Below are positions 1-64,000 of a DNA stretch of 64,000 nt, in pieces. The notes under the pieces were generated by a model that was not told where the DNA came from, searched no databases, and saw only the letters and a list, made by a program, of their open reading frames with translations. A program made the translations under genes and the position numbers. The first letter of the stretch is position 1, and each line of letters begins with the position of its first letter. Source of the stretch: Hydractinia symbiolongicarpus (taxonomy: Eukaryota; Cnidaria; Hydrozoa; Anthoathecata; Hydractiniidae); NCBI RefSeq assembly GCF_029227915.1, contig NC_079887.1, forward strand, positions 11,284,001-11,348,000, in the 5' to 3' direction.

Positions 1-586
1 TGGAGGGGCTGGTGGGGGTGGGGTGATAAACATTTACTAAGGGTGTACGATAATTTAAAAATAGCAATACGCGGCTGGACAATTCGAATCAGCAATATTT
101 GATTACTCCGAATCACAATGTGGAAACACGTTTTCGGTCGATTGTAACGATACCAGGCCTCTAAAACTATTCTTAGACATCGCGACTAAAACGGACTTGT
201 CTTTTGACGGCCCGAATCGCTATTAGCTATCACACGGATGAATGTGGGGATTTTTTCGCTCGAAAATCGTGTTAAGAGCTCAGTTGTTGTTTTCAGTGTC
301 ACACAAGAAAAATAACAAACATTATCCCCAGATTTTCCCTGTTTCTCTAAAAGTTTCTTAAACGCGTTTAATGTCCAGCTTAATGTACGCATAGAGACAA
401 TGCATTTTTGAAAACACGACGGCACAACGACAGTGACTAGTCTGCAGGTACCAGTCTATATAAATAGTTGTCAAGGTTACCTGACTTTCGTTGATAAAAT
501 GAAAGCTATAAACTTACTCTGATTTCCTTAACAGATAAATAAAATGGTTGTTCCGGATTTACAATCATAAAATAAAAATATTATAC
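1..586. other. Left edge, probably SLC13 intron
   Basis: No coding exon was recognised here. The last visible SLC13 exon ends at 587 with a GT donor, so this stretch is most likely the following intron of that minus-strand gene. An open frame on the minus strand at 186-425 has no similarity I recognise. Confidence 0.4.
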
Positions 587-3500
587 CCTTTTTTGAATAG
601 TTCTCCCCAACCTGGCATGAATTTCGGTTCACGAAGAAACCACAGCAGTACGAGCACGATGAAGCATATTAGTACCATTATCTCTGCAAACCTACACAAA
701 AACATAAAATCGAAATTATGGAGGCTTGAACGTTTTAGAAACGTCTCTTCTTGTTGACAGACAAATTTCGAAGAATAGCATTCTTTGGTTTTTATTGGAG
801 TTTAGAGTTCTGTAGTGTACGATTCAAATGCTTATTCCATATTACGTTTTTCTTTGATTAAACTTATACAGCCTTTCTGCTTTGTATTTTGCAGCACAAG
901 TAGGCCTGAAATGACAGAAATACAAAATTAATATGTTTGCAGACAAAAGAGACGCTTTTCAGATTTTTACGTTGCAAATAATTTTTTTGGTTTTCACTGC
1001 TTGTGAAATGACTGATTGGCAGCTTGTTCGTCGAGAGCTAAATTTTTTGAGAATGAACACTAAATAGGCGCTGAGCCTGCGCCTATTCAGAGTATCAGGC
1101 CTCCATTCGCTTTTTGTGAGAAAAAAGGAATCAACCACTTGGCGCTTCTTTTTAAGTCTGGCTTAGTAAAGATCTAGGATTCGGAAATGCGGAGCCATTA
1201 TTGCAGAATAGTTATGAGTATAAGACAGTCCTCTTAAAGGCAACAAGAACTTATTTAAAATTAATGTTTTCGAAATAACAGACGATAACTGTAAAACATT
1301 TGTCCACATGAGAATGTGTACAAATGTTTTCGGGAGATTATAAATAAACTTAAACAGTGTAAGTTGATGTAAAATTTTTCAAACAAACACAGTATTGACT
1401 AAGAAAATATAATAACAGTAAAATCATAACAAAGTTAACAAGCAACAGGGTTTGTAATTCTGTTGTTGTGGTACTTAATCCCAACGTGACTTCACAAAAC
1501 ATAACACATTACAAGCCACTAAATTTCGGACATTTAATTGTGAAGTGCTTAGATATTTAAAAAATGCAATAATGAGATAATTTTGATGACGTACGTAATT
1601 GGTCCTAAATCTTTGTATTGTTTTTTCATGACATCATAAAGTTCTCCACCTTTTTTCGTGTTTCTTTTCTTCCATCGAAGACAGCAACAAAGATGTTTGA
1701 AGCTGACATGTGAAATAATAATATTAATGAAATATAATAAATAATAAGTGGAGTCTAAGAAAAAAATATTTAAAATCACTCAATCAGCGTTGCTATTGAT
1801 CCAAAAACGACTTGTAAAAAATATTATAGGGAGTGAATGTTAAGCAAAGATAACAAGTGAAGGGAATTTAGAACTTCTTTCACATTGAAGATACATTAAA
1901 AATGCTACTGTTATTTTGAAGATTAAAAAAAGAAATATTAGTAAAGCCATCAAAAGCAAAAATACAAAACAACCCAAGCATAGAGATTATTTGGTTTTCA
2001 GTAGTCCAGGCATACCTTACGCCCATAAACATCATACCTTACGCCCATAAACATCATTTGTAAATAAATCCATCCCAAGAACAAAAACAGGAGCATCTGT
2101 GGAAATGCATAGACAAACCAATAAATAAAACTGATAGACGGACCGTTTGGAAACACGCTACAAGATAGAAAAAAATATGTGTAAAAATAAATAAAACCAC
2201 ATGCTCAAAGAGTTTTCATTTTTCTCAATGAATTATCTCTCAATTTTCACCATTTTCTATTTATTTATTTATTTATTTTTATTTGTTGTTTAAAACACAC
2301 AAAAATACTTGTCTCACAGATCTGAAACCAACAACAACAAAAAGAATATCAAGCAGTTTGCAACAGCTACCAGCGGAATAAACATTTAAAAAAAGTAACA
2401 CATGACCTAATAGAGTGCTGATTTCTTATATACTTATATTTTACCTTGAATAGACAAATTATCACCTTTTTTCTAATTTTTTCCTTAACCTTTTTAAAAA
2501 TATTCTCAGTTTTTTGTCAACCTCGAAATATTTTCAAGCTTACATTTAAACAACGTTCTATCATTTTCAAAAACTATGTAATGACTGACGCAGTAAATAT
2601 CGGAAAGATGCTTTGTGAATGTTGGTGTTTAATAAGGGATGGCTTTAAATTCTAAATTTAAAAAAAAATCTTACTCGTCCATTTGGCCAGCAAGAACTAA
2701 TTGTGGAGCAGTCCCGGTGAGTGTTCCAGTACCACCAATGTTAGCAGAATAGCAAATGCACAGCAACATCGCTTTACAAAATGTGCGATGACGAGCTTCA
2801 AGCTGGAAATGTAAAATAACTCACATTACTTAATGCAACCATTTAACCATTCTCTGAAATGAGTGTTATACCTTCAAAGAAGGCTAAAATGGTGGTTCGT
2901 AACCGATTTAGATGTTTGAAACTGCTTAATAAAAAAGGTAAAACATGACTTTAGAACGGTTAAAAAGGATATCTAATTTTTGTCATGACAACTAACAAGT
3001 TGGTGACAACAGACGTGACTTTATAGCAAAATCTTTTGCCTGTCCTGAAGCTAACTTAAAAGATCAAAAATCACCAACCTTCACATATTAAAACAGTGTG
3101 GTTTAAAAGTTATCACAAGAAATTGGAAGAGAGAGCGAAAGGTTCAAAGTACTTTCAAAAGACACCTAAATTTTCTAACATTAACAATTTTTTGTCATTC
3201 TGGGAACTATTAGTATTAGAAAAAAAAACCAGTAAGGGTGTACAGTAAAATTAAAATAAATGATTCTCATATAACTTGATCTTTTTTTCTGAGATTAATC
3301 TGAAATGGGCATGATATGGCAGCCTAAAAATAAGTCTAATTGCAGGAATTGGTGTGGATTACAATTCTTGTAACCAGCACTGCTACTGCTGTATATTTCG
3401 TAAGACTGACTGGTGCAGAGGGAAATAATTTTGAAAATTGGTGAAAGCAACTTTTTCAAAGGTTTAAAAACTAAACATTAAAAAACTGTTTTTCCTCTGG

Positions 3501-6500
3501 GGTTTTTTATTTCATATGAACTTTTGAGTTTTCTTTAAAAAGTAAATATTTAATCAAAACATATAATAAATGATCGAAAACATGGTATTTCTAGTAAATA
3601 GAGATACACCTAAATAAATAGTTCATTGAGAGTGTCAAATTTTATATTTTATTGTTAATCTTACTAAACACAAACCGTTTCTAAGTACTTTTGCAGTTCT
3701 TGTGTTATCTCACCAGGTAAAAGCTTCAATCAGAGATGAAAAATAAAATTTCACTCTATGCACAGTGAAATTATAAGAAATGCATTTGCATTAGTGTTAT
3801 TTTGCAGAACAAGTTTCTGTAAATATTCAAAAAAACACTGGGCAGATTGCTTAGTTGCACATGCATAGCTATAGATGTAACACTCTTTTTCTAAAAAACT
3901 TTATCGTAACTTCTTTTTACATAAAACACACAGGAAACAGCCATCCAGCAATTTATTTTGTGGAATAAATTTTCAAGACAGTAATGAAAGGTGTATCTAT
4001 CTCAGCGCAAAGGATAAAAATTATAGATTAAGAATTTTGTTTAGCCAAACTGCATGAAGCTACTTCCACTTTTTAGCTGTTTTTTTTTTTTTGGGGGGGG
4101 GGGGTTCTGCCCTGATTCTGAAATTAAGCAGCGTTCCATAAAAAAAAGTCTGAAAAAAATAATTTCTGGAAAGTGCAACTGTCTTAAACACACAGATTAT
4201 GGCTATTATTAAAAAGACTGCCTGTCTGTGATACTTATATGTTTTTATGTCTCATTTGTTTGGTGATATTTTGGCTATTTGTTGAGGTTAATACATTATT
4301 ACTTTTACATCAATAACTTAATTTTGATTAGTGAAGATATTGCACTGCAATGTTAACTTCAAGGTGACATAAAATGGTGGAGAAACTGACATCATCTTCT
4401 GGGTGAACATACCTGTTTTGGAACAGACGGGTGGATTTAATTTTAGAGTTTAAAAACTGTTTATGGTGAACTTCTGTTACAATTGACAAAAAAATATCAG
4501 GTAAAAGTACTTATTATTGATAATTAATTACAAATTTAAACTTAATACATACCTCAGTATTCGTTTTCTCCTCACTAAAATATAAAACTGCAAGATCAAA
4601 ATTAAAATCCAACAAACTCAAGATATGCTACCGTAACTTGTTCTTCGGTATTCGTCATGTTAGCATTAGTAGAAATTACTGTAAGGGGACTTGATAGTAA
4701 GAATTAATGTAATGGGTTTGGTAGCAGTGAAAGTAAAAATGTTTGATATTGTTCAATTCTAACCTCCTGGCATAAATTCTTGATGAATATGTATTGTTTG
4801 TCTTGGGAGTGGTTGGTATACTGTCATATACAATATTGTTTGAAATTTTTAACAAGGGAATACGTGCTTCACTGTCAGATCTGTGCAATTCATTTTCATA
4901 ATATTTTCTAGGCAGGAAATACATTTGCAATAATTAAAATACAATTTTTGATAGTAAACATTTTATGTAATTTAATTAGGTTTCCACTATATATTGAAAA
5001 TAATTAGAAATAAAAAACGAAATTATAGGGTTTGAATTACCAATTTGCAAAAAATGTCATCTTGCAAATTTTATTGCAAAAAATAGAAATTCAACACGTG
5101 AAAATTAGAGAAATTTATGTCTACAGTCAACTGGTTGCTGATGTGACATAAATATGTTGACAATCACTGGATTTAAGTTAGCAATTTCTGAAAACCTGTA
5201 CACAGGCAAACAAAATAGTTTTTAAAAGTAAAGAACGTGTGCTTCATTAGGTTACAAACCTTTTATCGTTAAGTGATTTTAAAAAACAAAAACTGATTGT
5301 GTAGCATTTTGCCAACATGATTGAAAATCATGCTAGCAATTGCCAAGTTTCAATGAAAAAAATCAGAGCCTAAAATTTCATTTTTATTTGTTCTTATTTT
5401 TTATGCGTTGTTATTATTCTAAATCACTTACGTTTCTCGTTCTAATTCAAACCCTCAATTACATTTTTAGGTTATTCTTTATATATATATAAAGTAATGT
5501 ATTACAAATTGGAAGAATTAGGTTCAGGTGTTTTCGAAAAAAAATAGCTGAACTTTTACAAAACAGAAAAAGTATAAAATTGTTATATAATTACCAAGTT
5601 ATAATAAACAATCTTTAATCCTTGCACAATTTTAAATATTCTTAAAGCTGATCTATAAGTAGACAATATGTATTATAATTTATTATCCATTTAAGCTTTA
5701 AAAATTTTCAATATAAAAAGGCCTGCTTGTTTTTCCTTTTTCTACAAAAAACCCCCAACAAACAGTTAATGTGAAGAAGAAAATAAGAGGGCGCAGTTTA
5801 TACAGAGGTGAAAACACCTGGCAGGATAATACCAATGGTTTTTAGAAGTCTATTTTTTATCAGAGTGAAATAGATAATGGTACATGATTAAATATGTTAA
5901 GTATATGTTACTAATAAAATAGTTAGTGCTAGCATCAATGGTTATTATATTAGTGAGTTTCGTAGTCACTGTTTATGTCAACTATATAATAGAAACAGTT
6001 AAGGTAAACAGAAACAAGAACATAACATACACTAGATTTTTGCAAGTGTCTGAGTTTTTATTTTCAGGGCCGCTTTCCAAACGCTGTAACTCCAAGTCTG
6101 CGTCATCTTCATGGATAGACTTTGTGAAATTTCCATCTAGTGATAAAGCATATTATTTCTCTATACCATATAAAAGCTGAATGAAAAGAATAAAAATATT
6201 TCATGCAAAAAAAGCACATGTTGTTGAGGAATCGCTGTGCAATCTTTACTACAATAAAAATGATGCATGCAGTGAAAACTTTTTATCTTTTATTTTTGAA
6301 TTAAATGTAAATAAAAATTAAATCTTATTTTCTCTGTTCTCTAAAAGGAACTAAAATCATGCAAAAATTCTTGAGTTTTACCCGAATCAGTAAACTCTGT
6401 GGGTTTTCCAGTTTTTCCCCCAGTTGTAGGTAAACCTATATGTAACGAGTTATATTTTTATTAAAACTATGTACAAAGTTTTCATACAAGCACATGAATT

Positions 6501-9164
6501 TACTTCAGTTTAAAGACGTAAACCTGTTCACTTCTAATACTGAAGTGAAACTTAATACTTACATTTAATTTTAATTATGTTTAAAATGTCATACCACGAT
6601 TATAATAAATATTGCTTTTCATTCCAACAAGAAATGTGTAATATTTTGAAGGAATTGTATTTTAAGAATTGAAATATAATTTCAGATGTGAAGACACTTG
6701 TGTGAATTACACTTCAGTTAACAACAGTTAGGGTCAGTGCAAAAGTGCAGGAAATTTCCTTTTGTGGAAGTTAAACATGCCAAAGATAGCATTAACCTAT
6801 GAATTCCTTTATAACATATGATATTCGTGGCATTGATTTTTTTAGTGTAGAAACCTACTTCTTGCAGATGTAGGAATACTGTCATCAATATTCTCTTTTT
6901 CATCTGGTGATTCGTCTTCAATAGCAACATGTAAATGTTGCTTGTCTAGTTGTTTTAACACTGCCTCCATTATTGGGGTCATCATGGCAGTGGTAGCAGT
7001 ATTTGTGATCCACATTGAGATAAAGGCTGTCACCATCATAAAACCTAGTAAACAAGAAGATTTTTTCTTACTGATTAAATAACTATGTACTTTTAAAATG
7101 AAAGAAGACAGCAATTACATCTTTTATCACAAAATAAATGGCAATCACTGATGAGTTAACCCGAGAAACGATCACCAGGATTTCTTCAGCAGTGATTGTT
7201 GTGCTTAACAACTTTCTTTAGATATGAAGTAGCTGTGTTTATGATGTCGTAGTTTATGTAATTTTTTAACAGCAGTTCAAACTATTTTACAAATTATCAT
7301 GCATTCCCCAATTAATTTTCCTTGTTTTTATTATAGCATTGGGGGGTTTAGCCATGTGAACCTTTGTAAACATAATAGCAATACAGATAAATTACACTTT
7401 CTCTAAGAAATATATTTTGATCGCAATATAAACTTATTATGTTGTGTCATGCTGTGCTCATGCCGCTTGCATCATAGTTTAAATGATAAAAACATTGTTC
7501 CTAAGCAAAACTATAATTTAGGCTTAGAACCTTTTCTCATTTGCCAGGTGTGTGTAACAAAAATCAGTTTAGTGATTTAGGATCACCCATGGAAATCACC
7601 CATCCGAAATCACAATGTTCTTCCTAAGTGTAGAATGCTCACATTAATATGGGGATGGGGATTATGGTCTCTAATATCAAAATGCAACAATTTTAATTAT
7701 TTAATTTTAAGATTTTACTTGTTTTTGCACCTTGTTAATAAAGTTGTTGACATGATTTTTATGCAACAGTGACCAACACTTTAAAAGCAGATTTATATTT
7801 TGTTTTACGGTTTGAGGACAATTAAAAAACACTTGTGTGCTGAAGTAAGTATTTTTTTGTCTGTCTTCTTTTTTGTTTGAGAGGCAATGAAAATGAATTG
7901 AAGTTACAATTCGTCAGTTTGATATTAATTTATCATGTATTCCAAAATTTGACATCATTTTTAATAACTTTTCTATTTATATAACATAACAATTTGTTTA
8001 TTTGCATACAAAAAGTTCAACAGGAATCATTTTTCCTGCTTGTGTTATTATTGTTTTAACCAACAGCTAAGTTTGTATTCTAAACAATGTTAAGTCTAAA
8101 TATGTCCATCTGACATTGTCAAATGAACATCTCAGCAATATATGACTGTTTTAATTAAGTTTTAAATGACCATTAAAGCACGATTTAAAAGCTCACAATA
8201 TTTTTTAATTGACTTACCAAGCATGAGCCGTCTTGGCTGTACACCAACCAACAAAAGAACAGCTAAAGCAACACGTTTATGTACATTCCATTGTTCTATA
8301 GCCACAGCAATTAGTAGTCCTCCCAAAAGAAGAATATTTGTATCTTTCATATATTGCATACACACAACTTTTGCTTTTAGGACACCAAGGAATGGAAATA
8401 TTAGTAATGGTAACAGTGAAGTAACGGCTAGAGGTGTCACTTCAGTAACCCAATAAACAGCCATGATGGCAATTCCATAAGCTGCTCGTGTTTCCTATAA
8501 AAAATTTAAGCTAAAAAAATAGTTATTTATAGCAACCAGCTTGCTACAAAACAGTCTTTTTTATAAATAAAACTTTGCGTGCATTTTGAACTGAAAAACA
8601 GACAAACACACTGTAAAATATTGTCCACTGTTCCTATTTTTTCCTTTATTTATTAGAAATTAGCTAGTTAGGCTAGATGATATTGCATGATTTTTTGAGC
8701 TTTGAACTAAAAATCTTTGCTTTCCTATTTGTTATATTTTTAAGAATAAGTTTTGATGAATATTATATTGACTAGCTGAGTTTAACAAAATTAAATAATT
8801 ATAATAGAATTAAGTAAATTATTAATTGAAAAACTATGTTAGAATGACTACACAATATTTATAAATTTATTTCGCTGAAGTAAAAGTGAATTAAGATTTT
8901 AAAACAAATATGCATTTTTTTCTCATTTACGTGGTTACGTACATTTTTTGTAGCAATTTATGGGACACAGACATTTTTGTGTTACTATGAAGCTATATAG
9001 ATTGTTGCTCTAGTTAGCCAAGAGCTATAGCTAGCTAGCTAAAAGTTTAATTCCAAAAAACATACCTGTGAATCTACGGCAATTAGTAAAGGAGCAAATA
9101 TAATTGGTGTCAATACAAATATAAGAAGGCGTTTAAACCTTTTTAGTAAAGGTACAAGAGCCAT
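587..9164 (-). CDS. SLC13-family Na+/dicarboxylate (citrate) cotransporter, 5' part of gene
   Basis: This gene encodes a sodium-coupled carrier of di- and tricarboxylates (SLC13A2/3/5, Indy group) in the plasma membrane. Nine exons are read on the minus strand: 9066-9164 (ATG at 9164), 8218-8494, 6859-7044, 6031-6136, 4832-4907, 2675-2802, 2038-2157, 1595-1702 and 587-691. All junctions have GT/AG ends and the phases agree throughout, giving about 401 codons; the remaining third lies beyond position 1. Family landmarks are [18 protein letters not shown] and [19 protein letters not shown] (exon 2), [11 protein letters not shown] (exon 3, substrate/sodium hairpin), [19 protein letters not shown] (2675-2802), [10 protein letters not shown] (1595-1702) and [16 protein letters not shown] (587-691). 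Exons 4 and 5 encode a polar cytoplasmic linker, are supported only by splice phase, and are the least certain; the exon 5 donor could also be at 4764. Residue 139 is Thr where the family normally has Ser in the SNT motif. Confidence 0.9.
2011..2054. repeat. 22-bp tandem duplication spanning a splice donor
   Basis: Positions 2011-2032 and 2033-2054 are identical 22-bp copies. On the minus strand the copy nearer the exon contains the SLC13 donor AAG|GTATG at 2038/2037; the second copy supplies an identical donor 22 nt further into the intron. Only the exon-proximal donor keeps frame with the next exon (1595-1702). Confidence 0.9.
4079..4104. repeat. T-run followed by 12-G run
   Basis: A poly-T stretch runs directly into twelve G residues (4093-4104) inside an SLC13 intron. 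It is a simple low-complexity tract. Confidence 0.8.
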
Positions 9165-10280
9165 GCTGCTTGATGTACAACGTGCTGCTCTCTGCTCCTT
9201 CTATCCCTCCACACTGATTTCCTTTTCGAACGTGAGAATATTATATGTATTTAAAAAATGTAAACAAATCTGAGGCCAAGCATGTCTCAATAGTATAGAA
9301 TTCGGACCGCAAAATGTTGCGCAATTTCATAGGAACTCAGCAATAATATGTGTTCGGCAAACTAACACTAGGACGGCCCCGGGGAACTGTCGGACCACAA
9401 AAACATTTGCTGAAACCCAAAATGGAGAACAAGGCTCTGGATTAGATTTAGTTTCTTATCTGCTGACCAGCCACTAATTTTTTAATTATTATTTAGACAA
9501 TCCAATTACGTATGTGCTTAGCTAACAATTTATTAGGTGTGACCAAGAACGTCGAAATCAAAAGTTTCACCTTTTTTAACCCTGTTTTAAAGCCTTGAAG
9601 CATCCGTTGCTTCATCCTCCTCCCTCCTCATCATCAGCTATACTTTTTTAATACACAGAAGGTAAACACCTGATTAGATGACATGGCCCATTTAGGTGAG
9701 TCATTTAATTAGGCTACCTGTAGTCTAACTAGGTGAACGAAAACTGATACTGTTGCAAATTCGTTAAAATCATTACATTTCACACTACAATTTTTATGTA
9801 AATGAAATATGTTTACTTTGCAGCAAATTTTGACAAATTATTGTCTTATTTACATCATGCATTGGCAATTTATGGCTCAAATGTCAGATGGCATTCTGTG
9901 TTTTATTATATTGTGGACTTCAGCCCACCTGCATTACAGGAAAGAAAATAAATATAGGGAACAAGAACATGATGATGCAAGTCAAAATCTTCATTAAATT
10001 ATTGCGTATTTTGCTATCTTTACCTAAATAGGCGACATATAATCTAATTAAGTTATATATTTCATTTAACCATAATTTTTTTATTTTCACGAACATATTG
10101 AGGTACAAGTGACAATTTGAAATCGTGGTCAAATAGACCAATCCATTCTAAACTAAGATTTTTTGCGAATTTTTTATCGGGAGTAAGTAAAACACCATTA
10201 AATATTGTCATGTGTTAACTAGGTTGCATATGGCCTATTTAGTATACTGTCGCCTAATTTAGTATTTAACTTAACTGCAA
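9165..10280. other. SLC13 upstream region, no gene seen
   Basis: AT-rich sequence upstream of the SLC13 start codon. It must contain the promoter and 5' UTR of that gene, but no TATA box or other core element could be assigned with confidence. Short open frames at 9809-9997 (plus) and 9920-10141 (minus) look random. Confidence 0.4.
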
Positions 10281-10898
10281 TTAAACCTTTATATTTTTTG
10301 TTGTGATTAGCCATCTTGTGGATATTGTAGATTGACTTCTGTCTTCAACAGCGGAGAAAACATTGTTGTCTTGCCAGTTGGTTAATTCTTTAAATTTTGC
10401 ATTCAAGACCCCGTCTTCAATAGTTGCCTTTATCGCTAATGTAAGATTAGCGCTTTGTAAAACTCGGTATGCCAAAAGTCCATCAGGAAGTTCCATACGG
10501 TGAACTTGGATTTTGTGATATAATCGTTCAAACTCTAAAAGGTAATCATTCATGCTCATCTCAGATGGTCGTTTAAATTTTTCAAAGGTTTCATAAGTTT
10601 GGTACGCAGTTTGATTTTCATTCTTAAGTAAATTTTGTCCAATCTGTCAGTAATAGCTTTTACCCCAGTTGTGGCACTGATTTGTTCAATTTCCAATTCT
10701 AATACTGCTTCTTTAGCTTTTCCTTTCAAACCCATGAATATAGCTGGCCATTGTTTTTCCGCCTTTAGTTCTGTGACTGCTTGCCATATTTGAACTTCTT
10801 TTTTCCAGTCTTTGTAAGACTCTATTCAATGATGGTGGGGGTACCCAACTTTTTGACATTTCTCTATGATACTTTGCAATTTTATTCCTCTGCTACCA
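10281..10898 (-). pseudogene. Internally deleted Copia remnant: gag fused to start of RT
   Basis: Read on the minus strand, a tRNA-iMet primer-binding site (10887-10898) is followed by a Copia-type gag. Motifs include KEVQIWQAVTELKAEKQ, the KGKAKEAVLELE block and MSMNDYLLEFERLYHKIQ, with a frameshift near 10560. After the gag block ending near YRVLQSANL, the same frame runs into a stretch (FKELTNWQDNNVF, ending ISTRWLITTK) that matches the beginning of the reverse transcriptase of the neighbouring Copia element (SKELQSWINNSVY, ending MSLRWVVTPK). Zinc knuckle, protease and integrase are missing, so an internal deletion joined gag to RT. The copy is not functional. Confidence 0.75.
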
Positions 10899-11114
10899 TT
10901 TGTTAAACTCGCTATATGTGTATGACAAACCTGCAGGTTATCTTCACAGTTCTCCTAATAACTCAACACCAAATAAACCTAATTGATTTATACACAACAC
11001 AATATATACCACTATTCTAAACACAATGATTACAACAGCAAGATTGGTTCAACACAAGTAAACCCCACCATCAATTGATTCTTATTAGTAATCGCCTAGA
11101 ATGAAAGATTAACA

Positions 11115-12384
11115 ACAACCAACCACTTTCCTGCAAACTCCACAAGGCCACTTTCCAACTACAAGGTCAAACTTGGCTGCAATGCTACTAATCATGACTT
11201 TAGACTTTGATGTGTTCACCCTTAGCCCTTTTTTTTAGTCCTTTCTTCTACTTCTCAAACTTTTCAACTAATTTTTCCATCGCCTCTGCTATGAGAACCA
11301 ATTCATCTGCATACAATAACTCCCATGAACAACCTGTTCTGAACCCCATTGACAGCGCTTCTAAGACTAAACAAACAACATAGGACTAAGGACTAAGTAC
11401 AGAACCCTAATGTACACCAACATTTACACTAAATTCATCACTAAGTGATTCATTAATCCTGACATGACTTCTAGCATTGCTGTACATAAACTGTACCATC
11501 GTAACTAGTCACTCATCCACACCTAATTTTCTCATAGCCCACCAAATAACTTTATGTGGCACTCTATCAAAAGCTTTCTCTAAATCTACAAAGGCAAGAT
11601 AGAGATTCTATCTCTTTTCTAAATACTTTTCCTGAAGCTGTCTGAGTAAAAATATTGCATCGTAGTGCCACACCCTGGAACAAAACCAAATTGCATCTTA
11701 TCTATATCAGTTCTTTCTCTAAGTAACTTATCAATCACTCTTTCAATAACTTTCAATACTTGATTAACCAACTTCAAACCTCTATAGTTACCTCTTTCTA
11801 ATGCATCACCCTTGCCCTTGAAACAATTCACTATTACACTTGACTGCCACTCACTCGGAATAGCACCATCCTTTATAATCTGATTTAGCAAGACTTGTAA
11901 TAAGCTCAACTCCAATATATCCAGATGCTTTTACCATCTCCGCAACAATACCTGATACTCCTGCAGCCTTGCCAATCTTCAATTTCCTAATAGCCTCCAC
12001 TACCCATTCTGTCTTGTTCTGCATAGCTGGCCCTTCTACAACATCATCATCAGACAAATTATCCTCATCCCAATCAAACTCAGTGTTAAGCAACCTCTGA
12101 TAATAATTCTTCCAAGCTATCCCTTTCTCCTCCTCTGTTATAGCCAAGATACCTTCATCATTATATATACACTTCTCACCTGCAACATCTTGATTAGTCT
12201 TCTTCATTTGCTTTGCTATCTTGAACACCTCATTACGCTGGTATTCCCTTTTTAACACATCTGCAAATCTGTTTCTCTCTGCTCCTGATTTTGCCTTATA
12301 CACTGCTGTACAAGTTTTAATTTTTTTAGTATGTTTTGTATTATAAGTTACTCCAACAAATTTAAGCTTCAAGGACAACTGCAA
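11115..12384 (-). mobile_element. Decayed non-LTR retrotransposon (LINE) reverse transcriptase
   Basis: The minus strand encodes a reverse transcriptase of the common invertebrate LINE type. In order: an RNA-binding/linker part (FKIAKQMKKTNQDV), the palm entry block IGKAAGVSGIVAEMVKASG near 11950, GNYRGLKLVNQVLKVIERVI near 11740, MQFGFVPGCGTT near 11690, VDLEKAFDRVPHKVIWWAMR near 11560, and the catalytic block as YADELVL near 11305 (the usual YADD has lost its second Asp). It ends with the C-terminal signature GKWPCGVCRKVV near 11140. There is a frameshift near 11900 and several stops after 11620, so it is dead. No endonuclease domain was found upstream. It lies between two Copia remnants on the same strand. 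Confidence 0.85.
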
Positions 12385-12520
12385 ATTATGCTTTGAGAAT
12401 CTAATTATGCTACAATAGTCTATTTAGGTGATTATCTCTCCCAATTAGGCTATTAACATGGCTTTTGCTGCCCAATGCTTTTCTGTTTTGTATAATTGCA
12501 TTGATTTTTTTAGTCAAAAC

Positions 12521-12651
12521 ATTCTATTAATGCTTGCACTTTTATTGTTTATTACCACCTAATAACCACAGCTTACCTACATTCTAAGCATTCTATTAAT
12601 GCTAGCACTTTTGTTCTTTATTACCACCTAATAACCGCACCTTACCTACTA
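12521..12651. repeat. Imperfect 69-bp tandem duplication
   Basis: The segment starting at 12521 (attctattaatgcttgcact) is repeated from 12590 (attctattaatgctagcact) with a few substitutions. It lies just outside the truncated 3' end of the Copia element. Confidence 0.8.
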
Positions 12652-12655
12652 ACTT

Positions 12656-13276
12656 TCAGAAGCTCAGAACACCTACCAACACATCGCTTACGGTGAAGCT
12701 AATTTCTGGTCTTGACATACATGCCAACCAATTGAGCTTCCCAATTGATTGTCTCATTTTAGATCTTTCAACTTCATTGATTGGTTCATCCTTAGAGCAT
12801 TTTATTCTCTCCATACTAAGAGTGATTGGCTTTAGCTCATTGATATAATCGGCTTGTTTGATGGTGATTGTTCCATCTTCATTTTGATCGAGGTCAATAC
12901 CAATATATTTGAAGTGTCGCATATGTTCACTACTGGTCTTGAAAATACTCTTCAACTTTGATACCACATTAACGAAGGTAGAACTTCCTGCCCAAATCAC
13001 GTCATCAACGAAACATACCAATATTCCGAAAATCAATGTATTTGAAGACCAGATGAATATTCCTTGATCTAGTTCAATAGGCTTTCCACCAAGTTGAATT
13101 AATTCACTTCGCAGTTTTAGGTACCAGCTACGACTTGCGTCAGCAAGACCATACACCGTTTTTGACAACTTCCAAAGGTTTTTGGTATTAGCCTCCTTCG
13201 GCGGCAGAACAATGACTTCTCTGTCAATCTTCTTTCCTTGAAGGAATGCTGTTTTGATGTCCAGAGAATTCAACAT
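12656..13276 (-). pseudogene. Copia reverse transcriptase, catalytic part
   Basis: About 206 codons. The frame opens on SLDIKTAFLQG (the Copia RT aspartate block). KLSKTVYGLADASRSWYLKL follows, then the catalytic FVDDVIWAG block (Copia YVDD equivalent) and the connection region with SMERIKCSKDEP and IGKLNWLACMSRPEI. The RNase H domain that normally follows is absent. This frame joins the preceding one (13270-14232) only through a frameshift near 13273. Confidence 0.85.
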
Positions 13277-14232
13277 CCAATTTTGGATGAAATTATCGTC
13301 AATGCTAATCTCAATCCTTCCTTAGAGCACGTTGGACTGTCTGTTTTAAAATTTTGGACTTCTTCAAAACCACGTGCCACAAGTCGTGCCTTAACTGAAG
13401 GTTGGCCATCAATAATCTTTGGTGTTACAACCCATCGTAGACTCATAGTTTCTTGTCCTTCATTAGGTATCTCGATGTAGACTGAATTGTTAATCCATGA
13501 CTGTAGTTCTTTTGACTTTGCTGACAGTACTTCACTGCTGTTGGTGATCAGAGTGACTTCTGAAGGGTCATCATTGATTTCAATATCCTTGATGTTTGCA
13601 AAGTTTACCGCTCTCTTCATACCAGTTTCTGTTTCTACATTAAACCAGCCATCATGCTTGCCTCCAACTTTCCCTGCTCTTGATATGATTTTAGCCTTTT
13701 TCCATTCCCCACCATTGTCCTTATACTTTAGACAAAGATTCGGTCTTAATTTCGGCTTCTCCCTCGGCAGCATGCTATGTGCTTCAGCAGAAATTGGCTG
13801 TGTCTGATGAGCTGGTGCATCATTGTTTAAAGGCTCTGATTTTTCAGACGATTGATCTTCATTTTCTGATTTTTCAGACGAATGATCTTCATTTTCATTG
13901 CCAGATCCTGATTCTGATTCTGATTCTTGGAATCTAGGTGGTTGTTCCTCAGTGAAGGTGTTGTCCCCTGCCTCTGTCGTTTTTTCTGATGAACCACTGC
14001 CGCCGTCATGTACCAATTTTACACGACAAGGATGGACCCGAACGTAATAGCTTCCATGTTTGATCAAAATTTGTTGGCCGTCCTGACCAATCACAGTGCC
14101 AGGACCTTTCCATTCGTTGCTATCGTTCCGTTTATAGTAAACATTATCACCTGTAAGATATTTGGTTTCTCCTGAAGATCTAAATGTTGTGAGATAGTGC
14201 CCTTCTGATTCTTTCTGAGTGCTCACTTGCAA
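13270..14232 (-). pseudogene. Copia integrase C-terminus, acidic linker and start of RT
   Basis: About 320 codons. It begins with the integrase C-terminal SH3-like part (TKYLTGDNVYYKRNDSNEWK, GPGTVIGQDGQQILIKHG, RVHPCRVKLV). An acidic Ser/Glu-rich linker with short repeats follows (around 13830-13930). The last 80 residues are the start of Copia RT (LQSWINNSVYIEIP, SLRWVVTPK, KARLVARGFEE). The linker length and low complexity are typical of this position. The frame is shifted relative to both the integrase core upstream and the catalytic RT downstream. Confidence 0.8.
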
Positions 14233-15340
14233 TAAATGCTTCTCGAGCCTTGTGAAGGGCTTCCAGATTCTCTCTCATTAACTGCGTTGCTGGTTTTCCT
14301 GACAAGGCTGGTGGTTTGTCATCCATTAGTGATGGTAGACGTGGATTCGTTCCAATTGCTAATTGATATGGTGTAAAACCGTGTGCATTATGTAGTGAAT
14401 TCTTTGCATTTACACACCAATAAAGAGCAATATTCAAGCTGCAACTTGTATCATTGAGCACCTTGTCTAGCATGTTGGATAGTGTTTGGTTGTGTCTCTC
14501 AACAATACCATTTGACCAAGGGGATTCCGCGGCAGTTGTCTTAATTGTGATGCCAAATTGTTCTGCTAGATTGATGAGCTCTTCGTTAGCAAATTCACCG
14601 CCATTGTCGACTAAAAATTTATCACACGAGCCATAAACAGATATCCATGTCTTTAGTATTGCTTCAATAACAGTGGTCGGGTTTTTGTCCTTTATTATTG
14701 TTGCAGCAGATAGGCGAGTACAGAGATCGATTAGGTGAAGGATGATTTTCTTGTCGTAGAATTTTAGATCCATCGCAACGGTTTCAAGGAACTTAGATCC
14801 CATGGGTAATCCTACTACAGGGCGAGGTGGTGATCGTCGGTAGATTTGGCATGTTGTACATTCTTTATCAATTCTTTTTACTTCTGATATCAATTCTTTA
14901 TTGTTGTTCCATGGTGGTCCTGCCTTATTGATCAATGACATGAGTTGATTGAGAGATGGGTGAGCAAACTGTCGGTGAAGTTTTTCAGCGATTACAGTCA
15001 TGTTGTTGTCTTCCCTTGAGATAAAAACAAAATTGCATTCATAAGGTTTGTCGATTGATGCAATTACTTGACGCGGTCGAGTCAAAGGAATGGTATAATG
15101 TCCACTTGAGGTTGTGGCCAAGTGAACAGTTTCTCCCAATGCTTTTGCAGTGTCACTCTGGAAGTCAAGAATCATATCGGCCCTTTTCATAAACGATTTT
15201 GATAGTAACAGGTGTAGGACTTTTGGTATCACATCTGTATTTATTTTTACCTTTGTGTTGCCAATGATAGCAGGAATAGATGCTCTTCCACAAGCTTGGA
15301 CTTGTTCACTGTCTCCGAAGCGATATAAACTTTTGCTATG
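14180..15340 (-). pseudogene. Copia protease remnant and integrase core
   Basis: The N-terminal stretch keeps only the downstream half of the aspartic protease (FGDSEQVQACGRASIPAIIG near 15290, then LHLLLSKSFMKRADM). The integrase follows: an HHCC zinc module (HRQFAHPSLNQL, then CTTCQIYRR), then a DDE core with Asp in AMDLKFYDKK, Asp in FLVDNGGEF and Glu in NGIVERHNQTL. All three catalytic acidic residues are present. The protease DSG/DTA active-site segment that should lie between gag and 15310 is not present, implying a deletion. Confidence 0.85.
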
Positions 15341-16256
15341 GTGATGTTTTCTTCTCTTTTTGGTACAAGGAAATTGAAATTGAATTCTTCTCTTTTATCT
15401 TTTCCGGACAGTCTTGTTGCCAATGAAAAACACTTTCGCATATCGCACATCGAGATACACGACCATTCCTGTCAAGTGGGTTTTTAGTAGGTTTTCTTGT
15501 GCCATCTGCTTTGGGTCGAGAAGCATGTTTATCTTGGCGCCATGTATTCCCTTTTTTGTTGTATCTTGATGATGATGCAAATCTTTGATTTAGATTACGT
15601 TTGGTGTAATATATCCCTTCTTCATCTGATGATGATTGTTGACACTCGTCTGGGTATGCTTCATTAGCATAAAACGATGGTTCTGCTTTGATTTTGATGG
15701 AGGACATACTACTGTCTAAGTCACCATCAATTGATTCTTCGGCAAATACTTTTATCAATTTCTGTCTCACATCATCATAAACTAAGTTTGTTATTGTTGC
15801 TTTTATGAGTCTTTCATGAGAACTGTCAAGATTAGCAGCCTTTAATAATCTATAGGCTAGCAGGTCATCTGGGTAATTGATGTAAGCCTTTATCTTATAG
15901 TACCTCTTTTCAAACTCTGTTAAGAAATCTCGAATCTTCTTCTCTTTTGTTCATTTATAAGTCTCAAATTTTTCAATTGCATCAAATTTTTCTGTCAGTT
16001 TATCCTTTGCATATATCTTATCGAGCCTCTTTAAGATATTCTTAACTCCGTCTTCAGATGATATTTGTTCAGATGGAAGTTCCAATGCAGCTTCCTGTGA
16101 TTTCCCATCAAGAGTAAGTACAAGGGACGGTCCTTGTTTCTTTTTATCTAGTGTTGTAAGCTCCGTCCAAATTCCAATTAATTTCTTCCAATAATCATAG
16201 TTCTTACTTTGGGATAGCAGAGGAGGAGCTTTATTGTATGACACCGACGTTGCCAT
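15336..16256 (-). pseudogene. Copia gag with one in-frame UGA
   Basis: The frame starts at ATG 16256 and encodes a Copia gag (YDYWKKLIGIWTELTTLDKK, then a block ending SQEAALELP). One TGA at 15951-15953 interrupts it, and the same frame continues with TEFEKRYYKIKAYI and LLAYRLLKAANLD. It ends in a CCHC zinc knuckle (CAICESVFHWQQDC) near 15430. It stops at 15336 in LYQKEKKTSP. The single UGA could be an inactivating mutation or, less likely, a readthrough site. Confidence 0.85.
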
Positions 16257-16260
16257 TTTT

Positions 16261-16271
16261 CTCTGCTACCA
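16261..16271 (-). promoter_or_regulatory. Copia primer-binding site (initiator Met tRNA)
   Basis: The minus strand reads TGGTAGCAGAG, complementary to the CCA-ended 3' terminus of metazoan initiator methionine tRNA. The gag ATG follows after only four bases. The same site (TGGTAGCAGAGG) occurs at 10887-10898 in front of the second gag, so both remnants belong to one primer class. Confidence 0.75.
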
Positions 16272-16490
16272 TGAAAATTAGTACTAAATGTTAGTTACCT
16301 TGAACAGAAAACAATTTCTCCAGTCAAATAATCCAAGTGAAAACAAACAATTAATTAACTCTCAATAACACCACTATTAATGTCATTAACACGACGATTA
16401 GCAATTAACAATGTTCTCCAATGTAACCATTAAACAATATCACTAACTGCCACTGCATTGTGCAAAATTATTTCATTGCTTGCCAAAAGA
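16272..16490 (-). repeat. Probable 5' LTR of the Copia element
   Basis: AT-rich sequence directly abutting the primer site; on the minus strand it ends in the expected CA before TGGTAGCAGAG. The outer boundary is not defined because no second LTR copy remains. Length is a guess. Confidence 0.4.
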
Positions 16491-18280
16491 AGTAAGAGAT
16501 TGTACAAAATATGATGTTCCAGTGTTTAAGAAGCTGTTGGATGGTTTTCTGTCTAATATTTCAGATGAACGCCTAATCATACAATATGTTGTTGCCTCAC
16601 TGGTTTCTTATTTCTATTTTTAGCTGGTTAAAATATACAAAGCCAGTGTGCAATATTAAAAAATGGATTGTTTATAAAATAAAGCAGTATCAGCCCAGTT
16701 TCTGGACACATGCTCATTAAAGTGGTCTTCAACAGTGGAGGAAAGCTGCTAACTAAGCTAACACTGAAGAATGTGAAAGCCCTTAGAGCATTATTAAGCT
16801 CCTATAGGTCTTTCTCCGAACATAGCAGCCTGGATTCTTAGATCAAGAATTTTACATGCTAACAACATGGAAGTCCAATTGTTGACTAGTGCCCCTAACT
16901 ATGAAATCCAGTGAAAAAAGAACAAATTGCCATGATTGAAGAGGTGCAGCAAACCTTCATTTGTAAAATAGCATCTCTATAATAATAGAGACTGTGAGTG
17001 TGTGTGTGTGTGTGTGTGTTTGTCTGTCTGTTTGTAACAGGCAAAGTGAATGTTTTCTTTTCTCTTTGATGTCGCCGAAAAAGTTATGTCTGAAAAGTTA
17101 ATTTTTCTGGCGTTATGGCATGACGTAAATATCACTACTTTAACGTCAATATCTTACTTTAAATTAATGAAGCCATTACAGTGCACTTAAAACTTTGAGG
17201 CCAAATAACTTGGGAACGAGGTGGTGTCATCAGACATTTTTCACCACATGGGTAACTAGGGACCACCTACAATTTGGCTGATTTTCCCAAACCTGGTTCC
17301 CCAAATTCGCTTTGGAATGGACAGGTTAATGACATCATCAAAAAGCCTTAACTGCACTGCACTGCTGACATCAGCAAAACATCTAAAACAAGCTATTTTT
17401 TCATTTCCTTCTACCTAAGTGGATTTCTCCTCGGTCCTTTTTGACTAGTGCGAAAATAAATTAGATTACTTTCAGTGATTAAAACACTTCAGACTTTACT
17501 CCTCACGATGTTGCAGGGGAAAATAACAAATAATTTTTGTTTGGAAAATACTGGAAGGAATTGTGTTGAAGTCTTCAAAAAACAAATACTTGTGTGAAAT
17601 AAGATATGCTAAGACTTCCTGGGTACAACATTTTTGGGTGATCTACTTATTTGAGTTTTTGCATCTGTCTTAAAGCATTCTTCATCTACCCAAATCTTTG
17701 ATGCCAGCCCTTTTAATCATGTCCACCAAACAGTTCGACTCTTAAGTTCTTAAATGGGCATATCAGTGGTTCATCCAGAATAACTTTTGTAGCAATAAAA
17801 GGAAGAAACATGTTTCGCTGTTTCTAAATTTCTGGGGTTTCCTGGATTCCGAATATCTGTTAATGAACATAGAGTATTTTTTCATCATTTTATGTTTCTT
17901 GTGAAATTTCTCATGCTTTATTAATTGGAAACAATATTTTGCCCCATAAGTTTATATAAATATTATACATCACATTTTTTATTCTGTTTTCATTCAAACA
18001 GTTATTTGCAAAAGCACAACTAATATTCAGAATAAAAGTTTTGGAATATGCTCGTAAACGCAGAGACGTCATCTTCAATATCTAATTTTTTTTTAAAAAA
18101 AAAATCTTCCCTGGAGTGTGCGAATCCTCAAGAATATTCTTAAGCGAACATCAACTTTAAACACAGAGTTTTGGATAGAACTATTTTTCAGGTTGCTATC
18201 ACTATGTAATTTGGCACTAGGTGATCTATCAGCAATGATATTTGGGAAGACTTTATTACCCACACAGTGGAAACAGTATC
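16491..18280. other. Gene-free stretch with repeat-derived sequence
   Basis: No gene seen. 16996-17019 is a GT microsatellite. 17040-17360 has the feel of an interspersed repeat, including a variant of the dispersed GGGAACGAGG motif at 17211-17222. The rest is AT-rich and unassigned. Confidence 0.4.
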
Positions 18281-18289
18281 ACCCACAAT

Positions 18290-18560
18290 GAAATTTAGAA
18301 TGATAACACAAGGTATCAGTGTACTCGAAAAAATATGCTCATCAAACAGCCACAATTTAAAACTATTTAATATAAAACATCATTTCGTTATAGAGCCTCA
18401 GTATTGTGGAACAATCTAGCAGATGATATAAAACGGAAAATCGTATATAACCTTCAAACTAGACCTAACAAAACACGTTTTAATTTTGAATCAAAATCAG
18501 TTTTAAACCTTTATTTCTGGTAAAGCACTAGATGATGCTTATGAGTATTATGAAACTACA
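18290..18560 (+). pseudogene. LINE reverse transcriptase C-terminal relic
   Basis: The plus strand contains a decayed block readable as YNIKHHFVIEPQYCG, then KSYITFKLDLTKHVLIL, interrupted by stops. Its arrangement (aromatic/Asn-Leu-Pro region followed by Phe-Lys and a basic helix) is that of the extreme C-terminus of CR1/L2/Jockey-type LINE polymerases, as at 27632-28180. It is short and degenerate, so the call is tentative. Confidence 0.35.
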
Positions 18561-19711
18561 GAGTTTCATGTAATGTTCATTTAATTTCATGTGCTTGTAT
18601 ATAATGTATTGTTTTAAATTTTATATTTTCAGAAGTCCACATCAGTCATCTATCTATCTTATCTAAAGTATTTTATGTGAATAAACGTAAAAGCTAGTCA
18701 ACAATACATATATAGTGTCTGGAATGTAAAACAGAAGTGTAAATAACAATGATATTAACATCATTGTGAATAGTCCAATACTTTGCATTTTTGTGCCATA
18801 TTCTATAAGCGAATCTACAAGATGACTGATATTTAGTACACTATTGTTAAAAATTTTGAATGTTTTTGTAGTGTCTCCTTTAAACACTTTGGTTTGAACT
18901 ACTGAAAACTACTGAAAAAGAAAGCAACTGTAAAAGATTCAATAAAACTATGATGTCACCTTTTAATACTAAATGCTTTTATGGCTGGCAGTCTTTGGCA
19001 TTAAACTGGGAGAAAAATATTTGTGTACATTGCTTATGGAAATGTGTTTTTTAGGCCTATATCAGAAATGTCCAAAATGCAATATCTGTAAAAAATTGTG
19101 TTTTGGCTACTAGCTTTAAACCTTATTTTGGGTTGTTTTTAGAACAATCTGATAGAATTAACATATATAAACCATATAATAATAATCAACATTTTCAGGG
19201 GGAAAATTTGCTTTATGGTCTGGAAATTATGTAAGAAAATTACACAAAATGCACATCATGAATTTCAGGCGACTTTCCATTCACAATGTATTACTTGATT
19301 TACGGATTATTTGACTTATTTATCTAAGTTTTGAAAGTATTAGTTACCACATGCATATATTTCAAGATCCTGCTTAAAAAACAAAATACAAATATTAGAA
19401 ATACGTAACATTTTCACTCTTTTCGTTAGTTTGAAAGACCTTTATTGGGTAGACTACCCTCAAGGCTATACTATCATTCTAGGTCATATCTACTTCGTAT
19501 CTGAATTGTTTACTCAGTAAAGACTATACAATCATTAACATATAGCCAACTTACACCGATTGTCCAAAGTGAATCAATTTTCAACATAAATTGAATGGTA
19601 AACCAATTTAGAAAACACTTGGTAATTGTCCTGGTTTCAGTTTGTGGAGAAGGTTATAGAGAGTAAAACACATGTTTTGATCAAGAACCACTATTAACAA
19701 GATGTGTTCTT
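18561..19711. other. Gene-free AT-rich stretch
   Basis: No coding sequence, RNA gene or recognisable repeat was identified. The open frame at 18663-18887 (minus) is hydrophobic and AT-driven. Confidence 0.4.
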
Positions 19712-19939
19712 CTGTATTTCATATTTAGCAAAATGCTCTTTTAGGACGGCAGTATCTGATACAGGTTTCCATGCCAGAGCTTCAGATAAGGATTTATTAT
19801 CTGTTACAACTTCTACTGGCAGCATACAGGTGTTACTGCCATCAATAATTTTTTGATATGTATGTCAGATAGATACGGCTGAATTAAATCCAGAACATGC
19901 TGCCAAGGTTTCAGCACACAGGAAACTTCTGACAAATCT
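19712..19939 (-). pseudogene. Copia RNase H relic
   Basis: On the minus strand the blocks RFVRSFLCAETLAACSGFNS and LPVEVVTDNKSLSEAL, then VSDTAVLKEHFAKYEIQ, match the RNase H domain of Copia polyproteins (alpha-helical AE block, the TDNKSL strand with catalytic Asp, and the final helix). One in-frame stop lies between the first two blocks. It is upstream, not downstream, of the Copia element at 12656-16271, so it is an independent fragment. Confidence 0.7.
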
Positions 19940-21615
19940 GTTGATTAATTTTGATTGCCTTATGGTATATTGCACATATTATCTTTATCAACAAAAAAGT
20001 TGAAGTATCCTCCTTAACTTCCACTATCTGGCAAATTTTCAAATGCGTGTTTACATCTACCAGAAGACAGTTGATTTGTTGATGTGTATGGCTAAGTTTA
20101 AAATTGAGCTAATTAGCTTCTGTAAATTGCAGTTTCCGGTGTTGCTAGTTGGTGAATTAAGCTCAAATATATATATATGCACTTCTTAACTTCAATGCAG
20201 GTGCATGGTGCTTTGTCTACCCACATTGGTATTGTCTCAATTATTATTTTGAGACACCTCTCAATCTATAAAAACAAACTACAAATATTAGAGTTGCATG
20301 ACAAGTTTTTATTTAATTTCTACAAGAAATAACAAGCCTTATTGATGACTATGAAAACCCAACAACGTCAGTGACCAAGGTTGGATGAAAAATGAGGAAG
20401 GAGTTCTGAATAATCTTTCTTAGGTCATATATATACTTTTAAGTTTTTTACACATTTTCATTTTTTCTTAAAACTGTTATTGGAAGTTAAATGCATGGAA
20501 AAAACATTAAACCTAAAACCCACCCACATGCCTGTTCAGGAATTTTTGAGCAGACCTGCACCCACCCACAAACTTGACAAGTCTGGCAAGTGTGGATGCT
20601 GCCCCTTAGGATACCATCTTAAAAATTTAAGCATATAGGACCTTCACCCTATAAAGTATACAGAAAATCAGAAGCTCCTTTGCGAGATTTATTATCTACT
20701 TTTTTTTTCATATCTTGGCGTATTAATCCCTTGTCCCCAACCTGGTATTGTGTAACAATTCATAAATTTCTAATTTTACTACAAAACAAGTCTTGAGGCT
20801 TAAGATATTATGCTGACAGTTCAGAATAATCAGAAGCATTTAAAAAGAATAGCTTTACACCTCTTACTTGGCTGATTATCTTTTTAAAATTGTATATTTT
20901 AGGGTTTTAACACCAGTCGAGTGAGTTCTCATTATTTATGTTATATATTTTTATTGTTTTAGCTATTTTTGTTTATTGGTATGGATACTATTATTTTACT
21001 CTTATTTATTCTCTTTTTTTTCTAGTAATCTCAATTTCTATCGCTATGTTGTATTCACCAATCTGATCAACTAAACTCTGGCTTGAATATGTTTGGCGAC
21101 TATGTTGTTAAAATTTAAAGTAGTTGATGCTTATATTTCTTCTTTTATAATTTTTCACACATCTTGCTTCTTATTATAACCCCAATGTTTATTAAGTTTA
21201 AAAGTCGTCAAAAGAGAAGACCTTAATCTTTTGCGTTTTTTTTATGAACAGTTTTTTGAAAAAATGTCATTGCATTACATTTTGAAGTGTTTAATAAAGT
21301 GCCATTTGTGTATAATATTTTGAGGTTATATTTTGTGGATTTGTGGACAAACTTTTTAATATAAAAAGTCCTCGAAACTCCCCAAATCTCCTCTAAAATC
21401 CTCACATTTAAAATTGTCTTTTTGAAAAAAAATTCAAGTCTTTTCTAAATTTTGATTTTTTAGTAAACTATTTTAAACTATTTTTATCTTAAAAATGTAT
21501 ATAGATGCTATTCTTGTTCAACTTAACACTGTCATTTTTAATTTGACTATGTAAAAAGATGATCCTACACCTAATTTTTGCCTTTAAACAATGCTAGAAA
21601 TAACTGTGAGATATT
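19940..21615. other. Upstream region of the PHETA gene
   Basis: No gene recognised. A short AT microsatellite lies at 20168-20178. Because the PHETA coding exon begins just after a splice acceptor, a non-coding first exon and promoter probably lie here, but I cannot place them. Confidence 0.35.
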
Positions 21616-21636
21616 GTGTCATTTCAGTTAAAGAAA

Positions 21637-22497
21637 ATGAAAATAAATGATAAAAGTCTAGCGTTGTACGCTTCCTCTCGAGAAAGTATTAGCAAAGATG
21701 GCTATCTGGAAAAGAAAGGCGAAATAAACCATGGATACAAAAGGCGATGGTTTATTTTAAAAGGAAATTTATTGTTCTACTTCGAGAAGAAAACAGAAAA
21801 GCAGCCTATTGGAGTGATTATTTTAGAAAACTGCAGTGTGGAAGTCAGTGATGGCGACAAGTTTTCGTTTTGTATACGTTACCAGGCATTCGGCACAACA
21901 GGTGCCTCTAGAACATACATTCTTTGTGCAGATAGCGAAACTGAAATGGAGCAATGGATAAAATCAATAACCTCTGCTTCTTATTGCTATGCAGAAATGT
22001 TAGTGAAAGAATATGAAAAAAGATTAGCCATTGAAAAAATAAAAGCTCAAGACACAAATAAAAAAAGTTTCCAAGAGACAAAGAAGCAAACATTATTAGA
22101 CACTTGTTTAACACAGGATATAAAAAATCGGGATTCGATAGATTCGAGCAGTGTCACAAAAACTGTTTCGTCTGTAAAAAGTGAAAGTAAGTTCCAAACT
22201 CTTTCTGCGGCTACGTTGAAGCCACCCAACGCTATGTATACGGTCCAGACAACGATTCATGCAAAAACGAAATTTAAAACTCTCAATGGAATGAGAAGGA
22301 CTAAAAGTTCAGAGAATCTGAACAGAATAATGCCTTCTAAAAGTCCAAAAAGCAAAAGAAAAACTTTAAAATCTGGCAATGATTATGCACTTGATAATAT
22401 GACAGACATCGCGTATGAAACAGAAAAATCGACATTTGAAACTTTACACACATCGTTTGGAGCAGCTGTATGGACGAAGATTGGTAACACTCTATAG
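21637..22497 (+). CDS. Sesquipedalian-type PH domain protein (PHETA/FAM109)
   Basis: The 286-residue product resembles PHETA1/2 (Ses1/2), endosomal adaptors that bind the inositol 5-phosphatases OCRL and INPP5B and help recycling and retrograde traffic. The family start MKINDKSLALYAS is followed by a PH domain at about residues 21-118 (DGYLEKKGEINHGYKRRWFI, LLFYF, PIGVIILENC, invariant Trp107 in MEQWIKS) and a basic coiled helix. A long Ser/Lys-rich linker and the C-terminal F&H motif TFETLHTSFG (267-275), the OCRL-binding element, complete it. The ATG at 21637 is chosen because an acceptor (cattttcag-like, AG at 21626-21627) sits just upstream, implying a non-coding 5' exon. The coding region is intronless, as in vertebrate homologues. 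The linker is longer than in human and the middle is poorly conserved. Confidence 0.9.
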   Translation: MKINDKSLALYASSRESISKDGYLEKKGEINHGYKRRWFILKGNLLFYFEKKTEKQPIGVIILENCSVEVSDGDKFSFCIRYQAFGTTGASRTYILCADSETEMEQWIKSITSASYCYAEMLVKEYEKRLAIEKIKAQDTNKKSFQETKKQTLLDTCLTQDIKNRDSIDSSSVTKTVSSVKSESKFQTLSAATLKPPNAMYTVQTTIHAKTKFKTLNGMRRTKSSENLNRIMPSKSPKSKRKTLKSGNDYALDNMTDIAYETEKSTFETLHTSFGAAVWTKIGNTL

Positions 22498-22702
22498 AAT
22501 ATATAATTTTATGTCCAAATACACCTGTTCTGTTTTACATGTTTTGTCTAGAATGCTTGTTAAAATTACTTTGTACTGTTTTTGTAAAAAAAATGGTGTT
22601 CATCAGGGCATACCATAATTCCTCTTTTAGGGCGATAAATTAAAGTGGTTTTTTTTAAATGGAGGTTCAAAGAAGGGGGGGTTAAATATAGGGAGAGTGT
22701 TG

Positions 22703-22708
22703 AATAAA
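22703..22708 (+). terminator. Polyadenylation signal for PHETA
   Basis: AATAAA lies about 205 nt after the PHETA stop codon on the same strand, a plausible 3' UTR length. No cleavage site is otherwise defined. Confidence 0.45.
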
Positions 22709-23983
22709 AAATAGAAATTTAAACACATCTTTTAGTTAAGATTCATTGCTTTATTGTTTCGTTCTGTTTTATCCAACATAAGTTTTTCATAAATCGCTAT
22801 TATTAGTGCTGTTATCTACCTGAGGGAAGTAATATTCGCGATTTTTTTATTCTTGACAATATCTTTCGCAAAATATACTAAAGTCAGTTAAAATCAGAAA
22901 ATTCCTTATTTACAAAAATGAATTATTGTCTACAAAAACTGGGTAAATAGGATAAATATTGGGAAAAGATCGCGGGGATTCGCACAAATGTGATCATCAT
23001 CGATTATTATTGCTTTAAAAAATTATTCCCCCTCCCAAAAAATAGGGGAAATTTCTCGCAAAATGAAGGAAAAAATCTGAAAAGAATTCGCAAAAATGTC
23101 TTACTGTAAAAATTGCTTTCCTTGTATATGGTCAAGGCCTATCAAGTAAACCAGTACAAGTACCATAATTGATGAATATGGTTTCATTGTTATCAGATCA
23201 ATCAGAATTATTTGTGAAGGTTAAATAAAAGGAGAAGGCTAAAAGAAAGAATTATGGTATTCTATTTTCTGTTTAGTCCGGTCTCCATGGTCTTATTTAT
23301 ATTTTAAGCTGATTTAAAAACTATGTTTTTTTGTAAAGTATAGTTTCTGTTCAGAAATATTGTTGTGCATATCGAAAATACAGAAAATAACGTCAGTGTT
23401 TGTTGAGCAGCATCTTTTGTGTTGTTATAATGTGAGTGTTAGACAACCCTTGTACAGCGCCGTTTTTATTTGGTGTTAGCAAGAGAGCTTAATGTAGGAC
23501 TAGATAGTAGGATGATGGACATAGTACAATGGAGTTTCTGTTTTTTAAAATATTTTAATTAAATATTATCAATATGTTACTTCATTTTTAATAATATATT
23601 CATTGGATTTCTATGCTATACAAATTAAAAATTAAGAGAATTTGTTCTGGTGGTTGAAATTATGATTCTTAAACTTTTCGACGCCATATTCATTCTTCAT
23701 TTAACCATATCTTTCAGTAAAATATTGAAACTTGATGTAACTATTATGCAACGAAAAACGATATTAAGAATGATATTTTAACTTTTAAAAATACAATAGT
23801 TTGACTTATTCTGACTTTTTTATCAGGAAATTTAAACCATTTTTTTGCGTTTCATCGTACTTGTGCTCTTTTGAGGATTTCATTTTTCTAAGTTGTACCG
23901 TAAATTTATCTAGATAATTTACTGATTTTTTAGGCATGGATGTGTTAATAAGTTGAAAGGTATTAAATATTCAAAAAGATTGT
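22709..23983. other. Intergenic, no gene seen
   Basis: AT-rich sequence with only short open frames. Nothing recognisable. Confidence 0.4.
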
Positions 23984-24161
23984 GCCCCACTCCCACCCTC
24001 TCTTTCACCTACAATTAGGCTGAGTACCTTCGAGTGGAGAACCAGTCTAACAATATTTATTACAAAATATTGTTAGACTGGTTCTAAAATATTGTTAGAC
24101 TGGTTCTCCACTCGAAGGTACTCAGCCTAATTGTAGGTGAAAGGGAGGGTGGGACTGGGGC
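23984..24161. repeat. Near-perfect 75-bp inverted repeat (foldback)
   Basis: Arms 23984-24058 and 24087-24161 are reverse complements with two mismatches in 75 positions. The 28-nt loop contains an extra direct copy (24065-24085) of the first 21 bases of the right arm (24087-24107). Transcription of either strand would give a long hairpin. It carries no coding sequence. Confidence 0.95.
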
Positions 24162-27100
24162 GTGTATGTCATTTCTGCATTTTTTTCATCTATTACATTA
24201 ACTATGCAGTATTTTTTTAAAAAAAATATTTCTATGTTTAATAAGACTATACACACTAAATGAAATGCAATGCCCTCTTTACACCAAGAATATTTTATAT
24301 CGAAATAATATTTTGTTGTATTTTTTTACGTTTTCATACTTTTCATCCATTATTGTTAGGGTAAATTTAGTCTTTGAATATAATTTTTTATGTAAATTTA
24401 CTTTTGTATAATAGCTAATGTTAAAGTTAAACTTTTTATGGACTTGTTTATTGGATTATATTACGCACGTAAGTCTTGTGTAGCTGAAAAAATTTCCTTG
24501 CTTTTTACAAAGTTCAACAAGAAGAACAGACTTTATTATTTTCGCGACAAAAGCAATAATTAGCGGGAAACGAGCTTAAATGGACAAGAGAAAAGCCAAG
24601 GATAACTTACAGAACTTCGTTACTGTTAACAACAAAATTTAATTCTGCCTTTTCTTTCTAACAGTTAGGTTTTTATAATGGACTTTTTGAAGTTTTTTAA
24701 TTCTGATTTGAGTTATTTATGCCATTTCTAAATAATCCTGTTTTTTGATGAATCTAAATGTTAAAGTCCTTTTTTGAGAAAATTGATTTTATATTGTTTA
24801 CATTTTGTTGAGATTAATCAAAGGGCCCGAGATCAATATTTTCTATGCGCATGTGCCTGCAATTGAAGTTTGCATTGTGTAGCTACCAACTGCAACATTT
24901 TCTTTGCATAATGTTTGTTCTAAACCAATCATAATGATTAAAAAAACTTTCCACCTGGCCAGAAATTTGTATACATGTTCAAAATGACAGAAAAACTACT
25001 TTAAGTGGAATATGCAGAGAAATAATGACAATAATATATTAAATCTATAAAAAGAATCTATATGTACATCGAATCTATCTATACATAAAAACAAATATAA
25101 AAGTATATTAAAAATCAAATTACGTCATGTTTTGGGCGCACAGAATTTGAGAAGTCGAAACAGATATAGTACAGGGGGAATAGAAAAGAATGACCTGTAC
25201 GTCTGTAACGAGTTTGGTGGTCAAAAAATACCACCTAGAACACATAGGAAATAAAAAATTGTGAATAATAAGACAAAATTTCGTGAAGAATATCATTTCT
25301 CGTTACTTACAATATTATTTAGTTGTACATCATCAGTCGGAAACCTCTTAAGAATAGGAAGGAAGCTCGTATTAATTCCATTGACAACTGTGTTTTCAAC
25401 TAGGTGATGACTGATCGACACGTGTCGTCATTCTTTTGTACAAAGTTTATCAGGCAAATGTGAAAAAAAAAACATTTTGCACTCATCTTTTTTGTTATAA
25501 GGGTTTGACCCAACCTCGTTCCTAGGGCAATTTTTCGCTTTTTTGACATCGAGACAGCGCGAAGGGGTTAGGTTTGACCTACAGTTCTTGATAAAAGTGT
25601 CCGCTGTAGAGAAGCACCTGTTATAAAGAGGTATCACTTCACATACTGCATTTTCTGGATAGGGCGCACGGTACACTCAAATAATTTTGGGACTTTAAGG
25701 AGGACCAACGGGGTTCATTTGATTAAATACGGTGCTCTTAGCTTTGGAACCTTCGACGTTATATCATTACTTCTTTCTACTCGAAATCTCCAAGGTTACC
25801 ACGTCACACCTTGAAGGGAAGGTCATACCCTCTGTTTATATTGTCCAGAACGCAAGGAAAGCGCGTGATTCTTTTCGTCTTTATATGGAAATAACGTGAC
25901 TTTACGAAAGATTTTACAGATAATTAAGGCAAGATCCTGTTTCACTCAAGTTACTTATCTTGCCAAGAAAAAATTATAAAAAAAAGGTAAACCGCACCAA
26001 TTTTTTGTTTTCCAGGATTCTGAAATTTGATTTTTGAATCTTAAATACATTAAGATATCTCTATTACTAACACTCTTTTTAGGTATCCACTAAAATACTG
26101 GGTTAGCGGCCCCACTGCAAGTTTATTGACATTTTTTTTATATAATATCTTAACAGGTCGCTTCTAAAACTTTCTCTAATCCAATACAGTAAAACTTTGA
26201 ATTTAAATATCATTGGTTTATCTGGATATCTCAAATTTTGAAAACATTTGCAAGGAGTGCTGTCCCGTTCAGTCTTCAGTTTATTATACCCCTTTAATTT
26301 TCATGGGCCTTGGTTTTTAATTGGCATAAGCAAAGAGGGGGGAACGATGTGCAAAATGTCATTATAAATCCTGACATAAAAAAAACGTTAAGCTTAGTTT
26401 TCAAAAACCTATATTTTGTTGACGTTACAACTTTAAGGGAAACGCATCTTTACAACAAAAGCAAAACAAGATAACTTGCACAACAAATGTTGCGCAACAA
26501 TCATGGACTTTATTAAAAGCCAAGCTTTATGGAAAGCTATTAAATAAGTCATTCTTTCATTAGACACTTTCCTTCGGTCGTTCAGAATTTTTATTGCTTC
26601 ATGATTATTGCTAAAGACGCCCTAGTTTAGAAAATTGTATTCTGTAAAATAGATGTATGACCCTTTGACATAATGAACTCTAATATAATATAATTACTTT
26701 CACAGGGGAACCCTATTACTAACTATGTTTCTATAATATGAAAAATTCGTCTCCAAAGCATGGTGTAGAAAATTCTGATTTGTATTACAAAAAAAAAACC
26801 CTCTTTACTTACAGTCGTCCTTATAGTTGCTTAGAGTCCTAAAAACGAAATTAGCAAAAGAAGAAGCAAAAGAATATAGGAGCTACTCTAAAATATTACT
26901 TATTTTTTCCGTAAATAACAGCAACCTTGTCCTGGGAACGAGGATGGGGACATATTTTGAAAAACTTCATAACTTTGGCCACATTTTTATTAAAGATGTT
27001 AAATAAAATAAATGGAGAAGAAGTTTGATGTTCAACAAGTTTTGAAAACAAACAACGTTAATGATTACACAGTTAAATTATACACACATCCAGCCAAGTC

Positions 27101-27419
27101 AAACAAAAAAACTTTCCTCTCATAAGGAGAACGACACTTACAATAATAAGGAAATATATTTGATTATAAGTTTGATTGATGAGTAAAAAATGTGTAGTAC
27201 GCATGTTGTAGTTACTCAGAAAATGTCTTACATGAAAGGAGATCAAAATGGCACCTGTCGCAACAACTGAAAACTTTCTCAAGGTATAGATATTTCTATC
27301 GATAAACTTCATTCATCGAGAACAAACTAGTCACTTGTTACGGAACGAATTTGAAGAAAGCCCTGGGAGCCAGTTGACCGATTTATATAATTAATGACGT
27401 CATTTCATCCGTAAGGTTT
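24162..27419. other. Intergenic, scattered repeat fragments
   Basis: No gene recognised over about 3.2 kb. Variants of the dispersed motif CCTGGGAACGAGG occur at 25509-25527 (reverse orientation) and 26931-26946. The open frame at 25428-25676 (minus) overlaps one of these and lacks an ATG start, so it is taken as repeat sequence. Confidence 0.4.
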
Positions 27420-27580
27420 TAACGGGGGCGGCGCCACAATTTTCAAAGTGGGGGGGGGGCTTAGGCATAGTGGTAGATTTGGAGATCTTAGTGACAATCA
27501 ACGAGCGAAGCTAGCTTGCTTCCAGGGGGCGCTGTAAGCCCCTTGGTTGGGTCCAGGGGTTGAAGGCCCTGCAAGTCAAC
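27420..27580. repeat. GC-rich interspersed repeat fragment
   Basis: A strikingly GC-rich block (gggggcggcgccac, a run of ten G, gggggcgctgtaagcccc) in otherwise AT-rich DNA, directly upstream of the LINE fragment. It is probably a short transposable-element fragment; the class is unknown. Confidence 0.45.
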
Positions 27581-27631
27581 GCATATTTAGAGTCTTAAAA
27601 CACGTAAAACGGCTATACTTAGCCAGATAGC

Positions 27632-28180
27632 GTGCAGATTTTCTGGTTGGATAACATCAATTTTTATGCAGTGATAGAACTTCTTTTTAATACCTTTATT
27701 CTTTCTCAGTTCTCCTATTGTCCTTTGGTATGGATGTTTTGTGGATGCGTAGCTAATAATCGTATCAATCGTATACATGAACGTTGTCTACGCATAATTA
27801 ATAATGATAGCATATCTAGTTTTGAGGGTCTTCTTAGTTTATCAAATAGTAGTTCCATCCACGTTATTAACTTAAGAAATCTTATGAAAGAATTATATAA
27901 ATTTTTAAACGAAATATCGCCTCGTTGTATGTCTGAAATTTTTTGCATTAGGGAAAATAATTATAACTTACGTAATTTTAATCTGGTAAAGCGCTCGACT
28001 TACCGCACACTATCGTATGGTTTAAATAGTCTTGCTAATCGTACAGGAATTTTATGGTTATCTGTCCCATCTTCCGTAAAAAACTCTCCTTCGCTTTGCA
28101 GTTTTCGTCTTTCCATACGGTCTTGGAAGGGTACTGATTGCTCATGCAAAATATGTAACCCAGTACTAAGATTTTGTTGA
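27632..28180 (+). pseudogene. 5'-truncated LINE: C-terminus of reverse transcriptase
   Basis: About 180 codons matching the end of Jockey/CR1-type polymerases: FILSQFSYCPLVWMFCG, then NRINRIHERCLRIINND, ISPRCMSEIFCIRENNYNLR, SYGLNSLANRTGILWLSVP and the terminal WKGTDCSCKICNPVL cysteine motif. The frame is open to a proper stop at 28180, then an AT-rich low-complexity 3' tail extends to about 28330. The catalytic RT and endonuclease are absent, as in ordinary 5'-truncated insertions. The good preservation suggests fairly recent insertion. Confidence 0.85.
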
Positions 28181-28339
28181 GCATTATTATGCGATTTTTT
28201 TATAATTTTTTTTATTTATTTTTTTATTTATTTATTTTTTATTTATTTTTTTGTTTTGTTTTTTAGTCGATTTAAATTAGTTTTTTTTTTAACTACTGTA
28301 AAATTGACTTTAAATAAGGAAATAAATAAATAGAGACAC

Positions 28340-29355
28340 TATTGGCAAAAAATAAAAAAATTATTACTTAGCAAAAAAGAGGTTGTTTTAAGTGGAAGGG
28401 GGTTGTAAAGAAAGTCTTACTTTCTGCTGAACATGTTCCTTAGAATATTGTACCACAGTAGCAGTTCTTTTTACTTTACCACTGCATTTGCCTAAAAAAC
28501 TGGCCTAAAAAACGCATCTTCAAATTAGCACTCTTTTATTTATTTGCTGAAATGAAATAAACGCCCCAGGGTAATAACCCTTTCTGAGCTTCCAACCGAA
28601 GCGCTTTATCTTTACACGCATATGAACAAATTGGAAGTGAAGAAATCAAGTTATCGTTTTTGTGGTCCGAACACGAGAAAACGACATTAATTTGATTCGT
28701 ACATAATCTGCATTACACGGTCGACTCCCTAATTATTATGGACACTCCAAAAAGCCGACGCTGTGATTAGCGGAGAAATAGTGAATGCACCACGGCGTCT
28801 GTTTATTATAGGAGTCAAGTGCATGTACACTTACGACACGGCATACTTTTTAACGTCCTAACGCTAATTTAGAAACTAAGCTTCAATTAAACGCCCCCTC
28901 TAAATATAGACGCCTCTTCAAAAACAACCCTATTTCAGGATATTTGAAGCATAATGCAAATGTTGAGTTTCACTGAAAGGATCTTCACTAATATACCTGT
29001 ATGAAGTATAGGAAAATGATAAAGAGGCATAGCGGTTTGTGCTTTTGTTCTCCGGTTGTCTTCCCGCCCCCCCCCCCCCCCCCCCCCATCCTGGCTTTTA
29101 GTGAAGAGAACTCAGAGGAACACGGAGCTTTTATTCTGTAAAATACAAATACCACAACCTACATGTTTCCTTGATTCATATTGGCAATTATCCCATAAGG
29201 ACCAGATGGCATAAATTGTTCCTAATTTGAAATTTTAGTTTGACGCGCTGTCCAAAACATTGCGACCGAAAACATCCAGGAAAGGAATAGGGATTAACAT
29301 ACAGATATACACATAGCTAGCTAATATTCAAGACTTTTTAAATCTTTTCTGTATC
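28340..29355. other. HIP1R upstream region
   Basis: Region upstream of the HIP1R start codon. Repeat-like GC-richer stretches containing aaacgcccc occur around 28558-28570 and 28888-28900. A 21-C homopolymer lies at 29067-29087, about 270 bp before the ATG. No core promoter element was assigned. Confidence 0.4.
29067..29087. repeat. Poly-C (21) tract
   Basis: Twenty-one consecutive C residues upstream of HIP1R; the minus strand is poly-G. Length should be treated with caution because homopolymers are error-prone in assemblies. Confidence 0.8.
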
Positions 29356-32300
29356 ATGACGTCTCTAAATGAAAATTCGCTTCAATTGAGGCTGGAGAAA
29401 CGAAAGGGAACAATGTCAGAAGTGGACAGAGCACATTTCGAAAAACAGCAAGTGAGTCTTTCTGTATGGTCTCTAATGAATTTTGGTAGTCCTTTTTCAC
29501 ATAATGAAAATTGCTATATTTCAGTCAAAGATATGTAGTTAGGTGCCAGCTATAAGTAACTTTTGTCACGTTTTACTGATTTTGCAATAGGGGTGCTGGA
29601 AAAATAGTTAAATATTTTAACTAGGGTCTGTTTACAATACACCTCTTCACAATGAGTTGTTTGCTCATTTTCTGTAAGAAAAAGTAAGTAAATAGAGAGA
29701 ATTTAATAAGGCATTATGAATATTTTTAATTTTCTGGACAAACAATTAGTCTCATGGCATAAAATTAGTCTCACAGCATGTAAAGGAATTTTAGCTATTC
29801 ATTTTAAAATATTTCACAAAAAAATTATTTCACTTTTCTTCATAGTCAGAAGAGCCTTCGTAATTCATAACAGTTTACTTCTTTTTTCCAATTCTCAAGT
29901 TTATTTAAACAAAACTGTGAACTCGTGTATCCATTTACATTTTTAACAAATTTTAGTTTATGTGGAGAGGATCCATGGCATACCAGTTCAGACAAAATAA
30001 AAATTTCCTAACCCTTTAGGTGCCCTTAACCCTTTATGATGGTGTTCGTTCTTCCTATTAAATTTTATCTATTTTTGATTGAGAATTCAAAGCAAAAGTT
30101 TGTTTAAAATAATGAAATTTTGGGTTGACATTGAATCCAACTGAAATTAAGTTAATTAAATGGCCATAACTGTCCCTTTCCATATAAACAGCCCACCCCT
30201 GAGCAACATAATGACATCAAAATTGGATTACAGTTTACAGTTTTTTTTATTATGAAATTACGGCCGACAACGTTGCGAGAAACTGATGTAGGCTACGAGC
30301 TGACCAATAGAGTTGCAGGCAACCACTAACCACAAGGGTGTTGAGTGAAAAAATTTTAGGGTTAAAGGTTACTTAGGATGCTTATAAACGTTTATGCCAA
30401 ATAAGTCTTTATAATATGTTATTAAAGAATTCAGATCAAAATTCTCACAAACACTCACATGAGTCATAAAAATTACCAATACAAAGTTTTATCTCACCAT
30501 CTGAACTAGCACGCTTATTGGCCACTAAAAGTCTGCTGGTATGTCAAAAACCAAGCGAGGTACCTAAGAAAATAGAAAAATTTGCTGCATGCTTTTTCTG
30601 TACAAATGTTTTAAATTACCCTATTTTTAAAAATTTATACTCCTTGCAAAAATCAATGACATATTTATTCGTAATATATCAACATGTGTGCACTTCTGTA
30701 AATGTCACAAATAGTAAATAGAAACAGGTAGGATGTTATGCAGCCATATTCTAAAAAATTGTACATAATTATTTAATTAATAAATGGTAAAGATAATTTG
30801 CAGGACTATATTTATGAGGGGCTCCAGTTCATGGGGGGTTAAATCATATTAATGTATATGTCAGATTATGAGATATGTTTTGGTAATGTCAACAAAGATA
30901 GCGCTTGAAAAAGGATAGAAAAATATATCAGTATATTTGTTGCTGACGAACAGTTACAGAAACATTGTGGTGTGATATTTTCTTAAAGGTGTTATTAATC
31001 CAATAATTCCAAAACGAACAAGCTTTGGGGAATTACACAAATTGTGCTTTCTTTAATCTTATACTGTACTGATGTCAAACTAAGGTGTTAATGTTGCATC
31101 ATAGCATAAAAATAAAGAAATGGAGTATGTTTTTTCGGGTATGTACTTAAGGAAAATGTGATGTATTTTTTTTTAAGAAAATTACATGTACATATAGCAT
31201 GATTACCTTATTTGTTATAATATTTCATTGATGTACTATTTTTAGGCCGAATGCATCATTAAAGCAATTAAAAATGAAGAGTCGCCAGCCAAAGAAAAAC
31301 ATGTTCGTCGTATCTTTTCAATTTATAGTTGTATAAATTAAAAGGTTGTATTAAAATAAAAACATAAGTTGTAAAACGTTCAGAGTAACTGCTGAACATT
31401 TTGTTTATGCTAATTCTTTTAATAGTTCTTATTAATAAGATTAGGTTAAACAGGTTTTTGTATTAATTATTGTAGAATGTTCCTTAATTAGTTAATCAGG
31501 TACTATCATTGGTACATGGCAAGAGCGTGGCAATTCTATGTTTTGGGGCGTCATTGGTAAACAACCATTGCCATCACAAGCAATTTTATGTTGGAAATCA
31601 CTTACTGTTTTGCATAAAATAACAAGAGAAGGTCATCCAAATGTAAGTGTTAATATATAATGCCTATGGTACAAAAACTTACAACACTTGAATTGTTAAG
31701 TTATTGTTAAGTCACTTGTTAATACACAAACAGTCAATCATGTGATGGAAAAACCTTGGTAAAATTTACCTAACAATGACAATCTTTTATGTGCTTTCTT
31801 GTATGAAATGAATCGTTTTATTATTGCGAAGTCTTTTTGTGTTGTATTTATTACTTATAATCTTTGGGATTATATTTCACAGGTTTTGAAAGATTCATAT
31901 GTATATCGAAAAACATTGCGAGATTTGTTTAGTGTTTACGTAAGTTCTTATGATTAATAAACTAGCTACTATTTTGTACAAATATTTCTATATTTATAGT
32001 ATGTGTTTTTAGAGATTTCAAGCTGGAACTTATGGCCCCTTGATTTGTGAATATTTAAAAATTTTGCAATCCAAATTAGAATTACACCACAAGGTATGAA
32101 ACATTTTTTTATTTTCATTTCATGCATTTCCTTCCAAATGACTGGTATATAACCCTATGAAAGCTACCAAGGTAATATTAATCGTGCAGCACTTTATGAT
32201 TCTTTTTAGTATCCTGGAATACCTGGTTCTTTGTCATTCTCACAAGAAAATCCAGTAAAAATACCAGAACGTGATATAAATGATATGTATGTTTTTTTAT

Positions 32301-35300
32301 GATTTGCTTCATGAATTTGTTTCATAATAGTTGCTTACTAAACCTTTTCATAACTCATTGATAAGGTAGTTTTCGCTATGACTTCTCAGTATTTTGTAAT
32401 ATAATACTAGGCCTTAAACACAGGGTTCCTACAGCTCCCTGAAACTCCTCGAATCTCCTCGATTTTCATTTCCCTCCTTAAATTTTCTTAAAAAATTGAA
32501 AATCAATGATTCCCTCCTCAAATATCTCCTCGATTTTTTTTTGAAAGTGCACAAAATATTTTCATAAGAAAAAGAGGCTAAAATGGCTGAGTACAAGTTC
32601 AAATTGAATCAATTGAACAAGAAGAAAGATCATTCTTGTTATTTTCTATTTTTCTCTGTTTTTGATAAAAATTTTAAAGATTTTTCTAATTCCCATCATC
32701 ATAAGTTTAGAATTTTGTAGATATTGCGGATATTTTGTGTGCCTTTTTTAAAGGATTAACTTCCTTCTGGTTTAAATGCTGAGCACTGTTAATAGAACTT
32801 TGTATGAGCGTTTTCTGTTTGTTTGTATAAAGTATAATATACATGGAGTTTTAATTTATTTATGAAAGAACTGTTATATACTTTGGTTTATCTTATACTG
32901 TATATGAAGATACTGTTTTGTTAAAAGACGAAATAGCAAAAGAACCATTTTTCGATGACCTCCTTAATTTTGTCCTCGAATTTTACTGAATTTTTCCTCA
33001 ATTTTTCTCATTTGTGAATTTTCAAATGTTGTGGGAACCCTGAAACAAATGCTTTAAATTATGTCTGTAGTTACGCATTATTCAAGTAGGAATGATCTGC
33101 CGGGGGTTAAAGGTGGAAAGAGGATTATAAGTAATGCGTTCAAAGTTACTGTCAAGATAACGCCTAACACTTTCCATTTTTTTCAGATTTACTTTTGCAG
33201 TGGAGTCTCTTGACTATCAAGATCTACTTCTCTCGTTAGAAGAAAATGGTAGGATTATTTTAAGCATTTGTATACATTATTTATAAATGTTATGGGAAAA
33301 CGATCAATTGGAAATTATCATATTCTCCTGGATATTATGTATAAGGGTTAGGCTTAGGGCTATTGTTATTATTCATAATAACTAGTTTATGCATAATAAC
33401 TTATAAAATTATGCAAGTATTTGTATACAATTTATAAATTTGACTGTAGTTGAAATAGGGAATGTGTTATAAAAGTTATAAAAGTTTATAAAAGTTAATG
33501 TGTTACATATATGATACATTTTTAGTTTTTCTGTTTTAGTGTGTAGACATTTAGTGTGTTCTAGTATAAGCCAGAAAATGAGTTACTTTATATTAGTTCT
33601 GCGTTTTCTTGGTCTTTCTTTTAGACAAATACCACACCACTAGCAACCAGAGTAATGATAAAATATTTGGAAATTCAGTTTTTCATATAAGTTATTATAT
33701 CATTAACAACATGCTTCTCTTACTTTTAGTGTTCAAGACCCTTGACAAATCAAAAAATAATTCACAAATTGCTGCATCACAATGTAGAATTGCAACGTTA
33801 GTTCCATTGATTAAGGTTAGTCTTGTTTTGTTTAATTTACATGCAACATTGAAGGTACCAACTGTCGTCATCAGCATGGGCTTAATACACAAAAAATCAA
33901 CCTAAATTATGCAAAATACATGAATTATGCAGCGGTGTATCATAAGATATAAAGAGTGCTGGATATATAATAGAAATATTTAAGAGAATATTTATAATAA
34001 TATTTGTTGAAGACAAATTACAACACAAAGTTTGTAGTGACTTAGAGATTCTTGTTTCACTACAATCATCAAACTGCTAATAAAGTCGTTTGTAAATTAT
34101 ACTAGATATAAGTTTATCAAAAAATGTTCTCTAGAGCATTAAAGTAAAATTAACTGATGGAATACACAAAGCGTTACTTTATATTATCAATAAGGAATTT
34201 ATTCCTGTGGTGGCATTTTCAAATAAGTTCAGTTCGTTTATTCAAAAAGCTGTTAGTATTGGCTCTTAGGATCAGCAATTTCTCAGCCAGGCACAAGTTC
34301 CATCTTCTAGTACTGCGTTTGTACGCGGCGCTGCATTTTGAAAGATTTAGTATGGTTGTTAAAGCGCGTTTTGAACTCAGCTTCACATGTTACGTAATAG
34401 ATTTGCTTCTCCCTTCACACTCGACTTTAGCTTTATAAACAATACACAAAGATAGGCATTTTCCCTTAATAGGGCAGTTCTCTTTACAACGACATTGCAT
34501 GGTTGTGGCACTTTTTTCATGGACTAGTCGTTAGCCCGTGGAAAAATCCATGGGTTCGCCCGTCCTCTTTATACCGCATCACGTGCGTCTTGCTACTTGC
34601 GCAACTAAGCTACCATTTTGCATGACAGACAGCCAGAAAGACGTATACGGGTATTTTAATATAAATGAGCTCAACACTTTCGCGTAATTCTTTTTGTATA
34701 CGTAATTGGTAGTTGTCAAAGTATCGATGGTGATTATAATTTGTATATATAATATGATAGGCAAATTAATTCATGCCAGTGGTACATTACATGTACACAA
34801 ACAGAAAATTCACATTGGCATGAGTTCACTTTGGGTATGTTGTGCCTTGATTCATCAGTGATGTATTATCAATTTTATTTTTTAGGAATGCAGTGGAATG
34901 TATGATTTGTTGGTGTATGTCTTAACTAAACTTCACAAAAGTAGGTCATCAGAAGATTTATTTTTTTACTCACGTTTTGATTCTTGAAAGTTTAATATAG
35001 TATAAAACAGAAAATCCAGTAGTCTAACGCTGCGAGTATGCCAATAGTTAAATCATTAGAGTAATGTCTAATTTAATTTTTATAGCTCACACACCTTTAT
35101 TATCCAGTAAGATTTAAACTTCATAATTGACTAATGATAAAAAAGCAACAGTTTTCTTATTCTGCTCTTTTTATGCTTTACACATTTTTATAATTGAGTC
35201 AAGCTGCAATAATGATTAGTATTTTAAAAACTCAAGCCTTATTGGAAACTTTTAAAGTTTTCATAAAGTCAACTTGTTTTCTTACAGGAGGTAAGATTTA

Positions 35301-35845
35301 AGTAAAATTTTGTTATTCTTTGAAAGGTCTAACACTATAATGTTTCAAACATCAGTCAATTTATTCATAACATATTATGATTTTTTTAATTTAATTTTTT
35401 TTGTTTTAGATTTACCTCCTGAAACTCTTGATGGGCATCGAGAAAGATTTAATGTTCAGCATAAAAGGTATGTTGCAATAATATGAAGTTTTAGTCAGGA
35501 GTTTAAGGTGGCTAATTTGTTGTTTAGTGTTGTTTTTATTTTTTGTTTACTACAGGTTGCGTGTATTTTGTTTCGAAGCAGGCACTCTACAATACGTCAC
35601 TAATTTGACAGCAATTCCAAATATTCCTGAAGTTAGTCAATTTTGAAATATTTTTATATAATACTTTTTATATTATATCATTAAAATTATTTCAAACTTT
35701 TTAAACATTAACAGGCCGTTAAGTTTATTTATTTTCTTTAGCAACCACCTGATTTTCTTATACATAAATACGAACCAAAGAAAAAACGGGAAAAGCCTAA
35801 GGAGGAACCAAAGCCTGTCCAAATCGCTCCACAAATTGATGAAAG
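29356..35845 (+). CDS. HIP1R: HIP1R exons 1-12: ANTH domain and linker
   Basis: Exons: 29356-29451, 31246-31309, 31500-31642, 31883-31939, 32013-32093, 32210-32286, 33187-33248, 33730-33815, 34886-34940, 35410-35467, 35556-35631, 35742-35845. They encode the phosphoinositide-binding ANTH domain. The PIP2 signature K-X9-K-X-K-H is intact at Lys38, Lys48, Lys50 and His51. Other family blocks are TIIGTWQERGNSMFWGVIGK, ILCWKSLTVLHKITREGHPN, FQAGTYGPLICEYLKILQSK, DGHRERFNVQHKRLRVF and YVTNLTAIPNIPEQPPDFL. The linker in exon 12 is KYEPKKKREKPKEEPKPVQ. Exon 1 is followed by a 1.8-kb intron, and a 620-bp TIR element occupies intron 6. Confidence 0.95.
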
Positions 35846-38800
35846 GTAAGTTTATGCTTTTACACTTCTTAGATGAAAGGGTATGAACAAACATTTTGAT
35901 GTGGAGCATGTTAGATTAAACATTTTGTAATGACTTTTGAATTTCCTAAGGACAGGTAGTCAATTTCAGAATGTTATTTGTTATCATGCTTGTTTTTTTT
36001 GGGCTACCACAAGCAAAAGCATGCTTCATTTTTTGCAAATCGATGTACTTGTTAATTCTGTCCAGTTATTTTGTTTGATGAAAAAACTTTTTTTTTGTCT
36101 GTTGTGTAAAATCTATTTCAAAACAACAAGTTCATAATGGGTGTTCAAATTTTATTAGAGATGTGTTGATTGAGCAGCTAATGAGGGAAATAGAAGAATT
36201 ACGGGAACAACTGGAGTACACAGAAAAACAGGCAGGAATTTAACCTTTTTCAAATAATATGAGCAATAATGTCATTTGAGATATAATTTGTGTCCGGCTT
36301 ATGAGTTGAGAATAATTCAGTGTAAAGTTGTTGTCTCTTTTAGGCAAATGAAATGGAGACTAATCTTAGAATGCAAATTATGAAGGTAAGATTTTTAAAA
36401 TGAATATATAAATTTGGGTAGTTCGTGGTTCAACAAGTTTTTTATTGAGTATTGTCTTAATTTTCTTTAGCTCCAAGAAGATCTAAAGAGGATGGAAAAT
36501 CTCGCTAGACAAGCTAACGAAGTACTTTTGATGATTATTTTTCTAGTGTCTTAGAAACCTCCACAATTTTAAATCTTGACTCAAGTTTTCTAGAAAATAA
36601 TTTTTTGAGGAAACACTTTGTAATTTCCTTTTTAGGAAAATAAATTTCTAAAAGAACAACAGGAAAGCATGAAAGAGGACTCTGATGCACAAGGTAACAT
36701 TAAGGAATGCATTATCATCCATATTTTTTTATCTTATTGTAAATAATTTGTCTTATTTGATGTATACAAAGTATTGGATGTTTTTATGGGGTACCAAAAA
36801 CAATGGAACTGCAAAGATATATTTATTTTAAAAAAACATTGCACCTTTTACAATTAATAAAACTTATTTGAAAGGCAACCCTGTTATCACCTTTTTTTGT
36901 TTCACAGAGAAAGCGAAATCAGCAGACGAGAAGTTTAATAAATTAAAGTTATTATATGGGAAACTAAGGCAGGAACATATTGATCTTCTTCGTAAGGTAA
37001 ATTTTATGTTATTGTATTGTATGTTCTTTAGTCATGTTTGTGTTAGTATTGTACTTTTTATTCATCAGTCAAATATTTTCTGTACTAGAACTTATTTCAT
37101 TTCTCTAATTTATTATTTTATATAGAATGCTGAAATCAAACAGAAAGAGGAAAATACCCTGAAAGCCAAAGTGGTAAATACATTTAAGCAGCAATCAACA
37201 GAAAATTATTGTTTTATAGACCAACTTATTATTTATCTCAGTAATTTACTATAAACTATTGTCTGTCTACACAGGTAAGGTCATCATAACTCCAAAACTA
37301 AAGCAAAAAAACAACAGAAAGATAACAATAATACTAGAAATTGTATTTCCGAAATACTTAGATTTTTTGTTACTTCATTCAGGAACTTGAAGAAAACCTG
37401 AACAACGCTCAAGAAGAATTACTACAAAAGGTTTGTGTTTATACACTATTATGAAGTTAAATTGTCATAACAATTGTTGTTATGTTTCTAATTCATGTGT
37501 AGGAGAAAGAGCTTGCTAATTATCAAGAAAAACTAGAGGAATTAGAAAAAATTAATCAGGTCAGTAGCCTACAGCATCGCTATGTTTTATCTTTGACTTT
37601 TTTTCTCTTAAACACCACAAGACATGCATTCGTGTAGATACTTTTTTTAGTGCTGACAAAATTTACAATTTCTCTGCCACATTTAAAGCTAATGGTGATC
37701 TTTTTTTTGCTGTATTTTGAACTCACATTGTATAGCCCATAACCCACCTTTCCAAGAGAGAAACAAACCCAAGACCCTGAGATAGCCTGCACCTTTGTAT
37801 TACCTGCATCTTGTTATAAAAAATTCAGTCAATGTATTTTTTACTTATCCACGATACTCAACAATAGAAATATTGAAGTTATAATATAACCCTTACCACA
37901 TTATATCTGGTGTTTACATTGGAAATTCGTAAAAATAAATTATGCAGGTTATATACGAAAAACACTTTATGGATACTTCATATAATAACTGATTAAAACA
38001 TGTATTTGTATTTGCAGGATCTAAAAATTGATTTTGATCAAACAGACCAAAACAGCAAAACACAGGTAAAGAAATAATATACTCATACAATCTGGATGTA
38101 AACGTTGATGTTGCAAATGTTGATTCCATGTTGATTTGATAACGTAGATTGGAAATTTGAATGACGAAATTACAGCATTGAGGAAGTCACTAACAGATGC
38201 AGAAGAAAAATCGAGGGTAAAAATTTTTATGCTATTTACGTTTATTTCAGTTTCAAATATGTATGTACAATCATATAATATTTCATATAATCTTATATCA
38301 TATTTCATACAATCATTTAAATATCATATTTTCATATAATTTCATATTAGAATCTGGAAAATGAATTAGAAGAAACTAAACGCAAAACTGATGAACAGGT
38401 AAAATTGAATGCGTTATTTTACAAATATTATGTTGAACAGAAATCACACAATTCCTTTATTCATATCACACACAACTATATGTCAAATGATTCAGGAAAA
38501 TATTAAATTTAACAAAGATAATTTTTAAGAAATATAGGAAGCACACCCTTGACCAGATCATTACAAATTTTAGTTCACCTTTGTTGGAAATTAATTTTTT
38601 TTAGGTTAAGTCACTGGGAGATCAGTTACAAAATATCACTACAGGAAAGATTACAGAAGAATCAGCAAGGAAGGTGAGGCTTATTGGTTTTCATGGTTTC
38701 ATGGTTCGCGTTTAAAAACATTTCTGTATTGTACATGTTCTCTATATATGTAATTTGTATTCATTTAGAATGCAGAAGATGCAATTTCCCAACTGCGAAA

Positions 38801-41800
38801 AGATAAAGAACAAATGGTAAATTGATTGTTGGGATTAAGTAGTTAAAATGTATCTATAAACAAATACTAACTTATTTCATTGAAGGAAAACATTGATTTC
38901 ATGGCTTGTTGTTTGTTGGCTCCAAATGGACTAACCTTTTTCTTTTTGAAACTGTAGCTAAATTCTTAATGACAGATTTATTTTCATTAACAGATTCTAT
39001 TTTGATTATTAGAGAAATGAATTAGAACAATCTTTAGCAGAAACGAAAACTTTGTTAAGTTCAGAAGAGCAAGCAAGGAAGGTAAATGCTATTTTAAAGC
39101 AATTTTATGTTTATGTATGGCAATTTAATTAACAAATGCTGGTTGTTGTGAGCAAGAAAATTCGTTTCCACCACTAGTGTAATAGCTTTGTTGTTTGTTC
39201 CTAGCAGCAGAAATTGCCCTTTAATAGCCAAGTAATATCTTTAGCAAAGAATTTCGCATACCCCTGTGTGAACCAGGTGCCAGGTTCCCTGTCATATTTC
39301 ATTAGAATAAACAGGGAACCTTCGGTTTTTGTAATAATGCAGATGGCAGAGTGGTTTGCAGCAGTAACCAGATGGCAGTAATTTGTCAGCAATGTCACAG
39401 GAATTCTATGACACACACCAAAAGTGCTTGCGCAAAATCAGCCAAAAATGTAAGGCTCACAAGAACATAGTCAAATTGCCTTACATGGTGCTACAGAAGC
39501 AAATGACTTTAAAACCATTTGCCTCGCCTAAGATAAATAAAACACTGTTTTTACAAATCGAAAGAGCACAGAAGAAGAAGAAGAATGGTGGGGGCAAACC
39601 ATTTTACCAGTAAAAATAAATCGACAAACAGTTCGAGCTTCGACTGCTTTATTAAAAAAAACACTTTATAATTACTTATGGGTTGGTTAAATTATTGTGA
39701 AAAATGCTGAAACGTCTTAAAGTAATATGCCTTTTCTGTTTGTAGATAAATTAATTTGAATTAATTCTTTTATTAATGAAGATTTGTTAGTTAATTATAT
39801 TATTTTAGAAACTTTACAATATTCGTTTTGAAATTAGGAATTACCTAAAAAATCTACGAAGATCTCTGAAGGAAATTAATGAATATATACACATCAAAAT
39901 ACGGGTGAATTTTACAGAAGATTAGTAACAGCTCTGTAAAATGACCTGAACAGCAATGGTTTTTTTTTGCCATCGCAATATGAAACCGCAAAATTGCAAC
40001 GTCAATTTTCAATTGCGAACCATAGTAAATATTTTGATGCTTTTCTTGTTTTATCTTTCTGTGATTTTTACATGCATTGTGTTTTTGCATCCATAAATGA
40101 AGTTAAAACAAACTTATTTTTTAAAAGGAAACAGAGGACCAACTAAAGAAACTGCAAGAAGATATGAATAATGAGGTATCAGTTGCACATTTGTTTTCAT
40201 TTTCAAAGCTTAAGTTAACCCATGTAGTGTTGGGAAACTTTTTCAGCAAAATAAAATAAAAAACTCCTGGTCTTGTTTTTTCAGGTTAGTCGGTTAAAGC
40301 AAGAAATTGAAAAAGTCACCAAAGAAAAAGAAGATCAAGAAAATGCAAAGAATGTATGTATTTTATTATGCTTTCTATAAGCACCCTTTTTAAAAGTGAA
40401 GACATGATTAAATACGTAAGTTGCTGTTAAATTATTCTTAAGATTATTTCCTATTAATCTTAAGGCTGCACAATCAACTTTGAATGCGTTGCAATCTAAC
40501 AGCTCGTCAGAGGTATTGTGATTATTTCAGATTAATTCTTTACAATCCATTTTATCCACTCATTATTTACCCAGTAGTATTCTTTATTAGATTCAAAAGT
40601 TAACAGCGGATTTACAAGAACTTCATACAGCTAAGCAATCATTGTTGACTGAGAAGGAGGTAAATACAATTTCATATAATGACCTTAAAACTTGTACTGT
40701 ATTTTTGTACAAAGACTCTCAAATTTCTTTGAGGGTCTTTGTAACAACAAAATACAGTACAATTTAACAAACAGTGTGTTTCGTGATATTCATTAGTTTA
40801 CCTTCCCTAAGGCTTTAAGCAAACATGAGCTGGTGTGATTGTTTCTTTGCATGGAGTAGACATCAAAGGAGAAAGGAAAGCACACTAAATTTGTCACTCT
40901 GGTGCATTTTAACCTGTAGTGTGGTACAAAGGGAAGATGAATTTATATAGTAAAATATTATGGTTTAACTCCTAAGTTTTTTTAGTTAAATTTTAGTGAG
41001 GGCTTTTGATATCCATTAGTATATTGAAAATGTCCCCTCCAGTTTTTAACTCCAGGGTTGAACTGCATGTAAATTCAGACCTTATCTTCATTATGTTTAC
41101 ATTTAATATATTCTGTTTTAGAAATTGCAACAAGATTTATTATCCAGTCAAGCTGAACTAAATAAACAGGTATGTTCACGGCATCCAGTATGATTTTCTA
41201 ACATTTTAAAAATGTTATTTAAAAATGTTATTATTAATCTATTTTCATTTTTCATAGTTGTCAGAATTGAATGATAGTTTAAATGAAACAAAACAGCAGT
41301 TATCAGAAGAGTCAACTAACAGAATGGTAGCTAACAGGATTTTTATTTTTGTATTGCTTGCTTACTTAATGACCATAATATTTGCGCATTAAGTAATCTA
41401 ATTGGGCACTTATTCAATTTTGACCTACTTGAAGAATTGCGTGGAACTTGAAGGCAGTTACAAAATCTCTTTGATGGTTGTCATATCTTTAACACATCAC
41501 TTGCACTGACAATATTCGTAATATCTATTTTTAAATATCTTACTTTAAGGGATAATAAATGAATTTTTCTAATAAGTGGCCCCTCTACATGGAGGGCTTA
41601 ATAGAGTACCTATAAGAGGGTTCACTCTCAGAATATTCAAATGCGCATTTTCTTCATTCCATATATGTATATTTTTTAAGGTTAGTTATTTTTATCTCTT
41701 TTTTTCACTTTTACTATTCTTCACACATTAGAGACTTGAAAATCAATTGCAACAAATGACAGAAGAACATGCATCAAAGGCAAGTTATCTACTCTTTTGT

Positions 41801-44800
41801 TCTTCTTCTTTGATTCTAATCTTAGTAGTCTGGCAGTCTAATAGTTATTCTCGATTTCCTAAACTGTGCTTTCAGTTGTGTAATGTCTGCATCAGTCAGT
41901 TTATTTTTACTCATTTCGTGCAAGAATAAGTTTTGATAAGTTAACATAGCTTTTTTCTTGTTTGTTTAAAAAGATTTTGATGTACAGGTTGCCATGCTAT
42001 CTGCAGATCTACAACAGATAAAAACAGACAAAGAAATGGAGGAAAATCTAAAGAAGGTACATTATTTGTTACATTTTCATTTTTAACATTGACTTTACCC
42101 TTGCTTACTAATGAAGATAGTACATGTAGTGTTATTTTGGAAAAACCTTAAGTGATAAAACTGAAACAGGTTCTTTAGGTCATTCCTTAAAAAATAAAAA
42201 TTTCTTGCGTATTGGTATTCATTAAATGTTACAAAGTGTTTGAAGTTTGTTGATATGTGTTGATCTTGTTTGAAGTGTGTTTAACCAGAAAATACAATTT
42301 AAAGTTTTGTTTGTTACTTACAGCAAAAAGAAGAGGAGCTAACAATGACACGTAACAATAATTTAACTGCGGTATGTTTTATAAAGTTGTTTGTTGTTGT
42401 GTGTTCTGTTTGACAATTGTTTTTGCTGTGTTGTACGATTTGTAAAGAAATATCTTAAAGAGATGTTTTATTTTTATTTAGTTGCAAGAAAAAGAAAGAC
42501 AACAACAAGAAACTGCATTGAAAGAAAAAATTGAGTTACTTGGTGAGGCAAATGTTACATGTCATATCGTATCTCCCTGAAAAGGGATTGATACCAAATT
42601 TTTAAGTTGAAATACAAGAAAAAGATAGAATTTTGGTGGCAGTTTTGGTATGCAAAATGAACTAAAACCACCGGACTACCCTTAAATCATATGAGATCAT
42701 AAATCCTATCTATATTAGGACCGTAAAAGTGTAATAAAATGTGTGTAGTTAGAAGCAGGACCTGCCCTTCATGAGATTTGAGTGTTTAATTTTCTATGTG
42801 TTAAATATGAAAAAATTAACTGTATTTTAATTGAAAAAGGGTATATATTTTTTTGTATTTCCACACAGCTGCAACTGCAAAAGAATGTGAGGAAATTATT
42901 CAAGACACACTGGAAATATTTAATAATCCTTCTCATGAATCTGGAACAACATGTTCTGCAGGTACGTCTATGTTTCAGCCATATTACTATATTTTTCAAA
43001 TTGTATTTGCTTAAAAAGGCTTGCTAGTATATGAGGATAATTTATTTAGAATATCTTAAGTCTCGTTTGGACGGTTTAACAACACGTGTACAGAATACAA
43101 CTAATACTTACAGTTCGTTTCACACTACACACGAAGGTGGGTTTTAACTGATTAAATTTTTTTTTTCAGTTAGCTGCAGCAGTTGCAACATGTTTTTCTG
43201 GTATTTTATTGTAGCGTGTGTGACCACTTTGTAAGATTTAGACCCTGTGAAAACATATTGGACCAGATTTGGGGATATTGAGTCTAAAATTAAGTTTCAA
43301 TTTTGATTTTGATTTTTCACATTTTTTATTTGTTTATATTATTTTCTCTTTTTTTTTCTGTTTAGATGTTCTTCCACTTGTTACTAAGTTAAACTCAACC
43401 TGTCATCATATAAGTGATGCGTTGATACACGGTAAAGCAACATCACACATGGCTGCGCAGGAGGATTCACAAAGTATGTTTTTTAATTTTTTTAAAAAGT
43501 AAACGTGTAGTGCCAGTATGAACATTACAAATGTTTCGAGGTTCTTTTTGTAGCTATGTATCAAATTAAGATTTTTTTTAATAAATAGCAAATAGTAGCA
43601 GATGAAATATAGACACGGTTCACGTGACATATTTATTTACATTGAATAAATACGCCACTATGCAAAATATGAAATTGTATGTCCTCTGCTTGATCTATTG
43701 TGGTGCTTGCATTGATCTTTTTTTGCTGAGAAAAAGAATAAGAGAAACTGAAAGGTTTTTAAGTAAACGGCCATGTGTTGGATCTATTCCATTTAAGATG
43801 TCAAATTATGACTTCTATTTATGGTTGGCATTTACTAGGCTTGGTAACATCTTGTAAAGGTGTTGGTGAAGCAACTCTTGCATATTTACAACAATTCAAA
43901 AACCATGCAGGTAAGGTATACTCAAAGCATGTTTGCATGGTGTAACCACTTAAAGCGTGTTTGCATGTTGTATTACTTAAAGTGTGTTTGCATTGTGTTG
44001 CTACTTAAAGTGTGTTTGCATGGTGTAGCTACTTAAAGTGTGTTTGCATGGTGTAACTACTTAAAGCGTGTTTGCATGGTGTAGCTACTTAAAGTGTGTT
44101 TGCATTGTGTAGCTACTTAAAGCGTGTTTGCATTGTGTAGCTACTTAAAGTGTGTTTGCATGGTGTAGCTACTTAAAGCGTGTTTGCATTGTGTAGCTAC
44201 TTAAAGTGTGTTTGCATGGTGTATTACTTAAAATGTGTTTGCATGGTGTAACTAATTAAAGTGTGTTTGCATGGTGTGGCTACTTAAGTGTGTTTGCGTG
44301 GTGTAGCTACTTATGTAGTAATAGTCAGATTGTTGACCTTAAGGTGTAAATCATTTTTTAATCCCAAGAATATAAACTGAGTAAAATTTGTCTTGAACGC
44401 AAGAAAGAAAAAAATAAATATTTTGAATTGTTTTTTTTTTTTTTTTGCATTTGGGCGTTTTCAAATTTAGTTACCGTGGATCATGGCCAAATATAGGCTC
44501 CTCTTGTGATATTTAACACATACAATTTGCAAATAGCCAGTCACATGTTATCACGTTTTCTACAAACTATTATTCATTAATGAGAACCATGGAACCTTTA
44601 TTAATGAAAGATTAATTACATGGCTGTAATGAAGATATTGTGTAGTATATACCTAATTCTCAACAAATATATTACCAGTGATGGGTGCAATGTTTGTTCA
44701 TTAGTTTTTATTGAAACAATTGTGGTACATTGTTCTCAATGCAAAAACAGTACATTGCACGGAAAGTGGTCTATTAAATATTTATATGTAAAAACAAACT

Positions 44801-47800
44801 TTACATTCTTCTCAACAATTTTTTTTATGAGTATGCAAATTTATACTTTATACCTTATATTAGTAACAATTTTATTTTTTCTGCCTTTTTCGGTCAATGT
44901 TTTTATGAAAATCCTTGCAAAAAGAAAGAGATTTTGTGTTGCAAAACCTTTCGAGAGTTCCCAACTTCACCTATATCTTTACCAGCCATCATTAGACAGC
45001 TATCATCATTGCAGCTTACTGTTTTGTCTCTTCATCATATACATGCAGACAAAACATACAATACAACTTCTTATATTGTAACCGTTAGCAAAAGATTTTC
45101 ATTTAATTTGGATTTTTCACTGAAAAAGAAACTAGACACGATTAATATGTTTCAGCTTTTGCTAGGTAAATCCTTAATGATTTTACCGAGTGACCTATTT
45201 TTGCAACCTTTTTAAATAAATATTTTATATTTCTCTGAGTTAGATCCGTCCAATGTTCAAAACGACGCATCCGTGTTAGAAAAAGAAATAACGAAAATGA
45301 TTGAAATTTCTGAGGTAGATTGCTTTGTTCAACTTATGTTAAAAAGAAAAAGTTTTTTCTGTCCCATCCTTGACGTCAAATAAAGTCATAATAACTGTGT
45401 TTGATATTCTACTGATAAAAGCTGGTGTTTTTGGGTATAGAAGAAATTTCGAACCTATTGTGAAAAACATTTTTTATTGAAGGAACTCGTACAAAAACAA
45501 TCTGATTCTGCGGTTGATGTTGAAAATATAGTAGATGAAGAGATGCATGCAACTGAAAAGGTTAGTGTTGTTTGTCCTTTTTATAATTTTTAGTTGCTTA
45601 AAATTCCCTGTTTGTTTCCATTTGTTTTTTCTGAAACCAAAATAACTTTATAACTGTTTTGAAATTTATTTTAGATTGTTGCTGATGCAGCATCCAGGAT
45701 AGAGGTAGGTAATTATCTGAATTTTATTTAAAATTTCTTCCGTCAAAATTTCTTCCTTTAAAATTTCTTCGTCCAAAATTTCTTCCTTTGAAATATCTCT
45801 ATTCAAAATTTCTTCATTCAAAATTTCTTTATTTAAAATTTCTTTGTCCAAAATGTCTTCGTTCAAATCTTCTTCGTTTAAATTTTCTTCCTTCAAAATT
45901 TCTTTCGTCAAAATTTCTTCCTTTAAAATTTCTTCTTTTAAAATATCTCCGTTCAAAATTTCTTCATTTAAAATTTCTTTATTTAAAATTTCTTTATTTA
46001 AAATTTCTTTTTCAAAATTTCTTCGTTGAAATTTTTTTCGTTCAAAATGTCTTCGTTCAAAACTTCTCCGTTTAAAACTTCTTCGTTAAAAATGTCTTTG
46101 TTTAATTCTGTTTTAGGAACTTCTCAACAAATCAAGAAAAACACACAGTGGTGTGCAGTTAGAAGTCAACGAAAGGTAAACAACAAAACTGAATCTTCGG
46201 CTGCCGTATATTTGTTGTTTTCATCTCTTTTCATTCTCTTTCTAAATACAATGTAGCCTCTTTAAAGAAAGAATTGTGTGAACAGTGTGATTGAAAATTT
46301 GAAGTCAAGTAACAATCAATAGAGTGAAGTGGTTTTAAACACAAAAACACAAAGGCGCAAGTTGAACTTCCTGTTTTTTTAAAAAAATGTATTTACCATT
46401 TTTTATTTTAGAATCTTAGACTCGTGTACCGGTTTAATGGCTGTAAGTTAAATTTTAGAATTTACTTAAATTTTTTTCATTGGATATTTGTATTTAAACT
46501 TTTTACATGTCAACGTACTGAAATTTTGTGAATTGTATTTTAGGCTATTCAACAGTTAATTTTACGATCAAAAGATTTACAAGACGAAATTGTCGCAGAA
46601 GGGAGAGTATGTATTTTGATGTATTACTTCAAGTTGTTATAATAAACACATATTTCATGTTTTGGCATGCCACTTCTAGCCTCGTTTTGAGGCACGGTTC
46701 GTCATCAGGTTTCTAAAAATTATACACAGGGAAAGGTTAGAAATATGTGACGTATGTGAATGTGTGTGATTTAACATTAATGTATCTTTCTCGCAAAACC
46801 TTTGATTTTATATCACAGTATCAGGTTGATCTGGTGTAGTCCATGCAAAACCTTATTTGCCAATCAACTGTTACAAATCTTTCCTGAAGATTTTGTCCCC
46901 AATGACGTCACTTTATTTGGTCAAATTTGTTTTGCTTCTTTAGTATTATTATTTTAATGCATAAAATTTTATTTTTCTTAAACTTCTAGGGTTCAGCCTC
47001 TGTGACGGAGTTTTATAAACGCCATCATAAATGGACAGAAGGCTTGCTTTCTGCTGCGAAATCAGTTGGTTATGGCGCGACCTTGCTTGTGTAAGTAGAA
47101 TCATGTAATAGAATGAAAACATAACGTCGTGTTTAGCAGGGTGTCTACTACTCCTGGGATCTCCCAGGAATGAAATAAAATTCCGGAAAGTTAAAAGAGG
47201 GAGAAAAAATTTGGAAACTAATTTCTTCTTTGTTTGTTAAGGACTGTTTTTAGTCATCTATGGAAATTGTTTAGGTTTTATGGAAAGTGATAAGTCATGT
47301 TTTTTCTCGAACTGACTACACCTTGAAAATGTGTTTTCAGTGGCTCTCATGTAAAAATGTTTAGTAGTGTATTTATTAAGCGTTTTCAGGTCCGGAATAA
47401 TGGCCAGTCAACATGCGCGATATTGTAACAATTAACTTCACTAGAACTTCTGTCTTTTTTGCTATATAGGGATGCTGCCGACAAAGTTATTGAGCGTAAA
47501 GCCAAAATGGAAGAGTTAATTGTCGCTTCTCACGAAATTTCTGCATCAACCGCTCAACTGGTATGATTATTCATGTTGCATCTAGTTTCTGACCTTTTCA
47601 ATTTCAGTCACAATTTGGTATTTTTTCGTAGTCTGCAAAAGTAGTCTAGAAAAATTGATGAACTTGGTTGTCAAACTTTTAATAAAAAAACTTTTGCATC
47701 GATTACCGAGAAATAAATAAACGCAAGAAAAAGAATAAAAAATTAAATTTGCGGATTTTCCTTGTTGTCACAAACTTAAATCTTTCTGTAAAGTCAGTAT

Positions 47801-49570
47801 AAATTCACTTTATATTTAAGGTTGCCAATTCGCAATATTTTTTCTCTATCAAAATGTACACATTCGCATTTTTTTGTTCCGCAAAATAGTCGTGATTTTT
47901 TTTTTTTGATATGTTTGGGTTGGGTTTAGTTAGCAATTTGTTTACGTTTTTGCTATTGCTTTATATGGATTCAATTATTATTATAAGGTAAAGCCTGATC
48001 CTCTGTGTTGCTGACGTATTATTTTTCCTGCTTATGGAAAACTGTTTATTTCTAAAACATTTCAGGTCGCTGCTTCAAGAGTGAAGGCGTCGAAATACAG
48101 CAAAAGTTTACCGCCATTGATGACGGCATCCAAAGGAGGTACGTTTGTATGTTTATATATAGCTAAGCACTGACATCTAACTTTGCTTCTATCTTTTCAT
48201 TTCTCTTTTTCTCACGGCAAACTATTGATTTAGCACCACTACCTCCCTTTTTTTTCAGCTGTACATTTTAGTGGCGCCATCTTGCGTGTATAATTTTGTC
48301 GTTATCAACTCTTATTTTTGTTGGTCATCTAGTGTTCTAAAACTGCCACAATCGATTATAGAAGAAATTAACCTCAATAGGCTTAGATTTATAGCATTTT
48401 TATGGTATCAGATAATTTTTGTTAAATTAACTTAATACCAGATAATGCTGAAAAAAAACACTCCCTTTTTGAATTGTCCCACACCAATCGCCCCATACTT
48501 CCGAGCCTTGCACGTACCTCAAAGATAACCCTGATATTTGTAACTACTGAAAATATGAATTGTAGCCTCTTTTTTATTTTAGTTGGTGAAGCCACTGCTG
48601 GTGTTGTGGCGGCTGTCAGAAGTGGTGCAGCAATGGCTGAAGAATCAAGTAAAGTGATTCTTCGCTTATAAAATCTAAAATGTGGCTTTCTTTATTGTGT
48701 ATTACTCTGTTTAAAAAAACCACTGCGTGATAAAAACCTATAGAAGTCACTTGCTTTATTTCTAACTAAAAATACTGTACAAGTTTTTCAGTTTTACTTA
48801 AGTTCCCTAATGTGAATAAAAAAGCAAATTCGTTTCCATACTCTATTTTGATTTAGCGCATTAGGTACATATTGTCGAGCCTTCAGAGATTTAATTTGAT
48901 TTTCTCCTTTTGTTGAGCCTTAAGTTTGTTTAAATTTAGAAACAGTTCCTGATTATACAAAGATGTCTTTAACACAAGCAAAAAGATACGAAATGGACAG
49001 TCAGGTAGGTGTTGCTATCTACAAAGAAGTAGTGTATGAATCAGAAAATATCGAGACAAATTGAATTGGTGAAGAAAAATAGTAGAAAATTTAGTATCTT
49101 GCGAAAAATTCAGTTACTTTGCCACTATTTTCCCCCGATTTACAGTATATTAACTAGTATTTCCTCAATTTTATTATTTGTCATAATTTTAGGTTAAAAT
49201 ACTTGAATTGGAAGATCTGTTGCAGAAAGAGAGGTCGAAACTTGGCCAATTAAGAAAAGCACACTATCAAATTGCAGTAGAATTATACGGAGAAGATCAG
49301 GTATGTGCACTTCACCGTGGAGTGTTCATGAACTTTTTCGAATGATTGCTTCTTTTTATACCTCATGCCAGCATGAGAATAACACTTTAAAACCATTCTT
49401 TTTTAACATTCATAGATCTTCACATTTTGTCATAGTGCTAACACAGGCTAGAAGTTCCTCTTTTTAACATGTGCGTTAAGAGATCTTCTCTGCAGCAAAT
49501 ACGAATTTTTCATTCACGAAAGCAAATGCACTTAAAATGTTTTTATATTTTTTAGGTGAATTTGGATTAA
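29356..49570 (+). CDS. HIP1R: Huntingtin-interacting protein 1-related (HIP1R/Sla2) endocytic adaptor, 53 coding exons
   Basis: This is a complete gene for the HIP1/HIP1R/Sla2 family, which links PIP2-rich membrane and clathrin coats to actin during endocytosis. It runs from ATG 29356 to TAA 49568-49570. All 53 coding exons have agreeing phases and total 3564 nt (about 1187 residues), against roughly 1040-1070 in human HIP1 and HIP1R. Domain order is ANTH (about 30-290), coiled coil (320-785) and THATCH/I/LWEQ actin-binding module (785-1183), ending in a short tail VNLD. The extra length lies in the coiled coil, where exons alternate 48 and 69 nt. Two introns use GC donors (after 36231 and after 41779). 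The LMD clathrin-box and FDNKF-like AP2 segment seen between ANTH and coiled coil in vertebrate HIP1 is not visible; that linker is short and Lys/Pro/Glu-rich. HIP1 and HIP1R are vertebrate paralogues, so the symbol denotes the family. Confidence 0.95.
32421..33042. mobile_element. Non-autonomous TIR element (hAT-like) in HIP1R intron 6
   Basis: The segment starts CAGGGTTCCTACA and ends with TGTGGGAACCCTG, imperfect terminal inverted repeats, and is flanked on both sides by AAACA (32416-32420 and 33043-33047). It has no transposase and is rich in ctcctcgaatctcc-like internal repeats. CAGGG termini suggest hAT, but hAT normally makes 8-bp target duplications, so the superfamily is uncertain. 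Confidence 0.6.
36159..42542 (+). CDS. HIP1R: HIP1R exons 13-36: coiled coil with 48/69-nt exon array
   Basis: Exons 13-20: 36159-36231, 36344-36385, 36471-36521, 36636-36693, 36908-36996, 37126-37173, 37383-37430, 37503-37559. Exons 21-36: 38018-38065, 38148-38216, 38351-38398, 38605-38673, 38769-38816, 39013-39081, 40128-40175, 40285-40353, 40465-40512, 40591-40659, 41122-41169, 41258-41326, 41732-41779, 41988-42056, 42324-42371, 42482-42542. The product is a long parallel coiled coil, which in the family mediates dimerisation and binds clathrin light chain. LYGKLRQEHIDLLRKN matches the conserved vertebrate segment ending HADLLRKN. From exon 21 on, lengths alternate 48 and 69 nt in phase 0. 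The 48-nt exons encode 16 residues (NLENELEETKRKTDEQ, RLENQLQQMTEEHASK, ETEDQLKKLQEDMNNE) and the 69-nt exons 23 residues starting with an aliphatic residue and often ending in EE-x-x-R/K-K. Confidence 0.93.
39150..39650. other. Unassigned insertion-like block in HIP1R intron 26
   Basis: Intron 26 is about 1 kb, whereas neighbouring introns in the array are mostly 80-470 bp. This GC-richer part contains a perfect 11-bp-arm hairpin (39282-39321, AGGTTCCCTGT) and a plus-strand open frame at 39383-39613 with a Lys-rich product of unknown identity. Probably a transposable-element fragment. Confidence 0.35.
40692..40762 (+). other. Pre-miRNA-like hairpin in HIP1R intron 30
   Basis: A 71-nt foldback: the 5' arm starts TTGTACTGTATTTT and the 3' arm ends AAAATACAGTACAA. 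Stem continues through ACAAAGAC and CTCAAA blocks with two small bulges and a tight loop. Size and imperfect pairing resemble a microRNA precursor; a tiny MITE is the alternative. Not known from any family I can name. Confidence 0.45.
42869..49570 (+). CDS. HIP1R: HIP1R exons 37-53: THATCH (I/LWEQ) actin-binding module
   Basis: Exons: 42869-42961, 43050-43136, 43366-43473, 43839-43910, 45244-45314, 45483-45560, 45675-45704, 46117-46175, 46412-46442, 46544-46606, 46990-47090, 47470-47560, 48066-48138, 48583-48648, 48940-49004, 49193-49300, 49556-49570. The talin-like helical bundle binds F-actin. Diagnostic blocks are LEVNERILDSCTGLMAAIQQ, GSASVTEFYKRHHKWTEGLL, SVGYGATLLVDAAD, ELIVASHEISASTAQLVAAS and KMSLTQAKRYEMDSQVKILE. 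Exon 43 is only 30 nt (IVADAASRIE). Two minisatellites sit in this part: in intron 40 (43919-44313) and intron 43 (45715-46095). The last exon adds four residues before TAA. Confidence 0.95.
43919..44313. repeat. 28-bp minisatellite in HIP1R intron 40
   Basis: About fourteen copies of a roughly 28-bp unit containing tacttaaagtgtgtttgcat and ggtgtagc, with minor variants (goes from gcgtg to gtgtg; tggtg to ttgtg). Confidence 0.9.
45715..46095. repeat. 15-bp minisatellite in HIP1R intron 43
   Basis: About 25 imperfect copies of a 15-bp unit (tttaaaatttcttcg). Because the unit is a multiple of three, long spurious open frames arise on both strands. It fills nearly all of the intron between the 30-nt exon 43 and exon 44. 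Confidence 0.9.
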
Positions 49571-50446
49571 AGAAGCGACTCCATATGCTCCGTATGTAAC
49601 TTGTAGTATTGGCGTACCATAATCATAATTTGAAATGTGCGCATGCGGAGTGTATCTTACATAATTGTCCCTATAAAAATACAAATATTACAGATATATT
49701 TATATTTAATACTATTTGTTGGAGAAATATTTGTAGCACTTATGTACGATCTAGCCTAATTTATCTGCAAGCAAGGCAAAAGCCATAGAGTGATTTCAAT
49801 TTTTATAACGACATCAGCCGTAACAGCCGCCCTTGTCTATTTTGTATTTATTTGCATACTATATGAAACAAACTTAGATTTTTATAATAGTTTATTTTAA
49901 TTTTATACTAGCGACCTTACGAAACAAGAACGGAGCGACGTAGCAAATATTTATCAATACGCATGTGCAGAGTAAACTCCAAAAATGAAGTTGCCGCTTT
50001 CCTTTGAATGTCTTATTTTTATATTAAATATTTTTTGTTTAACGCTTGTCCAGTGTTCTCCTTGTCAGTTCGCATTTTTAAAAGTAGCCATATTTGTTTT
50101 GATTTATCTCCCGCGTTGTCGCTTCTGTAATCAATTTTTAGCGCGTTTTTCATTTTTCGCGGGCTTTTATGAAAAGTTATTAAAAACTCCGTTCTGGCTT
50201 CGTCAGGTCCCTAATTTTTATTTAGTCACCTACTTCGTTACTACTCTCTTTATCGATATACGATAGAACGCTCGGTGGTAACAGAACTGAAGTTGGTGGC
50301 TGGTGCAGGTGGTGTTACCGCTGTTTCATGATGTTTACTTTGTCAACCTGTTGTTTCTTTTTTGTGGTGTCAAACTTCCGGATGAGATATAAGGCGCAAG
50401 AAAAGGTTTAGTAGTAAAGAAATTAATTCATGTTCCCCTCGCAAAC
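49571..50446. other. HIP1R 3' flank
   Basis: 3' UTR and flank of HIP1R; no clear AATAAA was fixed. 49910-50270 is less AT-rich and looks repeat-derived. An ATG-initiated frame at 49985-50266 (93 codons, hydrophobic N-terminus) has no recognisable similarity and is not called. Confidence 0.35.
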
Positions 50447-50710
50447 TTAATAAGTGGTACAAGCTGGAAAAACGACGAATTGCTCCAGCTGCTTTTTGAT
50501 GCAGCTCTCCAACTTTTCACAGTCCTTTCTTTCCACCGATGTTATCTCTATTGCTTTCATGTAAGTCAACAAAATTAAAAAAAAACAGCAGCTAATTAAT
50601 AAAGTAAACAGAAAGTTTGAAAGTATCAACAGCTGCATAGATTTTGAATTATTATGTACACCATGGAGTGACTCTTTATTAGGTGTTGGCGAATTTTTGA
50701 AGAATCGCAT
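50447..50710 (-). CDS. Possible small type II membrane protein or first coding exon
   Basis: An ATG-initiated frame of 87 codons. It encodes a polar Ser/Asn/Lys-rich 27-residue N-terminus, one hydrophobic segment (LLILSNFLFTLLISCCFFLI, about residues 28-50) and a charged stretch (ITSVERKDCEKLESCIKKQ). The layout is that of a type II single-pass protein, such as the first exon of a TNF-like or glycan-modifying enzyme gene. No family is recognised, no downstream exon was established, and chance cannot be excluded. Confidence 0.3.
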   Translation of the reverse strand: MRFFKNSPTPNKESLHGVHNNSKSMQLLILSNFLFTLLISCCFFLILLTYMKAIEITSVERKDCEKLESCIKKQLEQFVVFPACTTY

Positions 50711-50867
50711 TTATAGCTATCTCTATTTATATTTTATAAAATAAAAATCTTTATGTATTGTTGAAAGCGTGGAAAATTTTTAAAATAAATCTTCTAATTA
50801 CGATGACATCAGTCTCTGACTTTATTAGCGCTAATTCGCATTGCGTGCACACGCTTACCTAGTATTA

Positions 50868-51367
50868 TTTTGTTTTGGTAACATCAAATACTGTTTTGGT
50901 AACATCGAGTACTGTTTTGGTATCATCGAGTACTGTTTTTGTAATATCGAGTACTGTTTTGGTAACATCGAGTACTGTTTTTTGGTATCATCGAGTACTG
51001 TTTTTGTAATATCGAGTACTGTTTTGGTATCATCGAGTACTGTTTTGGTAACATTGAGCACTGTTTTGGTATCATCGAGTACTGTTTTGGTAACATCGAG
51101 TACTGTTTTGGTATCATCAAGTACTGTTTTTGGTATCATCGAGTACTGTTTTGGTAACATCGAGTACTGTTTTGGTAACATCGAGTACTGTTTTTTGGTA
51201 TCATCGAGTACTGTTTTTGTAATATCGAGTACTGTTTTGGTATCATCGAGTACTGTTTTGGTAACATTGAGCACTGTTTTGGTATCATCGAGTACTGTTT
51301 TGGTAACATTGAGCACTGTCTTTTGGTATCATCGAGTACTGTTTTTGTAATATCGAGTACTGTTTTC
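50868..51367. repeat. 21-bp tandem array with higher-order structure
   Basis: About 23 copies of a 21-bp unit (gagtactgttttggtaacat plus one base), with variants ggtatcatc, gtaatatc and ggtaacattgagc. A longer block of several units (from about 50970 to 51060) recurs near 51185-51275, indicating duplication at two scales. Five of six frames of the unit lack stops, so the long open frames here are by-products. Confidence 0.95.
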
Positions 51368-52174
51368 CTAATATGGCATGCATACAATTTCAAATGCATG
51401 TTAGAATTTTAATTAAAAGCTGTAAAAGTTGCATTTAATTGCACGGAACAGATTGGTGCTAAATCTTACGAATGACTGTGCTTTGGAAAACGATTCCGCC
51501 TTTTTGAAACCCGCCTTTCTAGATTAAAACGCTATTCCTGCAGCGAGAATCACAGGATGAATAAAAATAAAACCTCGTTTTTTTCAAAGAGCTCTGGGTT
51601 CTGAATGAGAATAAATGCGGTATTTTTTAGGGTAGAACAAAAGCATGCAGAAATTTTGCAACCGGTAAAAGCGGCAACTAGAAACAAGCAGATTTCCAGG
51701 CCCTTCTTCCACATGATTTCTTATAAACAATACACAATTCTTATAAACAATACAGTGCAAAAAAAAAAAAAAAAGAATTTAACGAGATTTATGCAAGAGA
51801 ATGAATGTTTTTAGGAGCAGAAAAGTTAAATGGTGTTTGTAGTTTCATTATTGCAAAAACCTAAATGTAACTTTTATCAAAACCGTTCATTTTGTTTCGA
51901 CATTGAAATTTTGAGTCATAACCAAATCTGTTAAAGAATGCGACATGGCTAAAATGGCTAAACCCTTTCCAAAAAAATCGTGAAATCGTTGAAACTTGTA
52001 AATAAAACATAACTTAGATTTGCATGTTGTTCTTTAAAATGACAATGGTTTCGTCTCCTGGAAAAAAAGTCGCAAAGTAAAAGATTGAAAAATCAAAAGA
52101 AGTGACAATTTCAATCATGCGCTAGGCTTTAGATTAATTATTAGATAATGATATTATTTTAGTAACTTTACATC
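51368..52174. other. Intergenic, no gene seen
   Basis: AT-rich sequence between the tandem array and the tRNA pair; nothing recognised. Confidence 0.4.
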
Positions 52175-52246
52175 GGCCCTGTGGCGCAATGGTAGCGCGT
52201 CTGACTCCAGATCAGAAGGTTGCGTGTTCAAATCACGTCGGGGTCA
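52175..52246 (+). tRNA. tRNA-Trp (CCA)
   Basis: 72-nt cloverleaf without intron. The acceptor GGCCCTG pairs with CGGGGTC including two G-U pairs; the D-arm is GCGC/GCGC, the anticodon stem TCTGA/TCAGA with loop CTCCAGA (CCA at 52207-52209), and the T-arm GCGTG/CACGT with TTCAAAT loop. Discriminator A. An internal A box (TGGCGCAATGG) and B box (GTTCAAATC) are present, and a T5 pol III terminator lies at 52259-52263. It closely matches the standard metazoan tRNA-Trp. Confidence 0.97.
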
Positions 52247-52461
52247 GATGGATTACTATTTTTCCTATTTTTTAAGCCATAGAATTTACAGATTTGCTAA
52301 TTAAAATAAATACATAAACTATTCATTGTATCTGGCTAATGACTATTTCCTTTGTAAATATTTTACGATAGATCCTTCCCTAAAATAGGAATAGTTGGCA
52401 AAGAATACTTTCATTTATATACATCTTACTTGAAAGACAAAATGAAAAAAAGTTGTTCACC

Positions 52462-52533
52462 TGACCCCGACGTGATTTGAACACGCAACCTTCTGATCTG
52501 GAGTCAGACGCGCTACCATTGCGCCACAGGGCC
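52462..52533 (-). tRNA. tRNA-Trp (CCA), second copy
   Basis: Identical over all 72 nt to the copy at 52175-52246 but on the opposite strand (anticodon at 52499-52501). A T7 run at 52445-52451 serves as pol III terminator. The genes are convergent, 215 bp apart. Confidence 0.97.
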
Positions 52534-53610
52534 GATGGGTTAGTTTGTTTGTTTTTAATATTTAATGGTCTTCGCAAAAACTATGTTGAAATTTCTTAGA
52601 ACCGTTTCAGCAGCTTAATTTTTTTGGAAAGAAAAAATCCTCGTTTAAAATCACATTATTCTTAATCTAAATTTTTAAGGAAAACCTTATAATTCCTTTA
52701 AAAAATAGCCATTTTGATCTTTAAAATTTCCTAAAGTTTTTTTTAACATAGCTAGTGTCCTTTTATTTTTCTCGCGAAGTTTAAAGGTGGGCCAGGGCCG
52801 TGCGCAAGATTAAAATGGTAAAAAAATTACTTACTCAGCCATTCGCTTTATTAATTTCGGGACCAATCTCGATCCCAGGGCCTGTAGAGTTTTTTTAGAG
52901 AATAAAAAACGCTACAGGTCCTTGGATGGAGGTTGTTTCAAGACTTCTCCAATAAGGTATTTGAAGGAACAGAAAATGAGAGGTTTTAAGAAATATTTTA
53001 TTTCTTTTAAAGAGACGAAACTTTTACAAAAGGCAAACAAACAACGCAACCTTTTTTTCTTTTCCAAATTATCAAAATATTTACTCCAATTGTATTAAAT
53101 CAAGAAACTAATACATAAATATTACAATGTTCAAACGGGTTTTCATTATGGTGGATACTAATAAATAAAGTTAAAAGGAAGTTTGTTTTTTAAATTTAGA
53201 CTTTTAGTAATATCAAAATTCCTAAGATGATATATGCAAGTAGTAAGCTACGTTCTCTGCTGGGTCTATTTCGTGAAAAAATTAAGCATAAAAAAGATTT
53301 TTCATATGAAAGTTAGATTGTGCATGCTTTTATTAGCTATATATTACAAGTGTTTAAGATAACAAGAATAATAAAGCATTATCTTCTTAACATAAAGCAA
53401 TTGCAGAACTCTTTTTTTGGTCAAGAATAACAACTTTAAAAAATAACCCACTCTGCATTGAAATTTCTAGCTAGCTAGCTAAATATGTTCCATTATCTAT
53501 GAGCAGCTGTAATTATATTCTTGACATAAAGACTTGGTTAAATGTAATAACTTTACGTATCTTTCTTGCACATTTAATAAATTATTGTATCTCGTTGCAG
53601 CACACATGCA
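52534..53610. other. Intergenic with dispersed-motif fragment
   Basis: 52862-52880 is a reverse-orientation variant of the dispersed motif (ccaatctcgatcccaggg), followed by a small hairpin (cctgtag ... ctacagg, 52881-52920). Otherwise AT-rich with no gene seen. Confidence 0.4.
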
Positions 53611-53755
53611 TGCTTTCATCTGGTCCGAAAAATCCTTGATTGCTTTATTTTGGTCCGAAAAGCCCTTGATTGCTTTCATTTGGTCCGAAAAGTCATTGAT
53701 TGCTTTTGTTTGGTCCAAAAAAACCTCCTAATTGCTTTCGTTTGGTCCGAAATTT
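53611..53755. repeat. 30-bp tandem repeat
   Basis: Five copies with tggtccgaaa at 53621, 53651, 53681, 53711 (tggtccaaaa) and 53743, separated by attgcttt-containing spacers. The first four are exactly 30 bp apart. Confidence 0.9.
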
Positions 53756-54587
53756 AAATAACAAGGCATCAGTTACAAAAAAATTCAATGATTATTGAAA
53801 AATACATGCACATTTCAAATGGCGTAAATATGGGTCAAAGTCGTCAGTTTCTTGTAAACTAATCAGAATACGTTATTTCGGCCGGCAAGCCGATCAAATT
53901 GCATGAACATTCTTCGCATGTCAGTCGCTTTTTGCCGTATCCATCAACTCAGTCACACAGGAGGAAGGTCCGTAAAATAAAGGTCAACGGTCAGAGGAAA
54001 CGGGATCACAGTGCCCTATTATTTCTTACGATTCTTAGTAAAAATTATGTCAGTCACGTGACGGCGCTGACGTACACTGAATCCGCCCCTGAGAACTGAA
54101 ACAAGTTATAGACAAAAGGATGAAGAAGAAAGATCATAATAATGTTACTAAAAACTAAAAATCATACTAAAAAGTTGTTGTATAAATATTATTCGTTAAA
54201 AAATAGCGCATTAATTAAATACTTGAGACATAGAGGCATGAGTTTTCCAGCTAAGTGCAATTTATGAGGAAAAATGGAACTGAACAGTGAAATTAATTTC
54301 GTATCAAATCGAACGGTTTATAAATTTTATTCCATCAAGTCCTGCTTTTTTCTAGAACAACGTGTTGTTCTAGAGACTTGAATGCCTGTCCAAAAAAGAT
54401 AATTAAATAAATAAATAAATAAATAAAACACAAAATAATTCACTAATGACAAGGCATTCGTACATTTCCAGGCTGGCTACAAAAATTAAAAAAAAATTCA
54501 AGCCTTTTCAATAACCACTGAGCCCTGTAAAAATGTGTCCAGATTATTGCTCAATATTAAGTCTCGGAATTAAAACGTTGTAAAAAT
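53756..54587. other. B3GLCT 3' flank
   Basis: 3' flank of the minus-strand B3GLCT gene. A tttatt at 54325-54330 reads AATAAA on the minus strand, about 260 nt past the stop, and could be its polyadenylation signal. A 24-bp palindrome (TCTAGAACAAC arms) lies at 54351-54374 and an AAAT microsatellite at 54406-54427. Confidence 0.4.
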
Positions 54588-57500
54588 TCATAGTTCTTGC
54601 TTTATCTTCCTCTTTTCTTTCTTTGCTACTTCGTCTTCTTCGCCTCCAAGAAAATCGCGGTAAACTTGCATCGGATCAACATAAAAATGTTTATGAAAAG
54701 ACACCAGGTAGCGATGAGAAAGAAATTCTTTGTTGTACTGCGAAGGCTTTGACTAAAATGAAAATAAAATAATTATAACATCGTAACTTTCATGTTGTAC
54801 AATGAAAGAATTCACAATAAAAACAAGGCTTGTGTTACATTTTCTTTTATATTTTTTCTTGTTAGCTTTATATTTACAAGTATAATGTGAATAGTCTGTT
54901 TAACTTCGCAAGAATAACGGAACACTAGAAGCTATTTTCATACCACGTTCAGTTTGCAAGGCCGGGAAAATAGACATCTTTTCCGTCAGGGGAATAGTTT
55001 TCTTCTTAAAACGTGTGCAAAAAAACATTTACAAGACACTAATAAAGACTATTCTTATTTTATTTAAAACGAACCATTTTTTAACTTCTTCTTTTTATAG
55101 TTTTTTACCTAAATTTCAAATTTTGTAAATTGTACCCCATATTGAATAATTCAATTCTCAAATCTCTGTTTTATAGGCTATGTAGGCTAAATTAACTTGT
55201 AGACTTATTTGCTTTTTTGTTTGCAACAAATCGAAATTCACAAATTCAAAAAATAAATGAATGTGCGAAATAAGTGCAAAAAGAGAGTACATTAAAGAAA
55301 AAAAAATCCCATGTAAGTACAAGATTGAATTTCCAAACGCTTTAGTTTTTCTGACTGTCTTCTCTAAGCCTCACAATCCCAATATTTTGTAAATTCCTAG
55401 CAAACATGACAGTTCTACGTCAGTCTAGTGTTTCTATAAAACTGAGTTAGACGTACCTGATGGAAGGAGTTGGTGTGGACCATTGGTGTTATGCTTCGAA
55501 AACATGAACCTAACCACATGTCATCTGGTGCGTCTACTGAGTGACATCTACAATCACTTTCAAGAAGTTTCGCAACACCAGCATGACTTAATACCATACT
55601 AAAATTAAAATTTAAAAATAAGAATTTAATTAACGCGGAAAGAATAAAAATTTTAGATCACTTGCACATTCATATTCCCTTTCCTGGCATTTGAAAATTT
55701 TTTTTCTAAAACAAAAGTTTATTTTTTGGCATTCACGAGTTTTACGAAACAACAAAATTCCGCAGTTCGGTGGTTAAAAATACAATTAAGATTTTAACCC
55801 CCTCTTTATTTCCAGTTTCAGAGAGCAAAAAAATATGTCGAGCAAGATTGTTTTTGACATTTTTTTGTACTGTACTGTTATATTTTTCTTTGATGTTAGT
55901 AACGTAAATATTATTTTACTTACGTGATAACATATGATTATGAATAAGATTTTTACCCCAACATCACCGATGAGTCTCAAAATAGGTAACAACGAATGAC
56001 AATTTTATGTCTCTGTAGCTACAAACTCAAATAGGGATGACAGGAGGTTGGAAAATTATATTTTTTCGTTCTTGTGAGATATTAATGCTAATGTTGATAT
56101 TTTATGTAAACAAGCAACTTGCATGGTTTTTATGCCTTCCTGCAAGACCCCGATAATTCAACACAAAGGAGGAGGTTACCACACAATTTTCACAAGCTAT
56201 GTACATGAACATAAAACCATTCTCACCCTCCTCCACCAGTGGGATAGGAGTATCCATAATAGTGATAGTTCACTCCATAACCATATCGTTCACCTAATAA
56301 AATAGGTTCGTTTGGATCGTAACATGCTAGAAGTTTCTGAAGGCGCTTGAAGCTAAAAAAAAAAGAATAAGATATGTTTTTGAGATTGATGAAATTATCA
56401 TTAATCATCTATTCTACCAAAAACCTTGTCTGGTATTCGTTTCGCTAAACTATAGTATTTCTGGAAGCATACTTTCGCGGGTAGGTTGTTTGCTGATAAT
56501 GATTTTTCGTTAATGCATGGCAGTGCAAGGAATTCTGTTACCTTGTTGGGAAAAAATCCGTTGAGAAAAAGTGAGTGAAATTTTTTACGACGAATTTCCT
56601 CCACCGTTAGGTAGTGTCCTTTCCCTGTAAAAACTGCCCGTGTGCTAATTGATATTAAAAGCAGAAGCATATAAGCATATAAGCAATAATTTATTGCTAG
56701 TGAAAGAAAATAGAAAATTTGTTAAAGTAACATAAAATTTATTCGAAGAATGATTATACATACGAAGATATTTTAATTAGCATAGTTGCTGGGTGTATAA
56801 AAACGAAGATGGAAGAAAAAAGGACTTCTGAGGGAGCAGATTCAAGGAAGTTTGATACAGTAACATTTTTATTTAAAACTATAAATCAATGTCTTACTTC
56901 ATAATGGTGTCGTCGTCAATGACAACAAGCCACTTTATCTTCTCCCATTCTGTCGATCTTTTGATTATGTTATACAACTTCTGACAATGGCCACTCTCTG
57001 TGTTGTTGACGCCGATATATTCCGTCGGAATGTTTTCGTCTTCAACATCGCTGTAATATCGGATGTTTTGGGCGTGCACACCAACAGTCTTTTGCACGAC
57101 AGGAACTAAGGTAGTATCATAATGTAAAAAATTCAAAAAGAATTACAATAAAAACCAAATCAAAACATGAACGTAGCGTTGACGTTTAAAAAAAGACAAA
57201 CAACAAAAAATGTACATTACCAAGCTAATAGATTTCACGTCTGTCTAAAGGCAGACTGTTGTCCGAATTTTAACCTCACTTACGGGTACTACTACCTCAT
57301 GGGAACACAGCGCTAGCTTTTGCTTAAGATTTCACTTTAATTGGGGATAATTTAAAGGTTAAACTTTTATATAAGCCGCCTTAAATATTGATTCTGGTTG
57401 ATCAAATTAAATTACAAAAGAACAAACAAGCTTGCAAACATTCATAGTATTGGTCCCTTCTTCTCAATTTAATAATATAGCAACCTGGATCATAATAGCA

Positions 57501-60500
57501 GCACATACCTCTATCCTTGTGAAATTTTTCACAAGTTTTGACGGCAATTAATATGTCATTGGAATTGACTTCTCCCTAAACCAAATCAGCAACATGTAGC
57601 ATATCTTGTTTTAAAAGCATATAAAAATTTTATTAAAACCTTAGATATGCTTAACAAAATTTTATTTTCAGCTGAAAATGCGCTTATTGTATGACTGTTT
57701 GTATTTTTTAGACAGGACAATGTTATACTTTCATACAAAATTGTTACATGACTTTTAAATGATGCAAAAATGGAATGTGTGATGAACTGAAAGCAAAGCG
57801 AATTACTAATTATTGATGTACTGCCAAATATATCATGGATCAGGAAGAACAGAACAATAAAATACACCACACAAGACTCTTGCAATACACTGAAATTATT
57901 TAATTTATATAATACTCAAACTTACACATGCAGGTTCTTCATATTGTACTGTAGAAACACAAGAATCTTCTTTTAAAGCTTTGTTTATGCAAAATTCAGG
58001 TACATCAGTCAATCTGGTTCCTTGCTCATTATCGAAAAAAAACATTGCAATCTGGATAACAAGAAACAATTCGTGTACGCAAGGTTTTCAGTTTATCAAA
58101 AACAAAAGAATTTTCCAAGACATATAAATCTATAAATTGTTTTTTTGTGACATGAAATTAGGAAATTCTTACTTCATGTTTGACATCAATTGAGAAAGAC
58201 ATGCCAGGAGGTTTATCTTCCAACCTTTTAACAGTTCTGCAAAGAAAGAACAGTAAGTATACAATCTTGTTTCTGTTTTTGCAGAAAAAAAATTTGTCGT
58301 TCTGCTCACGTAACATCCTACAGAGAAAGTTCTTTTGACTTTAAAACTAGCCAATGGGGCGCCCTTAACAAGCAAACAAACAAACACAAGCAGAATGGAG
58401 ATTTTCCAACAAATAATGATATCCTGATATATGTGTCTAAACCATTACAGTATCCTTAAGCAAACAATTTATCTTTACCTCTCCAGTAACGCTATTGACA
58501 ATGCCCAGCCCGCATCAAAATCTGGAAATTTAAAAGATGCAGGATTTTGATGAAATGCAAAATGGTGTATAATTGAAGCTTCGTGATCATGAAGAGCATG
58601 GCCAAGAAAAAGATCCTGTGGATAAAAATTGCAATGAAACAAAATCATAGGGATTGAAAGAAAATAATTGTTGAATGGATGAAAAATTTATCACCTTTTT
58701 TTCATCATATCTTTCAAGCACTTTTAACAATCCTTTTAAATCGATTTTAGTAATATCTTCACAAAAGTAAATCCACTTTGCTTTGTTATTGTAAGTTAGA
58801 AATAGGCTAAAAGAAAAAATATATATCCATGTTAAGTCTGACTCAATGTGAAAGTGAAGGAAATAAAGTAATATGGAAGCTATAACTTTATACCATGTGG
58901 TAACACTACTGCTAGAAAACCAACATGAAACCTTACATATATTCAAGAGAAATAGTGTACTGTTTCTTTATTACTCAGAACCAGCCTAATGAAGTAATAC
59001 ATTTGACTGGATGTGCTAACCACAAATACTAATATTAGCTTTCATCTTGGTAACTAAAGCATGCACAGTTTAAAAATTATTGCAACATACTGTTTCAATA
59101 TGGGAAGTATTGTCCATGCGTTGGGATCAGCCCATTCTTCATGCAGCATAAGAACATGCACAAGCTCCTATATGAGAAACACTTAGATTATTCTTTGCTT
59201 TTCCACCTTTGCCAATCTTTACATTTAAAAGGTTGTGTAAAAACAAAATTTATTATGTCTTAACAAAACTTATTATTCAGGTTCTAATACAAAAACAATC
59301 AATGTCATAACTGCAAAACATACAACTACAAAATATAAGACCTGGTCAATTTTTTTTGATTCTGTAACCAAGTTGCTTTTTATAAGCTGTGCTGCAGCCT
59401 TGCTTTTTCTATCATGAGAATTTCTGATTACAACAACTAGTTCCTTGGGTTCCACTAAAATAATGGAAAATATAAATCATAGAATTTAAAATGACAAAAT
59501 TCATTCTCTGTAAAATACATAAAATATATGTTTTATGTTAGGGTTCCTTTAAGGTTACATTTTTGCTCCTTATGTAGCTTCCAGTCAATTCTGACTCAAC
59601 TTTGATTACTGGCTTAAAACTCTATGCTTGAAAAGTGTTTTCACCATTATTTCAAAGCTTCAAACAGAAATGCAGATTGTGCTACACATATAAATATTTA
59701 ACACAATTATGTAATATTTGTATGTATGTTGTATTAGCTTTGAGGGACAGCTATCGACTTAATTGGTAAACCAAGTAAATATAAGGTCACATTAGCCACT
59801 TTTCTGGACACAAATAAATTTAAAAGGATGATTTCTGTAACAAATTTCTTCAGCTTAACTGTCATAACAGCAAGGAAAGGGTTGCATTGACCTGAAAGAT
59901 CTTTTAAAGACCAGAAATTTTGTTTAGAGTTACATCAATGTTGATTTAATTTGTTTCCTTGTTTTTCTTATTGCATTATAATTTTTTTATTACCTAAACC
60001 ATGGACTGTCGATTCAGATACCTAAAAAATAATAATGTAGTGGAAGATATACAATGGATGAAAACATTTCAATAACACTTTTAACAATGTTATATGCCAT
60101 GTATAACGAGTTTACATCTTAATTGTGACATACTTTTTCAAATATGAGCATAAACAATGAAATTTTTAGACAAACATAAAACTTTTTTTGCAATTAATGC
60201 TGCTATTGAGACTTTTTAGAAAATTCAAAATTGTCACTTTATAGCATTTATTGATAAGTAACTTCATGCAAAAAAAGATAACCTGTGCAAACATAGATGC
60301 GAAAAAAAATTCTGACACATTTTAGGTTTGTTGCCTAGTAAGCAGATTTTTCCTGCACACAGGAAAAAATGAAATTTGCAGACAATGATCTGTACTAAAA
60401 TTTTAGTCCTTTTATAGAAAAAGGTAATAATAAAGTTAAAAGAAAAACTCAAAAAACGCATATTTTTGGGGCAGATTTTGTTTTTTTTACCCAAAATAGC

Positions 60501-62168
60501 AACATTATTATTTTTACAAAAATTCAAAAATTTCACCTTCTAAAAATTATTGATCAGTAACTTTGTGTCACCAGAAAAAACTTATGATATCCAAATCTAG
60601 AGAAACGCTGTGATGTACAGACAGATCGAAATCCATAAATTATTGCTATCACACTGACCAAAAACATAAATTTGACCATCAGCAGACACTTTTCCATTTA
60701 TAAGACGTTGCACACAAATCATTTTTACCATAAAGATCTTGGCATTGGAAATAGTAGGACACTTTACACAACAAAGGTCACAAGACAGGACAGTTATATT
60801 AATATAAATATAAATATATTTCATTGTTTAGTGTGATGCATTAACACAAAAAGTGGTAAATTATGATGGGAAGGTTGAAGATGGTCATGAAAACCCCGAT
60901 TTTTTTTGATTTTTTTTGATTTAAAATTTTTGTCTTTTCATATTTCTCAGGTGAATTACATGAATATGTAACCAGTCCAAGTGAAAATCTGCTGAAAATT
61001 ATTCTTACCATTTGATCATCATCTGAATAAACAACTAGAAGAAATGAATAGGGAAATTAATCATAATAGGTAGTCAAAATTAGTAACAGGGTCAAGCTCA
61101 CGGCCGTTTTAAGCTATGTTGCTCTTATTCACCCTCTTTTCATACTAGCATGGTTTGGACGGAAACCTCTAATTCAAGTAGTGAATTATAAGTTATACTT
61201 ACAGTACAGTCTGAATGTAATCTACCGCATACACGCTAATATCACACCTTTGCGTGGAGGACGGCAGTCGTTTGTCTTTTGTTATAATTAAATCCCTTAA
61301 GGGTTTCGCGAGTTTATATTTGCGTGTTAAAAAACAATGCGCTCGCGAAGAAATATCAGAGCAAATATATTTCTTGTAATAGCAAGATGCATTGTGTAAA
61401 TGTATTGATAAGCTATTCCCTTAAGTATTAGCGTGAAGTAATTAAATAATAAAAATATTTCGTGAAGTTTTATAATACATTGCGCGAAAATATATTGTTG
61501 ATTTAATTACTTAAAAAGATTCCAGCGCATTTAATTTAAGAAACATACAAGAAGTATTATTACTATTAAATGCCGCTTTTCGTTTATGAACTTTTAAAAT
61601 GGGATCTTAAAGAACATTTCTATCGCCGCTTTTCGTTTATAAACTTTTAAAATGTGATCTAAAAAGACGTTTCCATCGCTGCTTTTCGTTTTCAAACTTT
61701 TAAAATGCGATTTAAAAAAAACATTTCTATCACCGCTTTTCGTTTTTAAATTTATTAAAATGCGATCTAAAAAAACATTTCTATCGTTGCTTTATGCTTA
61801 TAAACTTTTAATATGCGATCTAAAAAAACGCTTAATTACTGCAATTAAAAATTTTCAAACGAGTTCGCGCAAAATAGATTGCTAAAATTAATCTTGCAAC
61901 CTATTGTGATTAAACAATCCATCGCGTGGGGTCATTGTTTATCAGCGAGGCAATTATTTTCTTAAAAAAAACGAAAGCTATCGCAATTTTATTGTTCTGT
62001 GTAACTATTCATGCGAGTTTTGCGTCCGCGGTAGATTACATTCAGACTGTACTGTAATATATATACACGACACCATTTTAAAGGATGAAAATATGTTATA
62101 TATATGTATAACAAGATAAGTGACATACCTGCTAAGAGAACCAAAATTATAATGAAGTAAAGATTCAT
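54588..62168 (-). CDS. B3GLCT: Beta-1,3-glucosyltransferase (B3GLCT-like), 14 exons
   Basis: The product adds glucose to O-fucose on thrombospondin type 1 repeats in the ER lumen, following POFUT2. Exons (minus): 62129-62168, 61009-61034, 59994-60021, 59342-59454, 59091-59167, 58695-58806, 58479-58615, 58173-58236, 57926-58051, 57509-57575, 56898-57105, 56227-56352, 55457-55598, 54588-54752. Phases all agree; 476 residues (human about 498). The start [13 protein letters not shown] is a signal peptide. The N-terminal half carries [32 protein letters not shown] and [17 protein letters not shown]; the C-terminal GT31 catalytic domain carries [40 protein letters not shown] (Asp triad about 327-329), FLGERYGYG-like [34 protein letters not shown] and [11 protein letters not shown]. 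It ends in KQEL, a KDEL-type ER-retention signal. Intron 1 carries a MITE. Confidence 0.95.
56401..56670 (-). CDS. Unassigned 89-codon frame inside a B3GLCT intron
   Basis: An ATG-initiated frame on the same strand, between B3GLCT exons 56227-56352 and 56898-57105. The product has a short hydrophobic N-terminus ([12 protein letters not shown]) followed by a mixed-composition sequence ([36 protein letters not shown]). It is not low complexity. Splicing it into B3GLCT would end the protein because it closes with tandem stops. It could be a nested small gene, a poison exon, a transposon fragment or chance. I do not recognise it. Confidence 0.3.
61202..62054. mobile_element. Tc1/mariner-type MITE in B3GLCT intron 1
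   Basis: 853 bp with perfect 27-bp terminal inverted repeats (61202-61228 and 62028-62054, beginning CAGTACAGTCTG) flanked by TA on both sides (61200-61201, 62055-62056). CAGT termini and TA target duplication are the hallmark of Tc1/mariner elements. There is no transposase frame, so it is non-autonomous. Identical TIRs suggest recent mobility. Confidence 0.9.
61572..61828. repeat. About 55-bp tandem repeat inside the MITE
   Basis: Around five imperfect units each beginning gcttttcgttt and containing acttttaaaatg, cgatctaaaaa and catttctatc. The array is internal to the MITE and asymmetrically placed. Confidence 0.85.
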
Positions 62169-63261
62169 TTTAAAGATGTGTAGAACCTATACCAAATATA
62201 GAAAGAGTTTTAAACTTTATTTTAGAAATTAGTAGGCATCATTGAAAACTTTAAAAACATATATAATAAACACATATTTGCATAGTATACACTATTTTAC
62301 TGAAAAAAATAATTGTAACGTTTGCAAATAGAATTTTGTCACTTTATCATAAAAAAAACATTAAATACAATAAAACTATTTCATTTTGCATTCTAACTTA
62401 ACAAATGAAAATTTAGGTTTTAATAAATATTTGAGCAGGGTTATATTTCTTTTTTGAAAAGTCAGACCTAACCCAAATACTTTATTTCATGTAGAGTTGT
62501 TGTTATTAAAATTGCAACTATTGCAAAATTTAAAAAGCTTTATCAAGCAAGTGTTTAAGATTGTGCTTGCCTGGCAAATAAAAAGCTGCTATTTTCTAAA
62601 ATTATATTCCACATTTTTTAGAAAAAAAAGATTGCATATCTTTGTAACTCAAAATAAAGAAAGATATTTTTGCAAATGTAAAACACACTGAATGATATCA
62701 GCCCTAGCCTTAGCTAGCTACTAGTAAGCTAATAAAGCCAGCTGGGTAGCTAAAAAAATCAATGACAAGCCCGTACAAATGTTTAAATGGTTAGTGGAGT
62801 TTTTTGTAGCTACATGTGCACACATTCTTATATTCTTATAGGTTAAAAAAAGACATAGCTATAGCTTGCTTCCCTTCTTTAGGAACACAAGATCATAAGG
62901 CACCCAGAAATTACTTTAAATACGACTTCGTTTAATTTGCTAGCTAAGTAAATTTTTTGGTGGGTTATCATATGAGGTGTTAACTAGCTAGCTAGCTAAT
63001 TTGCAATCGCTTCAGTTTTCCTTCGCAGACTTTTATAGTTAGCGCTGTTTAATTAGTTCTATACGTTTAGCTTTACGAAAACTGAAGGAAATGTTTTTAC
63101 ATGTTTTACAAAATATTTATCTGAAAGAAATGCTCCACGTAGTAATGACTGATTAATCGTCTTTTGTTCGCACGTTGTTATTTGTTTATGAACCCGCTAA
63201 AAACCCTTTCCTTTCATGGCCACAATACTAAATACAGTGACTTTCCTTTGTAGTATATGCG
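62169..63261. other. B3GLCT upstream region
   Basis: Contains the B3GLCT promoter and 5' UTR by position. Nothing else recognised; agctagct-rich short tracts occur near 62711 and 62987. Confidence 0.35.
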
Positions 63262-63410
63262 ATGGTCTTGGGTTGTACTGAATGCGGGTCAAAAAACATA
63301 AAAGGTCCAAAGTTCACCTTTTTTGCTCTATCGAGGCGAAAAAAGTTTGGAAGAAGGCAACCAAGTCTTTTGCATTCTACTCAGACTTGAATAAAGTTAA
63401 AGGTATTTAA
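63262..63410 (+). pseudogene. THAP-like zinc-finger fragment
   Basis: An ATG frame begins MVLGCTECGSKNIKGPKFTF and continues FALSRRKK. A -1/+2 shift near 63350 then gives VWKKATKSFAFYSDLNKV. The Met-x-x-x-Cys-x2-Cys start, the Phe-x-x-Phe spacing and the Arg-Lys-Lys-x-Trp are reminiscent of the N-terminus of a THAP domain. The domain is incomplete and needs a frameshift, so this is either a decayed copy or a first exon with a misread boundary. Low certainty. Confidence 0.25.
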
Positions 63411-64000
63411 GCAAGCTCTCGAGAATAAATATACCGCCCACATGTAATATTGTGGTTAGCCAGGAGATCTAGCATAATTTTTCTTACCATCAGTTAGACA
63501 TCCTCGAATAAGGCTTTTTAGTTAACTGGACTAAATTGCTGTTGTTTCCAATAAAACACCAAGCATGCTCCCAAGCCCAGAGCTCTTCTCATGTGTAGCT
63601 TAAGACCAAAGGGAATTCTCATCACAGTTTCTTGTATGAGAAGTGTTCGAAAACGCATGCAGGAAATTTTATTATTAATTATTATGTTGCCAACCATGTC
63701 ATAGGAAGATGAAAATAGGTGGAAGGTATATAACATAAACAAATGTTTTTGAAAGATGTGTACCTAACAAATAGCGATGGTGACGAAAACCAGGTTTCAC
63801 TCATTCTGCAAATTATATAAATGCGTTTTACTTCTTTACCAAAACGCCACCTTGGATCAGGAAAAGCGAATGATTTATCATAAGTAAAATGAAGTTTTTA
63901 CACAAATAATGATGAAGATTTTAAAAATAATGAACTTTTTTACACCTGTTGTTAACTGAATTGAGAAATCCCACTCCCTGTTATTTACCCGGTCACTTGA
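63411..64000. other. Right edge, no gene seen
   Basis: AT-rich sequence; the frame at 63518-63742 (minus) is not recognisable. Confidence 0.35.

Follow-up and report, generated by a model that had tools for sequence, protein, structure and literature searches.

HIP1, HIP1R, and Sla2 are clathrin-actin linkers that share ANTH and I/LWEQ domains, a central coiled coil, and a DLLRKN stretch, which PMC3005887 gives as the clathrin-light-chain-binding stretch of human HIP1. The cnidarian members differ in that the stretch linking the DLLRKN site to the actin-binding domain contains a repeated unit of 39 residues. In the scan of vertebrate, insect, and sponge relatives, a lag of 39 residues ranked second in one lizard protein (P0046) and had no such rank elsewhere. 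The titin PEVK exon arrays (PMC6469411) are similar in packing numerous short, repetitive exons into a single gene and in a region length that varies among species. However, PEVK is a disordered spring, whereas the HIP1 unit forms part of a helical coiled-coil rod and consists of an exon pair of two fixed lengths, present in seven copies. Expanded domain repeats (PMC1553488) likewise involve internal tandem duplication within one gene, but the HIP1 unit is not globular, and an intron splits it into two half-integral pieces. Among the literature matches listed, judged by titles and the starts of abstracts and mostly outside the subscription literature, we found no description of a 39-residue repeat or exon array in HIP1.

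The window, a 64,000-nucleotide stretch of the Hydractinia symbiolongicarpus genome, contains a huntingtin-interacting protein 1-like (HIP1) gene on the plus strand (29356..49570), with 53 coding exons in the spliced gene model. Its 1,187-residue product agrees letter for letter (100% identity) with the NCBI HIP1-like protein of this species (P0001) and has the domain order ANTH (PF07651, residues 32 to 293, E = 1.1e-50), coiled-coil rod, and I/LWEQ (THATCH core) actin-binding domain (PF01608, residues 1024 to 1173, E = 3.1e-51). The protein also matches structure 1r0d. The sequence LLRKNAE lies at residue 421 with an Asp just before it, giving the DLLRKN stretch, a predicted clathrin-light-chain site; exon 17 (89 nt, 36908..36996) ends in DLLRK, and the first residue of exon 18 supplies the Asn. 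Exons 18 to 20 (48, 48, and 57 nt; 37126..37559) encode a spacer of 51 residues ahead of the array, a length found in 17 of 18 cnidarian proteins measured (52 in the remaining one).

Exons 21 to 35 (38018-42371, plus strand) alternate between 48 and 69 nt. Unit 1 comprises exon 21 (48 nt, 38018..38065), which encodes its 16-residue part, and exon 22 (69 nt, 38148..38216), which encodes its 23-residue part. The same 48- and 69-nt order recurs, all on the plus strand, in unit 2 (exon 23, 38351..38398; exon 24, 38605..38673), unit 3 (exon 25, 38769..38816; exon 26, 39013..39081), unit 4 (exon 27, 40128..40175; exon 28, 40285..40353), unit 5 (exon 29, 40465..40512; exon 30, 40591..40659), unit 6 (exon 31, 41122..41169; exon 32, 41258..41326), and unit 7 (exon 33, 41732..41779; exon 34, 41988..42056), and exon 35 (48 nt, 42324..42371) adds a closing half unit. 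Every exon is entered in phase 0 (15 of 15) and is free of stops; all 15 have AG acceptors and 14 have GT donors, with a GC donor at exon 33. The alternation ends on both sides, at exons 18 to 20 and at exon 36 (61 nt, 42482..42542, plus strand), the first exon past the array, which leaves phase 0. This period-2 run of 15 compares with a maximum of 7 in 20,000 permutations of the 53 exon lengths. The coordinates, lengths, and phases given in the initial annotation are thus all confirmed, and its numbering is right if the start exon (29356-29451, plus strand) is counted. Exon 29 ends in a Ser/Gly-rich patch that is also seen in the scyphozoan-like and Clytia-type proteins.

For comparison, one protein search scored 7,984 candidates and another listed 120 of 2,550 matches, from which 27 of the 96 new non-cnidarian proteins entered a lag scan. 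Lag 39 ranked first or second in all 27 proteins taken as cnidarian (11 of them named; z = 2.5 to 11.0) and in just 2 of 69 other scanned proteins, P0052 (first) and the lizard P0046. The score of the top lag, 39 or 78, was reached by none of 200 shuffles in each of the eight cnidarian proteins tested. In the octocoral Xenia, lag 39 (z = 2.6) lies below the 95% level of shuffles (3.1), and lag 78 alone exceeds it. As in tandem exon-duplication arrays, the repeated exons have the same length and phase, and the similarity of the copies is above a matched null. These data show that the exon-pair units are true repeats, and the serial duplication proposed in the initial annotation is upheld by the lag and shuffle tests and by the unit matching described below.

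An ordinary coiled coil, periodic through its register and never duplicated, is a reading to which we give almost no credence. In its favor, core columns carry most of the likeness between units in Hydractinia (z = 5.8 versus 2.8 for surface columns), and the four units of Hydra fail a test confined to surface columns, with 325 of 1,000 shuffles scoring as high. However, lag 39 in Hydractinia (z = 7.4) is far above the register-like lag 32 (z = 3.7), other scanned coils of the HIP1 family rarely show lag 39, and surface columns are alike in three of the four proteins tested (shuffles as high in 2 of 1,000 for Hydractinia, 2 of 1,000 for Rhopilema, and 0 of 1,000 for one coral). At the nucleotide level, identity among exons of either size is higher than in any of 500 codon shuffles. 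The introns of the array gave no intron-intron match at an E value below 0.01, as expected if the duplications are old, and DNA repeats across the array comprise only short families with two or three copies. Introns that differ in length and sequence would also suit a 39-residue repeat that was born in one long exon and received its introns later at like sites. We consider this unlikely: fourteen introns would have had to enter the unit at just two positions, every one of them in phase 0, and inserts or gaps fall on these borders in gene models of corals and Rhopilema as well. P0013, a second Rhopilema-identical gene model, has a 12-residue insert aligned with the exon 27|28 junction; one Porites model carries 23 extra residues where the array begins; and 39 residues are absent from one Porites and one Acropora model. 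Such inserts and gaps in protein gene models suggest that the 48/69-nt borders are probably present in other cnidarians as well. Gene models (rather than RNA) without 39 or 78 residues occur in three coral genera and hint at skipping of pairs in splicing, which the exon arithmetic would allow.

The age of the array is addressed by its relatives. The initial annotation took the duplication to be peculiar to this lineage, and a recent serial duplication in Hydractinia, leaving a rod about three units longer than those of relatives, would agree with the deficit of 115 residues in the Hydra vulgaris protein and with a count of just three units in a Clytia-type protein. We find this very improbable. 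Seven units are also present, in the Hydractinia order, in Rhopilema and four scyphozoan-like proteins, and matching units 1 to 7 position for position is the best of 5,040 arrangements in all five, albeit with thin margins in places (381 versus 380 in Rhopilema, 384 versus 382 in P0006). The dissimilar introns and a coral array of the same kind also argue against a recent origin, and Hydractinia does not combine more units than outgroups with copies nearer each other than to outgroup units. The seven collinear units lead us to reject an expansion specific to Hydractinia. The units are orthologous as a whole, with exceptions in detail: in the mean matrix, Hydractinia unit 6 scores best against unit 4 and unit 7 against unit 2, and the identities of Hydra's four units are ambiguous. 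The tree of units proposed in the initial annotation bears this out in part, with a single group for each of units 1, 2, 3, and 5 (starred support for 3 and 5) but not for units 4, 6, and 7; it rests on 39 columns and has 34 open forks. An equal number of units in distant relatives, which the initial annotation held to be incompatible with duplication in this lineage, is found within Medusozoa and not in the sponges or bilaterians examined. A stronger contender, to which we give somewhat less than even chances, is a cnidarian ancestor with one or two units, followed by parallel expansion of the same cassette in Anthozoa and Medusozoa. In the four hexacorals in the tree, units 2 and 4 cluster together, apart from 1 and 3, and no coral unit groups with a single medusozoan unit; in hexacorals lag 78 is often above lag 39. 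Against this reading stand the small size and many open forks of the tree, and homogenization or later duplication in corals would give the same picture. As regards Medusozoa, it fits the explanation that we favor, namely, that the cnidarian HIP1 rod contains a two-exon cassette (48 plus 69 nt, 39 residues) that was duplicated serially long ago. We hold with good confidence that the common ancestor of Hydrozoa and Scyphozoa already had seven units and that whole pairs have since been lost in some hydrozoans. The cassette array lies 51 residues past the DLLRKN-equivalent site, ahead of the actin-binding domain, and pairs would have been lost later in Hydra (four units), a Clytia-type protein (three units), and P0002; loss in the shorter hydrozoans, rather than parallel gain, seems the best reading. 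The hexacorals, mostly with four units, carry a two-unit sub-repeat. The named matches listed included no recognized sea anemone, tube anemone, staurozoan, or cubozoan.

Species mostly differ by whole units, also as in tandem exon-duplication arrays. Measured between the DLLRKN-equivalent site and the LEVN motif by the actin-binding domain, the interval is 285 + 39n, to within 1 residue, for 19 of the 23 proteins that could be used; the constant 285 was fitted to the same proteins, which are related and thus not independent cases. Four proteins lie off these steps: P0003 (+4), P0005 (+14), P0017 (-17), and P0055 (-16), the last holding a 23-residue insert. The segment from the coil start to the DLLRKN-equivalent site is steady at 100 to 107 residues wherever all anchors are present (15 rows). 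The natural series includes rods of 3, 4, 5, and 7 units, and two sponges have about the length of a rod without units. The initial annotation had equated a surplus of about 120 residues over vertebrate HIP1R with three units. The total lengths (1,187 versus 1,064 residues for the lizard HIP1R P0062) do differ by 123, but this is a coincidence: the rod interval is 558 residues in Hydractinia and 353 in P0062, an excess of 205 residues, or 5.3 units.

In the Hydractinia array, hydrophobic power is greatest at a period of 39/11 (3.545 residues per turn), where it is 4.92, versus 0.01 at the plain heptad value of 3.5; the coil upstream of the array peaks at 3.485. One exon spans 4.51 turns, the other 6.49, and the pair 11.00. 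This supports the earlier proposal that the hydrophobic stripe stays in register when 39 residues, a whole exon pair, are duplicated. In the units of six seven-unit proteins, the 16-residue exon has its core columns at positions 2, 6, and 9 and the 23-residue exon at positions 1, 4, 8, and 11, in agreement with the hydrophobic patterns first noted for the two exon types. Taken singly, either exon covers a half-integral number of turns, a geometry that may account for change in steps of whole pairs. Each unit would add 11 hydrophobic turns, about 5.8 nm of helix; a single exon would rotate the stripe by about 180 degrees, and pairs could come or go without breaking the coiled coil, suggesting selection on register. 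Exon borders that fit the helical register in pairs, and not singly, provide a concrete tie between gene structure and coiled-coil geometry. Judging from the periodicity, the rod is probably a dimeric coiled coil; in a monomer AlphaFold model the helix is interrupted at residues 542 to 549 and 634 to 686.

Among corals, jellyfish, and hydroids, rod length mostly differs by whole units, like a ruler with fixed steps. The rod might act as a quantized clathrin-to-actin ruler with a step of 39 residues (about 5.8 nm), in which half-integral exons force change by pairs only and cells may tune length by pair skipping. We regard this function, a setting of clathrin-to-actin spacing, as doubtful, and its odds are lowered because DLLRKN is altered in several cnidarian relatives: the site reads MIRQN or MIREN in scyphozoan-like proteins (MIRQN in P0011), VLKKH in P0002, and LLRTN or LLRAN in corals. 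For the same reason, clathrin-light-chain binding by these relatives is uncertain from their sequences. The natural series of units would allow the effect of spacing between clathrin and actin sites on force transfer to be tested.

A 39-residue block is also implied by a snake HIP1 model: P0096 lacks 73 residues relative to P0102, which, taken with a gap of 34 in P0101, points to a block of that length from the same DLLRK|NAE border. Cnidarian unit-profile scores were -39.6 to -49.8 in the seven vertebrate HIP1 proteins scored and -26.7 in a lizard HIP1R, and one ray protein gave no motif. By these scores the equal length is a coincidence, and a vertebrate origin of the unit is rejected. The same HIP1 interval has a repeat length of 21 in hemichordates and 25 in some molluscs; it therefore appears that the rod grew longer on at least two occasions in animals.

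The HIP1 gene (29356-49570, + strand) has 53 coding exons encoding 1187 residues, and its product, with ANTH and I/LWEQ domains, agrees at every residue, from end to end, with the "huntingtin-interacting protein 1-like isoform X1" of the hydrozoan Hydractinia symbiolongicarpus. The alternation claimed in the initial annotation is borne out: exons 21 to 35 (38018-42371) measure 48, 69, 48 ... 48 nt, in phase 0 throughout, each exon pair encoding a unit of 39 residues (16 + 23). Acceptors are AG, donors are GT in 14 exons and GC in exon 33, and the 14 introns inside the array span 78 to 1046 nt each. This period-2 run of 15 exons is the longest observed, versus at most 7 in 20,000 permutations of the 53 exon lengths. 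A minisatellite (28 bp x 14 copies; 43919-44313) lies in intron 40, starting 8 bases past the end of exon 40, and a T-rich tandem array of 15/30/45 bp (45730-46105) makes up most of intron 43, stopping 11 bases short of exon 44.

The comparison comprised 27 proteins taken as cnidarian, 11 identified by species name (Hydractinia, Hydra vulgaris, Rhopilema esculentum, Desmophyllum, Acropora cervicornis, Oculina, Porites evermanni, two Pocillopora damicornis models, Xenia, and Dendronephthya) and 16 placed by similarity. The latter match Hydractinia at 56-61% (P0002, P0003, P0005, P0010), Rhopilema (P0008) at 66-75% (P0006, P0009, P0011) or, for P0013, at 100% across 1000 aligned residues, and P0006 at 75.5% (P0007), or share 81-90% identity with Desmophyllum over the ANTH portion (P0012, P0014-P0017, P0057, P0058). 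Public records list two HIP1 orthologues, P0047 (Desmophyllum) and P0089 (Gekko kuhli), under the name "histidine permease", which seems to be a mistake.

Self-comparison of the coil across many lags places lag 39 among the top two in 27/27 cnidarian proteins (z 2.5-11.0). When it comes second, it does so to lag 78, save in P0003, where lag 7 leads. Among the 69 non-cnidarian proteins scanned (five further ones had no usable region), only P0052 (z 4.1) and the lizard protein P0046 (z 2.7) have lag 39 in the top two. Any coiled coil shows periodicity, so non-core columns were also tested on their own. Within-unit shuffles scored as high in 2/1000 cases for Hydractinia, 2/1000 for Rhopilema, and 0/1000 for a coral; Hydra units were no more alike in these columns than their shuffles (325/1000 as high). 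Nucleotide identity between exon copies is 0.41 and 0.42 versus 0.33 and 0.32 in codon shuffles, a null that ignores register, and 0/500 shuffles reached the observed value for either exon length. No intron-intron similarity was found within the array, suggesting that the duplications are old. The octocoral Xenia gives a weak signal: lag 39 (z 2.6) falls short of the 95% level of its shuffles (3.1), which lag 78 alone exceeds.

The initial annotation inferred that serial duplication of an exon pair lengthened the rod; the unit identities speak against a lengthening confined to this lineage. Seven units are also present in Rhopilema and in four scyphozoan-like proteins (P0006, P0007, P0009, P0011). 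With a profile of the unit, trained partly on Rhopilema, Hydra, and a coral besides Hydractinia, all seven are recovered in P0006 and P0007, spaced by 39 residues; in P0009 and P0011 six are recovered, and in each a single 78-residue gap occupies the position of the missing one. In 5/5 of these proteins, Hydractinia units 1-7 match positions 1-7 best of 5040 arrangements. The margin over the next arrangement is narrow in some (Rhopilema 381 versus 380, P0006 384 versus 382) and wider in P0009 (374 versus 348) and the mean matrix (385.6 versus 366.8); taken singly in the mean matrix, Hydractinia units 6 and 7 score highest at non-corresponding positions. A tree of 63 units gathers the copies of position 1 from Hydractinia and the five other seven-unit proteins into a single group, likewise those of positions 2, 3, and 5, but not those of 4, 6, or 7. 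From these sequence comparisons we conclude that the seven-unit array likely predates the hydrozoan/scyphozoan split. P0002, with five units, is best read as retaining identities 1, 2, 3, 4, and 7, and the Clytia-type P0010, with three, as retaining 1, 4, and 5; Hydra has four units of unsure identity. This pattern points to probable loss of exon pairs in the lineages of P0002, P0010, and Hydra. Hexacoral units 2 and 4 cluster together, separate from 1 and 3, implying that corals either duplicated or homogenised a block of two units.

Rod length changes in the same step. Upstream of the array, exons 17/18 encode DLLRKN, a clathrin-light-chain-binding stretch known from human HIP1. The stretch from the coil start to the equivalent site measures 100-107 residues in those 15 cnidarian rows (of 23 given) for which every anchor was present, versus 402-559 in the same rows from that site to LEVN, a motif near the actin-binding domain. 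Both anchors of this second interval are present in 24/27 cnidarian proteins, or 23 after excluding P0013, which carries two inserts. The interval equals 285 + 39n within 1 residue in 19/23, with n = 2 (Pocillopora model), 3, 4, 5, or 7, although the 19 are not independent cases, since the rows are related and 285 was fitted to the same proteins. The others deviate by +4 (P0003), +14 (P0005), -17 (P0017), and -16 (P0055, which carries a 23-residue insert). The spacer from the DLLRKN site to the array is 51 residues long in 17/18 of the cnidarian proteins measured, P0047 having 52. Two sponges, at 286 and 288 residues, lie near the zero-unit value, a closeness that may be chance with only two values (tunicate, 267; sea urchin, 254), and neither shows a significant repeat (122/200 and 11/200 shuffles as high).

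Outside Hydractinia, exon borders were judged indirectly from protein models (15 pairs compared). Relative to Rhopilema P0008, P0013 has 12 additional residues precisely at the exon 27|28-equivalent border and 66 elsewhere, and the Porites evermanni model has 23 more precisely at the array start. This Porites model and the Acropora cervicornis model are each exactly 39 residues short of close transcripts; the aligned gap sits one residue away from the 16|23 border, an equivalent position because Lys flanks both sides. One Pocillopora damicornis model is 78 residues short of another, with a border that could lie at any of several residues, given how similar the repeats are. The Acropora model also lacks a 14-residue block corresponding to Hydractinia exon 14 (42 nt), along with further stretches for which no such match is claimed. 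These differences may reflect genuine isoforms or errors in the predicted models.

The geometry of the unit is consistent with pairwise change. As had been claimed, 39 residues keep register: the hydrophobic period of the Hydractinia array is 3.545, or 39/11 (power 4.92, versus 0.01 at period 3.5). Rhopilema and a coral also peak at 3.545 and Hydra at 3.535; the pre-array coil peaks at 3.485, close to the heptad value. The 16-residue exon spans 4.51 turns, the 23-residue exon 6.49, and the pair 11.00. Loss of a single exon would thus rotate the hydrophobic stripe by ~180 degrees, whereas loss of a pair would leave it unmoved, and we infer that stripe register explains why lengths change pairwise. 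An AlphaFold model (mean pLDDT 73.2, pTM 0.37), a monomer and hence uninformative on dimers, is mostly helical across the array but interrupted at 542-549 and 634-686 (pLDDT <50 at 542-544 and 637-669). Exon 29 (40465-40512), the 16-residue part of unit 5, has a Ser/Gly-rich end, SNSSSE in Hydractinia, SSSGGE in Rhopilema, and QSSSE in the Clytia-type protein. Lying near a modelled helix break, this patch is a possible hinge.

According to PMC3005887, clathrin light chain binding by human HIP1 requires residues of the DLLRKN stretch, and binding is possibly different in fly, worm, and yeast; PMC7041948 states that coils mediate dimerisation of HIP1R and HIP1. The motif is kept in Hydractinia and, as LLRKN, in Hydra; it is altered to MIRQN/MIREN in scyphozoan-like proteins, VLKKH in P0002, and LLRTN/LLRAN in corals. 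Provided that clathrin is still bound there, the array would alter clathrin-actin spacing, not membrane-clathrin spacing. With a rise of 0.1485 nm per residue, seven units lengthen the helix by ~40 nm, and the array could act as a ruler or in force transfer. Arrays of this type are already known: titin PEVK, part of a mechanical protein, likewise has repeated short exons and length varying between species (PMC6469411). The literature searched yielded no description of such an array in HIP1, of its spread across Cnidaria, or of its fixed step and half-turn split of the unit.

Other rods carry repeats of their own. The rod interval of hemichordates P0080, P0082, and P0083 repeats at lags 21 and 42 (lag 21, z 6.8 and 7.7 in the two with anchors; 0/200 shuffles as high), and that of molluscs P0084 and P0161 at lag 25 (z 4.5 and 5.9; 0/200), a peak absent from the lag scan of the chiton P0113. 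Among five reptile HIP1 models (P0096, P0101, P0102, P0111, P0112), P0101 and P0112 lack a 34-residue block starting 39 residues past DLLRK, and P0096 lacks all 73 residues after DLLRK, suggesting that the vertebrate rod may also vary in length through splicing.

Directly downstream of HIP1, repetitive open frames on both strands (50835-51350) are apparently a tandem repeat. Upstream on the same strand is a 295-residue PH-domain open frame (21610-22497; E 1.2e-21). On the minus strand, open frames with matches to RVT_2 and integrase core (12656-15394) look like pieces of a Ty1/copia-type retroelement, and a frame matching the sodium:sulfate symporter family (8162-8494; E 7.6e-14) probably represents a single exon of an SLC13-type gene.
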